A DNA stretch of 64,000 nucleotides, from NCBI GenBank assembly GCA_033439765.1, contig JAULSN010000004.1, forward strand, positions 4,784,001-4,848,000. Reading direction: 5' to 3'. A program made the translations under genes and the position numbers. Source of the stretch: Lasiosphaeria ovina (Eukaryota > Ascomycota > Sordariomycetes > Sordariales > Lasiosphaeriaceae). Positions 1 through 64,000 of the stretch are shown here, piece by piece. The stretch's first letter is position 1; each line of letters opens with the position of its first letter. The notes under the pieces were generated by a model. That model was given only the letters and a program-made list of their open reading frames with translations. It made no database searches and was not told where the DNA came from.

Positions 1-2843
1 CAACCGAAATCGGGTTCCTATAACCACCTTTCGTAAAAGCCCATCGATGGATCAAGGAAGAGCAAGGAACAAAGAGAGCAGGAAGGCCACAAAGGCTAGA
101 GAAGCCCAGGAATCTATCGCTTCAATCTACACGACGATCACTTGAACGCGGCTTCAAGGCGGTTGTAGCGGGCTACATTGGAATTTAAGATTTTACAGTA
201 CAGAAGCGGGTCAAAGCGATATTAATTGCCAACACTTAGTCGGGCCCCACAGGTGGGTGCGAATATGAGTTGGGTAGGTGCGTAGATGAATGCTCGAATA
301 CAAAGAGAAGCGGAATACTCCCTAGAGTCCACAGAGCACCTTCTATCACCGTGACGAATAGCACTCCGTTATGTCCGTGGCTAGTCTACAGGATCCCCGT
401 CACCGTTGACGATGGGGGCCTAAGCCCTAGCGGAGGTTTCAAGCAACGCTGGGACGACGGTAAGGTGCTAGGCGGGAAAGAAATTTCGGAGGACATACGA
501 AGGAGCGTCAACATCTCTCTTAACCTGTAATTTTTGGGAAGCAAGGCCGACAGCTTCGCCAAACTTTACTTCTGGGCTCCTTTTGTGCTGGTGGGACACG
601 GCGAGTTTGCCGTGCTGGGAGATTCTGCGCAAACTTTGCAACGGCGCTGGAGTTGCAAGAGGCGACCAACACGGCGGGTATTATGCGGGAGTCAGTGAGG
701 CGAACTTCTCGCGTGGTTCGAATAGTTCCATTGTTTCTGCGGTCATTGCGACGCTGTACCCTAATTAAGGTAGTTACGATGGGAGGAGCATGCAAGTCTA
801 AATCTTCATAGGTCCGCTAAAAGGATGGTAATTAGGGCGCGCAGCGTGACCAGGTCTAGCTCGAGGCTCTAGCAAAATACAAAGTCGCTAGGCAGGTGCC
901 TTGCAGCCTTTCGAGCACAAAGACTGTAGAGGATTCCTGCGTCTTAATCTTTACTAGGTACAGAATAAGATAGGAGGTTTATTCTTTTTCGAGACACGAG
1001 ACTAAAGTAAGTACCTAGGTACTTTCCGCAGGTCCGGCAGCAAAACAGCAGTTTGTTTGCCAGCGGCGAGCCACCTAAATTTTAATTCTAGCGTTTCGTC
1101 AAAGATACACGGACGAAAACACCCAAGCTGGCCTGCAGCCGGTTTCCGTTCCACCAGACCGGCAAACACACGAGAATCGGGTGGTTGGCCAGCGGCGACC
1201 CCGGGCGGTGAGGAAGCTCGGCGATTGGCGTGATGAGAGCGCCGAATAGGAAGGTGTGATGCCAAGGTATCACGGTACGGTCTGACTGAACATCAGCACC
1301 GCAACAGCTTGTGCAGCGCAGCAGCAGGAGTCGTCCGTCGGTCATCACGCAATGCGATGGAATCCACCAAAACCGCACTTTCAGGCTGGGGTTTGGCCAA
1401 TCCTCGGTTTTGCGGACCATTAATTACCTTCCTCCGAACCCTTGGGTTGCGCGGTTTATTTTCAGGGCACGCCTTGACAAAGCCCAGATTCCATCCTATT
1501 AATATTCCTGGCCAACTGACGATCATTCAGCTCCTTCTCGTGCTCTTCCCCGCAAATCAATCCTCCATACCCCACAGGCCATGTATTTTCTGGGGAATAG
1601 CGGTAGCGTGCATCTACCTATCTACCTAGATTCTCATGGCTGCGGGATGCGCCTTGGCTGGTCTCAACTCTAAATGCCAGTCTCCCGCATATCGAGGCTT
1701 CTCCACGAAAACGTGACTGAAGCCACAAAGTCAAGAGGGGGATATTGAGTTTACGACACTGGGTAACACTATCACACGTGTAATTTACTAGGTAGCAAGT
1801 ACGAGCACAAGCGCAGGCTGACTCTAAGCTGCGCTCGCGCTCTTTCCTTGGCGACACCAGGCTTGGAGTTGGGACCTGCCTGCCCTTGGGCGACCAAGAG
1901 AATTACCCGATGAAGGGAAAACAAGACGGCTGCTTGATTGGCGCGCCCAGCTGATGGCCGTCCCGGTCCCTCTTCTCCTCTTCTTGGCACGGGCAATTAA
2001 GCAAACGCCAAGCCGCCTGGCAAGCCACAATGGCGTTGCTCTGCATGCTCTTGGCTGCCAGCCCAGACGTTCGATCCAGGATCTGTCACTGGCAGAGGCC
2101 AAGACCCAACCCCACATGTCATCACTGTCAGCCATGCTGCTCTGATCTTTCCTTTCCTGATCGTCCAGATTTTTTCCACAACGGAGCAAGAGCGGTGGAG
2201 GGTGCCGTGGCAGTTGCAGATGAACCCGAGGCAGTCAGGGAAATGCCGCTCTGCATCAGCCAGCAATGGCCAAAAGCTTGTCCCCGCACGCCCAACGCCC
2301 CTCGCTCCTCTTTCCGTCTGGTCTGGTCCACTGGTCACACTGCAGCTCGTTCTGGAGTCGCATCATCGCATGCACATCACCTGCTAAATTGCCCGCCCGG
2401 GAGGGCTACACAAGAAGCTCCAGAGTGGGAGTACAGCCAGCGGGTGGTAGATGAAATCATGACCGCTTATCTACGGCTACCCAGAAGGGGTAGTGATTCG
2501 CCAATCCCCATCCAAGACATGCGGGCTGTTAATTAATCTGGGATCGTCTAGCGGTGTGTGTATGCTTTCTCGCTTCTCCTCCCAACTCTTGCTTGCAGGA
2601 CTTGCCCTTGAACAATAAGTTAGGTCCACCTCTCTGAGTTTGTTCTGTCCTGCGCCGACCACGCTGCAACTGCAAGTGCACCCACCGCACCGTGACCTCA
2701 CCTCGGGTGGCCCCTCGTCCAGTCTCCACCGGCTATCCCGCAGGCGGATCCCTTACATCAACCACCTACCCGAGGAGCTTCCAGCTGGAGAGGGCCGGCA
2801 GAGGCAAAACGCACGCGCACACCTAAAACAACACCGGCCAACC
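1..2843. other. Intergenic stretch, no gene recognised
   Basis: I see only short, overlapping reading frames on both strands with no recognisable protein motif, no convincing intron chain and no RNA gene. The last few hundred bases presumably contain the promoter and 5' leader of the transporter that starts at 2844. The reading frame of that gene stays open back to about 2640, but the residues there look like untranslated leader rather than protein. Confidence 0.6.
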
Positions 2844-4652
2844 ATGGAGCCGACAAACGAGCCGGCCGACCCCGTGGCCAAGGGCGTGCTGGCGACGGCG
2901 CGGCAGTCGTGGAAGGACCTGTTCGTCTGGAAGCAGCGCATCGTGGTGACTAACGCGTACGGCGAGACGACGGCCGAGTGGGCGCGGCCGGCGGCGCTGC
3001 GCAACCCCATCAGCCTGCTGGCGCAGCTGTCGGGCCGCGACTGGCTCTTCTTCCTCGTCGGCTTCGCGGCCTGGACGGCCGACGCTTTTGATTTTCACGC
3101 CCTGTCCATCCAGCAGGTCAAGCTGGCCGCCTACTACAACATCAGCAAGACGGACGTGTCGACCGCCATCACCCTAACCCTGCTGCTGCGCTCCATCGGC
3201 GCTGCTGCGTTCGGCCTCGCCGGCGACCGCTGGGGCCGCAAGTGGCCCATGGTCTTCAATATGATCATCCTCGGCGTGCTGCAGATCGCCACCATCTACA
3301 GCAGTACTTTCCAGCAGTTCCTCGCCGTGCGCGCCCTGTTTGGTCTGTTCATGGGCGGAGTGTAAGTTTTCAGTCCGCGCTTGCCTTGCTACTGTTGCCG
3401 TGGCGCTGTTCTTTCATTCCAGCTTTTCTTGGTTCCTATTTTTTTTACTAAACAAGCATGTGATTCTGCGTTTAATTTAGTTACGGCAACGCCATCGCCA
3501 TGGCGCTCGAGAACAGCCCCGTCGACGCCCGGGGCCTAATGTCGGGCATCCTGCAGCAGGGCTACTCGTTCGGCTACGTCTGCGCGGCGTGCGCCAACCT
3601 CGGCGTGGGCGGCAGCGACGACAGCTGGAAGACCGTCTTTTGGATCGCGGCCGGCCTGTCGATCGGCGTCGGCATTATTCGCTGCTTCTTCCCCGAGTCG
3701 CAGCAGTTCATCGAGGCCAAGAAGGCCGGCAAGGCCCAGGGCCACGCGTCAGAGTTCTGGCGCGAGACCAGGATCATGATGCGCCAGGAGTGGAAGATGT
3801 GCATCTACTGTGTCATCCTCATGACTTGGTTCAACTGTGGGTGTTGCCCCTGAACGTTTTCATTCCTTTTTGCCCCTTTTCCATGTCCTGGCTCCATCTG
3901 GACCGGTAGCTGACTAGGCCTGTTTGCACCCGCATGCAGACTACAGCCACACTTCCCAGGACAGCTACACGACCTTCATGCTCACCGAAAAGGAGCTCGA
4001 TAACTCGGGCGCCAGCCGCGCCAGCATCCTCATGAAGGTCGGGGCGTGCGTGGGCGGCACCATAATCGGCTATCTCTCACAGTGGTTCGGCCGGCGGCGG
4101 TCGATTGTCGTCGCGGCGCTCGTCAGCGGCTTCCTGATCCCGGCGTGGATCCTGCCGCAGGGCGAGCGGTCGCTGTCGGTGACGGGCTTCTTCATGCAGT
4201 TCTTCGTGCAGGGCGCCTGGGGCGTCATCCCCATCCACCTCAACGAGCTGTCGCCGCCGGCGTTCCGCTCGTCGTTCCCGGGCCTCACGTACCAGCTGGG
4301 CAACATGATCTCGTCGCCCTCGGCCCAGATCGTCAACGCCATCTCTGAGAGCCACTTTGTCACCAGCGCGTCGGGCCACCGTGTCGACGCCTACGGCTCC
4401 ACCATGGGCATCGCCACCGCTATCATCGCCATCGGCATCGCCGTCACCACCGCCTTCGGTCCCGAGAAGCGCGGCCGCGAGTTTGAAAAGACGAAGCCCG
4501 CGGGCATGAACCTCGTCCAGGAGGGCAAGCGGCTCGATGACCTGGAAGCCGCCCCCACGCCCTCTGCTGGCCGCCGCGGCAGCAGCGAGCAAAAGTCACA
4601 GGTCCAGCAGCTCGAGGCCTCGAGCGATAACCTACCAGGCTCGGAGAAGTGA
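2844..4652 (+). CDS. JEN1: JEN1-like carboxylic acid/H+ symporter (MFS)
   Basis: Predicted plasma-membrane proton symporter of the major facilitator superfamily that imports monocarboxylates such as lactate or pyruvate. Three exons, 2844-3361, 3481-3836 and 3940-4652, give 528 residues, close to fungal Jen1 proteins. The introns (119 and 103 nt) have GTAAGT/TTTAG and GTGGGT/GCAG ends and TACTAAC- or CTGAC-like branch points. Joining exons 2 and 3 creates NYYSHTSQDSYTT, an exact fit to the JEN-family signature NXX(S/T)HX(S/T)QDXXXT, which lines the substrate path. Exon 1 has the MFS loop motif GDRWGRKW between TM2 and TM3; a hydrophilic tail rich in Gln/Ser/Glu follows the last TM. The start is the Met after a CAACC context; upstream in-frame residues look non-coding. 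In yeasts this family is glucose-repressed; no such site was identified here. Confidence 0.9.
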
Positions 4653-5597
4653 AGCCGGTGTGGGGAGTGAAGCGGAGACGCTGGTCGAACTCGAAGGCGA
4701 GCGCTAGGGGATAAGCGCAACGCAGCCTGAGGGAGCTGTAAATGATTGCTTTTGGGGCCGAGGAAGGCACTATTTAGCGGTTATACGATACCAACGAAAT
4801 AGCGTGCTGAATTAACCCGCCGTGAAAGACAAGGGACGAGTGGCCGTGAAATATGGGATTGCTAAGAATAGAAGAGATTGATATGTTGAAATCCTGGGCC
4901 AGCAAGTCGTCGGAATCGAAACAACGCCTGATATAGCGGCCGGCCGCAGGGGCCTCATGAGAAGGAAAAATGTATGACCCAGCCTGCAGAGCAAATCATT
5001 AGGAACGGCCCGTTGGCCAGTATTGCCTATCTTCCATCCAAATACTGGCACGTGGCAAGGTAATTCAGTACCCACTTGCTCACATGGCGGAGCGCGAGCA
5101 AACACGATTAAGTTGGCCTGGAAAGTATGGTCACAGAATTCGAAACCCCGCACCGCCCGCCGTTTCTGTTTCTCTTAAATCGAGACCAGCCGCCCGACCG
5201 ATCGCCAGTCGCAAATTCCCCTCCTGCCTCGATCTTTCCATCCCTAGGTTTAATACGATGTCCGTAGTGTGTTAAGCCCGCCTAGGAAACTAACTTCTAG
5301 TAGTGGATTCATGTTTATCTTATATCGGCCAATTGCTTTACAAGCACATAGAAATCCAGTTATTCCCACCGCTCCCTGGAGAGGAAGAAGAAGAAGAAGA
5401 AGAAGAAGAAGAAGAACGGCCGCGTTAGTGACGTGCTTCATCAAGTGGGCAGGTAGAATCCCGTCAAAGCACGCCGTTCGGGAGCGAAACAAGTGACCCC
5501 CCGAAGCACGCAGTCGAAGCAAACATCAAAGTTGTCGCCAATGCAGTCGCAGCAGTCTGCAAGGATTCTTTGTCAGACGAAGAAGGCCACGTTAACA
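4653..5597. other. Intergenic, contains a GAA microsatellite
   Basis: No gene was recognised between the transporter and the coiled-coil remnant. The only notable element is the GAA repeat listed separately. Short frames here lack motifs and splice signals. Confidence 0.55.
5384..5416 (+). repeat. (GAA)11 microsatellite
   Basis: Eleven uninterrupted GAA units are visible. They lie about 180 bp upstream of the coiled-coil remnant, close to where a missing 5' part of that gene would be expected. Confidence 0.9.
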
Positions 5598-6626
5598 GAG
5601 GTCCGTTGTGCAACTCACGGAAGAAGCTGCCTGTGATCTTTCTCGAGCACGAGCCGCACTCGAGAGGGTCTACCGGCATCAGCAGGCGCGGGCAAGTCGA
5701 AGCCTCGCAGGTGCAACCGGCAAGATCATGGCCTACGGGACACCTGATGCCGTTTGCAAAACACGCGGCGCAGGAGAGCGAGCTGGTCAAGGAACGGCAG
5801 CGCTTCGAGCGGCAGCTCGAGCACACGCGCAAGGAGATGGAGGAGGCCATCGCCAACAACGACAAGAAGCACGTCGACGAGATCCTCAAGGAGCAGCAAA
5901 AGTTCCAGGCCAAGATCGATGCCATCGAAAAGGGTCGTGAGGAGCTGCGCACAGACATGGAGAAGCTGATTGCCGAGCGTGAGCGGAGCCACAAGGAGGA
6001 CCACGACGCGCAGCTCAGCGAGGCGCACGAAGCGCGCGAGAGCCTCACGCACGAGGTCAACCAGATGAAGAAGCAGATGGAGGCGCAGGCCGCCGCCACG
6101 CAGCGCCACAAAGAGGAGCTCGAGCGCGCTCTGGAGCTGGCCAAGGAGAACGAGGGCGACGTGCAGTTTGTGTCGCTGCTGGCGCTCGGCGCGCTGCAGG
6201 AGCAGGCTGAGCGGGCGGCCAAGCTGCAGGAGGAGATGGCCAAAGAGATGATCGAGCGCGAGGCTGCCCTCCAGCGCAAAGTCTCCCAGGAGCAGGACCT
6301 GCGCGAGCGCCAGATGCGTATTGACTCTGACCAAGCCCTTCTTAATCGTTTGCAGAGGGCAGCAGCGGCGGCGGCGGCGGCGGAAGCAGTAGCGGCAGCA
6401 GCAGCAGCAGCAGCAGATGTATCCGCCAGGCCCGCCGCCTCCGCCCTACGCCCCGCCGCAGGTCTTCCCGACAAACGCAGCGTATGCCCCACCACCGCCC
6501 CTGCCGCCCCCTCAGGTGAATAATACGGACTATTACAGCGGCACCGGCGCCGCGTTGGCCTGCGGGACTCTTGCCGGGGCTGGATTGGTTGGGACGGCGT
6601 TATTGTCTGGGTGTGTTATCATGTAG
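5598..6626 (+). pseudogene. Coiled-coil protein remnant with C-terminal CaaX box
   Basis: A 317-codon open frame (5570-6523) encodes a highly charged heptad-rich coiled coil from about 5760 to 6350 (Glu/Lys/Gln-rich, e.g. KERQRFERQLEHTRKEME). After an Ala/Gly-coding trinucleotide tract (6360-6416) the plausible C-terminus continues in another frame: a Gln then Pro/Tyr-rich stretch (MYPPGPPPPPYAPP), a Gly/Ala/Leu hydrophobic segment, and the final residues GCVIM-stop, a typical prenylation CaaX box. The 5' end is also unresolved. A good acceptor (TTAACAG) ends at 5598 and opens a third frame (QLTEEAACDLSRARAALERV), but I find no upstream exon. Either this is a 5'-truncated gene with a slipped microsatellite frame, or one or two introns were missed. 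The family is not recognised; prenylated coiled-coil proteins usually bind membranes. Confidence 0.45.
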
Positions 6627-7519
6627 ATCGCGCCCCAGCGTCACCCAGCTGTTTGATCGTTCCATCGATTAGGTAGTATGAGGTTCAAGGGCGACGACAA
6701 GACATACAATGCAACGCGGCATTGTCCCATGAAGTCTGAATCTTGGATGCTGGAGGGGCAACCCCCCGTCCTCGTTACACTCGAGGATTTGGAGGATATA
6801 CTGGCCCTATTGCGTCAACAACTGTCGTCCACGAGCGAAGCGAGGCCGGCCGGGGGCCTGGGGAGCACCGCCAGGTAAACAAGCGACACTGGCTCGCTCC
6901 TGGGGGGTGCCCCCTAGACCCCCGACCTCGCTTCGCTCCATGGTATTAGACAGAGTCCTCCTTTGTTGTCAACGGACTCGATCGAACGAGCGAAGCGAGG
7001 ATAGGGGGGACTGGGGGGGCCACGACCGAGGAATACCCGCGACACAGGTTCCGTTGGCAACTCAAGGAGATGAAGGAAAACGGAAACGACGGAATTTCCT
7101 CTTGGAAGCGAAGCACGCGTCACGTAGGGCATCAGCTCCAGGAGACATGCCCTGCGAAACACGGCACTAATCTTTCATGTCCCTGGTGTATGGGTCAACG
7201 ATACCAAGCCTGCGGTGCAAAGCCTGTGTCTCATACGGGGCTTGTCACCTTGCATCCTGTCTCTCACTCCCTTGTCGCGGTAATGGGCCGTATCCGCATC
7301 AGTGTGGCCAACGACAGCTATCAACTGATATGTGGATCAGCGACAAGAGCTCGGTCAAGGCTGCCACGGACGTCGCCGAGTTATCACATATTCCCCGGTC
7401 TCCAGACTGAACCATCCCTCCCACCCTTCCCTTGGTTGCAAGTAATGGGCACTGCTTTATAGGGTTGCGAGGTGCGTCAGATAAAGAATGGTTAACAAAC
7501 AGCCCCATGGCTAGAAGCC
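6627..7519. other. Intergenic with GC-rich palindromic repeats
   Basis: No gene was recognised. The centre (about 6830-7020) contains repeated and inverted copies of a 13-15 bp motif, listed separately, and G/C runs able to pair with each other. The right part is presumably the 3' flank of the minus-strand kinase-TPR gene. Confidence 0.5.
6831..7000. repeat. Direct and inverted ACGAGCGAAGCGAGG repeats
   Basis: The 15-mer ACGAGCGAAGCGAGG occurs identically at 6831-6845 and 6986-7000. An inverted copy, CCTCGCTTCGCTC, lies between them at 6926-6938. A GGGGGGTGCCCCC-type hairpin sits near 6902-6914. The set could form alternative stems or be a small GC-rich repeat element; the function is unknown. 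Confidence 0.7.
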
Positions 7520-10389
7520 TTATATCCCGAGCATCTCAAGCTTGCCAATTTTCCTCTGCTTGGCGTATATTGCCGCAAGATTTCCAAGGCTCTCCATTCT
7601 CCTGGTATCCTCCTCTCCATAAATCCTCTTAGACGTCTCGTATGCCTCCTCCAGGAGTTGCTCGGCTTTCTCCCATGCATTGGCGGCTTCATACCCAATC
7701 GCGAGGTTTGTCATGCTCAGCAGAGTATCGGGATGCCCATTTCCCAACGTTTTCCTGCTCTGGTCCAATACGTCCTCCTCAAGAGAGATGGCCTCGTTTG
7801 GGCGGCCCAGGTCTCTGTACACCAAAGCCAAGTTCGCAACACTCGTCAAAGTATCCGGATGTTCCGCTCCCAACACTTGCCTTCTCCCTTCAATGGTTTT
7901 CAAGCCTAGCTCTTCTGCCTCCAGGAGTTTGTTTTGATGCCAATATGTCAGAGCGAGGTTTGACATGTTCTTCAGTGTTGCGGGATGCATACCCCCTAGA
8001 ACAGCTCGACTCCTCTGCAGCACGAGGCTCTGGATATCCTCGGCTGAGTTGAACTGTCCGCTTTCTTGGTAGACCAAGCCAAGATTCGACATGGCAATGA
8101 AGGTATCCAGATGGTGTGATCCACGGACTCTATTTCGCATCTCTACTACCTCCTTGCCAAGGGTCTCTGCTTCCTCAAGTCTCCCTTGCCTCAAGAAGAT
8201 GGTGGCCAAGTTGGCCATACTAGTTAATGTGTCTAAATGGTCGGCACCCAGATGCTTGCTTCGCGTGCTTCGCAGCTCGTGCTCCAGCTTCTCGGCCTCC
8301 TCAAACTGTCCAAGTTGGAATAGGATGACGGCCAGATTCTGTTTTGCGTCAAGAGTCATGACATGCTCTAACCCCAGAGTTCTCGACATGATCGAGACCA
8401 CTCCTCGCTGGACAGTGAGTGCGTTGTGAAAGTTCCCCTTTTCGAGCCAGATCCCGGCTAGGTTTGACATGCAAGCCACGGTATTGGGGTGGTCTTCGCC
8501 AAAAGCCATTTCGTTCAGCCTGAAAACAGATACCTGGATGGCTTCTGCTTCGTCGAATTTGCCTTGCCGCCGAAGGAACGCCAACAGCTGGAAGACAATT
8601 TTGAACCGGCAAACTGGGTCGTTTAAGCTCTTTGTCATGTCGTCAAGCTCGCGCCTCAGGGTATGCTCCAACTGACGGAACAGCTGAATATCTCCCTCCA
8701 CGTCGACAGTGCTGAGGTTTCCCATATGCCCCTGGTTGTAAATTTGCTGGACCAGCTCGGGGAGATGAGTGCTTGGGCTTGTGCGACTCTTGAGTGACTG
8801 GATCGCTGCACGGACGAGAGCGATATCAGATTCGCTGGAACAGAGCCCCAACATTTTTTGCTCATCCCTTGGCTTGCCGAATCCCATGTAGTAGCATAAA
8901 CATAGCTGGATTCGGTCGTTTGATAGCTCCGAATTTCCATTCTCTCGAAGAACTCGCCGCTCCAGGCATTCGAAGATGCTAAATCTAACCCGAGGGTCCA
9001 GGTCATACAGTTGGCCAAGATTGTTGGCAAGCTTGCGAGTCCGCCTTGTTAAAACACCAATGGCTGAAATGAAGATGAAGGCTCTGCTTGACGTACCTCG
9101 AACCTGTTCGTACCATGCAGTTGGGTAATGGCATTGACATAGTCCGACTTGATGGCCACTTGCCCAAGGTCTTTGCGGTATCTGCTTTTAGTAAGCATTT
9201 AAATTGATGGTAATATGAAAGAATTGAAGAGAAGGACGTACGATTGCAGAATTTCAAATGTGCACAGCGACTCCATCCGCTGATCCGGGTCAAATATTAA
9301 CGCTGATCGGAAAAACTCTAGAAGAGTTTCCGCATGGCCAGAAGCGCCGAGTTCCTCTGTTAACAGCTGGGGCACGGCATCGATTAACAAGTCCGTCTGT
9401 TTTAAGCGTCCAAGAGCCCGGATTGAGTGCGGCACTTGTTGGCCGCCGCCCTTTGAAGTCGGCCGCAGGTTCTCCTCGGCTAGATAAGCGCCTGCCTTGC
9501 TGGACAAGTCCTTCTCGAAAAGAATCCAAAAGCATAACAAGGCATAGGAAAAGATGTCTGCTCGCTTTGCCTCGGCAAATGAAAAGTTTCGACTCAAGCG
9601 ATCTCCCTCCGGGGCGTGCCACGGTCGTGATCTCGGCAGACGAATCCTGTCGGTGTCGTCGCGGAACCAGGACGAATAGCCGAAGTCGGTAACCTTGGTG
9701 ACATATCTGCCATCGAGTTTAAATACGAGGACATTTTGAGGCTTAATATCCCCATGTATAATATCTTTTCAGCACTGTTAACGGGCGTCTGCTATAACTG
9801 AAGAGGGTAGAGGGAATAACTTTCACTTACCTTGATCGTGCATCTCCGCAATGGCACTACCGATCTGAAGACACAGGTCCAGCCGCTCCATGGCAGCCAA
9901 CTCGCGCCAAACAAGAAGGGTAGAGAAGTTATAGAGGTCGCTGTACTGTGATTTTTCGAAGAGGAGAGCTGGCCAGACCCCACCCGTTGATGGATTATCC
10001 CAACAGATGCCCAGGAGATCAACGATATGAGGATGTGCACGCAAGTTGGGGCGGCTCAGAGCAATGAGCTCGTTGGCGAAAATACGAAGAACTAACTCAA
10101 CCTCTCGCTGTGCCTTATCCTCGTCTTTGACTAGTTTGAATGCTAGGCTGGTCTGTACATCGACCAGCGCCTGTCTAACATCGCCGCTTCCCCCAAGGCC
10201 CAGTCGCTCGCGGGCTGCCTGCCATGTCATGGGGAGAAGTGGTACACCGAGGTCGCATGCGATGGCGAGAAAGCTGATCAGGTCTATGGCCTCTTGATGG
10301 CCGAGGCTTGAGTCAACGCTGATGTGGTAGAGCAGATACGGCGTTGACGAGGGGGAAACATCGTCCTCGACTTCGTTCCCTGAATCCAT
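7520..10389 (-). CDS. Protein kinase with C-terminal kinesin-light-chain-type TPR array
   Basis: Four exons (10389-9831, 9764-9242, 9181-9097, 9031-7520) joined in frame give 892 residues. The N-terminal half is a protein kinase: a Lys in LAFKLV (about K85), catalytic loop HGDIKPQN (Asp about 192) and DFG (about 213), then an RPWHAPE activation-segment end. HRD is replaced by HGD, as in many fungal signalling kinases; essential Lys/Asp/Asn/DFG residues are present, so activity is plausible. From about residue 500 to the end are roughly eight 42-residue TPRs of the kinesin-light-chain type (LGxxHPxTLxSxxNLAxxY). Such TPR arrays are common as sensor parts of fungal NLR-like proteins. It is a paralogue of the gene at 15529-18898, sharing the N-terminal motif LGVPLLPxxW. 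The last acceptor was chosen because it alone restores the frame. Confidence 0.85.
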
Positions 10390-11470
10390 GCCGACTGGTT
10401 TGCCTCCCGGGAAATGACTGATTTAAATTTGACGCGAAGTTTCAGATGATTGAATGGTGAAATGACCAGAACGGTAGGACAATTGGTTGTTGTCGGATTG
10501 TATGTGCTTATAGCATCAATTGTCTGTCTGCTTTGTCGTCTTGTCTGTTGTTAGGTTGGTGCAAGCTAGCGCTGGAAATTCTGCATGCTCAGTGGCTCGG
10601 ACCGGGATAACGCTAATCCGATAGTTGTCGGTGCTATTGAGCACCGACATGGCGGTGAGGCTATTTTCCGGGCACTCCAGGAAGAGACGATGCACGTTAC
10701 ACCGAAATATTGTTCTCGGGGTGGCAAAGTACTTTGTACCTGGTCAGTACTTTTGCCAGTTTTTGCGGTGAAGGTACATAAGTGTACCCCGTCGAGGAGA
10801 CCTGTCAGCATCCGCTGGTAATGCAGTGGAACTAGTAATCACCTGAAAACCCATGCAAGACCGAATTGCGTTCTCCAATTCACAATTGAACGCAATATAT
10901 CATATACCCAGGTTATCTGCTGCTACGGCAATGTAATAAAGAACAGGGTCTAGCGCGTAAAAATCGGGGATATAAATAGCTAGGCGTACAAACTGCTGGG
11001 GTTATTTTGGCTTTTAAACGTAGATTTAAGGTCTGATATTGAACTTAGACCAGTTTAGCAGCATGTTCATTCCTTTATTCTAATTGGTTTAAATTTCATA
11101 TAAGTGGAGAATATATACCAGCGTCCGTGCGTAGCTCCTTGGCGCCACAACTGGTCTGAGGCCGCTGAGATAACTTTAGGGTGGTAACTTACATCTACCA
11201 ACTGGCCAGTCAATTGCTAGAACTCGTTGCCGATCTACACCAGCAACCGGGGCACTAATTTTCATCTGCCTACACTAATTAAGTCCCTGTTAGTACCTAG
11301 GACCTGGAGAGCTCCGGGAGGACTTGCCGGACAGGCATGTGGCATCCTCAACACGTCTCTTACTCAGGCGGTTCAAGCGGTTGGCTAATTAAGGGACTGA
11401 GCCACAGGCGGAAACTCCTACACAACACCGTCGTTCCAAATAACGTCGTCTCCTCCTTTGCTAGTTCGCC
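10390..11470. other. Intergenic, divergent promoter region
   Basis: This stretch separates the start of the minus-strand kinase-TPR gene from a small plus-strand gene. A TATAAATA box is visible at about 10970 but is not clearly tied to either gene. No other feature was recognised. Confidence 0.5.
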
Positions 11471-11703
11471 ATGGCAGAGATTACCAAACTGAAAGCTCTG
11501 TACGTCAAGATGGACAAGCTGACAAGCTTGCTACAAACCACGTTTGAAATGGGCAGCTTCAATATCGCCGTAGGTTGTCTAGCTCAGACCCCCATGAGCG
11601 TTTTAACCTTAACATACCGGTCCAGATTGGCGAAGACACTATCGAGGTCTCAGCGCCCCGACTGCTCACCGAGGTCTGGTCCCCCAACAATGTCATAAAT
11701 TAA
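11471..11703 (+). CDS. Small spliced protein of 58 residues
   Basis: Exons 11471-11569 and 11626-11703 are joined across a 56-nt intron (GTAGGT ... CCAG, with CTTAAC-like branch site). The join keeps the frame and reads MAEITKLKALYVKMDKL..., a short amphipathic N-terminal helix, followed by GEDTIEVSAPRLLTE and a stop. The codons look protein-like on both sides of the intron, which is the main evidence that it is real. No family was recognised. It lies about 580 bp upstream of the tandem-kinase gene on the same strand and could be a partner of it or simply a short orphan. The unspliced frame would run to 11698 with poorer sequence. Confidence 0.45.
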
Positions 11704-12283
11704 CTCCTTGTACTAATGAGTCTATCTTGGCCCAGTCGGAACAATCCAGTGTGCTGTGGCGACAGTAGAAAAGGCCGTGCCTAGGTGACAAATTATTGGG
11801 GAGAAACCGATGCTGTGAGACTGTGTCGAGGCTCCTACGGACAAGCGCACGTACCAGGCTTATTAGGCGGTTTCCATCCTATATGGTCGCAGGACAATAA
11901 CATGCAGTTCGTTGTTGTGTCTTGGGTCAGAAGACAAAAAAAGAAAGCTACCTACCTATTTTATGTGCCCTTCGCATCTTAAAGGGAATAGAAACTTCTC
12001 TGGCGTACATATCCAGTGCGATTGAACGATGTCGACGTGAAAGGGTTGACGACGGTCCGCCGCAAGTGGTCCGCCGCATGTGGTCCGCCATTTCCACCAG
12101 GCAGCCAGCGGCGCCTGGACGCCTGCCGGGAAAATCGCGCACGCACGCCAGCTGCGGGGTCTCAACTTTGAGATTTGCTCGCAACGCACAACCCGGCAGA
12201 ATGGACATTAGAGCTGGCTAATCCAGACCTCTCCAGACCATTCCGCCCCGGCCGCGATCGGCGCCGCAGCCACCGCATCTTCG
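11704..12283. other. Intergenic upstream of tandem-kinase gene
   Basis: No gene was recognised. At about 12053-12090 the 14-bp unit GTGGTCCGCCGCA(A/T) is repeated almost three times in tandem, about 200 bp before the start codon of the next gene; it could be regulatory or part of the leader. Confidence 0.45.
12053..12090 (+). repeat. Short tandem repeat, GGTCCGCCGCA unit
   Basis: Three successive imperfect copies of GTGGTCCGCCGCA are visible, the first lacking its first bases and the last ending in CCATT. It lies in the promoter-proximal region of the tandem-kinase gene. Confidence 0.7.
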
Positions 12284-15200
12284 ATGATGGCATCCCGACC
12301 GGGCCTGGCGAGAGCCACACTTGACTCCGTCTGGATTCAAATACAGAATAACCGCGTCAGCACCACAGATGACCGTATTAGCTTTGTTCCGCCCGCGAGC
12401 CTCTCGACTATCTTTACGCCGAGCGCGATCGCCGCTTGTGTCGCCGAACTATCGTGCGCCGCAGAAGACCGTCTCGGCCTCGCCAACGCCATCCGTCGGG
12501 GAGGCATCCCAACCTTTGCCGTGCTCGTATGGATTTCGAAGCCTGACCTGGTCGTCCTGTTCCGGAGGAAGCAATGTCTTGATAGGCTGCCTCTCGACGA
12601 CAAGACGGCAGAGGATGCTGCGGGCGAATACGCGCCAACGTTCCTGGAGAGGCAATGGGAGTTCCTGCCGTACCACTTCCAACCAGGCCAAGACGTTGAG
12701 ATTAAGCCCAAAGTTATACTACCTTTTATTCGAGATCTGGGCCCCCTAACACCGGGGTCCTTTGGGAATATTCAGTTATTAGAGATCCACCCGTCGTTGC
12801 AGGACTTTGTTCAGCGAGCTGTGAGTCTCCCTCTGTCATCCGTCGCCTTGCTTTCCCTTCCGCTTGGTCTCGCGTCTACCCACCCGAGGTACAGCGGTAA
12901 AGGCCTACGGCTGATCTTCATGTGTAGGGCGAGCAGGTAATCGTCGTCCGAAAAACTCTCCGCCCAGACGCCTATATCTCACCTGAATCCCAACTAACCG
13001 CCTTCATCAACGAAAAGCGCTGCCTTCGCTTGATCAACCACCCACCTCATCCCAACATCGTCCCACTCCTAACCGCCTATACCCACAGCAATAACTACTA
13101 TCTACTTTTCCCGCGCCTGGATATGGATCTACGGTCCTTCCTGTCGCGCCCCGAGCCGTTTGGCGAGTTCAGTCAGCGCTTTACCTTCTTCTCGGCGTTA
13201 CACGGTCTTGCTGCGGCCCTCGAGCGCGCCCACGTCATTCGCGTGAGCGATGACGGCCAAGACTTCGATGGGTTTGGCTACCACCACGATTTGCGGCCCG
13301 CCAACGTGCTGGTCAGCCGTGAGACGTTCCTGCTTGCCGACTTTGGCATGGGCAAAGCGCGCGAGGGCCAGGATCTATCAACCACGCGCTTCAAGGCGTG
13401 GACCAGCGACTACATCGCACCTGAAAGCATGGATGAGAACTCTAATCCACTGGATATCGGGCGGCCTGCAGATGTCTGGGCTTTCGGATGTCTTGTGTGC
13501 GAGGTTATGGTCTATGCGTATCTGGGTGTAGAACGGCTTAGTGCGTTTCGAGTGGAGAGGAATGTGCTTAGGTCGCCGTTAAGCTTCCAAACAGACCCAA
13601 TGTTTTATGACGGAGGTGGAAATCTCAAGATGGTGGTGAAAGAGTGGGTTGATCTTATCGCGACCACGGAGCGACGGCCATCTCTGGGAGAGGCGCTTCG
13701 CGATCTCGTGCGTTCGATACTTACACCGCTCGACACACGGCCCAAGATCGCCCGTGTTCGACTTAGCCTCGCTCATTTGAGCCTCAAAGCTCACTTCTTT
13801 GCCGTCCTTGAATCGTTTGACAAAGTTATAGATTTAGATGGTGGCGTGCTCCGTCCGGGGTCATCCATGAAACTGTGGTTCGAGCGCGAGCGTCTGCACG
13901 CCTTTGGCAGTGTTCTCTGCCTCCTTTCTTCCGCAGCCGATGAGGCCTCCACCAACTTCGCGGGTTGTTTCGGAAGCGAATGCGTCAATACCCTGCTAGA
14001 ACTTTTTCGCATGTTTCCTCAGGAGCCAAAGTCGAGGGTTGAGAGCGAGACGCCGCAATCTCAGCCGCCGGACGGGCTGCAGCAGCTGCAAAGATCACAA
14101 AGCTGCGAGACCTTGACCGTTGCTGCCACTGATGCGCCCAACGAACGGATCCAACTCGACGCCGATGCCCGCCTGCTCACCCAAAAGCTCTGGGACCTAT
14201 TGCCGGAAGTCGCTTCTCGAAGGGCCGAACGGGCTTGGATTAAATTGATGCTCGATAAAACCGATAGTGTCGGCGATCTGGACCGCATTGAAAGCACACT
14301 TGCGAGCCAGCGGCCAATCTCATATCAACAAGGCGCTGCTCTGGCGATGATGAAGAAGATCCGCCTCGAGATACAGAACACTACCAGTAGCAGGGAAGAG
14401 CCAACCAATGTCGAAATACCCGACGATAGGATTCCGATCCCGGATGCCAAACCCACATACCGACATGAGATGGGCATCGATAAGGACGAAAAGCCCGTTC
14501 TTATCGAAAGCATATTCTACGACGAGAGTTGGGAAAATATCCCGCCTAAGGAGCGAACGCTAGTTATGTCGTACAAGGCGATGGGGCTTAACCCCAGGCC
14601 TCAACTGCCTGGTCTCTGCCTGCTAGAGTGCCTTGGATTCTTCGAGACGGGGCGCGATAGTGGTCGGAAGGGCTTCTCGTTTGTGTATCAGGTCCCTGGA
14701 TCGACAACATCGCTAGATGCCACAGCGGCCCCAGGCACGAGCCAGTGCGGCCTCATGACTCTCAACCGGCTACTGGTAGCCTCAGCAAAGCAGCCCAGAG
14801 AGAACCAGCATACCAGCCAGCCCTCCCTAGAGGACAAATTCCAACTCGCCAGCGCCCTTGCCACCTTCCTCGCCTCGTTCCACAGCACGGGCTGGTTGCA
14901 CGAGAACCTGCACTCCAACAACATCGTTTTTTTCGGCACGCCGCCAGGCCTAGACGAGAAAGGCATTTCGGCCCCGACAAGCTCCCTCCTGCGCGCCCCG
15001 TTCGTAGTGGGCCTCAACAGAAGCCGGCCGGGCGGCGACGCTTGGCACACGCAGGGTTTGACCGGGCACGACCGCGCCTTCGGCGACTACCGCCACCCGG
15101 CCTATGAAGCCACGGGCCACTTCCGCGCAACTTATGACTACTACACCCTCGGCACCGTGCTACTTGAGATTGGGCTCTGGTCGCGGCTGACTTCTATCGC

Positions 15201-15450
15201 GGGACGCGACGAAAACCGCAGGCTCACGCCAAAGCAACTACAGGAACAGCTCCTGGCGCGCTACGTCCCACGTCTGGGGCCTCGGATGGGCAAGACGTAT
15301 CGGGATGTGGTGGAGGTGCTACTTTCCGATCGGCTTGATCCTGAGCCGGACCAGGAGATGCCCAATGCAGCGCGTGAGGGCCAGGCATATTCAGCGTTCT
15401 TGGAGCTGGTTGTTGAACCGCTTGAGCGTTTGGCGAGTGGAATGGTATAG
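12284..15450 (+). CDS. Tandem kinase-pseudokinase protein
   Basis: Two exons (12284-12820, 12928-15450; 107-nt intron, GTGAGT/TGTAG) encode 1,019 residues. The first kinase domain has a degenerate glycine loop (GSFGNI), a Lys in VVRKTL (about 188), catalytic loop HHDLRPANVLV (Asp about 300), DFG (about 317) and an APES activation-segment end, so catalysis is possible. A helical, low-complexity linker follows (about 440-690). The C-terminal third matches the kinase-like module often found behind HeLo domains in fungal prion/allorecognition proteins: FHSTGWLHENLHSNNIVFF, then DYRHPAYEATG and LEIGLW. There the catalytic Asp is Asn (HEN) and no DFG is evident, so it should be a pseudokinase. The residues before the first kinase are not recognised as HeLo. 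The gene converges on the kinase-TPR gene to its right with only 78 bp between stop codons. Confidence 0.85.
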
Positions 15451-15528
15451 CGCTTGGCTTGGAGCATGAAAATTTCCATTAAAGATGCCTGATGTTTTCT
15501 GATCTGCCTAGTTAATACCTGGACAATT

Positions 15529-18500
15529 TTATGGAGAGGCTGGCTGATGGGCTATTGACTGCTCCAGGTCATGGCCTCCCTCGCCACTGTCACCATCGTC
15601 TAGAGTAGAAGGATCAAACTCCAGTTCGGACTTCCCTGTATCCACTAAAAATTTGACGACCGCCGCTTCAAGTCTTTGGACTACAGAATCAATCATGTAC
15701 TCGCCTGCTCGTTCGATAACAAGTCGTGCCGCAGCGAGGGCTTGCTCCGCCTCAACCAGCCACGCATTGCGGCCGCACACCGTGGCCAAGACAGTGAAAT
15801 GGTGAACCACGGCTACGGGGGCGTCTTGCCACGGCCGTTGCAGTGTCGTTAGAGCAAGAAGCAGGTACTGGCGCATCGCAGAGCGCTGCCCTAACTCCGC
15901 ATAGCAGACAGTTGTGAGAACCATGTCCTTCAGGTGAGACGACGCAACTTCAGTGCCACTTTCGCCGTCCTCCCGTCGGATGAGGTCGAGGAGTCGGTTC
16001 CAGAATCCCACCGCTTCCTCGTGTGCCCGCGAAAGTGTCAGACAGCGTCCAATTTCCGAGAGCAGCGTGATTCTGGTTTTGCTGCGAGTGTCGGCGAAGC
16101 CGTCCCGGATCTCGAGACTCTGTTTCCAAAGACTGGCCGCCTCCGCCCATTGCCAGCGGCACATCAGGGTAAGAGCCAAACCATCTAAAGTTGCGAGGGT
16201 TAGGTAATGTTTATCTCCCAAAGTCTTGCGACGAAAATCTAGGACTTGTCTCTGTAGGCACTCGGCTTCCGTCCATCTTTGCTGTTTGCGATATGTGGTG
16301 GCGAGGTTGTCTCTAACCCCTGCAACGTCTTCGTTTTCTGCACCCAGAAGCTTCTCCGCCTCTTTGCAGAGGTGCTCCATGATTGTTCTAGCTTCTTCAG
16401 ACATGTTGTGGTCGTTCAATATCGCAGCGTACCTGCCGACAGCCCTGATGGCCGGTAAAGCGTTTTCAATGTTGTCGGCAATGAGACTCTGAATCCTTGC
16501 GTAGCATCTCTTTGCATCGCTGAGTCTGTCAAGTCTGTAGTACTGTAATGCAATGATGGCGAGTTGCGCGATCAAGACTCCATCATCAGCCTTGTAGCAT
16601 TTCTCAATGGTGCCCAAAAGCCTCTCATGCATCCAAACCGCCGTTTCCAACCGCCCTTCGGCGTCAAGGGCATCCACCACGACTCTGGATGCCGATATTC
16701 TGGTTGGATGATATGGCCCCAGAGATAACACGGCATCTTTCTCCGTCGTGAGGGAGAGCTCCAGCGCTTGGCTGCTATCCCCCTTCTCAAGAAGAAGATT
16801 AGCAAGCATTGCCTGGTCATACCAATAACTTGGGCTGTCCTTGTGTTCTCCCCACTGCCTTATAACGTCCCTCAGTATAGCCTCGGCTTCCTCAAATCGA
16901 GACATCCGCCTGTATATGAAGCTTAGTTGTGACTTCAACGACAGACGGTCACGGAGCCCAATATCCGAGCCTGCGTTATTGATATTCTCAACCGTAGTCG
17001 CCAGTGCTTCTTGGAAGGAATGAGTATAGCATAAGAGGCCGACCAGAAGCATTTTGGCGCGAATTGTAGTGTAGTGTGTGGGTCCAAACACTCTCTCCCG
17101 ATTATGTACCATCGCTCTGTGCTTCGAGGTCGCCTGTGCAAGCATACCCTGCCTTCTATAGCGGTCGAGGAGACTTTCCCGGTAGCCCCTCTTGAACAGA
17201 TCTACCACAAATCCGGCGACTTTTGTACCGGTGTCGACACGTATCTGATCTAGGGTGTTTTGAAGGCTGTGTAACTCTCTGCCGCTCTTTTGGAGCCAGA
17301 AATCACGCTCCTTATTGTCGAGAGCAACGCCAAATCCCATCGAATGGCAGACGGCAAGCTGAAGGGCAGCATTGTTTTGGCAGACACTGCAGCCTTCACC
17401 TTCGGCCATAGTGCGCAAGGCATGGGCAATGTGTTCGGAGATTCGAAAGTCAAGCATTTCCAGGTAGAAGAAGGTATTCGAGGTCTTTGCTTTTGATGTC
17501 AGCTCCATGGTAATCTCGACTGACTGAAATCGAACAACCAACCAGAAAAGTGCCATGCCATTGAGGCGGGGCCACCCGACGGAGAGGTTCCGAAACATTC
17601 GTAGAGCTAGTTCTCGCTGTGAGAAACCACCTTGGATGTGAAGATAATTCGATCTGTTTCTTGATCGAATACTGTGTGATTTTATCTCACCTCATGCCTG
17701 CCTCGTCCTCCTGACCTGAAACCGCCAAGATTGGTATTAGATCGTCGAGAGTTTGAGCTCGTTGCTCGGGATCAGAGCACAGCGTTAGGTTGAATAGACG
17801 TCGAAGTCGGCTGCCATACTCGTCGTCGATGCCAATGGCATTGCTTACAAGTCCCAGCGCGCAAGATAACATCGAATTATCGGCCCGCTTCTTCAAGGAT
17901 TGTACTTTCGCCGTAACGGCCGCATCCTTGGAGAGAAAAGCCTCGTCCAGGGTCACCAAGGGCACACCGAGCACAACCAATTTCTCGTGCCTAAACAGGA
18001 TCCAGAGGCAGAGCAGACCAAAACTGTAAATGTCCATTGCCTTGGCGTCCGCGATGGAAAAGTGTCGGGAATGCCACTCCGGAGCCTCCCACGGCTGTGT
18101 CCTCGCGACTTTTAAGTCGCTGTTTTGGGCAGCTTGGAAGCACGAGAATCCGAAGTCAGTGACTTTGACTTGTATGTTGTCTGTGTCCTTGACGTCTTCA
18201 ACCAAGATGTTTGTTGGCTTGAGATCTCCATGGATGACTCCTGGTAGTAGACTGTCAGAACGTCCACTCTGCGCAGGCATAATTATTGCCAACCGAGGCC
18301 GATAGGCTCGCTCAGAGGAGAGGGGGACAGTACCACAGTGATGCATTACTTGAATACCACTTGCAATTTCTTTGCAGATTGCAACAAGCGACTCCACGTG
18401 GAGCGGGGTGCGGGTTGATAGAAATGTGTAAAGATCCCCCAGGTCGGCCTTAGTGGAGACGAGAACGGGCCAGACTTCGTCCGACACAGGCGACATCTCG

Positions 18501-18898
18501 AAGCCGGCTCCGACAAAAGTCACAATATTTGGATGCCGACGGATGGTCCGATGGCTCAAGACGGTCATTTCGGCAATCGCAGCATCGTATTGCATCTGCC
18601 TGAACTCCCCTTCGGACACGTCGTTCCTCGTCGTGTGCGGTTTGAAACGTTTAAAAGCAAACGTGAACTCGGCATTGAGGGTAGACTGGTTAATGTGCGC
18701 TGTTGACCCTTCGCGGCCGACTGATTCGAGGGCCGGATCCCAGGCAAGCGGCAGGAGAGGGACTCCAAGGACTTGCGCAACCTGGAGAAAGCGGATGAGG
18801 TTCTGGTGGCAGTCTGCCTCATCTGCTGCTTCACGATCCGATGAAGAAGCCGGGACCGAAGTCTCGGAGAAATGACCAGATGAGTGGAAGAGATCCAT
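15529..18898 (-). CDS. Second kinase-TPR protein, paralogue of the gene at 7520-10389
   Basis: Exon 1 (18898 to about 17689) encodes a kinase with AFKRF (Lys about 83), HGDLKPTN (Asp about 225), DFGFS (about 248) and QPWEAPEWHSRHFS, closely parallel to the other kinase-TPR gene (LGVPLLPLAW, DIYSFGLLCLWILF). Exon 2 (from about 17640 to 15529) encodes about 690 residues of degenerate TPR helices (e.g. NLATTYRKQQRWTEAECLQRQVLDFRRKTLG). The junction is uncertain. GTGAGA to AAACAG keeps the frame but makes only a 37-nt intron; a GTCAGG donor with a CCAAG acceptor also keeps frame and makes about 80 nt. Both predict the segment GGFSQRELALRMF after the join. Two separate genes are possible but less likely, given the same architecture in the paralogue. 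Expected length is about 1,090 residues. Confidence 0.8.
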
Positions 18899-19283
18899 GG
18901 TATATCATCTACGTACTGGTTGCCTTCGGCACCCGTTGTGCTGGCTGCTGTGCTGTCAAGAGTTGGGCCTACGGCCGTCACCGAGATAACCCCCACCCTA
19001 GTATTGACGCACGGGCCAGGACTGCCACCACGTGCGCAATGAGGCAACGAGACCGCGTCTCATTCTTGCGCACCTTTGACATCACATCCACATGATGTTA
19101 GGCTGAAATTTTTAGGCATCCACTCGGTCACAATTCGCGCAGCGCAGGATGCCCGAAGCTCAGCCACATCCGCGGCCTCAACCGGCTGATCGACGCAACT
19201 ATTAATGCAGTTCTGGCTTCTTCTTGTCTTGCTACAAAACTTGGAGAGATGTGGTATAACGTTATGCTGTGAATGCTATCAGC
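18899..19283. promoter_or_regulatory. Divergent intergenic region between kinase-TPR and CorA-like genes
   Basis: The two genes start in opposite directions from this 385-bp interval, so it must carry both promoters if both are expressed. No obvious TATA box or repeated operator-like motif was seen. Confidence 0.5.
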
Positions 19284-21298
19284 ATGTCTGACGACCCGCA
19301 CGTGTACCCGCTTGATTTGCCCCGGGGCCAGATCGACCCAGATGATTTGCACTGGTACTCGGAGGAGCTCAATCATCGGGCCCCGCAGCTATTCGCCGAG
19401 AACGAGACGATTTGTCAAGTTGACTTGCATCAGCACTCACCATCACGGCCAAAGGCGACTCCTACTCCTGGAGATCCAAAGGAGCCGGCAACTGCAAGTC
19501 AAGAATTGAGTGGCGGGCCTTGTCAGAAGCCTCGCCCTGGATCGGACGAGGAGGTGAAGTTGTCTAAACAGACATCTCTATCCACAGCCGAGAGCTTAAG
19601 GTCGACTTTGGAGGTAAATAATGATTTTCCACTGACATCGAGGTGTCATGGCCAACAACTAGAGTCTAGGCAGAGCAGCTCCCAGGGAGCACAAGGCTTT
19701 TGTAGGTGCTCTGCCACCAACTTCTCCTTCTGTCGGCCCACTGACACGAGCAAAACTATAGCACTATATATAGGGCCAACTCATGGAGCCGCATGAAGAT
19801 TACCGCCGATATGTTCCGAGCATTATGCACAAGTCTAAAGACGTTTCCACGAATGCTCGATTTACTCCGTGGCATGCAGTACAAATCCGCCCCCAGCGAC
19901 GAGCACTTTATGAGCTGCTATAATCGCATCCACGGGCTTGCGGGAGATCCATCTGGTGGAGACACACAACCAACGCCGAAAACAGAACTCTCATTTCGTA
20001 GGTGTCGCAACGCTCGAGATTTACCCGTGAAGAGCTCCTGACTGACGACAACCAGAGGTGTGCTACAACTTACGCCATTTTGAGAGGCATGGCCGAGACC
20101 TCAAGGATCCGTGGTCATGCCGCCAGACCGTCATTTATCAGAGACACGAAGTATCCGCCGCAAAATCGTCCTGGATAGTTGTCCAGCCATCCGCGAGGTG
20201 GCAAGCTTCCCTTGATGATGTTGCGACAGGCAACGCCACCCACCCTCTCTTCCTGCACATTCGGAGCCTATCCTCAGCGATAGCAAACAACTGGGAGTAT
20301 CTGGAGTACCTGAGCAGCCTTGTCCTATCTTATGTGAGCAGACTGCGCCGAAACACACCTCAGTCTTCCTTTCTGGCGAAGTCGAAATTTGCTGCTGACA
20401 ATAAGGTTGGCAATCTATATCAGGATCAAGATGCAGCCTTTCCCAAGGCGCCTGACAAGTTTGATTTCGATTTCACCCTGCACCAGAAGGTTCAGTCAGT
20501 TCGCAAAAGGTTAATCCACGTCAAGACTATCTTACAAGGGACTCTGCGCACCGTCCTCTCTATCTCTTCACTCGCTAGAGCAATTCGGAACCTCGGCTGC
20601 GTTTCAGGTGTTGAAGATGATGCCTTCAATCGAGAGATGGAGCATATCATGAGAGATCTTGAAGCATACAAGTCGACATCTGACGAACTACTCAGTCTCT
20701 CGGCTGATATCAGATCTACGGTGAGGCTACCAGACTCAGCTTAGTACGCTGAGCTATTTACTACCTTCCTAGCTAACCACCTAGAAACTTTTCAAGATAA
20801 GTTCAGTACTCAACTTCCGCAACCAAGACCTAGCGAACGGTAACAGCGTGCAGATCCATCGCATTGCCGAGGACAATGCGCGGGAGACGCAGATCATGAA
20901 CGACATCGCGAAGCAGACGTACAAGGACTCTCGAGCCGTGCGCATCGCCACGGTCATTGCTCTCATATACCTACCCGCCAATCTCGTTACTGTACGTCCG
21001 CCCATGACTGCTGCGCCATGTTGACTGCGTCCGCCCAATACTGATTTGCGCTTACTTGTGCACCTGTTGGCAGGGTCTTTTTAGCACTGTCTTCGTCTCC
21101 ATGAGGGCTCCGAGTGGCAGTACGGATGGATCAACCGGGAAGTTGGGATCCGACGCGGTAAGCGACATGCAACTGGTGGTTTACGACGAAATATGGGTCG
21201 CCTTCGTTGCCATCTGCGTCTTGATTCTTAGCACTGGCGGTTGGTATTGGCTTTGGGATCGTCGGTCGCAAGCTGGTACTAAGGCATCGAGATGCTGA
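19284..21298 (+). CDS. CorA-like two-TM membrane protein
   Basis: Five exons (19284-19613, 19751-19997, 20056-20720, 20785-20991, 21074-21298) keep one frame and give 557 residues. The soluble N-terminal part matches a large fungal family annotated as CorA-like transporters: LFAENETICQVDL, NSWSRMKITADMFRAL, FQVCYNLR, SCRQTVIYQRHEV followed by SSWIVVQPS. The last exons hold a helical stalk and two predicted TM segments (VRIATVIALIYLPANLVTGLF and IWVAFVAICVLILSTGGWYWL). The pore GMN motif of true CorA Mg2+ channels is absent; YLPANLV stands at that place, as usual in this fungal branch. Ion transport is therefore unproven. The first intron uses a GAG acceptor and is the least certain. It is divergent from the kinase-TPR gene and may be part of the same accessory cluster. 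Confidence 0.8.
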
Positions 21299-22540
21299 GG
21301 TTCGTCAAATACGAGTACCTGCCTATATACTCAATCCCTTCGCAATTTCCTACGCCCCAAGAGTAGAGATGGATAGAAGGAGTATAGCAACAAGCCTCTA
21401 GATAATATTTTGACTTCCAGTTGCCAATAGGCCGCCCAACCTTAGGGCTCGGCCGTGGTCCCTTGTTGTTGAGCACCCTCATCGACACAGCCCCTGATTC
21501 CGGTTGTGCTGCGGGAACAGCTGTTGATGACTCCCCCCGAGTTGCCAGATGTCGAGAGAAGTATTAGAGCGAGCCGAGGTTTTCAATTGAGCATTCTCTC
21601 TAGCATCTGGAAGTGAAGTCTGGTACCGAGCTTCCTCGCCTCTCCCACCCTGAATACCCAGCGCCGCCGGAGCCGCCATGGACAACCACGTCTTCCACTC
21701 CAAATTAGGCATCGAACGGCAAAGACAGATGTTTGCCTCTGACTGGTCACCAAACCCTTGCTCGTAAACCTGCGAGCTGTCTACAATTATTAAAGCCCAG
21801 AAATCGCCCTCGGCCCCATCGGCCCTAACAAGCGGCCGCAGTATAATTGAGTACCTTTCGTACACCAATAATTGCTCGTTTGGCCCCCCTTTGCAGTTTG
21901 TCCTTGGACATTGTAAAAGCGAGCGAATAGCTTCGGGATCTTAAACCTAAACTCCGAGCGTCAAGGTTGATAGATCTAGTCCTGCAAACGACTGCTCCCC
22001 GGCAGCTTTCGGGGCGGGTGTGGGTGAGGATTTCTCAGGAACGCCCGAGCCAGGCCTTTGGAGTGATTCTGGCCGGCAAGTCGAATACTCTGCAGTTTAG
22101 GCATCGACTTCAGCACGTGAGGAAGATTTCAAGTCTGAAGATATGTGTGCAGGTGAAAACCAACTCGCAGTGCAGGGCAGAAAATATAAGTATCCAAGTA
22201 TTTCCATATCGTCCAGATGGCCATGTCATAGCCTATCCCAGGTACAGTTGTTTTTTGAATAAAGAGAATAGTCGCTGCCTTGTTAAAACGAACAATGACT
22301 TCCTTGAATTACATAATCAAGCCCTGTTCAGTGCGGTGTATGTTGTTCACCAGGTGTGTGGTAATTAGGATGGTTGGCGTTACCTGAGAAAGTTTACCCT
22401 CACAACCCCCATGTCCCCAGCTGGACGTTTTCCAAATCGTAGAACACGCATACAAAGCGTAACCCAATGCCTCTCAGACTCTCTGCGTTGCCTTCATAGT
22501 TTCCACCGATGCTGTCAACTTTGACTGACCATGTCCTCAG
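21299..22540. other. Possible gene relics, no confident gene
   Basis: A minus-strand frame at 21868-21479 (e.g. AEGDFWALIIVDSSQVYEQGFGDQ) and a plus-strand frame at 21967-22368 (e.g. HNQALFSAVYVVHQVCGN) look more protein-like than random. They have no recognisable family, no clear start and no intron chain. They may be remnants of genes. Confidence 0.25.
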
Positions 22541-22654
22541 CTCTCGCCCTCGCCCCTCGCCCCTCTTGGACCTCGCCTTGCTTTCCCTTTCAACCCAACA
22601 TTTGCTCCCAAAGGTCTGTTGCCCCGCGTGACCTTTGTCTTTTTTTTTTCGGGG

Positions 22655-22906
22655 ACTCACGTGCCCGATGTCCTCGCAGGCTCGGGCATAAAATCCCCTT
22701 CCCTCACCCCGCCGACCTCTTCTTTTTTTTTTTTACAACCTCACTTCTCCAGACTTCGCAGCCGTAAGTCCCCCTTGTCATTCCCTCTTGGACCCACATG
22801 CCCAATGCCCTCGCGTATAAAATCCCCTCCCCTCACCTCCGTCTCCTTCTTCTTCCTTTCACAACCTGCAACGCCGGCACTTCTCCAGCTGTCGCAGTCG
22901 TAAGCA
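22655..22906 (+). promoter_or_regulatory. Duplicated TATA/leader segment
   Basis: Two imperfect copies about 135 bp apart carry the same order of parts: CACGTGCCCGATG or CACATGCCCAATG, then CATAAAATCCCC or TATAAAATCCCC, a pyrimidine-rich tract, ACAACCT, CACTTCTCCAG, and TCGCAGCCGTAAG or TCGCAGTCGTAAG, which resembles a splice donor. This looks like a promoter plus leader duplicated in tandem, probably serving the gene that starts at 23797, with a possible 5'-UTR intron. The role is inference. Confidence 0.5.
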
Positions 22907-23796
22907 CCCCCTCCCTCCGCCCCCTTCTCTAATTCCAATTACCCCCCAATCTCCTTGCGCGTTACTCAACCTCCTGATATTGGCGGCCTTGATTAGTAGA
23001 GGCTTTTTCGGGCTTTTGATTGCTAACTTCATTCCTATCTAGACATCCAGTACCTAGCCGCCGAGCGGGGGGGGTTTTTTTTTTTCACACATCGAGCGGC
23101 ATCGCGCCTCAGGACAAGTAAGTTCTCGTTCTATTTTTTTTCCCGTTCTCGGCCACACCGAGAACACCTCGCAACAGTTGCCTTCCTCCCAAGATCAACG
23201 CAAAACTGTGGCAGCCACAAGCAGCCTGGAATCTCCCCGTCGTAACCCGCCGGGCATGCGTGTATGTTGGCGACAACCACCTTACTCTGGGCTGGGGCAT
23301 CACCCTCGGCGTGGGGGGGCTGGGAGAGACCAGGCGGTTGTTTTCCACTAAATCTTCACCTGGTCCACCTGGGCCGGGTCGAGTTGTTTTTCTTGGGTCG
23401 CTATCCGAGGCGTCTGGTGGTTCCGAACACTCCGGTGGGAAAGGACTGCTGGCGGCCGGCTTTCGACACTTGCTTGGTCGTCGATCTGTTTGTGGATTGC
23501 GGCGTACCATGGTAGACCGAGGATAAAGTTTCAATGATGGGTAGTAATTAATGCCCTGAGGACGTGCTTCCAATGAAGGCCGGGCGCGACCTTTCTAAGG
23601 CGTGATGTCTGTCAATTATTTGCCGTACACAACGCATGCATTACTCAACGGCGAACGAGCTGAGGGGCACTGGAAGCACTGATTGGGGTCCCTACACTGT
23701 TACGATTGACCCCTGGGATCTGATCGAGACTTACCAGCTAGGTTTTCCTTGCTGACTTCTTTACTTTCTCTATCAGCTCATTCTCAATCTCTCAAG
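22907..23796. other. Probable 5' leader or intergenic region
   Basis: G, T and pyrimidine runs and short frames only. It may include an untranslated leader and intron of the downstream gene; nothing else was recognised. Confidence 0.4.
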
Positions 23797-24727
23797 ATGG
23801 ATACATCCATGGCCGACGCGTTCGGCTCGTCGTCCCCAATCAAAGATGTCTCTATGACATATTCCCCATCGTCCCCAATCAATGATGTCTCTATGACATA
23901 TTCCTCGTCCCCAATCAAAAATGTGTCCATGACATCTTCTCCGTTAGGCGCGGAGGGCCAGGGTGGTCAAGGGGATGCGACGACTCGTCAAGACTTGGTT
24001 CGTTGCATGATAATATACCATCAATCCCCGAGTTATACTATTCACTCTAATCCCATTTTTACAGGTCCTCCGCTAGGCTTTTCAGAATCTTGACTATACT
24101 CTTAGTTAATTGAAGCAAGGCATGCAGCAAGGCTTGGACGCCACTCAGCAAAGCGCGGAGGCAATTCAGAAAGCCCTGCAAGCATCTCTCGGCATACTCA
24201 ATGATGACAATACAAGTGTTCGCAAGTTTATTATTGGCCTTATTGAGGGCATCCACGAAGTCCAGCTGGATATTTCGGATCTCGGAACCAGGGTTGCGAA
24301 TCTCGAGAGGGAAGTTGCGGTTACCAATCACCGCACAAGATTGGCTCTCCCAATTATGCAAAATCTCGCACTCCAGGAACGGCCGAATGTCCAAGATTGG
24401 GAACGCCGTGCGGACGTGGATATGCGCAGGGAAATGGGTCACATTCAGCGCAAACTGGACTACTATGCGACTATGTTGACTGACCTGCACACCAATCGCC
24501 AAGTGCCCTTGAATGTCTCTAGAGAGGTATGTGTCTTTGAAGCTTTCTATCTTCATTGGGATCTCTGACTAATTGATATACTTTGCGTACGTATTCAGGC
24601 ACTTGAGAGATTCGACAATTATGAGGCCAATTTTGAGGCCGCTATGCGCTTGCTCTACATTTTGGTCGCCGTCGTCGTTGGCCTCGTGGCTATCTGTCTA
24701 GGATTCGATATAGCTGCCTGGCGTTAG
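23797..24727 (+). CDS. Small tail-anchored coiled-coil protein with N-terminal SPI..VSMT repeats
   Basis: Three exons (23797-23997, 24116-24526, 24599-24727) give about 246 residues. The second intron is clear (GTATGT, CTGAC branch, TTCAG). The first is less certain because its donor would be GTTCGT and its acceptor GAAG; other acceptors meet stops. The N-terminus has three near-repeats of SSPI(K/N)(D/N)VSMT, encoded by tandem DNA repeats of about 42-51 bp. The middle is a helical region with coiled-coil character (DLGTRVANLEREVAVTN). The C-terminus is one strong TM segment (LYILVAVVVGLVAICLGF) followed by a few residues, as in a tail-anchored or single-pass membrane protein. No family was recognised. 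Confidence 0.6.
23838..23938 (+). repeat. Coding tandem repeat, SSPIxxVSMT units
   Basis: Three copies of TCCCCAATCAA(A/T)(G/A)ATGT followed by CTATGACAT-like sequence in register with the reading frame. The unit lengths differ by a few codons. Confidence 0.75.
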
Positions 24728-25618
24728 GCTAGAATTACCTGAGGTGGCTGGAGCGGACTTGGGATTGGACGTTGAGGTTCTTTCGGGTATACCTTATTCT
24801 CATGGTAGTGGCTAGCGGGCGTTAGTTAGGAGTTTCGCACTGGGCTCAATGGTTTGGCGTTTAGCATGCTTTAGCCAATTTGAGACAGTAATTACTTTCC
24901 ATTCCTCATCTCGCGGTTCTGTGCCTCGTAAACGCTGGTTCAAAATACCTTGGGCTGCCAACTTGACACCTGATTAGTTCTCGTGAGGGTGTCGGCATTT
25001 TCCAACGCCAGACAACTACCAATATCTAAAAAAGACGTCCACGATGGAAACAGAGTATAATCCTCAAGTAGCGGCCAGGATGTGATTAGTTGATGGTATA
25101 CTGCATCTGGGGCTGACAGGCCAATCGGTTTCATATATAAAGTAGCTACCTAGGACGGGGAACGTAATTCCGAGAGAAGTAGTACCTGGTAGAGCCACTG
25201 CCGCAAAATCCCAGACATAATATATCAATCTTAAATGCGCCTAGTAGCGGCGTGACTGCTTACATAGGTATATTATAGCTTTCCCAAAGGTCTTCCTTGT
25301 AAGCATGCGGTATTAAAACCAACATCTTAGAATTTTCAAGAATAGTCCTACTCTTATAAATATTCTAGAAATGACTTTCTAGTTAGATTACATTCTCTAA
25401 GACTCCCACTCCCTCTATCTAACTTATAGCCAGGACTAATAATAACGGCCCGGATTCGAAACCAAGGCGATTCCGCGAAACAATCCTCTACTTGGTTTAG
25501 CTAGTGAACTAGACTCAAGCTCCCTATAATTTCCTTTACACTATGGCTTTCAAGATGGAGACAAAGACCGGCGGCGAGGAGAAGTTTAATAGTATATCTC
25601 CACTCACTGACAAGATAT
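24728..25618. other. AT-rich intergenic, transposon-scarred
   Basis: Base composition drops towards AT with many TA dinucleotides, as expected for RIP-mutated fungal repeats. Around 25445-25520 on the minus strand a tRNA-like 3' half is visible (GGTTTCGAATCCGGGCC) but the 5' half cannot pair with it, so I treat it as a relic. No gene was recognised. Confidence 0.45.
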
Positions 25619-25930
25619 TGTTACGGATCCCTGGGGAAATGCACGAGAGTGGGGCACACTATTGGTGAGGGCCCGCGAATCAGCGAAACCAGGAAGGGCC
25701 TTGGTGTCCCGAAGTCCCGGTGCGGGACCGACCTCGGGACAACCTGACTGGCCCGCGTCCCGGGTGCGGGACTCGGGACCCGGGAAGGACCTCATTGGTT
25801 GCCCTTATATAGATATATACAATGACCGTAGCCACGATCATAGATAGAGCTTGCTTGATCCTTCAAGTAAGTAGTACATATTCTCTGTACTTATACACTT
25901 TGAGTAACAATCCAGTTTGACTGTATTACA
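25619..25930 (+). mobile_element. LTR-like segment (solo LTR candidate)
   Basis: The segment starts TGTTACGG and ends GTATTACA, matching the TG...CA ends and short inverted termini (TGTTAC / TGTAATAC) of fungal Ty3/gypsy-type LTRs. A TATA-like TTATATAGATATATAC lies at about 25805-25820 and GC-rich inverted repeats of GTCCCG/CGGGAC lie in the left half. The flanking 5-mers (GATAT, GCGCG) do not match, and no primer-binding site or gag/pol follows. It may be a decayed solo LTR or the end of a deleted element. Confidence 0.5.
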
Positions 25931-26238
25931 GCGCGATAGGAGCTTGCCTTCTGTTCCATCTTCATAATTACCAATCAACCAACCCTTGAGCGTCCAGCTC
26001 TTACAAATAGTTGACCCGCATAGTCGAGTGGTTTGTAATAGATATGTCCGCAGCCAGATCCGCGGTTATTATTTCCAAGTCGTTTTGCTTTTTTATAAGG
26101 CTAATCAAGCTTGAATTACATATCTCGCCAAGCTATTAATAGAAATTTAATCCGTTGTTTATATTCTAAAAGCTAGAAGGAAGACAACTAGGCTAAAGCT
26201 ATTTTTAATTTGCTAAAGAGAAGTCCTTTTCAAGTATT
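25931..26238. other. AT-rich stretch with tRNA-like relic
   Basis: At about 26017-26083 the plus strand has an A-box match (TAGTCGAGTGG) and, about 45 bp later, GGTTATTATTTCC, which could be a mutated B-box. The ends GACCCG and CAAGTC would pair if C-to-T changes were reversed. It cannot be a functional tRNA gene as it stands. Confidence 0.3.
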
Positions 26239-27274
26239 TAGAAACCCGCAATCTGCAGCGGGACATCAGCGCCTGAGCGCCAGGAGCCCAGCTCCTGCGC
26301 GAGGAAAGAAGTCATTACTTACACAGGCTGTGGCCGATTGCGGCGGGCGAGAACAAGAGCAGGGATTCCCTTGCCCACGGGGCAGGTGGCCGGACCGTCC
26401 ATGACAGCGGCGGATCGCGAAATGACCGATTAAAAAGAAAAGAAGATTTGTAAGGCGCGCAGGCGATGCGATTGAGCAGGGCAGATGGTGCGCAGGCGAG
26501 GGTGATGTGATGTGAGGGCCGGGCAGAGTAATAAACCGAAGACCTGAAGAAGAAGGAAAAAAAAAAAGGAAAAGGAAGAGGGTCGGGAGCTGAAGAAAGA
26601 AGCCTGTTATTATACACGGCGGCAGGGACCGTGCCCGCCTACGGAGGGCACCGCACTGCCGTCGAAAGCCCGGCCCGGAACGGAAGGAGCAGGCCTGACG
26701 TGCGCATGCGCACCTCAGGCGGTGTGTGGACGACGACATCATCGGCCGATAAGGACAACAGAGGGCAAACAGGGCAGGCACGGCCTGACGGCCGTTGCAG
26801 GCACCAGCCGAAGAGATCAGACGGTGGGGAAGGCGGTGTGCAGAACCCACACGAGGCGGTGAGCGCAGCGCAGAAGAGGCAGATGCGACGAGAGGTGGCA
26901 TGAAGCCATCACGGGAAAGCACCTGCCAAAGAAAGGGGCAGGGGGCTGGGTCGACGGGCTACGCCCGGGGCGACGGGGGAGAGCGGGGGCACACCGCGCA
27001 ACGCGCGAGCTGCGCCCCCGGGGCGCCCCAACAACTAACTTTCTTGTGGCCAAAAACGGTTGCCACCGAGACGGGCAGAAGAGACTCGTAAGTTGGATTG
27101 AAGAAGACAAGAAGAAGAACGGTGCACGAGGCGCCTGCGTAGCGTGGGCGCGCCATACACTGTAACTAGAGAGTCCGCGCGAGCGGTTTGAGCTTAGTAG
27201 AGGGACCGCATGCCCTTAGAGGGCGGAGCTTACGCTCCTACGGCGTAAGATAAATAAATAGAAGCCCGCAATCT
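26239..27274 (+). mobile_element. GC-rich 1-kb insertion between 16-bp direct repeats
   Basis: The sequence TAGAARCCCGCAATCT occurs at 26239-26254 (R=A) and 27259-27274 (R=G). Between the copies lies about 1,004 bp of GC-rich DNA in otherwise AT-rich surroundings, ending in an A-rich tail GTAAGATAAATAAATAG just before the second copy. A long target-site duplication plus a simple A-rich 3' tail is the pattern of LINE-driven (non-LTR) retroposition. No reverse transcriptase frame is visible, so it would be a truncated LINE, SINE-like or retroposed sequence. The single difference between repeats is a G-to-A change compatible with RIP. Confidence 0.5.
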
Positions 27275-27493
27275 ACTAATGTTTGCGGTGACTAGATAAT
27301 ATTAGTTATTTATCCTAGGCTAGATACCTATCATAGTACAAGTTATGGGACAGGTTGGGAGGGCCAGTGAGCACGTCTAGATGGGGACGACTATTATCTT
27401 AAGGGGTATAGTACGTGTTCCGAGGGGAAGGGTATAGGCTGCGCTGGCATAAAAGACTAGCGAAAGTCTCAAAGCAAGAGTACGTACTGTACC
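27275..27493. other. Short intergenic stretch between two insertions
   Basis: No gene was recognised; moderately AT-rich sequence. Confidence 0.4.
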
Positions 27494-27501
27494 CCAGAAT
27501 C

Positions 27502-28147
27502 CAAGGCTGTCAACAATGCAAATATTTCAATGCAAATCAACGTAATCCAAATATAGGCAAATCAAATAGGGCCAAAATACCGTTCAAACAAAGCAACCGT
27601 TCAAACAAAGCAAATATGAAGCCGTAGATATTTGATTTGCTTTGATATATATTTGATAAATGTTGGGCATTTTCCCAGGCCAATTTTCCCCAAAATAAGG
27701 ATATCAACGGCAAGTTCCGTGCCATGAAGCACCTCATTTCCAGAGCAAAAACGACGACTTTTTCTGGGAAATCTACTAAATGCAAGTCAAAGTGGATATA
27801 TGCCAGCAGACTGCGAGAATCTATTCAGCATCGCCAAACTGATCATTGGGCTTCAAAGACAAGAGCTTCAGGGCGATGCCATTCACAAGCTTCTATGCTT
27901 TGATAATTGGCGGCGGAATGGCCATTTTTGAAGCCGGATCTTGGGCATCACTGGCTTCCGGCGTCCCGGGTTGCAGAATTTTACATGGCCCGGGCCGGAT
28001 TAATATTTTTCAGATCTAGTTCAAATCAATCCAAACACTCAAATCAAGCCAAATATGCCTTTTTGGGCTTCAAATATGGCCTCACTTTTGCCAAACAAAG
28101 CAAATATAGGGTCCCGATTTGATTTGTTTGCGTTGTTACCAGCCCTG
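27502..28147. mobile_element. Non-autonomous hAT-type DNA transposon (MITE), 646 bp
   Basis: The left end CAAGGCTGTCAACAATGCAAAT and the reverse complement of the right end, CAGGGCTGGTAACAACGCAAAC, form imperfect terminal inverted repeats (16 of 22 positions identical). The element is flanked by an exact 8-bp target-site duplication, CCAGAATC, at 27494-27501 and 28148-28155. An 8-bp duplication with CA(A/G)GGCTG ends is characteristic of the hAT superfamily. Subterminal regions carry repeated CAAATATAGG, AAACAAAGCAA and AAATCAAAT / ATTTGATTT motifs, probable transposase-binding sites. No transposase frame is present, so movement would depend on a full-length element elsewhere. It sits 160 bp beyond the stop codon of the FAL1 gene. 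Confidence 0.9.
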
Positions 28148-28314
28148 CCAGAATCAAATAGTAGAGAAGCAGGGGTTGGTAACGTACCTTTGTGGCCAAA
28201 GACCCCCTTCCTCCCAATCCCTTTTGACGAAGCCAGTCCATGGACGCCAGAATACCCCAACTCTCGCTTGCCGTGTGGAAACCCTCTAATATACATCCAA
28301 TCCCGAGGCCAATT

Positions 28315-29644
28315 TTAAGCGATAAGATCGGCGACGTTCATGGGCATCTCATCAATCTGCGTCGAATAGTACACTGCAATAACTGTTAGGGGTATTTAAA
28401 CTGCTGTGGCGAGGAATCGACTTACGCTCGATATCACGCAGAATGCGCACATCCTCGCTAGTAACGAAGTTGATCGCAACACCCTTGCGTCCAAATCTGC
28501 CGGACCGACCGATACGATGGATGTAATTCTCACGGTTGCTGGGAAGGTCGTAGTTGATGACCAAGCTGACTTGCTGAACATCAATACCGCGGGCCCAGAC
28601 GTCGGTGGAAATCAGAACTCTGCTGTTGCCCTGTCTGAAGTCCTGCATGATGCTGTCTCGCTCCTTTTGCGGCATGTCTCCGTGCATGCTGCTGACGGTA
28701 AAGTTCGCTTCTCTCATCTTGTCCGTAAGCCAGTCAACCTTTCGCCGCGTGTTGCAGAAGATGACGGCCTGGGTGATGGTCAGAGTGTCGTAAAGATCGC
28801 ACAGGGTATCAAATTTCCAGTCTTCCTTCTCGACAGCAATGAAGTACTGCTTCAGGCCTTCCAGAGTCAACTCGTCACGCTTGACGAGAATGCGTACGGG
28901 GTCGGTCATGAACTTGGTGGTCATGTCGAGGACATCGTAAGGAAGAGTGGCCGAAACAACGACGACCTGCGTGGCGGGCGGAAGATAGCGGTACACGTCG
29001 TAGATTTGCTCCCTGAATCCTTGGTTGAGGAGTTCATCAGCCTCGTCGAGCACTAGCATCTTGATGTGACGCGTGCGAAGATGGCGGCGCCGGATCATGT
29101 CGGCGACACGGCCTGGGGTGCCGGAGACGATATGTTGGCCGTAGTCCAGCTTGCGAATGTCTTCTCCCACGTTTGTGCCGCCAATGCAGGCGTGGCATTG
29201 AACGTTCATGTAGTCGCCGAGGGCCATGACAACGCTTTGGATCTGGGTTGCGAGTTCGCGCGTCGGAGATAGGACAAGCGCCTGCGTCTCGCGGACTGCG
29301 GTGTCGATAACTTGGAGCATGCTGATTGAGAAAGTCGCGGTTTTGCCGGTACCCGATTGCGCCTGGGCGATGGTGTCGCGTCCCTTGCAGATCTGGACAA
29401 TGGCTCGGGACTGCACGGCAGATGGTGACTCGTAGCCATATGCGTAGATGCCACGGAGAAGGCTTTCTGTTCAGGCGCTGGTCAGCACACCGGTTGAGCG
29501 GCGGTCGCATCTGCAGGAGCGCAGCCTCCTCTACTCACCCTTCAACGACATCGACTCGAAAGTTGGATGCACCGTGACCTCCTTGGAGGTTGAGAATTGG
29601 ATTTTCTCATCCGCCTTGCGGTCGATTCCCCCAGCCTCAGTCAT
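28315..29644 (-). CDS. FAL1: ATP-dependent RNA helicase FAL1 / eIF4A-III
   Basis: Three exons (29644-29539, 29466-28426, 28373-28315; introns of 72 and 52 nt with GTGAGT/ACAG and GTAAGT/GCAG) encode 401 residues, the usual length. All DEAD-box motifs are visible: AQSGTGKT (motif I), PTRELA (Ia), GTPGR (Ib), LDEADELL (II), SAT (III), FCNTRRKVD (IV), [15 protein letters not shown] and [13 protein letters not shown] (V-VI). The C-terminus, [21 protein letters not shown], is formed only after the last intron is removed and is diagnostic for the eIF4A3/FAL1 group. In fungi this protein is linked to 18S rRNA maturation and, as eIF4A3, to the exon-junction complex. Its start lies 368 bp from the divergent SF3a60 gene. 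Confidence 0.96.
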
Positions 29645-30012
29645 GTTGGCAGTCGAGCTTTTCGCGGTTTTGATGTAGGTTGACAAAGCGGTTTACTTTT
29701 GAGTAGCGAAGTGCCAATTAAGGATGCGCGATGCGAGATGCTAGGTCGAGGCGGTGGAACTTGCTTGGCAGAAAAGAGCCGAGCGGCAGAACTTCGGCTA
29801 GTTAACCTGAATTATTTTACGCGCATTGGCCAGGCCCAGTCCAGACGCGAGTGAGCATTCCTAAAAGCATTTCGCGGCGCGCAGGAAAGACAGCGTTGAC
29901 CCTCTTCCAAAAAGTGCAAGTGCCCGAGGACCAGCTAATCTCGCCAACACCAAGAACCGCCGCTGCGCTCCACGAATATACACATCGGGGAAATCACGAC
30001 AAATCCGGCAAG
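29645..30012. promoter_or_regulatory. Shared divergent promoter region FAL1 / SF3a60
   Basis: A 368-bp interval between two start codons in opposite directions. No clear TATA box; divergent housekeeping pairs of this kind are often TATA-less. The right part is open in frame (29851 onward) but looks untranslated. Confidence 0.6.
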
Positions 30013-31615
30013 ATGTTGCTCGAAGAAATGAGATACATCCATGAGGATCTCGAGCGCCTCGAACAGGGCATCTCGGATCGCATGGCGGAGGAACCCAAGC
30101 ACGTACGTTGCAGCGGCAGAACCATGCAGCACAAAAACCTGGCTCCCTTACCCATGGCTTGCATGATTAGAGAAGAATGAGAACAATGAGCTAAAAGCGC
30201 AGCTATAGATTCGCGATCGCCTCAACCGAGACCACGAGGTTGCCCAGCTCCTCGAGCAAATCCAGAAACAGTCCGCCGAACTTTTACCATTTTACGAGGA
30301 CAAGTCGAGAGAACGTTCAAAGGAGATCCTCCAGATAAGCGCGGGCGATCCATTTGAGGAATTCACTCGGCAGGTAGCCGACATCAGAGAACACCACGCG
30401 CGATACCCGAACGAGCAGGCCGAGAATTCGGAGCAATGGTATCGGCCACACAAGGGCGGCGACGACCAGCCACTTCTTGTCGAGAGCATGTTCTCTGGTG
30501 AAGAAGCATACGGTCGTTATTTTGACCTCCTCGGCTGCCACGAGTCATACCTCAATCTACCGAACGTCAAGCGACTCGCCTATATGCAGTACTTGGACGT
30601 CTTTGACAACTTTCGGTCTGGATATGGTGGTGTCAAGCGAGTCGACAAGCTGACTGACCAGTACTTCAATTACCTTGGCGACCTGATGGGCTACCTGGAG
30701 TCGTTCATGCTGCGTACACGGCCCTTGGAGAACCTGGACAAGGTGTTCAGTGGCTGGGAGAAGGAATTTGAAACGGCATGGGACCAGGATGAAGTTTCGG
30801 GGTGGGAGAGAGAGAAGGCATCCGCCAAGAAAGCCACTTCAGCCCGAACAACGACAACACCTGAAGCAGTGTGGTGCGAGGCCTGCGAGAAAGAGTTCAA
30901 GAACGAGAACGTTTATAACGGGCATCTCAGCGGTCGCAAACACATCAAAGCGGCTGAGCTGCTTGCGCCAAAGAGTGGCCCCGACGAGACTAACGGAGGC
31001 CACACATCCCTCGCATTTCGTCTGAGAGAGCGAGCTGTTGCTGACAGGGAGTTTCGAATCAAGAAACTAACTGCAGCAATGAGCACCGAGAGAGATGATA
31101 CTCGGGTCAATGTGGAGCGTCGACAAGGCATGACAGAACGAGAGCGTGCACAAGAGCTCGAGAATCTCTTTAACTTGACGGCGGACCAGCAAAATAACGC
31201 CGCCGAAGAGGAGGAGGAGGACGGCGGTGACGATAAGGTTTACAACCCCCTCAAGCTGCCGCTTGCCTGGGACGGTAAGCCCATCCCCTTTTGGCTGTAC
31301 AGACTGCATGGTCTGGGCCAAGAGTTCCCTTGCGAGATTTGCGGCAACTTCGTTTACCGTGGACGGCGAGCGTTCGACAAGCACTTCAACGAGACGAACC
31401 ATATCACGAACCTCAAGCGCCTGGGTATTACCAATACTCATCTGTTCCGAGACATCACCTCCATCGAAGAGGCTGTGAGACTCTGGGACAAGATCCAGCG
31501 GGATCAAAAGAAGACCACGCTGGATGATGGTGCTATTGTCCAGATGGAGGACGCCGAGGGTAATGTCATGCCCGAGAAGGTCTACCTGGATCTCCAGAAG
31601 CAGGGCCTGCTCTAA
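30013..31615 (+). CDS. PRP9: Splicing factor 3A subunit 3 (SF3a60 / Prp9)
   Basis: Component of the SF3a complex in U2 snRNP, needed for prespliceosome assembly. Exons 30013-30102 and 30209-31615 (intron 106 nt, GTACGT/TATAG) give 498 residues, against about 500 for the human protein. The N-terminus has the conserved start MLLEEMRYIHEDLERLEQGI and, across the intron, IRDRLNRDHEVA. A matrin-type C2H2 zinc finger is at CEACEKEFKNENVYNGHLSGRKH, and the C-terminal U1-like/telomere-type finger region reads CEICGNFVYRGRRAFDKHFNETNH. An acidic Glu-rich stretch lies before the last domain. All hallmark segments are intact, and the downstream stop leaves a normal C-terminus. Confidence 0.95.
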
Positions 31616-32373
31616 GTCCATACTTTGATATATGTTTGTTTGTACGGATGCCTATGTATAACCATTTCGCATGGAGGATGGTGAGGACGGCGTGATGACA
31701 AAAGGAATTTACCTGGATTGGAAGAGGCAGGGCCAGATATGAGCCTGTGTCTTCGGGGCCGGGTAGACGGTTTGTTTTGATGGAGTAATGTATGTAAGGA
31801 TAACCTAGAAGCGTGTTCGCAGATACCCAGGTGTAGCTGGTCTGGAGAAGGTGGCTTGCGGCAGTTCAGATACCTGAGAACTGTGGAGACAGATCAATGA
31901 GAAATCATGAAGCCAAAATTCTCGTGAAGATCTAATCTGGCGACACAATCTCCAACGTCGGAAATGCCGACTCTGACTCCGTCCTGCCCTGTTGTTGATG
32001 TCCTGGGCGAGTCGCGGCCCTGCGATCCGCCCCACCTTGGTGAGGGGTAGCCGCCCATCATTGGACCAAAATGCAGGGTGCATTAACATGCAGTCTGCGC
32101 TGGGAAAGGTCAACGGCACGTAAACAAAGGCAACCCGACTCAACGACATTTGCTTACACAGTACAACTCTCAACGACAGCTTTGGGTTACCTGGCCACAC
32201 ACCCTGCGATACTTTGGCGCAGAGCGGCTCTTGGAATGGCTGCATCTAGCTTTGACGTGGAAACATCCGATTTTCCCGATTGACGCGGCTCGACAGCGAA
32301 CCACGATGCGCTGACCCAGACGACGACGACGACGACAACAGCACCTACCCCGACGACAAGAACAACAGCAAAC
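31616..32373. other. Intergenic between SF3a60 and SLX1
   Basis: No gene was recognised. A short GAC-rich stretch at about 32316-32340 precedes the SLX1 start and is probably leader. Confidence 0.55.
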
Positions 32374-33443
32374 ATGGCAATTCAGACGAAACCCATCCCA
32401 GCTCTTTATACCGTATACATCCTCCGATCTACAGTCCGCCATGCCTCGCTCTACATTGGCTCCACTCCCAACCCGCCGCGGCGCCTGAGCCAGCACAACG
32501 GCACGGCGCGTGGAGGGGCCGCGAAGACGTCGAGGAACAGCCTCCGGCCGTGGCAAATGGTCGGCCTGATCTCGGGGTTCCCGAGCATGGTCGCGGCCTT
32601 GAAGTTTGAGTATGTCTTCCCCCATCAGTCACCTCCCGCATTCTGCCCCCCTGTTCAAAGCTGATTCGGTCTTCTTCATCTCGTCGCAGATGGGCACTAA
32701 CCAACCCCCATCTCTCGGTGCACATCCCCTCCGACTCGCGCCTCTCCAGGTCGACGCAGGTCAAGGCAAATGGCCAGCCGCGCAGGCCGTCCAAGAGCAT
32801 GGTCTCCATCTTGTCCAACGTCCACCTGCTTTTGCGCGTGCCCAGCTTCGCGCGCTGGCCGCTCAAGCTGCACTTCTTCGTCCCCGAGGTCTACGCTGCG
32901 TGGCAGAAGTGGTGTGCAACGGCCGCGGTGCCGTTGCGGCCGAGCCTCAAGGTTGTCACCGACTTTGGAGGCGCGCAGACGAGCGAGGGAGAGCTAGACG
33001 ACTATTCTCCGGCTAAAGAGAGCGAGTCGTCCGATGGATCAGAACAGACCAAGCCCTGGGGCATACACGCCCTCCCGCTGGACTACGAGCCGATCAAAGA
33101 CTACGTGGCCAAGGCACAGGGCATTTTCGAGTTTGAGCGCGAAGGCGACTGTGTCGTATGCCACAGGGCCATCGAATCCGGTGAGGGCCTGCACGCGGTC
33201 TGCACGAACGGCGGATGTGACGGGGTCGGGCACCTGTCCTGCTGGAGCCGGCATTTCATGCCCTCCCAAGGCCTCGACAACATACTTCCCATCCAGGGAT
33301 GGTGCCCAAAGTGTCACGGCGAGATCCAGTGGAGCGACATGATGAAGGAGCTCACGCTGCGGCTCAGAGGAAAGAAGGAGGTGGATAAGCTGCTCAAGAC
33401 GAAAAAACGGCGCGCGCCCAACAAGGTTAAAGCCAAGGTCTAG
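32374..33443 (+). CDS. SLX1: Structure-specific endonuclease subunit SLX1
   Basis: Catalytic subunit of the SLX1-SLX4 nuclease that cuts branched DNA such as 5' flaps and Holliday junctions in the nucleus. Exons 32374-32609 and 32690-33443 (intron 80 nt, GTATGT/CGCAG) give 329 residues. The GIY-YIG nuclease domain is at the N-terminus: YTVYIL, then [18 protein letters not shown], and a conserved Glu in the LKFEWALTN segment completed by splicing. The C-terminal C4HC3 RING/PHD-like zinc domain is visible: [40 protein letters not shown] Lys/Arg-rich tail follows. The partner SLX4 is not in the window. Confidence 0.95.
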
Positions 33444-35828
33444 CATCGATTATCTAGGACAGGTCACGCAGGGGCAGATTTTATCCTGCCAAAGGTTTAA
33501 GGCGGACGGAACCCGGTGAACAATTTGCATAAATCGGGTGTTTTGGTCAACGGGAAGGAGTGTTTGGGCATTTTGAGGGGTGGGGGAGTTTTCACGAGTT
33601 CTTTTTTATTATTATTACGAAAATCAGCACTGTGCTTTCAGAAATCCTTGCATCACGAAATGCTTGAGATATTTCAGGTGCTGTCCTCCTCCTTCGTTCA
33701 CTCACAGCCGTATCAACTTGGAAGCCATAAGCAAAACGCCACAGACCAAGGCGCCTTGCCTAGAAATACGTAGTGCTAGCGTGCCCTAGCCACAAGCGAA
33801 CTGAGCAAGGAAATCAGATTGCCGATCTCGAGTCACATGTTTCTGCTGAGTCAGGCTGGCCGGCCCCGCAATCGCCCCCAGCCCTTGGGTCCTTTTTTTG
33901 AACGTCAATCGACCACCCATTGGCCGATTTAGCGATGAATTCTGGACGGCCCACCCACTCCCCTCCCCCCCCCCCTGTCGATATCAGATCTCTCTTTCCA
34001 TTTTTATTGTTTCCGAACGACGCCGCATCTTTATCATCTTTATGTGGACGGATGCAGTGACGCTCACGTCTCACGAAACGCATTTCCGGACTTGACAGAT
34101 GGCTTTTTTCGGCGGCCATGCACGCCTTAGAAGGTCTGACATTTTCGCAATTTTTACTTTCCCACACGTGGTACATTTTCTTTTTCGCCCGCCTCCCCGC
34201 CCTTTCCGTTTTTAACTTTTTGATATTGATGGCATGGGAGGCCCCACAAAGGATTGCGATAGTTCAGGGTCAGCACCGTAGCAATTTGCATCCTCTGCGA
34301 GCGAGGGAGCGGTGACTCCCCCAGCCGGCCCCCAGCCGAGCCGCTTTGTGCTGCCGGTATGCATCGTTGGCCTGTTCAAGTCCGCTTTTCTTTGTCTGCC
34401 GCATTCCACAGTACGGATACGTAATGCCACTTTGATAATGCGTTCTTGGGGTGTGGCATTGGGAACAAGGAAGACAGCCCTTTGGCCTGCGTGCATTTGG
34501 GATATGGATGACATGTGGCTCCGACTCACGTTCATACTAACTCTATAACCCACAACCCAACGCCCCTGCCTAACCCTATTGCGAGCAGCAAGTGCCTCCA
34601 TTTTTAGTAGGTATCAGGGTATCAGCGCACTTTGAGCCCCGCCATTATGTGACGGGGATGGTGAGGCTTGCTGCAGCTCGAAATATCGCATGCAACATGG
34701 CCGCATGTTCCGCGGTGGGTGCTAAAGAGGGCAGATGCCGTTTGCTTGCGCCGATTTTGCGGTTCTTTTCCCTGCGAAATCTTTTGACTCGTGATGTCGC
34801 CCCAATTCGTCATTTTAGGGTTCGGATACAAGGGATGATAGGAGCATCGTTCGCTTTGGCTTTTACAGGGAGGAGTGTAGTGAAATGGCATTGAAAGCGA
34901 CGGGCGGAGAGCGGGAGGGACAGGCAGAGTCATCAGCCTCACGCCGCGCCGCGATTCGATGCCGGAGTCCAATGCTGGCCCCGACGCGATAGCCGTTCCA
35001 CAGTTTCTAGCCCCATGCTGGTCGCGCTTACCATATGGTTTGGCATAGCATTTGCGAAAAGCCAACTTAGGGACAGATATTGAAGAACCTACTGGCATGT
35101 AGGTGTGCGTATGTGCATGATATGTAGGTAAGGCCATAGTTTATTTGGCGCCGTGCCAAAAAGTCGTCCGGACAGCTCCCGCAGCGCCTTGAACCTCGCC
35201 CTTCTTGGGGAACGTCCCCCGTCCCGTGGGTCCCCCCATGCTCCCACCCCCAGCACCTTCGCCGCCCTGGGCTTTCCTTCCTTTCCACTCACCTCGCTCC
35301 CGTCACCCGCAACACTGCTTCTCCCCCCCATCCGAAATCCACGGTTGTCGTCCAATTCCGTGTCTACCGCCCCCCGCAAACCACCGAACCAAAATAACGG
35401 CCTCGGTGCATCCAACCACCTTTCATCTGAAAGTCGAAAGGAGCTGTTTGCATAGTATTGGAGCACTGGCTTGCGTGACACCAATTCCTGGGCAGTGGCG
35501 GAGGAAGGAGAGGACGAATATCAGTACCTTCCTCGACCTCCTGGTTTTCGGTGCGCACACTTTTCTAAGCCTCCAATTACCTACTTGCGCGCCGTCCAGT
35601 ACTTTCCCCTGGACACATTATGTTTGGTCGTGCCGCTATTCGTTGGCGGGCAGTCTCTTAACTCGTTTTCTGACGGCGTTTGTTCTTGCAGAGGTTGCAT
35701 GCTACGATGCGCCGATACCATTGATCCGCAGCCCGGCACCCCGTCCAACTCGACACCTTCTCGAGCACCCCAAGTCGGCAGCCTAAGCCTTTTTGTCGCC
35801 CGTTACCGGTTACGAGCGCTCCGCGAAT
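33444..35828. other. Long 5' region of the KDM5 gene, no gene recognised
   Basis: About 2.4 kb with pyrimidine- and C-rich tracts and many short frames but no recognisable protein. A TTCTTGCAG acceptor-like site near 35690 suggests that a 5'-UTR intron may exist. Long regulatory leaders are common for fungal chromatin regulators; this is inference. Confidence 0.45.
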
Positions 35829-38800
35829 ATGGTCTCGGCCCCCTCGGTCGGCGGGCTATCCGGATCAGGCGGCGCTGGACCTTCGAGCGCCAGCGCTGGC
35901 GCGCGAGGACCGCCTACAACGGCCGCTTCTGCCACCCTCTGTGCGAGCGGGAACACGAAGCCAGCTCAAGTGTACGCAAATGGCTACCACCCCGCGAAGA
36001 CCCAGAACCCGCTTAGTTCTATGATAAGCCCTGCTCTCGACTTGACATCAGTTGAACGTCGCGGGCAACCTACATTCAAGGAGCCTGTGAAGAAGAAGAG
36101 CCGGCCCCACGGCCTCCAAGAGGCGCCAACATACTACCCAACTGAGGAAGAATGGAAGGAGCCTTTTGAGTTCATTCAAAAGATTGCGCCCGAGGCGCGG
36201 GAATATGGCCTATGCAAAATCGTCCCGCCCGAGTCATGGAATCCCGATTTTGCCATCGATACCAAGGTTAGTTGAGTGGTTTGGCGCGCACCTGGCTCTG
36301 AGTTCTCGGAGGAATGTCTCTCCAAGAGTTCGCAAGCTTGCGACATCCTCGGCTCGCGCTTCCGGCTCGCGGCGATTCGATTCTTGATTGGGAAACCTTG
36401 TCGTGCTAACCAGGGAACTGCAGAGATTCCATTTTCGCACGAGAAAGCAAGAGCTTAATTCTATCGAAGGCAGTAAGCCACATCTCCTCTCCCCAGCACA
36501 CTGAACCCCCGCCTCTATGGAGCCAGATGCTGATCCAGTAGCCGTAGGCTCGCGCGCAAATCTCACGTACCTCGATGCCCTTGGCAAATTCCACAAACAG
36601 CAAGGGGCAAACCTCACCCGGTGGCCGTACGTCGACAAGAAGCCGCTCGACCTGTACCGGTTGAAGAAGGCCGTCGAGGCCCGAGGCGGGTTTGAGAAGG
36701 TCTGCAAGCTGAAAAAATGGGCCGAAATTGGGCGCGACTTGGGATACAGCGGCAAGATCATGTCATCCCTGTCGACTTCACTGAAGAACTCTTACCAGAA
36801 GTGGCTCTGTCCTTACGAGGATTACTTGCGGATAGCCAAACCTGGCGTTCATCAGCAGCTCGAGCTGGAATATGGCGGTCCTCTAACACCCAGCCCGGCG
36901 CCTAGCCCGATGAAACGGACCAATGTCAACACACCGTCCAGCCTCCGGGCAGAGTCGCCAGCAAGGCACGCCACGGATGCTCTCCAGGCTACCATGAACA
37001 GCCACACCAAAGACGCCGATCGAGATTTCTCGATGGAAGAGGCATCCCCATTTGCAGCGCCACAGGCATCCGGATTTACGGCTATCAACAACTCGGGCGG
37101 TTTCACTGCAGTCAATTCTGGGTTTATGAGCGTGAATCATCCGCGAACTGGAACCCCTGACACGAAGGCCCCAAAGACATCCAGCACGCCACTCTCGTCC
37201 AGCAAAAACACCCCAGAATCTCGTCCTTCGGGTCTTACCGTACTTAAGCGGCAATTAAGTGGCGACAATCAGGACAACGATGCGGGGACGGATAAGGACG
37301 ATGGGGAATCCGGCAGTCGCAGAAGCAAACGGTTAAAGAAAGGTCAGGAACTGGAACACCCTTTTCTGGAAGTTGTCCATCACTTCATAAGCTTGGTTGC
37401 TTCAAAGTTTTCGAAGCGGTCTCGCACAAAGCCAAGTGGCATGCGTCAGTTTGTCAGACAAGGCCAAGTTGGTTCTCCAGTGTTGACCCCCAATTTCCTC
37501 GGAACACCCCCAGCCTGTTCCCATTGGTGATAGAATTCCCTTCATGTGCTGACATGCTTCAATAGATGCCGTGCCAACCATCGCCGGTTCACATATGTCT
37601 CTGTTCCGGCCATCGGCTCCCAGGATTCCAAAAGACGAGGTATTCTCTCCTGGGGAGATGTGTGAGCATTGTGGTAAAGGCAGCGAGGAGTACGGCGCTC
37701 TTCTCATCTGCGAATCTTGCGATCACGGATACCATGGATCGTGTCTCGACTCACCTTTCAGGAGCAAGCCTGACACGGAGTGGAACTGCCCCCGATGTCT
37801 CGTTGGCGATGGCCAGTTTGGGTTCGAGGAGGGAGGGCTTTACTCGCTCAAGCAGTTCCAAGAGAAGGCTGCCGACTTCAAGCAGGCCTATTTCGAGAGC
37901 AAGATGCCGTTCGACCCCGTTCTCGACTGCCACCGTCCAGTCACGGAAGATGACGTCGAGCGGGAGTTTTGGCGACTTGTGGCTGACCTGGAGGAGACTG
38001 TCGAGGTGGAGTACGGCGCCGATATCCATTGCACTACCCATGGCTCTGGCTTTCCGACCATTGAGAAGAATCCCGAAAACCCCTATTCTACAGACCCGTG
38101 GAACCTCAACCTCTTGCCGCTTCATCCCGACAGCCTTTTCAGGCATATCAAGTCGGACATTTCTGGAATGACAGTCCCGTGGGTATATGTCGGCATGATA
38201 TTCTCCACGTTCTGCTGGCACAACGAAGACCACTACGCGTATTCTGCCAATTACCAGCACTTTGGCGCCACCAAGACTTGGTACGGAATTCCAGGAGATG
38301 ACGCTGAGAAGTTCGAGAAGGCAATGCGGGAAGCTGTACCCGAACTCTTCGAGACGCAGCCGGATCTCTTGTTCCAGCTGGTCACCCTTCTCACCCCGGA
38401 GCAGCTGAAAAAGGCTGGCGTACGTGTCTATGCCCTCGATCAGAGAGCAGGGCAGTTCGTCATAACCTTCCCACAGGCATACCACGCCGGGTTCAACCAC
38501 GGGTTCAACTTCAACGAGGCTGTGAATTTTGCCCCCTCGGATTGGGAACCCTATGGCCTCGCGGGAGTGGAGAGACTTCAGCAGTTTCGGCGACAGCCCT
38601 GTTTTTCCCACGATGAGCTGCTGTGGACCGCGGCGGAGGGAATTACCGGCGCCGGCCTGACGATCCAGACTGCGAAATGGCTAGCACCCGCCCTCGAGAG
38701 GATACATCGGCGTGAACTGGGCCAGCGCGAGGAGTTTGTTGCCAAGCATGATTTCATTGCCAAGCATCTAGATGCCAAGCGCCCCGCGCAGACGCACGCA

Positions 38801-41590
38801 TGTGTCTTCAACGGCGCAAGCGGCGACGAATGCCCCATGACGTTCAAAGTGGACGACGTCGATGTCCCCGAGGAAGAGTATGGCTGCTTCTACTGCAAAT
38901 CCTTCACCTATCTTTCCAGGTTCATCTGCCTGAAGACTGGCAAGGTCTTGTGCCTGTTACATGCGGGCAGCCACCCATGCTGCGGCAGTCAGGAATCTGA
39001 TCGCTACCTCGGAAAGGACCATGCTCTCTACTATCGCAAGTCGGATGAGGCCATCGCCAACACCTTCAAGAAGGTCGCTGACAAGGCCCATCTGCCCGAG
39101 GCTTGGGAAGAGAAGTACGAGAAACTCTTGGACGAGGAAGCCACTCCGTCGCTCAAATCGCTACGGACTTTGCTAAGCGAAGGCGAAAAGATACCTCACG
39201 ACTTACCATCCCTGCCGATACTAAAGACGTTTGTCGATCGCTGTAACCACTGGGTGGAGGAGGCGACGAACTATACGGTCCGGAAGCAGCAGGTTCGCCG
39301 CAAGAACGAAAAGGCCTGGCTGACCGGCGCGCGCAAGTCAATCGGGGGCACATCCCAAGAGCAGAAAGAATGGGAAGAAACGCGCAACGTATCCAATATC
39401 TACCGCCTCCTTGACGAAGCAGAACTGATTGGGTTCGACTGCCCCGAAATCTTGCAGTTGAAGGAGCGTGCGGATGCCATAAAGGCCTTCCAAGAGAGCG
39501 CAAGGCAGACCCTCATGCACCGCACGAACCAAAGCATCGATGTGGTCGAGGAGCTACTTGAGGAAGGGCAGAGTTTCAACGTCGACATCCCCGAGGTTCA
39601 GAAACTCTCTGCCGTTTTGGACCAACTCAAGTGGAACGATAAGGCCAAAGTAAGCCGTGGGGTCTTCATGACTCTAAAGGATGTCAATGACCTCATCGAA
39701 GAGGGCGAGGCTCTCAAAATTCCTCTTTACGATGACCACCTCTCATTCTACAAAGATCAACTTATCGCTGGCCAAATATGGGAGAAGAAGGCACAGGAGC
39801 TAAGTAATGCCGACGTTGTCAATTACGCTCAGCTTCAGGCATTGTCGGACCAGGCACAGGCGAGTGCCTTGCCGGTCTCTCCGGAGACACTTGCCGCCGT
39901 GGACCAGATCTTGCACAAACAACGCGAGGCCTCTCGGCAGATCATGGACCTAAATGAGCGTTCACGAAGACCCGACTACCACGAGAGACCCAAGTATGCG
40001 GAAGTATTGGAGGTCATCAAGAAGATCGAGGAGCTCCAGGCAAAACCGGCAGGCACATTGGACCTCGAACGGGAACAAAAGCGCCATGAAGACTGGATGC
40101 GTAAGGGGAAGAAACTCTTCGGAAAGACCAATGCCCCGCTGCATATTCTCAAGAGTCACATGGACTACGTGCTTGATCGGAACCTCGATTGCTTCGATAT
40201 CGTCAATGACAGGCCGCGTGTCCCTGCCGAGCCAGCATCACGGGAACCGAGCCCAGAAGGAATTAAGTCGAACAACTGGGAGGACCCGCGGTTCCGAGAA
40301 GTGTTTTGCATTTGCCGCCGTACGGAAGCAGGGATGATGATCGAGTGCGAGCTTTGCCACGAATGGTATCACGGCAAGTGCCTCAAGATTGCGCGCGGCA
40401 AGGTGAAGGAGGATGACAAATACACCTGCCCAATCTGCGATTGGCGTGTCAAGATTCCACGCGACGCGGCTCGGCCGAAGCTCGAGGATCTGATCTCCTG
40501 GTTCGAAGAGATAGAGGGCCTGCCATTCCAACCCGACGAAGAGGAGGTGCTCAAGAAGATCATCGACAACGCCCAGGATTTCCGCAACCAGATTGGATCA
40601 TACTGCAATCCCGTTTTAGCAACAGCAAACGAGGCCGAGACACAGCGGTTCTATCTCCGAAAGATTGAGGGTGCCGAAATTCTCCTGGCGTTCGAGACCA
40701 ACTTCTTCCGACAAGAGCTCCACAAGTGGAGCCCTGTTGCACCAGAGGCGCCGCCTGTACTGGAGTCTTCCAAGAGCACCCGCAAGCCCCGCCCAACAAA
40801 GCTGCAGAAGATGCTAATCCAGTACGGTGTCGACGACCCAGACGACCTGCCCGAGAGTGTCAAGGGGAAAGCAAACAGCCTCAAACGCAAGGCGCTAAAT
40901 GCCGAGGCTGCCGCCGCCATGTCTTCCACTCACTCTGGAGGCGGCATGGAGACAAGTCCGGGAGCGAATCCGTATGGGCCATCAGGGGTTCCATTCTTCT
41001 CGCAGCATTCCCCGGGGCAGCTGCAGACACCAGGTCTCACGATTACTAGCAACCCTCACGGCCATCCATCCCGTGGGCCCGGGTCGTCGTCGTCATCGCA
41101 TGGTCACCATAGACGCTCAGACTCGAACCAGGGTAACGGCATAGACCTCGGGTCGGGCTCTATCCACCCGTCCTTCTTCATGCAGAACAATGGTGGAGGT
41201 GGCCCGCATCTGCTTGTCGGGGACAACTCTACGCACAGTCTTGAGGAACGACTTCTTCAAGATACCCACTATGGCGGTGAAGATCTCAACATGGACTTGA
41301 CCACCGAGGCTGGCAAGACTAGGGCGCTAGAGATTCTTTCACGGACCGAGATCGGTCGCCGGCGAGCAGAGGAAATCTTTGGCCGCGACGTTTGGGGCGG
41401 CTCCACGGACGACAACGATCCGATCGGTATTGGAGTTGGACCTGAAAGTGACGATAACATCTTCATCGACCTCGTGAGCGAGGACGACGACGACGAGAGG
41501 AAGGTACGCGATAGTTACAATGACGGCCATCACCCCGAGGATGACCGGAACGAAGCAGCCTCTTTGATGGACGCCCAGAAAGAGGCATGA
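35829..41590 (+). CDS. KDM5: KDM5/Lid2-type JmjC histone demethylase
   Basis: Nuclear Fe(II)/2-oxoglutarate enzyme expected to remove methyl groups from H3K4. Exons 35829-36266, 36424-36472, 36548-37342 and 37566-41590 give 1,768 residues in one frame. Domain order is that of KDM5: JmjN (about 99-140, YYPTEEEWKEPFEFI), ARID (about 165-262, completed by the 49-nt exon RFHFRTRKQELNS), PHD1 (about 461-508, CEHCGKGSEEYGALLICESC), JmjC (about 610-760), C5HC2 zinc finger (about 838-902), PLU-1 region, PHD2 (about 1340-1385, CICRRTEAGMMIECELCHEWYH) and a low-complexity tail. The metal-binding set is present: His and Glu in CWHNED and the distal His in YHAGFNHGFNFNEAVNF, so it should be active. The start is the first ATG of the open frame; the 49-nt micro-exon is easily missed by gene finders. 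Confidence 0.93.
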
Positions 41591-42512
41591 CCCAACGACA
41601 TGTAGCGGAAGAAGCCGAGCGCAATACCCTCTTTCTCTTTAATGCGACACGAAACTTAATTTGAAGAGCATTTATGTCCAAGGGTCTGCTTATCCAAAGT
41701 GGAGGAAACGGGTCCGATAATTCGGTCATGGCGGGTGGCGGCTCATAAAATATTGCGGCTCTGTCGCGGTGCATTGGTGGCCAACTATGGCAGGCGGTGG
41801 GCAAGGCGTTTTTTTGAAATTTGATGAGATATTTTGGTGTTCTCGGATTGCCACTACCTCATTCGCTTTTTCGAGTCTTTTGTGTTTTTTTCTCTTTTTT
41901 TTCTTTTCCTTCCTTGCATTTCTTTACTACCCGTGCAGAGAGGGACTGGGGAAATATCGCCGGATTCCTCAGTCCATTCGACTACCATCAACTGTATATC
42001 ATCAGCCTTGTGCCTAGCACAATACACTTGGACGACCTGGCCTGACTCGGGTACGGCTGTCAAGCATCACCTACCATCAGCGTTAGACCTAGGCCTTTAT
42101 TAGATAACTAATTCGGAAAAGTGGACATATCTGTGGAGCGGAGCATTCATTGGTTCTGTGAACGATTACGCACGCTCGTAGTTATACCACCGTGAACCTT
42201 GATCACATGGCTAGGGATTAATGCATCCTGCCTTTATATGAAGATGGACTCATGTCTCCAGAGACGGGAAATTACTCCCGTAAGGATGAATTGGCAGACG
42301 GGGCATGACATTTTGCTGCTTGTTTTTCGGCGGTATGATCACTCCAGATTTGCGACAGTTGACCTAGAAATATCGTAGTGGTGCCGTTATGGATCTCGTC
42401 ACTGTGAAGGTATATCTGATACACGGCAACCAGGGCAGGCATGTAAAACACCGGGAGAGACTCCCGCTTACTTGTCCCTCTCTTCTGCCGTCGATGACAG
42501 CATCATCAACCG

Positions 42513-42553
42513 GGACCAGGACCAGGACCAGGGTCCAGTGTCCAGTGTCCAGT
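42513..42553 (+). repeat. Tandem GGACCA and GTCCAGT repeats forming a palindrome
   Basis: Three copies of the GGACCA unit run directly into three copies of a GTCCAGT unit, the two halves being nearly complementary, so the tract can fold back on itself. Confidence 0.75.
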
Positions 42554-42778
42554 CTCCCCCCTGATAGAAATGTCCGCATATTTACCTCCGGTCGGTCCTG
42601 GACCAACGCGCAAGGGCGTACGTGCCACCTCTTTCCCTTCGCTGTGAGACAGTAGTAGCCTACTTACTGCCTTTCACATACTGGACTCACGCTTCAGGAT
42701 CTAGCAACCGCAGGTAGTCTCATCAGAAACACAGAAGTTGACTAAACAGCATCGCCGTCGGTCACTTGGTTGAGAAGA

Positions 42779-42804
42779 GGACAGGACAGGACAGGACAGG
42801 ACAG
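42779..42804 (+). repeat. (GGACA)5 minisatellite
   Basis: Five tandem GGACA units are visible about 60 bp upstream of the catalase start codon. Confidence 0.9.
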
Positions 42805-42866
42805 AGCTTTCCAGCACAGCATAACTTCACAAACACAGCACGATAGCGTTCCCAGCGGCAGCCAAC

Positions 42867-44685
42867 ATGAGCTTCACAGCCCACGTCGCGTCGCAGTTCA
42901 CGACGTACGAGACGGACCGCAAGATGCAGTCGCAAGACGCCGTGTACACGACGTCCAACGGGATGCCGATGCCGCACCCGTACGAGTCGCAGCGCGTGGG
43001 CGAGTCAGGGCCGCTGCTGCTGCTGCAGGACTTCCACCTGATCGACCTGCTGTCGCACTCTGACCGCGAGCGCATCCCCGAGCGCGTGGTGCACGCCAAG
43101 GGTAGTGGTGCGCACGGCTTCTTCTTCGTGCACCGACCCCATCCCCGAGCTGCCGCAGGCCGACCTCTTCGGCACCAAGGGGAAGAAGTGCCCCGTCACG
43201 GTGCGCTTCTCGACGGTCGGTGGTGAGGCGGGCTCGCACGACCTAGCTCGCGACCCGCACGGCTTCGCCGTTATGTTCCGCACCGAGGACGGGAACTGAG
43301 TGCGTCTCTCCTCAACACTTGCGTGCGTGTGTGTTTGTGGGCTTTTCAGCCGCCAATGGATGTGAAAGCAACTGAACTGACGACGGGAACACGGTGGCGT
43401 GGGAATGACCTGGTAGCCAACAGCACGCCCGTCTTCTTCCTGCGAGACCCGGCCAAGTTCCCGTACTTCATCCACACGCAGAAGCGGGATCCGTCGACGC
43501 ACCTGTCGAGCGGTGACGTCTCGACCATGTTCTGGGACTACCTGTGCAACAACCTCGAGTCGGTGCACCAGGTCATGGTGCTGCTGGGTGACCGCGGCAT
43601 CCCCGACGGGTACCGACACATGCACGGGTACTCTGGGTACACGTTCAAGTTCGTCAACGCGGCGGGCGAGTGGGTGTACGTGCAGATCCACATGAAGAGC
43701 ATGCAGGGGGCGCGCTTCATCACGCAGGAGGACAGCGTCAAGCTGTCGCCCGACTACAGCCAGAAGGACCTGTACGAGGCCATCGCGCGCGGCGACTTCC
43801 CGCGGTGGAGCGTCGAGATCCAGACCATGACGGAGCAGCAGGGCGAGGAGGTGTGGGCGCGGCAGGGCATCAACGTGCTGGACCTGACGCACGTGTGGCC
43901 GCAGGGGCAGTTCCCGCGGCGCAAGGTGGGCGAGTTCACGCTCAACGAGAACACCGTCAACTACTTCGCCGAGATCGAGGAGGCCGCCTTCAACCCGGCG
44001 CACCAGCCGCCGGGCATCGAGCCGAGCGCCGACCCGGTGCTGCAGAGCAGGCTGTTCTCGTACCCGGACACGCACCGGCACCGCATCGGCGTCAACTACC
44101 AGCAGCTGCCCGGTCAACGCACCGCGCACCGCCTACTGGCCGGCCAGCTTCCAGCGCGACGGCGGCATGGCCTTCTTCAACCAGGGCGGCCGGTCCAACT
44201 ACCTGTCGTCGATCGACCCCGTGCAGTTCCGCAGCCGCAGCTTCGACCCGCGCAAGGTGCACGGGTCGTCCTTCTCGAGCGACGCCATCCTGTTCCTGTC
44301 GGAGATCCGGCCCGAGGACTTCAACGCGCCGCGGGCGCTGTGGCAGAAGGTGTGGGACGAGCCGGCGCGGCAGCGCTTTGTTAGCAACGTGGCGGGCAAG
44401 ATGGCCGCGTGCCGCAAGCCGGAGCTGCTCAAGCGGCAGATCGCCATCTTCCGCGAGGTCGACCCGGACATTGCCTCGCGGCTCGAGAAGGCCACGGGCA
44501 TCCGCGGTTACGACGGCATCGCGGGAATGCGCTTCAACGGCACCTACAACGGCATGGCCAAGGACCCGTCGCTGCGCCTTGCCAACGGCCTCGACGTCTC
44601 AAAGAGGAACAGCCTGCCCATGCACAACGGTGCGCCGGTGAAGTCGGCCGCCAAGGGACGCGGCCACGCCAACGGCGCGTGCTGA
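42867..44685 (+). pseudogene. Monofunctional catalase gene, broken
   Basis: Haem catalase of the small-subunit type that would dismutate H2O2. Family hallmarks are clear: [12 protein letters not shown] with the catalytic His, [36 protein letters not shown] and the haem-Tyr motif RLFSYPDTHRHRIGVNYQQLP. The gene cannot be read as one protein. The frame changes by one base within 43118-43132 and again at about 44110-44114, both acting like one-base insertions. The intron expected after TEDGN (about 43298-43400) has no usable donor, and an in-frame stop is met at 43297-43299. Conserved positions also differ (SHSDRE where SHFDRE is usual, AVMF where AVKF is usual). The C-terminal part (44167-44685) is intact. 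Sequencing error could explain single-base changes but less easily the altered codons around them and the intron. Confidence 0.8.
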
Positions 44686-47600
44686 GAAGCGTGTGCTGAA
44701 AACTCGGATCATTTTATTGATTTTGCCAAGTCCGCGTGCTGTCATGGCTTTCTGGCGTGGTCAGTCAAGGATGTGAAGAAAAGGGGCTGTGACCTAGCTG
44801 CATTGGACATCTCGGGGATAGCGGTGCTGGATGAGTGAGTGCTCAGTGCAGTGCTGAGTGCACTGGTGATTCGGATTTCAGGGTCCAGCAGGGAGGAGAT
44901 AGTGGAAGTAAATGAAAGAAAAACATGTGTGTGATAGCTTCATGCCGCTGCATAGCGTCGGCTTGAGCTGCGAGATACGGACCAGCAACCAATAGTGTGT
45001 GGGTCGGTCTTTTTGGCTGGCCGCCCTTGACGAATGGCGAAATCCGAAGCCAGCTGTGGCGACGATATTCCCCAAACCGTCCACTTGCATAACTCCAAGA
45101 ACATTAAATCCGCTCTTCACAGAGCACTAGCTCCAAGACTGCTTCTCGCGGGCGGTCTCGCGGGCGGTGGATGTGATAGAGATTATGGAGACCAGTTCTA
45201 TTTACCTTTTTGAGAATAAAAAATGGATATCGTAAGGTATTGAGATATGGAGGTATGAAGCAGTGTGTCACGGCCCACAGAGCGTTTCGAACCGACGTTG
45301 GCTGAGCGCAATGTTGTAAGTCGCGGGCCACTGAAGGAACCAGAACCTGCCCGACTCCTTGGGGTGCACTCGGACTCTGCTCCGAACGCACAATTCGGCC
45401 TCTGTTATTGGTTGGTTGTTGATCTGGTTGCATGGACTGTAGTGTGAATCCTGTAGGGATACTCGGTACTCAGTAAGGTACCTTCGTAGTTGACGAGAGA
45501 CAACTCCGCCGCGAATCGTTATCGTTACGTGATTGTGCCATCTCCACTGGCAGACGATTTCCGCATCTTCTGCTTACAAACATGATGGCCAGAGGACCGC
45601 GGACGTGAAAAGGGGTTCGTTTGTCTAGCAAATGTGGCGGGTGCGGCTTCTTCAAAGAAAATGCTGAAGGCCGTGTCGAGGGACACCTACTCAGCGACCG
45701 TGCATAAATATTGACTATCATTTCTTGGACAGGCACGGCAACCCCGTTTTGGCGAGCTTGGGCTGTAAGCATTTTTCTGGCTCATCTTGCAAAACAGATG
45801 ATAACATGGAACACGCGCAAACAAGTTGAGGGAAATACCTGCTCACTTTCTTTCTTGTCACTCTTTGAAGCTGCGTTTCTATGGGATTGAAGGATTGCGA
45901 TCAGTTCCCGGAGAGGCAACTCGAACAGGTCGAAACGTTCCATTCGATATTTTTTGGTAAATTTTGCCTCGTCCATGTGGTGGTGATGGTGGGTTGAGGT
46001 TGCGCTGTGTGGACGGTACCTGCAGCAAACCATGCGGCTTGGCAGGGGTCCTGTTCGTTAGTGGGCTCCCGATTCGGAAGCGCCAGGCGCGGCCACCCTG
46101 TTTGCTTTTTCGAGCCACTGAACGACCGTCCAGTGGGAGCGTCCCCGGCGTGGCTTGCAGGGGCTCATTTGCCCAGAACCGTGGATCCGGAGGAACGGCG
46201 GGTGGGCCGTGGCGCGTGGTGAATTCAGTTCAGAGCTTCTCCCTTCCCGACTTGAACTCCTCAACGGACGTGGCCTGCGGACCGACCGCTCTCGCCCCGG
46301 CCTGGGATATCCTGTGCGGCGTCGCTAATCGACAACTAACGACCGCTAGTGGAACCACGGCTCGGGAAGCTATCGGTAGGTATCGTGTGGCAAGCGAGGA
46401 TCGAGGAGAATTCTGGGCGGGGTACGGAGTATTACTGAGTACTATGTATGTATTGTGTTTAGCATTACATACCTACGCAGTAGTACGGATGCCACGGTGG
46501 GAAGAAGGGGGCGCCGGTGTGTTTCGGTGATCATAGACTCCCTCAGACTCACTCACTCGAGTGTAACGGTGCAAGCTTCTTGTTGTCTTGTTGTCTGTTG
46601 GTAGTAGTACTTCCAATTGGTAGGGAGTGCTGATAAAGAAAAGTACTCCCAGGATCCGACAGAGACGAAGGAGCCTAAGTCTCGTTGTCAAAGTCGTCAA
46701 CCACGAACGAGTCGTGGTTCCATCGCGTGCAACTTCCTCTTTCTCTCTGTGCCGGTGTCTCTGCCAGTCAATACAGCCCATGCCCCTGCTCTCCAAACAT
46801 GGAGTCGTCCGGGCACCCACCAGAGAACCTTGGACGAGCAATCAGCCCATCTCGAGAGAAAATGAAAGAGGAAAGGGGATAACCCCGCCAATCCCCGCTC
46901 ATTCGATCGACGATCCTGTCCCAGTCCCAGAATGCGTGCATCCCCTCTTGACACTTCACAGCTGAATCCAAGGTTGATCCAAGAGAAGACGGGAAAGGCA
47001 GGAAAGTCAAAGAAAGAGACGAGCTAACTGGTATTGCAATTGACCGCCCAACCGCCTTCCATGTTCTCTCGGCTTGTCTCTCTGGCTGGGGCTCGGGCCT
47101 GGGCTGCACTGCTGCGATTGAGAGGGGGAACCAGATCTGCAGCAGGTCCGCTTCCCTCCAATTTCCCACTACCAAAGCTTCTGTATCGCACCTGCCCTGG
47201 TCCCCCCCCACCCTCCCCCCCCCCAGTGAGTGAACCCCGCCTTCCGTCCACTATCGACTGAGGTGAGGTGCTCGCCCTCGCCCTCGAGCCGCTGTGCCCT
47301 AGCAGCCCCTCGTAGCCACCCCATGTGCAGTTCGAGAGTCGGTTGGCGATTGCCAATGCTTTTGCCAGGTAGCTGACCCCGGTAGATGCCCTGACCAGGC
47401 GCAACTAAATCCGACCTAGGTAGGTAATTAAATCTCGCGGCAGACAGCAGGACGGGCGGGAACCGTCAAAGGCCTGTCCCGTCCTCCCATCCAGTCCAGT
47501 TATTATTCTTGTAGTCGATCTGGTTGTCTTTTGCCGTCTGCAGCTGCGCTGATTTCCAACTCCCATCGGTCTCAGAATCCAAACGGTTGTTTGTTCTTGA

Positions 47601-47854
47601 TCGTGTCGCCGTCCGTCACTGTCGCTGCTGTCGCTGTCTCCCGCCGCCCCCTTAAAACTCCTAAAGATATAGAACGGCGCTACCAACAAGGACGCTGAGG
47701 TGCTTTGTTGGTCCTTCAGCAGCTTACTGGTCCAGTTGGCATCCGTCTGCAGTAACTGTGCCCCACGCGTCACAAGATCGGCCTCTCCCGGGTCTCTTGC
47801 CAGACCGCCACGACTTGGGCCACTGAGGAGGGCTGCTGGGACGACTAAGCAGGA
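44686..47854. other. Long intergenic stretch, no gene recognised
   Basis: About 3.2 kb without a convincing coding region. Several frames exceed 100 codons on both strands but have random-looking composition and no motif. A hairpin-prone AGTGCTCAGTGCAGTGCTGAG segment lies near 44840 behind the catalase relic. Confidence 0.5.
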
Positions 47855-49879
47855 ATGGGGCTGTTTTCGCGGAGGGAAAGGGCGTCGAAGACGGTTGGCG
47901 GCGGTGTCGAGCCAAAACTGTCAACTTCGCAGTCCAAGTCGTCTCTTGCATCGGCCGCCTCGTCCAGCATCAAGTCGCCAATCGCCTCCAGCAATCGCAT
48001 CATGAATCGAACCTCAGGCGGCACCGCGAGCACGAATGGCCCAGCCACGCCCCTCACGCCCTTTTCCCCGGGTCTGGCTCCCAAGATCGACATGCCCAGG
48101 GCGCCGGATCCGCAGCTCGACCCCGTCGGATACCTGCGAAGCTTGGGCGCCGTCCGAGACCGCTCCAAGATCGTGACGGACAAGGCCCTGCGCAACGACC
48201 TGCGCCATTTCGACGTTGACATGCGCAAGTTTGGCGACGTAGTGTCTTTTGTTTCAAACATTATCAAGGCAAGTCCAGCCAGCCAGCCAGCCAGCCCGCC
48301 CGCCTATACCATACCATACGGCATTGCGCCCGACTCGTGCTGCTGCAACTTGGATGCATGCACCCAGCCCGCCTCCAGCTCCCACACCTCGGGATTACCT
48401 TACATGCCCCCCATACCCCGCAGTCGTTCGCATGGCTAACATGACACTGTCGATCCCCAACTGTAGAGAGACTACGATGCCCCTTTCACGAGCATCCCTC
48501 CCCATGGCCGACACCAGCACTTCGCCGTCGGCGGACGGGACCGGATTGCCCACCTCCTGTCGACCTTCCCCGACGAGATTGACAACACGGAGAGGTGCAA
48601 GCGCCTGATTGACCTGTTCCTTGTCAGCGTGCTTCTCGACGCTGGCGCCGGCACCAAATGGAGCTACAAGAGCGCCGAAAACGGCCGCGTCTACAAGCGG
48701 TCTGAGGGCATTGCCGTGGCGAGCTTGGAAATGTTCAAGGCCGTGCGTCGAGCTTCTTGTTTCCCGCCCCTTGCCGTCTTGTGCTGACACTAGCTCTGCA
48801 GGGCTTGTTTTCGAGCGACAAGACGAACAAGAACCAGGTGGACAAGATGGGCCTCCAGAGCCTGACGGTCGAGCAGCTCGCCCAGGGGCTGCAGTCGAAG
48901 CCAGGCAATGAAATGGCTGGTCTAGAAGGCCGCGCGCAGCTCCTCATACGCCTAGGGAAAACCCTCGAGGAGAAGACCGAGTATTTCGGCAGCGACGGCC
49001 GCCCAGGCAGCATGCTTGGTAGGCTTCCCAAGGCAGCCCCTCCGCTGACGAGACGAGCACTTGTGCTGACGTGGAATTCCAGATTATATCCTTTCCCACC
49101 CATCCACACAGGCATCCAGCGTCATAATCGTTCCTCTGCCAGTGCTCTGGAACGTGCTCATGGACGGGCTGGCGTCTGTTTGGCCCGCATCCCGGACAGC
49201 CATTAACGGCGTCTCGCTCGGCGACGCCTGGCCCTGCAGCTCGATGCCGCAGCCGGCGCAGTCACCCTCGAGCCCCACTTTCTCGCCTTTCCCCAACACC
49301 ACAGGCCAATCCAACGGCGTTGCGCCCTGGGAAAGCATCCTCCCGTTCCACAAGCTCACACAATGGCTCACATATTCGCTTATGCAGCCAATGCAGAGCG
49401 TCATGAAGATACACTTTGCAGGCCAAGAACTCCTTACAGGGCTGCCCGAGTATCGGAACGGAGGGTTGTTTATCGACCTCGGTGTCCTCACCCTAAAGCA
49501 AGAAGACCAAGACCGGGGGTTGGACAACTATAACAAGTTCTGCGACCGCACCGGTGTCAAGGGAGTCGAGGTTGCTCCAATGTTCGAGCCCGGCGACGAC
49601 GTCATCGTGGAGTGGAGAGGTGTTACTGTCGGCTTTCTCGATCGGCTCTGTCTCGAGGTTAACAGGGTGCTGAAACCCGAGCTGGCCGGAAACGAGCTGA
49701 GCCTGGCCCAACTCCTAGAGGCTGGCAGCTGGAAGGTACGTCCCCCCATCTGAACTGCCCCGATTTTAGTGATCAGGCCGCTAATTATCACTCAGGGTGG
49801 CCGAGAGATTGCTGAAGTCAGCCGGCCGAACACCAAGGAACCGCCAATCTTGATTGACAGCGACGGGACAGTTTTCTAA
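47855..49879 (+). CDS. URC4: Uracil catabolism protein 4 (DUF1688)
   Basis: Member of the DUF1688/Urc4 family, required in Lachancea kluyveri for the URC pathway that uses uracil as nitrogen source; the reaction is not settled. Five exons (47855-48268, 48467-48742, 48802-49018, 49083-49735, 49796-49879) encode 547 residues. Recognition segments are SLGAVRDRSKIV, RDYDAPFTSIPPHGRHQHF (opened by exon 2), DLFLVSVLLDAGAGTKWSY, LFIDLGVL, EVAPMFEPGDDVIVEWR and REIAEVSRP. The first intron (198 nt) has a GCAAGT donor and TAG acceptor: a GC-AG intron, since only this position restores the family sequence. The others are GT-AG of 59-64 nt. Neighbouring genes do not include URC1 or URC2. Confidence 0.93.
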
Positions 49880-49896
49880 GGGGGCCGTGTTAAAAT

Positions 49897-49920
49897 GGGG
49901 GGGGGGGGGGGGGGGGGGGG
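49897..49920 (+). repeat. Run of 24 guanines
   Basis: An uninterrupted G24 homopolymer starts 17 bases after the URC4 stop codon. On RNA or single-stranded DNA it could form a G-quadruplex and affect 3'-end formation; its length may also be an assembly artefact. Confidence 0.9.
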
Positions 49921-50592
49921 TGGTGTCGGCTGACGAAAGCTCTGTTGAGGCCACATGGCCGCCATGGCTCAGGCAGCCTCAAGACTGGCGCTGCCCTTCT
50001 GTCGTTGAGCACCATCGTCGACACTCTAGGTTATGACGCTATGAGCTGGGAGATAATGGAACCGGATTGGGGGTGGGAAATGGATGCGAGCTGGTATGGT
50101 TCTGGCGGGCGTCGTCCGCTACAATTAGGCAAGATTTTGAGACAAGGAGCACCTATTTGCATACAATGCCATGCTATTTTGACGAGACGTAAACACTTCT
50201 TTTTGGTGTAGATGTGATCCGAATGTCACCGGGGCATGCGTTGAGTAGCCAGTCTCGAATGTTGTGTCTGAGGTTCATGGTGATGACGTGGACGCGCCAT
50301 TAACGGAGTGAGCCCAGTAAACATCCCTCGCGCAACCCCTTTCTGGTCAGCCTCCCCCTTTCCCACCCTTTTAGTAACAACAAAATCGGCGAACATGTCA
50401 GAAAATCGATTTGTTCGCAGAGCGATCGCACTTGGAACGCAAAGCCCGCTGATTACATCTTCATTTTCCTTTAATTACTATTAACTGTTCAATGCGTGTA
50501 TATACCCCCAATGGCGGTAAACACGTTACTGCGTGACAGACGTAAGAGACATTAACTATCATAAGTAAATACAGCTCGTATGCACAACCTCA
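49921..50592. other. Convergent 3' flanks of URC4 and GPI-protein genes
   Basis: Contains the 3' regions of two converging genes. No further gene was recognised. Confidence 0.6.
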
Positions 50593-51753
50593 TCACAGCA
50601 TAAACCTCCCAAACAGGGCCGAGAAGGCCAGCACGGCCCAGACAGCCGTGCTCATCGGATGCGCAATCCCCGCGCTGTTTTTCTTGTCGTCCGCCGCGCC
50701 ACCATTGCCTCCACCAGCGGCGCCAGTGTTGTTGACGCCGTTGCCACCCGCGATCGAGCCGCCGTTGTCGGTGCCGTTCGCCCCAGGCACGACGCCGGAA
50801 AAGGTAAAGGCCTTGCCAGTGCCGACGCCGCCGGGCGAGATGCAGTTCATGCGCGGGAAGCCGGGGCCGCGCTGCGAGTCGGTCGCGTTGGGGTCGACGG
50901 TGGCGTTGACCATGACGGTCAGCAGCGGCCAGAAGTTGAGCACCATGCTGTCCCAGTAGTCCTGCAGGTCCTTGGTCGAGTTGTAGTACCTGCCGGCGTC
51001 GCCCTCAAACAGCCACCCGTCCGAGTCGGTCACGGACCCGTTGAGGTACGGCACCGGCACGCCCAGGTACGCCGGCACCGCGAATCCCGCGTTGCCCGGC
51101 CCGTAGTCGCCGCACTCGTCTGGCACTCCCACGCGGTCGCAGCTCGCCATGGACCCGTACGGGCCCTTGGACTCGGAAGGCGAGTCCGCCACCCGGTAGC
51201 TCGTCGACGCCTGCTTCTCGAGCGCCGCGATGCACGCGTCCGGCAGGAACCCCTTGCACGAGCCGTCGGCCGCCAGCGGCTTGTTGGCCTGGTTGTTCCA
51301 CCGCGTCTTGTTGACGTGCGACGGGTGCCCAAACGACCACATGCACATGCCCCAGGTGGGGTCGGTGCGGACGGCCTTGGTGCCGTCGGGGTTCGCCGCG
51401 AGCAACGCGTCGGGCGCGCGGATCGTCAGACTATAGCCGAGCATGGCCTCGTCGGCGTCGGCCTGGCGGTAGTCGTACTGCGACAGGTCCAGCGCCGTCA
51501 CGCTGAGCGTCCACCCGTCGACCGGTTCGCCGGGGAACGGCTTCGACACGTCGTAGCCCGGGATCCGGAACAAGCCCGACGCGTTGGACGCCGCCACCGC
51601 GTCCAGGAACGCCGTCGAGTTGGCGTCGTACGGCCCCACCCTCTCCTGGAACGCGGACGCGTACCCGCCGAAGCCCCGGTACGTCCACGCGTGCGCCGGA
51701 AGTATCAGCAGGCTAGCCAGCGCCGCGACGCCCGAGAGCCGCGTTGGCGCCAT
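50593..51753 (-). CDS. Secreted GPI-anchored glycoprotein of unknown function
   Basis: A single-exon gene of 386 residues. The start MAPTRLSG was chosen because it begins a typical signal peptide ending at about residue 22 (LLILPAHA, then WTYRGFGG). The mature part has several N-glycosylation sites (NST, NAS, NKT, NGS, NAT), about six Cys that could pair, and conserved-looking blocks such as WGMCMWSFGHP and DECGDYGPGNAGF. A Gly/Asn-rich linker (about 325-360) leads to a hydrophobic tail ending FGRFML, preceded by KKNSAG, the pattern of a GPI-attachment signal. It should sit on the plasma membrane or cell wall. I do not recognise an enzymatic domain. A 419-codon frame on the opposite strand is a shadow caused by high GC content. 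Confidence 0.8.
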   Translation of the reverse strand: MAPTRLSGVAALASLLILPAHAWTYRGFGGYASAFQERVGPYDANSTAFLDAVAASNASGLFRIPGYDVSKPFPGEPVDGWTLSVTALDLSQYDYRQADADEAMLGYSLTIRAPDALLAANPDGTKAVRTDPTWGMCMWSFGHPSHVNKTRWNNQANKPLAADGSCKGFLPDACIAALEKQASTSYRVADSPSESKGPYGSMASCDRVGVPDECGDYGPGNAGFAVPAYLGVPVPYLNGSVTDSDGWLFEGDAGRYYNSTKDLQDYWDSMVLNFWPLLTVMVNATVDPNATDSQRGPGFPRMNCISPGGVGTGKAFTFSGVVPGANGTDNGGSIAGGNGVNNTGAAGGGNGGAADDKKNSAGIAHPMSTAVWAVLAFSALFGRFML

Positions 51754-54700
51754 TGCTGTTGGTGCGTCGATGTGATAGGGGCTCTTGGTGACGATTTTGC
51801 GCCTCCGGTTCAGAACTTCAGTCGCTATCGCAGCTGCAGTCCAGCCCAGGCGAGGAGGAAGAACATAAAAACGAAGACGGCGCAACAGCGACGACGGGGG
51901 CTCTCCCGGGTCGCATAGCCCCCTTCTTCACATGCGTTTTCAAGAGCACCTCGCCAGTGGCTCAGTGGGAGGAAATCCGCCGCCAAGGCGCGCAGCGGCA
52001 AAAAACGACATTGCAAGGTGTGCTTGCGGTGGGTTACCCATTCCATTGTTGGTGCCCTGTTCAAGGCTAAATGGCACCATATTAACGTGTGCCAAGCCAA
52101 CCGGCCTCCTTCCTCTTTTGTCCCACGAAAAGGCGTTGCATGACCCCAGAGATTAAAAAGGATCTCTTTGACTGTTGCTTCGCCTTGTTGAGCGTTTGAC
52201 AAAAGTCTCTGGCATTGATTGCAATCATTTCACTCGTGTTGATTATTTGCAAAAGTTCCCGTTGTGAAGCACGGAGAAGGTAGGGTTTGCATAAACACGA
52301 GAATCAATGTTGGAAGATGGATTTCGGGTGGATTGAGAGTCACAAAGAGTCGATGAGACACAGCATATGAGTATGGCGGAAAGTAAGGATGACACTAAGA
52401 ACGGAACATCCATTTCAACACAAGTTAGTTGATGGCATCTTGGATTGTCTGTAAAAGGACTCCTTTCAATAAGAGCTGATAATGGAATAAACTAAAATGG
52501 AAAGTGTGGTTGAGGCATGGCGCGCCCTTGATATCCGGAGCAAGTCACTCACTACCCAGGCGTAATGTGCATGAACAGAACTCAGTTTATACCTTTTCAT
52601 GGTTAGGTATCTAATCATTCAATTCATTGTCTTATTGCCCCCATCTCCAGCCACCTGCGAATCAAAGGCGGCTGCGTTGACCGCCAGTGTGACGAGACAT
52701 TCCGAGAAGTCACCGAGACGCGGCCACGAGGACTCAAGAGGCAGCCAAGTGGTGCGGTTGTTACACAGGCACGGTACATGTATGCACGTCAGTCTCGGAC
52801 ACATATAAGACGCCCATCAGTAGTCGATGCATTCCCTACCTAAGCGGAAAGCCAAAGAAAGAAACACAGTCAGCGCGCGCGATCCCAATGCCGCCCGAGT
52901 CCAGATCCAGCCCCGGCTATGAGTAACAGAACTTTCGATGTGTCGACGTATAGTTCTGACGTCAGATGCCAGACCGGGACACATCTTTCAGCCTGCGCGG
53001 CAACTGTTTTGCTGGTTCCTATTTTTAGTTGCCCTGTCTGGACACCTCAAGCAGCGTTATTCCTAGAGTAGTTAGTATTACTTACCTCTTGACACGCTAG
53101 AGACTTTTAGGGACACCCTAGCGTCTATGTAATGATGTGCTCCAGACGGACTTGGGGCAGAAGATGGCGCTTTCAGCTCGCTCGGATTCGTCGTCCTGAG
53201 AGCGTGGCTGGTCTTTTGCCTCACACATGAAGGTACTTTCACACAGCTTTGAACAAACCTATCATGGAAACAAGGCAACGATTGACTGATTTTTAAGTAC
53301 TTCCCTGCCCGCCCTCGACGGGGGCATCCCCAGCCATAACTGATACAAACCCGTTGACCTACGAAAAGAAGAGATGACCACTTGCAGACACAGCAAGAGC
53401 AAAAAAAAAAAACCCCGTTCCCAAAACGAAAGGATGAAAACGAAGAGAATAAGATTCGAACTGAGTCCTTGAGAAACTCCAAAGCCCGTCCCGGCAACGC
53501 CACTGCAAGTCCAGAGTCCGTCCACAACGGCCCAGGACTGCCACCAACAGGCCAAACACCGCCTGACACGAATCGAAAAGCGCCCGGCCGGTGAGGTGAG
53601 AAGTGAAGAGAAGATAAGAGAATCAAAAGAAACCCGCGGCTCTCAAGAGGCCGCAAAACGAGTGAGAGGCCGGCTGGCGCAAAGTGTGCGTTCAGACTCA
53701 GTTAGGTCTTGAGCCCGGGACATGTCGATGCAGCAGCGCCATCAGCCTTTCTTTCTTTCTTGAAACGCTCCAGTGTCAGTTTCTTGGCTAGGAAAGTGGA
53801 TGTAGCGACAGACGAGATGAAGAATTTGGGGAAAAAAAGATGAAGAGATGCGGGCGGGCAGGTAGGTGACGGTGTGCACCGCCCACCCGGCGTGTGAGCA
53901 CCAGGCGGCCGCCCGCGCTCAGAGAGACCGGGCGATCATATAAAAGAACACGGCCTTTGCATGGCCATGGCCGTCACGAGAAATATTCCCCTTTTCAGTC
54001 TGTTTCCTGCATGTCATGCGTCGATGGGGGCTCTCGTTTTGGCGTTTGTCGTCCAGGTGCGCCGTCTGCTCTTGACCAGGGGCAGGGTGCGTCTGATGAG
54101 GTTGATGACGGAGCGCGAGAGACTGCGCTTCAGGGGCACAGTCTGGAACATCACGGTGTGGTGGTGAGGTGTGAGGTGTGAGATATGGTGGGTGGTGAGA
54201 TGAGGTGTGTGGATATGATCAGATCGAGAAAAGATGGGTGTGAGTATAGGTAAAAAATGAGAATCGAACCAGCGACTCAGGTCATATGGACAGCAGAACA
54301 AGAAACAACAATAAAAAAAAGGCGACAAAACGTAAGGACAGAGCAGAAAGAATAAGACACACATACACAAATGAGCACCGATGCCCGATATCACTGATGA
54401 GATGTCACGCACGGCTCACCCAGAGGGCAGAGGGGAGACGGGAACGGCCAGGGTCGGGGGGGCTTACGAGGGGTATTAAAGAAGAGAAGGACGTGAGCCC
54501 CTCCTCCGTGCCGTAGCGCCGTGCCCCTCCGGAGTCAGTCAGGACGGCGGGCCCGTAAGCACGGCCAACACCTGGGCGACTGAGACGGGTTACTAATGCA
54601 GTTTTCCGCACGTGTTGTTCCGGTTTGGTGGCGGGATTGGGCCGTCAGGTAGGCCGACTCTCTCGGCCAGGCCCTGAGGGAACCTAAAATTGGACCCGAC

Positions 54701-55689
54701 CTCAGCTGTTGCGGGCGGCGCGGGCGCTGTGTTTGTGCTGTTTCGTCACCGCGGGAGGTCCCTTCTCGGCCCTGAAGAGACCTGAAGGGGGGGTTTCTCA
54801 GTGCTGTGCCGCTGCCCTGCGTCCATGGATTGGGGGCGTTTGCGCGTTGGCCTGCACGGGCACGCGAAACATGCATGGATTCCTTCCACGGATTGTTCTT
54901 TTTTTTCTTCCTCAACCCAAAGACGCAAACCTAAAAAGGCAGCACGAGCCGCTCGACGTGTGACACAAGACCCGGGAACCGCACCCGAAGAATTAATTCA
55001 CCTGGGCTGTCCCTTCCTTTATGATGGCGCTGATGCCTCCGGGGCGGCAGTCTCACTCAGCAAAGAACCCCCGCTATGCAGTAATCGGCATTCACACCCG
55101 CGTGGAGCGTGGTGTGCGGGACCAGCACCCGGCCACAGTAAACGGCCCACCACGGCCGCCTTGGGCCGAGAATGGGGGATGGAGGGATGGATCAAACAAA
55201 TGACTCCCCTCTGGAGTGACGGTGAGGGGGAGGGAGGGCGATGGGGCGGCACATGTTTCTGTCTGCCTGTCCGCCTCCTTCCTCTGCATCAGCAATCCGT
55301 TCGGAGACAAGGCCGCGCCGCACTTTCCACTTGACTCACGCACTGCACTGCATTGCACGCACTCGCACTCGCCAAAACAATATCGTCAAATGGAGCTATC
55401 GGACGCAGAATCCCGGACTCCGGGACGACGCAACTCTCCGTGTTGCCATGATAACCTAATACACACAGACACGGCGACTTTGCGACCAAAAAATGAAGGC
55501 ACGAAACACAGAACCCGATCCGAACTCCGGATCAGTCCACAAAATCCCGAACCCCCCAACCAACGACCACTCCTGACCCCTGACCCCCACTTCTCAACCC
55601 CAGCCCCAGCCCTCAACCCAAACAATCCATCCAACCCCTTTTCCTGGCGCCGCAACCGCGACCGGCCGCCGCGACCACAGCTCCACCGT
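51754..55689. other. Long intergenic stretch, no gene recognised
   Basis: About 3.9 kb with low-complexity patches, for example GT/GGTGAG-rich sequence at about 54155-54225 and A-runs near 53400 and 54310. Reading frames here lack motifs and splice structure. A B-box-like GGTTCGATTC at about 54265 (minus strand) has no matching tRNA fold. Confidence 0.5.
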
Positions 55690-56695
55690 CTAGCCACTCG
55701 GCGACCCGGCGACGGTCAGGTTGAAGGTGAACAGGTTGGGGTCGGCCTTGATCTCGGCCGCCTTGGATTTGAGGACGTCGACATCCCAATGCGCCCAAAC
55801 GAAGCGCGGCGGGAGCTCGCCCAGGAACGCCGCCTCGGGGCTGGCCGCCCACACGGCGAAGCCTGCGGGCAGGTTGGCTATGCACACGGTGGTGGTTAAC
55901 GTTTCTTTCTCTTTCTTTGTTTCTCTTTCTTCCGCTTTTGTTTGAGAGGGACAGAAAAAAAAAAAAACACTCACGATTGTCCTGCGGCATTTCAAAGCCC
56001 AGCGCCACGGTCGTCTTGTTGCCCATCTCGGTGGGGAAGATGCCCGGGTGGAAGTGCACGACGCGCACTTCCGGGTGCTCAAAGGCCCAGTAGTTGAACA
56101 GCACGACGGCGGCGGCCTTGGAGGCGTGGTAGCTAGGCGACCCGGGCATGTACTGGCGCTGCACCATGCCGGTGCTGACGTTGAGCACGACGGCGCCGGG
56201 CGCCGCGAGCGGGCCGAACGCGCGCAGCAGGTCGAAGGTGCCTCTGTTATTCACCTCGAACGACGTCCAGAAGTCGTCGCGCGCGACGCTGTCGAACGGC
56301 GCGAGCGCGCTCTGGTGCCCCGCGTTGGCCACCAGCACGTCGATCTTGCCGCTGGGCGTCGCCGCGGCGAACTTCTGGACGGCCGCCGTGGTGGAGTCGC
56401 CGTCGGCGAGGTCGGCTGTCAGGGCCGTCACCTTGACGCCCGGGTAGGCGGCCTCGATTGCCGCCTTGTTCGCCTCGAGGTGGTTGGCCCGCCGCCCCAC
56501 CAGCCCGATGTGCGCGGCGCCGGACCGGGCGAAGGCCGTCGCGATGTCCGCGCCCACGCCGATGCCGCCGCCCGTCACGAGCACGTTCTTGCCCTTGGAC
56601 GACAGCTCGGGCCGCGTCGGGTTGATGGCTGGATATTCCGCGCGGTGGTACGGCAGGATGGGCGTGGGGAAGGGCGGTTCTTCGTCGGTTGCCAT
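55690..56695 (-). CDS. Short-chain dehydrogenase/reductase
   Basis: NAD(P)-dependent oxidoreductase of the classical SDR family; substrate unknown. Exons 56695-55975 and 55877-55690 (97-nt intron, GTGAGT/CATAG) encode 302 residues. The Rossmann cofactor site is TGGGIGVG near residue 40, followed by the NAG motif (NAGHQ) and a catalytic set of Ser in NVSTG and Tyr/Lys in YHASK. An Arg pair at GRR in the second strand region would favour NADP(H). The C-terminal exon contains a VWAASPEAAFLGELPPRFVWAHWD segment seen in fungal SDRs of secondary metabolism or detoxification. It is a stand-alone gene with no visible biosynthetic partners. Confidence 0.92.
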
Positions 56696-58436
56696 AGTGA
56701 GTGGTCGGAGAGGGTCAAGGTGTGGATGAGATAGTCACGGATCACGGTGATGGTTAGGATGTGAGAAGGCAAGATGTCTCAGGCTGTAGGTTAAAGCGTG
56801 AGATGCGAGCTGTGTGATGCGAGCTGTGAGAGAGTAGGAGCTGGAATCATCGCCGTCTTTATACAGACTCGTTCTCAACCATCTGTCGTAGACATCATGA
56901 AGCGGGGTCCAAGTGAGGACTCCATGGACTAGCCAAGGCAAATGCAAACGCATACTGAGTGGGGAGCTTGGGTAATCCAAAGGATTGAGACCTCGGACTT
57001 GGTCAATTAGAGGATTCTAAAAGCGGAGTCGATCAAGACAGACCATGATGATTGACGCTCGACGGCGATGCCATTGGATGAATTGATTGTCAGCGTATAT
57101 CGTCAGGTCTGGCCTCGGATTGGCTAGTCCGAATGAAACGGGCAAGTATTTGCGACGCTGCGGAGCGTAAGCGCAAAGTGGATGAATAATTCGGGCCATT
57201 AGCAACCTAATTAACAATCTCGGCGCTCGGTCTTTCAAGTCTCGCGGAGAAAACGGCTTAGGAATCCAAGATGTCTAGCCGGCTCCCTCACCCGTGATTG
57301 GTCTGGCGCGGCCGCACGCCGGGACGGCTTCCACTTCCCACGAATGAGAGACGACCACCCCCTGGCCCTCGGTCTGGCAGCACCGCCAAGACTCGGTCAA
57401 CTCTGCCCCAAAGCGGAAAAAGGTAGCGCTGCTTCCAAGCCGTTGCAACGGCACCCGCACCATGCCATCTATCCACGATTCTATTTGAGTCTTGCAGTGT
57501 CCTCAGTTTCGTGCAGCCCCTCCATCTGCCGAGTGCGGCTCGTCGAGTGTTGCCGTCTCTTAACTCCGGCCCAACAATGTCGCCGCACCTAGGCTCCGGC
57601 GCTCCGCTCTCCGTGTCAGGCCCTTTTCATATTCCTGCATCTTCTTGTTATGATATGCGAGAACATGTAGGGGCCGCTGCGGTGCTTGATTCTTGCTTGT
57701 TCAATTTCATCATTTTCCGTTTCCGGGAAGCCCGAAGGGGGTTCTGTTAGTGATCAACCAACTCCATTCGACTCTTGGCAACAATTACAGACAAAGTCTG
57801 CGGTTGTATGCCAACACCGCTTGTCTAGAGTCTGTTGATTGGAACGATCTGACGAAATCCAGCTCTTCCTCCTGACACGAGGTGCCCAGTTCAGAAACGA
57901 AGAAAGGACACGATATGAAAATCCCGAACAAGGTTGTGAGAGAGGAGTAACGGAATTAGACCAAATGTCATCACTCTCTTCAAACCCGTTTTGGCAACAC
58001 AACCGAACGAGCCAGCTTGCCGAGCCCAACGATATTCTCTCTGTCTCTCTCTAATTTCTCATCCCTCGATATCAAAGGCCAAACACCCAGCAAGTCGATA
58101 GCTAATGGGCTTTTCATGAGGACGACCTGATGAACAGTTTCGGTAATTTTACAGATTTATTTCCCTCCCTCCCTAACAGGTAGGAACCCACTACCCAAGA
58201 CGCAATGCTGCACATGTCCGTAAATCATATTCCCAACCCGCCATCTTCACTGCCCGTCGCACGCAGAAAAAAACAAAACACAGCCATGTTGAAACCAGAA
58301 CGAAAAAGTACGGCTGTGCTGAAAAACAACAACCACCTCCCCATTCCCAAAACAGCAATCACAAAAAACCACCAACCACAACCAATGCGTTTATCCCTTC
58401 CTTTTCCCATCGTTTCCCTGTCTCCACTCAAGCTGG
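56696..58436. other. Intergenic, no gene recognised
   Basis: Contains the SDR promoter side and the 3' flank of the bZIP gene. No coding signal was recognised. Confidence 0.55.
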
Positions 58437-59927
58437 CTAAAAACTGAACTCGGGCACGTGCGCCACGGCCTCGATGGGGCCGAAGCCGGCATACGAGCTG
58501 ACCTCGGCGAGCCAGGCATCGACGAAGCGCTGAACCGTGTCGACGCGCCAGCGGGGGCCGGCGACGCAGGTGCTGTTGGTGGAGAACAGGCGGACGAGCC
58601 TGCCGAGGAGGTAAGTCCGCGCGGGATCAGCAGAGCCGCCGCCGCGGAGTACGGCAGCCCAGGGGGCCCAGCCGGCGGGGGTGGCGCTGAGGCGGGCGCG
58701 CACGTAGGCGTCGAGCTCGGCGGGGTCCATCCAGAAGCGCAGGTCGCCGAGCGCGGCCATGTGGCACGGGTCGGCCACCGTGTCGGCGAACAGCCGGATG
58801 CCCGCCTCGGGGTCGCGCCCCGGGTGGTCGCCGGTTAGGCTGCCGCGGACCCGCCACACCACGCGCGCGTGGATCAGGTCGTACAGCGTGCGCTCGGATG
58901 CCAGGTGCAGCGTCATGCCGAACAGCTTCTGCACGATGGCCGTCGACGTCCGCAGCCGGTCCTCGTTGCTGTCCCCGGAGCTGCCGCTGCCGCTGCCGCT
59001 ACCGCTGCCGGCCGAGGGCGAGCTGGGCCCCGAGGACGAGGCCGAGGCTGCGGGGGTCGCGGTTCCGTCTTGTCCGGTGTGGAGGTGTTGTTGGGGATAG
59101 GGGGCAGAGGAGGACTGAGGCGGCGGCGACGGGGAAGGAGAGAAGCGGGTGCGGTAGACGACGTCTCGCAGCGCGGGCAGGGCGTAGCTCGCGCTTGTCC
59201 AGAAGACGGCGCCGCCAAACGAGTATACGCCCTCGCCGAGAAAGGGCACGATGTCGGGTGGTGCGTGGACCACCTTGAGAGCACGGTCGGGTTCAAACCA
59301 TAGGCCGTACGTCAGGCGCGGCGAGAGGCGGCCCGGCGGAGGGCTGTCATGCTGTGCTGGTGTAGTGAAGGGGGCTAGCTGGATAGCCTGGGCCTGGGCT
59401 TGGCTGGTGAAGTGGGTGTTGTGGACGAGGTTGAAGGCCGTGCGGTTGTGAGTAGAGAAGTCTTGAAAATGGTTGGATGGTTTCACGGTAGCCACTGAGT
59501 GGTTGCTGTGAGTTTCGGGTGCATATTCGGCTTCGATGTCGCCGGCATGCTCGGCCAATTCAAAGCCGGCCCCCGGAAAGCCCGAAACATGGATTGCGGC
59601 ATGATGGAGTGTGTCGTGATTACTGCCGTGAACGAGTGCTGGGCCGGCCGTGACTTGAGAGAGCTTGGAGATGGCATCCCTGAGAGCCTTGTTCTCTTCT
59701 CTTAGCTCGCGGATCGTGTCAATCTGTCGCTGGCGAAAGGCTCGCTGGGCTAGACGACCACGCTCACGCCGATGCTGCTCACATAGCTGGGTCAGTCGTG
59801 GTTACGTGCTTGGAGATGCCTGTCAATGTGGTTGGGATCATGATGGAGGGAGCCCGAGAATGAGAGTGAGAGAGGGGGTTGTTACTGATAACTCGGACTC
59901 GTCGAATTCATCTGGAGCCGGTGCCAT
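58437..59927 (-). CDS. bZIP transcription factor (DUF3425 type)
   Basis: Exon 1 (59927-59886, MAPAPDEFDESELS) and exon 2 (59786-58437) are joined across a 99-nt intron (GTAACA, GACTGAC branch, CCCAG) to give about 463 residues. Immediately after the join lies a bZIP basic region and leucine-zipper start: RRERGRLAQRAFRQRQIDTIRELREENKALRD compressed here to its key parts RLAQRAFRQRQ and ELREENKAL. It is characteristic of fungal bZIPs that carry a C-terminal DUF3425. The C-terminal half (TLYDLIHARVVWRVRG ... LGDLRFWMDPAEL) fits that domain, with a Ser/Gly repeat stretch (GSGSGSGSG) in the middle. It should act in the nucleus as a dimer; targets are unknown. The second exon alone is easily annotated as a hypothetical protein lacking the DNA-binding part. 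Confidence 0.88.
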
Positions 59928-62900
59928 ATTTGTCGTTATTATTCTGATGAGACGGGCATGAAGCCGTCACCGTTAATCGTTCGCTTCTTCCTTGTCTTTC
60001 TATCAGTATTACCCGAATGTCGGGGGGTGGAGATCGGGTGGAGATCGGGTGAGCTGAAGAGTGACCGCGTCCGGGTAGTCACTGATGGAGCTAACTATAT
60101 AGTCTGTGTTGCCCCAGGGCAATGCCTGCCTAGGTACGAATATTGTGTCTTAAACGTCTCAGAGTACGAATAGGCGCAGGTTGGTCGTGCAGAGTAAACC
60201 TCTGCTGGGGCTTCGGGTACTCAGCCCTGTTATGGTGTTGCATGTGCCCACTCTCACAACATCCGGCACGGACGGCGCCCTCCTCATCAAACGAAGAAAA
60301 ACTTGGGCTGTCAGCCTGCCTGGGGGTGCGTTCGGCTTATTCAGCCGAGAGACTTGGTGGTTAGTACTCGTGCTAGTGTAGTACGGGGGCTGCTGAGGCG
60401 GTCAGACTCAAGCGACGAGGCACTAGCCGCGATTTGGACAAACGGCGCGACCTCGAAATAGTATCAAGACCTGGTCGGCAAATGGGAGCACGAGAGAAAA
60501 GAAATCTTTACTAGTTGGGTAAGAGTCCGGCAGCAAACGGCAAACCCCGAGCAAGGTAACACAAAAAGGAATATCCAATTCGACCTAGGGGAATTACATT
60601 GATACAAGGGCGGGAGGTCCGGCGGCAACATCTCCAAAGACGGTACTAGCTGGCGAGCAAGACTGGTCTTGAACTCATTTGTCAGACGACAGCGACTGGT
60701 CGAGGCAAAAAGCCCACGCCTCGGCTTACCGCCATGGCCCCTGGCAGGCCTTCCCAGCCCTGCGGATAGGGCCCCAGTCCCCCGGGATTTCGACTGGCTG
60801 GTGTCCTGCCGTCAGGGTCTGCTGGATCTCGGGCTGACAGACGGGGATACTCGCAATTAACTCCGCCAAGACCTCATATACGTGTACGTAACTGGGCAAT
60901 TAAACTTTTTAGTTGCGCGGATATCCCGCCGAGGTGTTACCTGGCTTTCGCCGACAAGACTTCGGGAATAAGGGAAGACTGCACGCAAATATCATTCGGA
61001 CTTAACCCGGCAACTTTAGTTTCGACAGGGCTGAGATAAAGTGCTGTCCCCAGACAGCACGCAGTACTGCGTAGAGTTCGGAGGGTTGGTCAGTTTGTTA
61101 GCGCAACGGTCTCCGCACGTAAAAGTTCGTTGCCGTCCACTGGGGAAAAGCAAGGGAACGCGTCGTTCGTTCCACTTCCGACATCTGGTCCAGAAATATT
61201 GGCGCACACAGATGTGGTGTTGAGTCGGCGATCTTGACGATGCACGATGACCCAGTATCGCAAAGATCGACATTGGACGGGACGGAGAATGGAAGCCGTC
61301 AGCACTCAGTCAGTCCCAGCAGGACGACCCGTTGCTTGGCGAATCGAGTCCGGCTTGGCAAATACCAGGTTGGTGGCAGCGATGACGTCCTGAAACACTG
61401 CTAACACAGCTTCTGGAACGGATTGCCCAGCACCCAGCACCCGGCGCCACAGCGCCTGTCAGCACAGAAAATGAACTGCTTGCCGACACCTGCCGGATTG
61501 TCTTATGAATCGAGGTAGGTAAACCTCAGGCATAGCGTCCCTTCCGTAGAAGGAAGGTCACAAGATGCTGCAGCTTGGCAAGCCGCCAAAAAAGGAGAGA
61601 TGCGGCCGCTCGTGGTGTAGGTTCACGGGACGGATGGGAACAGATGAGGGAAAGAGGCGGAAAAGGAAAGGAGTGGAAGAAAGACAGGGCGAAGAGGAGG
61701 AAGCGAGAAGAAAGTAAGGTAACGCAGATTGTAGGGAACAAAAAGCAAAGAAAAGCCAGCGAATGCTGTGCCCGAAGAGCTTTTTCTCCATGGATTCCCG
61801 CTAGGAGCTCCCGTCGACATGCAGATTCTAGTGTAGAACTAGAGGGAACAAGCACTCGGCAAAGAAGCAAGCACGCTCAGATGCGAAATGGTGGGACGGT
61901 GTGCAGCAGTTATTAGAGACTTTAGAGTTTGGTCGATTCCATCCCTGTTGTGGGGAAGTCCTGCTCGTACACGATGGAAGGTACGACGTGTATGTAAGGG
62001 TGTGGGGGGCCTTACATGCAGGAAGCCCCGTCGACAAAGACACGAAGGAAAGAACGGACAAGATAGGCGAAGGAAACAACACACTAAGGCACAGACAAGA
62101 CGGCCGAGAAACACCATGCGGATGCGGGGCTTGGTCCGTTACCTGTCAATTCTGTCTTCATAAGAGCACGTGGCTGCCAGCTGCACAAGACCTGACTATG
62201 TTCCGTTTACCTGCAGGTCTTGACAAGGCTGGGCGGGCTCTCCAGCTTGTTGCCCTGATCAGGGCAGCAATGAGATGCGAGCGAAGGAAGAAATCGAAGA
62301 ATCGCACGTGTGTAAAAAAAAAAAAAGGTGGGGTAGGACAGGTCAGGTGCAGGGGACTAGGACAGCCCAGTTATGCACTCGTAGGCTGGTGGGGTGTGCA
62401 AACATCGGAGGGGAAAATGTGTCGTTCCGGGCAGAAAAATGCCCAGAAGGGATGTTGGCCGAGGTCTCGATGCGACTCGCGTCGGAACCGTCGACATCCG
62501 GTTGAAACACGGGCGAGCCCCGCGCAGCTTCTGGACGTGTTCTGCGGTAAATATCGACTAGGCCGGCAGGAATGGGAGAGAACGCGGACGTCGATTGGTG
62601 AGTCCACCCGAGCAGCCGGTGACGGCAATCAACGGCGTGCAGAAGAAAAAGTTGGCTATTGACGCCGGCAAGTGCGACTTCCGCGCCTCCCAGAATTCCA
62701 CACGTGGGAAAAAAGCGAAGAAGGGCTGCTGTCAAGTGGCAAGTGCCAGCTGGAGCGCTGAGGAAGAGGCCGGGCTAGCCTTGGCAGCCTGAGGATGCAG
62801 CAGCTTCCGGCGGCGCTAGGGGCTGAAAGCAGCCCGAAGCAAGTGGTGGTTGGGTTGGAACCTAGCACTCCCATCAATGAGGGGAAGGCGCGCCCCACTG

Positions 62901-63705
62901 TTTTCCGCCTCTCCCCAGCTGTCTGTCGCTCGACTGCCTCAACCCCCAGACGAGCTTGGGCCACAGCAGGGAAGTCGGTCTCGCTTGACCCCCATTCCGA
63001 AACAAAGAAAGCCACTCAGCGAGCACCGGCAAGCCTCAGTGCCGTTTTGCGACCTTTAGCCCGCCCGAATGACAAAGATGTAACAGATCCCGGACTGTGC
63101 CTGTCTGGCCGCAATCCAGGCGTCCTTCCAGCCCGGAGTGGAAGATGGAACGTCGCACTCACCTTACTGTGCTTCCATTCTTTCTCTTCTCTCCATGGAT
63201 TTGCCATGCACAAATGCACGCCGCGCAGGAAAAGAAGACACACGCGCGGGGACGCGGGGACGCGCGCACGCACGCGCACCTTGCTTGACCTTCCAAGACA
63301 AGACCTTGGGACCTTAGCCATCTTTGTCCTCTGCCAAAAGGGTTTGTTGATCACTCTTTTCTATTTCCTTTCCCTCTTCCCTCCTTTTTAGTCTGCCTCT
63401 TTCCCCCCCCCCCCTCCTTTTATTTTGCTTTATTTTATTTCTTTCCCCCGACGTTGTACATATTTTCAACGAGAGGGTCCATGTTTGGAGGTCAGCGGAC
63501 CCTTTCGAGTTCGCCATCCTTGCTCCCTTCTCCCCCACCCCATCCCCACCCCCTTTTGGCTTATTAGTCTTCTTTTTTTTATTCTTTCCCCTTCTGGTCG
63601 CGCGGCATGCCTTTAAGAATGCCACGCTTCCCCTCGGTGGTCTCGTCGTTTCCCCGAGACCTCGGCCTCCGCTGGGCATCGTCAAGTCAGAAACGGTGGA
63701 CAAAG
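59928..63705. other. Long intergenic stretch, no gene recognised
   Basis: About 3.8 kb. The longest frame (61901-62662, 253 codons) has a random-looking composition rich in Cys, Arg and Trp and I do not accept it. T/C-rich tracts at 63340-63600 look like promoter or leader of the gene at 63706. Confidence 0.5.
61041..61070. repeat. Perfect hairpin GTGCTGTC-CCCA-GACAGCAC plus palindrome
   Basis: An 8-bp perfect stem with a 4-base loop (61041-61060) is followed directly by the 10-bp palindrome GCAGTACTGC (61061-61070). A further GCAACG/CGTTGC pairing lies just downstream (about 61100-61130). No T-run follows, so a terminator role is unlikely. Confidence 0.6.
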
Positions 63706-64000
63706 ATGCCTTTCCAGCTCTCGCTGCTGCACCTCTCGGCCCTCGCCATCCTCGTCTTCTCCTCGGCCCTCTTCAGCCAGGGCAAGTCGGCCGTAGCCCC
63801 GGCCGTCTGTGCATCGCACGATCTCCCGAATCCGCTGGCAGAGCTGTTTCCGAACAATGCCACGGGCGTTCTCAATGCCACGCTGGCCATCATCCCTATC
63901 CCATTGGACATGGCCCGCCGCCTGATTCCGCCCCAGTACGGCATCCTCGAACGGGCATACCGGGCCCTGCTGCCCGACTTCCCCGAGGCCATGTACCCCG
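63706..64000 (+). CDS. Secreted protein, partial (cut by window end)
   Basis: The frame runs open to the window edge, so only the first 98 residues are seen. The Met at 63706 starts a good signal peptide (MPFQLSLLHLSALAILVFSSALFSQ). An in-frame ATG at 63619 would add 29 residues and hide the signal, so it is less likely. The following sequence has two N-glycosylation sites (NNAT, NAT) and reads LAIIPIPLDMARRLIPPQYGILERAYRALLPDF. This resembles fungal extracellular proteins with an acetoacetate-decarboxylase-like fold, but I cannot confirm that from a fragment. Confidence 0.65.
   Translation, partial: MPFQLSLLHLSALAILVFSSALFSQGKSAVAPAVCASHDLPNPLAELFPNNATGVLNATLAIIPIPLDMARRLIPPQYGILERAYRALLPDFPEAMYP

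What the first reader, a model, noticed from the sequence alone, without database searches (positions are those of the whole stretch)
7520..21298. Accessory cluster: two kinase-TPR paralogues, a kinase-pseudokinase, a micro-gene and a CorA-like membrane protein
Seen: five genes in about 14 kb, with two minus-strand paralogues of unusual kinase + kinesin-light-chain TPR architecture flanking a plus-strand protein with two kinase-like domains, and a divergently placed two-TM CorA-like protein. Known: TPR arrays, HeLo-associated kinase-like modules and CorA-like proteins recur among fungal NLR-type/allorecognition gene sets. Inference: these genes may work together as a recognition-signalling system in which a TPR sensor drives a kinase instead of an NTPase.
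Basis: partly seen in the sequence, partly recalled or inferred. Interest (0 to 1): 0.75.

Follow-up and report, generated by a model that had tools for sequence, protein, structure and literature searches.

The report
Fungal kinase-based cell-death-like gene cassette
In a fungus, sensor-like kinases, a kinase joined to a cell-death-type module, and a channel-like membrane protein keep turning up as neighbours, which suggests an unstudied fungal alarm system built on kinases where known ones use NOD-like receptors.

Summary
The cluster is real and not a chance grouping. The genome is Lasiosphaeria ovina. Four of the five genes hold up: two kinase-TPR proteins (A, B), one long protein (C) and a CorA-fold protein (E). 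The "micro-gene" has no support. C is more than two kinases: it reads N-terminal helical domain, active-type kinase, divergent HeLo-like bundle, DUF7580 pseudokinase, so it looks like an active kinase fused to an MLKL-like executioner. The same trio (repeat-bearing kinase + C + E) recurs at three other, anciently diverged loci of this genome. Simpler pairs, an A-like kinase beside a HeLo/DUF7580 gene, occur at about seven more loci. Best reading: a NOD-less recognition and cell-death relay in which a repeat-sensing kinase signals to a HeLo-pseudokinase, with the CorA-like protein as membrane partner. Linkage and architecture are shown; immunity, death, phosphorylation and ion flux are inferred.

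The parts
7520..10389 (-). Gene A: kinase-TPR protein, 892 aa; exons 10389-9831, 9764-9242, 9181-9097, 9031-7520; kinase about residues 61-350 (HGDIKPQN, DFG, APE kept), six 42-aa TPR units at residues 612-863 within a longer TPR region
11471..11703 (+).
12284..15450 (+). Gene C: N-terminal helical domain + kinase + HeLo-like bundle + DUF7580 pseudokinase, 1019 aa; exons 12284-12820, 12928-15450
12674..13728 (+). Gene C, active-type kinase domain (about residues 131-446; HHD and DFG invariant, APE invariant or nearly so in 34 aligned relatives), spans the intron
13747..14376 (+). Gene C, HeLo-like helical bundle (about residues 453-662)
14461..15324 (+). Gene C, DUF7580 pseudokinase (about residues 691-978; GWLHEN in place of HRD, no DFG)
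15529..18898 (-). Gene B: kinase-TPR protein, 1094 aa; exons 18898-17716, 17630-15529; HGDLKPTN, DFG, APE kept; degenerate TPR array
18899..19283 (.). 385-bp shared upstream region of the head-to-head pair B / E
19284..21298 (+). Gene E: CorA-fold two-TM membrane protein, 530 aa; exons 19284-19613, 19670-19701, 19762-19997, 20056-20333, 20424-20720, 20797-20991, 21074-21298; YLPANLV at the end of TM1

Best explanation
A, B, C and E form a conserved functional unit: a NOD-less sensor-to-effector system. A and B are sensors in which a TPR array is joined directly to a kinase. A signal caught by the TPRs activates the kinase. It acts on C, an active-type kinase built onto a HeLo-like bundle plus pseudokinase (the layout of the necroptosis executioner MLKL, behind a kinase in the same chain). 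The HeLo-like bundle then oligomerises or moves to the membrane, where E, a CorA-fold protein without the GMN motif, serves as membrane anchor, pore or gate, leading to ion flux and probably local cell death. Shown: the domains, intact catalytic motifs, recurrent linkage, CorA fold (of a relative), HeLo-like relation. Inferred: sensing by TPRs, direction of phosphorylation, oligomerisation, membrane action, death.
For: Linkage in one genome: the four best loci for C are the four that also hold E relatives and repeat-bearing kinases (K1 window; K2 C1:8.869-8.879 Mb; K3 C12:1.607-1.617 Mb; K4 C32:2.420-2.429 Mb). No two layouts are identical and one 160-bp blastn match is all the DNA similarity found, so this is not recent copying. 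Of the 12 best-scoring A-like kinase loci 9 lie within 6 kb and 11 within 10 kb of a pseudokinase/HeLo locus, against 2 and 3 of 109 other kinase loci. Other species: C and E relatives share a contig in 3 of 3 other species present in both lists; in Emericellopsis one gene model runs from the CorA-like part into the N-lobe of a B-like kinase. Distances of linked C and E correlate, Mantel r=0.97, P=0.01. HeLo-like middle of C: hhalign E=2.7e-7 over 177 columns, reversed control 0.13, 30 shuffles score at most 15.2 against 53.0. Fold of E: 50 of 50 listed PDB rows are CorA (43 by title, 7 T. maritima mutants that I know as CorA). Parallel: 6 loci with an A-like kinase beside a DUF7580-type gene on the opposite strand, 5 of them with a Pfam HeLo hit. 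Passages in print: fungal necroptosis-like pathways are often 2-3-gene clusters and some HELL domains are joined to kinase/pseudokinase (PMC12881547); a CorA-domain gene is a vegetative incompatibility candidate in Morchella (PMC8940278, one section read).
Against: No experiment, expression or population data. The HeLo-like part of C is internal, so the free N-terminal helix of known HeLo/MLKL pores is not available. HeLo Pfam hits are sub-threshold (7 of 34 relatives, best E 0.015; none in C itself); C's own middle reaches only E=0.022 against the HeLo profile. TPR units in A are only 35% alike, without the high internal similarity that I recall for fast-evolving fungal NLR repeats. The K2 copy looks reduced: its C relative lacks the N-terminal kinase and its E relative has an in-frame stop in the alignment. 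Most species in the E list have no C hit and 7 of 11 named species in the C list have no E hit; the lists are incomplete, but E often may live without C. Of all 25 A-like loci, only 13 are within 10 kb of a pseudokinase/HeLo locus. The Mantel result leans on the distant K3 and K4. Kinase-pseudokinase and CorA-fold proteins also serve ordinary signalling.
Confidence: 0.55

Rival explanations
1. A conserved but non-immune signalling unit: repeat-regulated kinases and C control a CorA-like channel or transporter (divalent ion, osmotic or wall stress), with HeLo-like and pseudokinase parts as scaffold.
For: The relative of E has the CorA fold; the HeLo-like part is internal, not a free N-terminal pore helix; no death activity was tested.
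Against: E lacks the GMN motif (motif recalled); multi-copy, rearranged loci with a reduced copy are unlike a housekeeping pathway; the sister pairs carry N-terminal HeLo, a domain known for cell death (PMC12881547 passages).
Confidence: 0.25
2. A selfish killer-antidote or purely allorecognition element: kinases and C kill, E (or one kinase paralogue) protects, and the locus persists by drive or balancing selection.
For: Compact linked set and head-to-head B/E; a CorA-domain gene is one of two vegetative incompatibility candidates in Morchella.
Against: No population or cross data; linked conservation over three classes is long for a driver.
Confidence: 0.12
3. Chance neighbours or leftovers of segmental duplication in an accessory-rich genome.
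For: The four loci are in one genome and related, so some linkage is inherited; K2 and K3 share the order kinase - E(-) - C(+); L. ovina is rich in immune-type genes (162 NLRs, PMC12258605 passage).
Against: No two layouts are identical, DNA similarity is nearly gone, and other species keep the linkage.
Confidence: 0.05

Closest known systems
Fungal HeLo/HELL necroptosis-like clusters (HET-S/NWD2, HELLP/PNT1)
   Same: Small gene cluster pairing a repeat-bearing sensor with a HeLo-type effector (PMC12881547 passages)
   Different: Here the sensor has a kinase and no NACHT/NB-ARC match; the HeLo-like part is internal in C and tied to a kinase and a pseudokinase; a CorA-fold protein is added; amyloid motifs were not tested
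RIPK3-MLKL necroptosis pair
   Same: Active-type kinase and a helical-bundle + pseudokinase protein; in C both in one chain, in the sister pairs as two neighbouring genes. Closest solved folds for C's kinase are IRAK4 and JAK kinases
   Different: RHIM not tested; TPR or ankyrin arrays on the sensor kinase; CorA-like partner; kinship of these kinases with RIPK3 not tested
Fungal NLRs with TPR or ankyrin repeats
   Same: C-terminal superstructure-forming repeats and several copies per genome
   Different: No NOD module in A or B; in Sordariales only 12 NLRs carry PKinase (PMC12258605 passage)
Plant tandem kinase proteins and plant MLKLs (recalled)
   Same: Kinase-pseudokinase in one chain; HeLo-type bundle with a kinase-like domain
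   Different: Order, HeLo-like part between the two, TPR kinases and CorA partner; not compared by any search
CorA / Mrs2 / ZntB channels
   Same: Cytoplasmic alpha/beta domain, long stalk helix, two C-terminal TM helices
   Different: Conserved YLPANLV-type stretch instead of GMN; no PF01544 match for E in the held Pfam at E<=1 (first E model); relatives mostly carry PF26616

Membership tests
NLR (STAND receptor) | NACHT or NB-ARC nucleotide-binding domain | tested here: not met
   No such family among Pfam matches of A or B at E<=1
NLR (STAND receptor) | C-terminal superstructure-forming repeats | tested here: met
   TPR_12 E=4.2e-81 (A), 4.9e-18 (B)
MLKL-like executioner | HeLo/4HB-type helical bundle | tested here: met
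   Family profile of C's middle vs HeLo profile: hhalign E=2.7e-7, probability 93%, controls negative; 10 of 34 middles at E<=1e-3, C's own 0.022; weak Pfam HeLo in 7 of 34 relatives. Divergent; this part alone was not compared with solved structures
MLKL-like executioner | Pseudokinase directly after the bundle | tested here: met
   DUF7580 in 34 of 34 relatives at E<=10, in C E=1.6e-6; hhalign to HeLo-DUF7580 proteins E=1e-44; HRD/DFG lost
MLKL-like executioner | Bundle at the N-terminus with a free first helix | tested here: not met
   Bundle lies at residues 452-661 of P0020, behind a kinase
MLKL-like executioner | Membrane permeabilisation / cell death | not testable with these tools
   Needs expression
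Fungal necroptosis-like gene cluster | Sensor and effector genes linked in the genome | tested here: met
Fungal necroptosis-like gene cluster | Shared amyloid (HRAM/PP/RHIM) motif | not tested
   No motif profile was run
CorA channel | CorA fold with two C-terminal TM helices | tested here: met
   AF2 of relative P0060 (54% identical to E over 98% of the searched part; pLDDT 77.5); Foldseek: 50 of 50 listed rows CorA, TM-score by target about 0.5-0.6
CorA channel | GMN motif after TM1 (recalled) | tested here: not met
   YLPANLV or near variants at that place in the alignment
Active protein kinase (A, B, C kinase 1) | HxDxxxxN, DFG, APE motifs | tested here: met

The most novel reading that the evidence does not exclude
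Ascomycete fungi have a class of NOD-less immune-type receptors in which TPR or ankyrin arrays switch a kinase directly. These kinases drive MLKL-like HeLo-pseudokinase effectors, as separate neighbours or fused to a further kinase. In the fused form the HeLo-like part can no longer offer a free N-terminal pore helix, and a CorA-fold protein supplies the membrane channel. This would be a kinase-to-pseudokinase necroptosis logic in fungi with a new type of executioner channel.
Probability: 0.35. Interest if true: 0.9.

Novelty: new variant of a known kind. Interest (0 to 1): 0.74.

Why it matters
The fungal cell-death systems in the reviews that I saw passages of are built around NOD-like receptors, proteases and amyloid relays. 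A recurrent, deeply conserved cassette that joins repeat-bearing kinases to an MLKL-like module would give a direct, testable parallel to RIPK3-MLKL necroptosis in fungi, a place to ask whether phosphorylation-triggered executioners are ancient or convergent, and a possible function for a CorA-fold family (PF26616) that is named by resemblance.

Tried and rejected
First model of E had wrong introns; replaced after seeing P0059. P0059 itself seems to stop inside the last intron. My first stitching of genome loci reversed some loci and mismatched; one search replaces it and is the one used.

Early idea that C had lost HeLo and that E replaced it: dropped after searches showed a divergent HeLo-like middle. 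The weaker form (an internal HeLo-like part needs a membrane partner) is kept as inference.

Micro-gene as part of the system: rejected for lack of relatives. Shared coding matches between the window's intergenic stretches and K2-K4: none at E<=0.01.

A 13-locus kinase list was partly chosen for being near pseudokinases, so its 12 of 13 is circular. I report instead the 12 best-scoring loci in rank order. Of all 25 A-like loci 11 are within 6 kb and 13 within 10 kb; 8 of the other loci overlap PF00069 hits and look like ordinary kinases. The 109 control loci come from a capped list (122 of 346 candidates scored).

C29:2.448-2.467 Mb was examined as a possible fifth C-type cluster because a PF01544 gene lies at 2460276. 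tblastn showed a kinase/pseudokinase pair and one more pseudokinase, no E match. It is counted as a seventh, less certain, sister pair. C2:128.5-131.5 kb has a kinase beside a DUF7580-type gene, but that kinase is not among the A-like hits; not counted.

Structure search of C returned kinases in the 50 listed rows, and the second look aligned about 130-468, so the HeLo-like, pseudokinase and N-terminal parts were barely tested by structure; nothing is concluded from absences. N-terminal domain of C (12-125): only one chance-level Pfam hit; unexplained. In some searches one of 34 E-family controls also reached E<=1e-3 (9.7e-4) against the HeLo profile, so single hits near 1e-3 are not evidence. 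Rfam and tRNA scans of the window found nothing.

Paper searches for prior description showed no report of this cassette in their listings; 'DUF7580' 0 papers, CorA + HeLo + cell death + fungal genomes 0 papers. The library lacks most subscription papers and all bioRxiv preprints. Papers opened: PMC12881547 (outline and passages), PMC10197012, PMC12258605, PMC9815663, PMC12720139 (passages), PMC8940278 (passages and one section).
Full report
WHERE IT IS. The window lies in a 51.7-Mb genome in 32 contigs. A protein in the database that matches gene C at 100% is from Lasiosphaeria ovina, on a contig of 5,987,086 bases, the length of the window's own contig C27. L. ovina belongs to Sordariales, Lasiosphaeriaceae.

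THE GENES. I built spliced models by eye and checked E and C against relatives. A and B are kinase-TPR proteins with intact HGDxKPxN, DFG and APE motifs. No NACHT or NB-ARC match was found at E<=1. A has six 42-residue units in register, on average 35% alike. C has an active-type kinase (HHDLRPAN, DFG, APE; invariant or nearly so in the 34-row alignment) and a DUF7580 pseudokinase with GWLHEN in place of HRD and no DFG. The model of P0060, a relative of E, has two TM helices, a long stalk helix and an alpha/beta domain (pLDDT 77.5). Of 50 listed PDB matches, 43 are titled CorA and 7 are T. maritima mutants that I know as CorA. At the end of TM1 the family keeps YLPANLV or close to it, not the GMN of CorA (recalled).

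C HAS A HELO-LIKE MIDDLE. The AF2 model of C (P0020, 34-row alignment, pLDDT 83.7, pTM 0.80) shows an N-terminal helical domain (12-125), kinase (about 130-445), a helical bundle (452-661, with a disordered loop 547-580), and the pseudokinase (about 690-977). Pfam HeLo hits 7 of 34 relatives weakly, best E 0.015, and not C itself. In one search, 5 of the 10 proteins scanned show it, all in this middle and in the right order: profile 30-118 near its start (one protein), about 159-204 near its end (four). With a HeLo profile made from this genome's own HeLo genes, 10 of 34 middles reach E<=1e-3 (best 2.5e-7; C's own 0.022), no reversed middle does (best 0.012), and 1 of 34 E-family controls does (9.7e-4). 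Profile against profile: E=2.7e-7, probability 93%, 177 columns covering nearly the whole HeLo profile; reversed 0.13, N-terminal domain 0.19, kinase 0.66; 30 column shuffles scored at most 15.2 (best E 0.2) against 53.0. I take the middle as a divergent HeLo-like domain. C then has the layout kinase - HeLo-like - pseudokinase, that is, an MLKL-like module behind an active-type kinase.

THE SET RECURS IN THIS GENOME. Searches with A's kinase part, C and E and local tblastn give: K1 window A(-) C(+) B(-) E(+); K2 C1:8.869-8.879 Mb kinase-TPR(-) kinase-TPR(+) E(-) C(+); K3 C12:1.607-1.617 Mb kinase-TPR(-) E(-) C(+); K4 C32:2.420-2.429 Mb E(+) kinase(-) C(+), where the kinase is followed by ankyrin repeats. 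No two layouts are the same, though K2 and K3 share the order kinase - E(-) - C(+). E relatives were found at 5 loci in all; 4 of the 5 are these clusters. By contrast 1 of 14 PF01544 CorA loci is within 10 kb of a pseudokinase/HeLo locus. Protein identities between clusters are 43% (C) and 50% (E) for K1-K2 and 21-27% for pairs with K3 or K4; blastn of the first 28 kb of the window against the nine other loci gave one 160-bp match. So the sets are old and partly reshuffled while keeping their members. K2 seems reduced: its C relative matches only from about residue 442-455 onward and its E relative shows an in-frame stop in the alignment.

A SIMPLER SISTER ARRANGEMENT. At six further loci (C1:1.958-1.963, C1:2.000-2.007, C12:2.060-2.067, C28:3.788-3.793, C23:0.512-0.517, C23:1.280-1.286 Mb) an A-like kinase gene lies beside a gene with the C-type pseudokinase, on opposite strands in 6 of 6. 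In the frames scanned, Pfam HeLo is at the front of the latter in 5 of 6 (at C23:1.285 only the end of the profile; at C1:2.000 no hit in the 219 aa scanned), DUF7580 is matched at E<=0.006 in 4 of 6, and ankyrin repeats follow the kinase in 5 of 6 (weak, E 0.003, at C23:0.512; none found at C1:2.000). C29:2.448-2.452 Mb is a seventh, seen by tblastn only. No E relative was found at these loci. In rank order, 9 of the 12 best A-like kinase loci are within 6 kb of a pseudokinase/HeLo locus and 11 of 12 within 10 kb; other kinase loci 2 of 109 and 3 of 109 (Fisher P about 1e-9 and 3e-12; with K1 and K2 counted once each, 9 of 10, P about 2e-10). Over all 25 A-like loci it is 11 and 13. The space within 6 kb of such genes is 1.2% of the genome. 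The clusters are related to one another, so these P values overstate independence.

OTHER SPECIES. No other fungal genome could be browsed, so I used the contig lengths listed with protein hits that stand for a single contig. Four named species appear in both the C list (39 hits) and the E list (42 hits): L. ovina itself (5,987,086) and three others, Emericellopsis cladophorae (267,324), Phialophora macrospora (5,161,063) and Lojkania enalia (132,470). In 3 of 3 others the two lengths are equal, so I infer the same contig. A and C share 2,545,696 in Purpureocillium lavendulum, the only species in both those lists. Two species are in both the A and the E list: Whalleya microplaca shares 272,487, Nemania sp. 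NC0429 does not (145,554 and 732,761). Seven of the 11 named species in the C list have no E hit, and most species in the E list have no C hit; the searches are word-based and incomplete, so this tells little, but it does not support an obligate trio. The small contigs carry the weight: against a 30-Mb genome (my assumption) chance sharing would be about 0.4-0.9% for Lojkania, Emericellopsis and Whalleya, but 8-17% for Purpureocillium and Phialophora. The gene model P0065 of Emericellopsis runs from a CorA-like part into the N-lobe of a B-like kinase, which puts those genes side by side whether or not the fusion is real. The species with C and E span Sordariomycetes, Dothideomycetes and Eurotiomycetes. 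For seven linked C-E pairs, distances correlate with r=0.97, P=0.01 over all 5040 permutations, mainly because K3 and K4 are far out in both.

HOW IT MOST LIKELY WORKS. Shown: linkage, domains, intact catalytic motifs, CorA fold of a relative, HeLo-like relation. Inferred: TPRs (or ankyrins in the sister pairs) sense a ligand; the attached kinase is switched on; it acts on the HeLo-pseudokinase partner, as RIPK3 does on MLKL; the bundle is released to act at a membrane. In C the HeLo-like part is not at the N-terminus, so the known pore mechanism by an expelled N-terminal helix is not available as such. E is present at K1-K4, where the bundle is internal, and no E relative was found at the sister loci, where HeLo is N-terminal. 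I therefore propose that E is the membrane partner. That E is an inhibitor or target instead is not excluded.

WHAT IS KNOWN. In passages of a 2025 review (PMC12881547; [quoted passage not shown] That covers part of the sister arrangement in general terms. In the listings and passages that I saw there is no description of repeat-bearing kinases paired with HeLo-pseudokinases, of the C fusion, or of the CorA-like member. A CorA-domain gene is one of two vegetative incompatibility candidates mapped in Morchella importuna (PMC8940278, one section read); whether it belongs to this E family was not tested. L. ovina has the most NLRs (162) of 82 Sordariales genomes, and only 12 NLRs in that study carry PKinase (PMC12258605, passages seen).

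VERDICT. A new variant of the known fungal cell-death gene clusters, with a kinase in the place of the NOD module.

Noticed in passing
C1:1.958-1.963, C1:2.000-2.007, C12:2.060-2.067, C28:3.788-3.793, C23:0.512-0.517, C23:1.280-1.286 Mb of the same genome (L035/L017, L036/L054, L034/L055, L056, L057/L022, L058/L031): Opposite-strand pairs of an A-like kinase gene (mostly with ankyrin repeats) and a HeLo/DUF7580 gene: a two-gene RIPK3/MLKL-like arrangement.
   Followed up: partly
C29:2446501-2469500 (L068-L070): Kinase/pseudokinase pair, a PF01544 CorA gene about 8 kb away and a second pseudokinase; possible larger cluster.
   Followed up: partly
C2:126501-133500 (L071): A DUF7580-type gene beside a kinase that is not among the A-like hits.
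   Followed up: partly
C1:8876100-8879430 (L039, L043, L027): K2 copy seems reduced: C relative without the N-terminal kinase, E relative with an in-frame stop in the alignment.
   Followed up: partly
window 12320-12661: N-terminal helical domain of C (residues about 13-126), confident in the AF2 model but without a Pfam family.
   Followed up: no
window 19284-21298 versus P0059: The deposited L. ovina protein for gene E appears to end inside the last intron, so its second TM helix is missing; and no L. ovina protein for gene A was among the 19 hits.
   Followed up: partly
window 10400-12250: AT-richer stretch between A and C (GC 0.49) with mixed RIP indices: TpA/ApT 0.99, (CpA+TpG)/(ApC+GpT) 1.10; the first exceeds and the second misses the cut-offs that I recall. 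Inconclusive.
   Followed up: partly
window 2619-4652 and 28352-31615: Flanking genes read by eye (no family search) as an MFS transporter on the left and a DEAD-box helicase plus a splicing factor on the right, so the accessory block may sit between ordinary genes.
   Followed up: no
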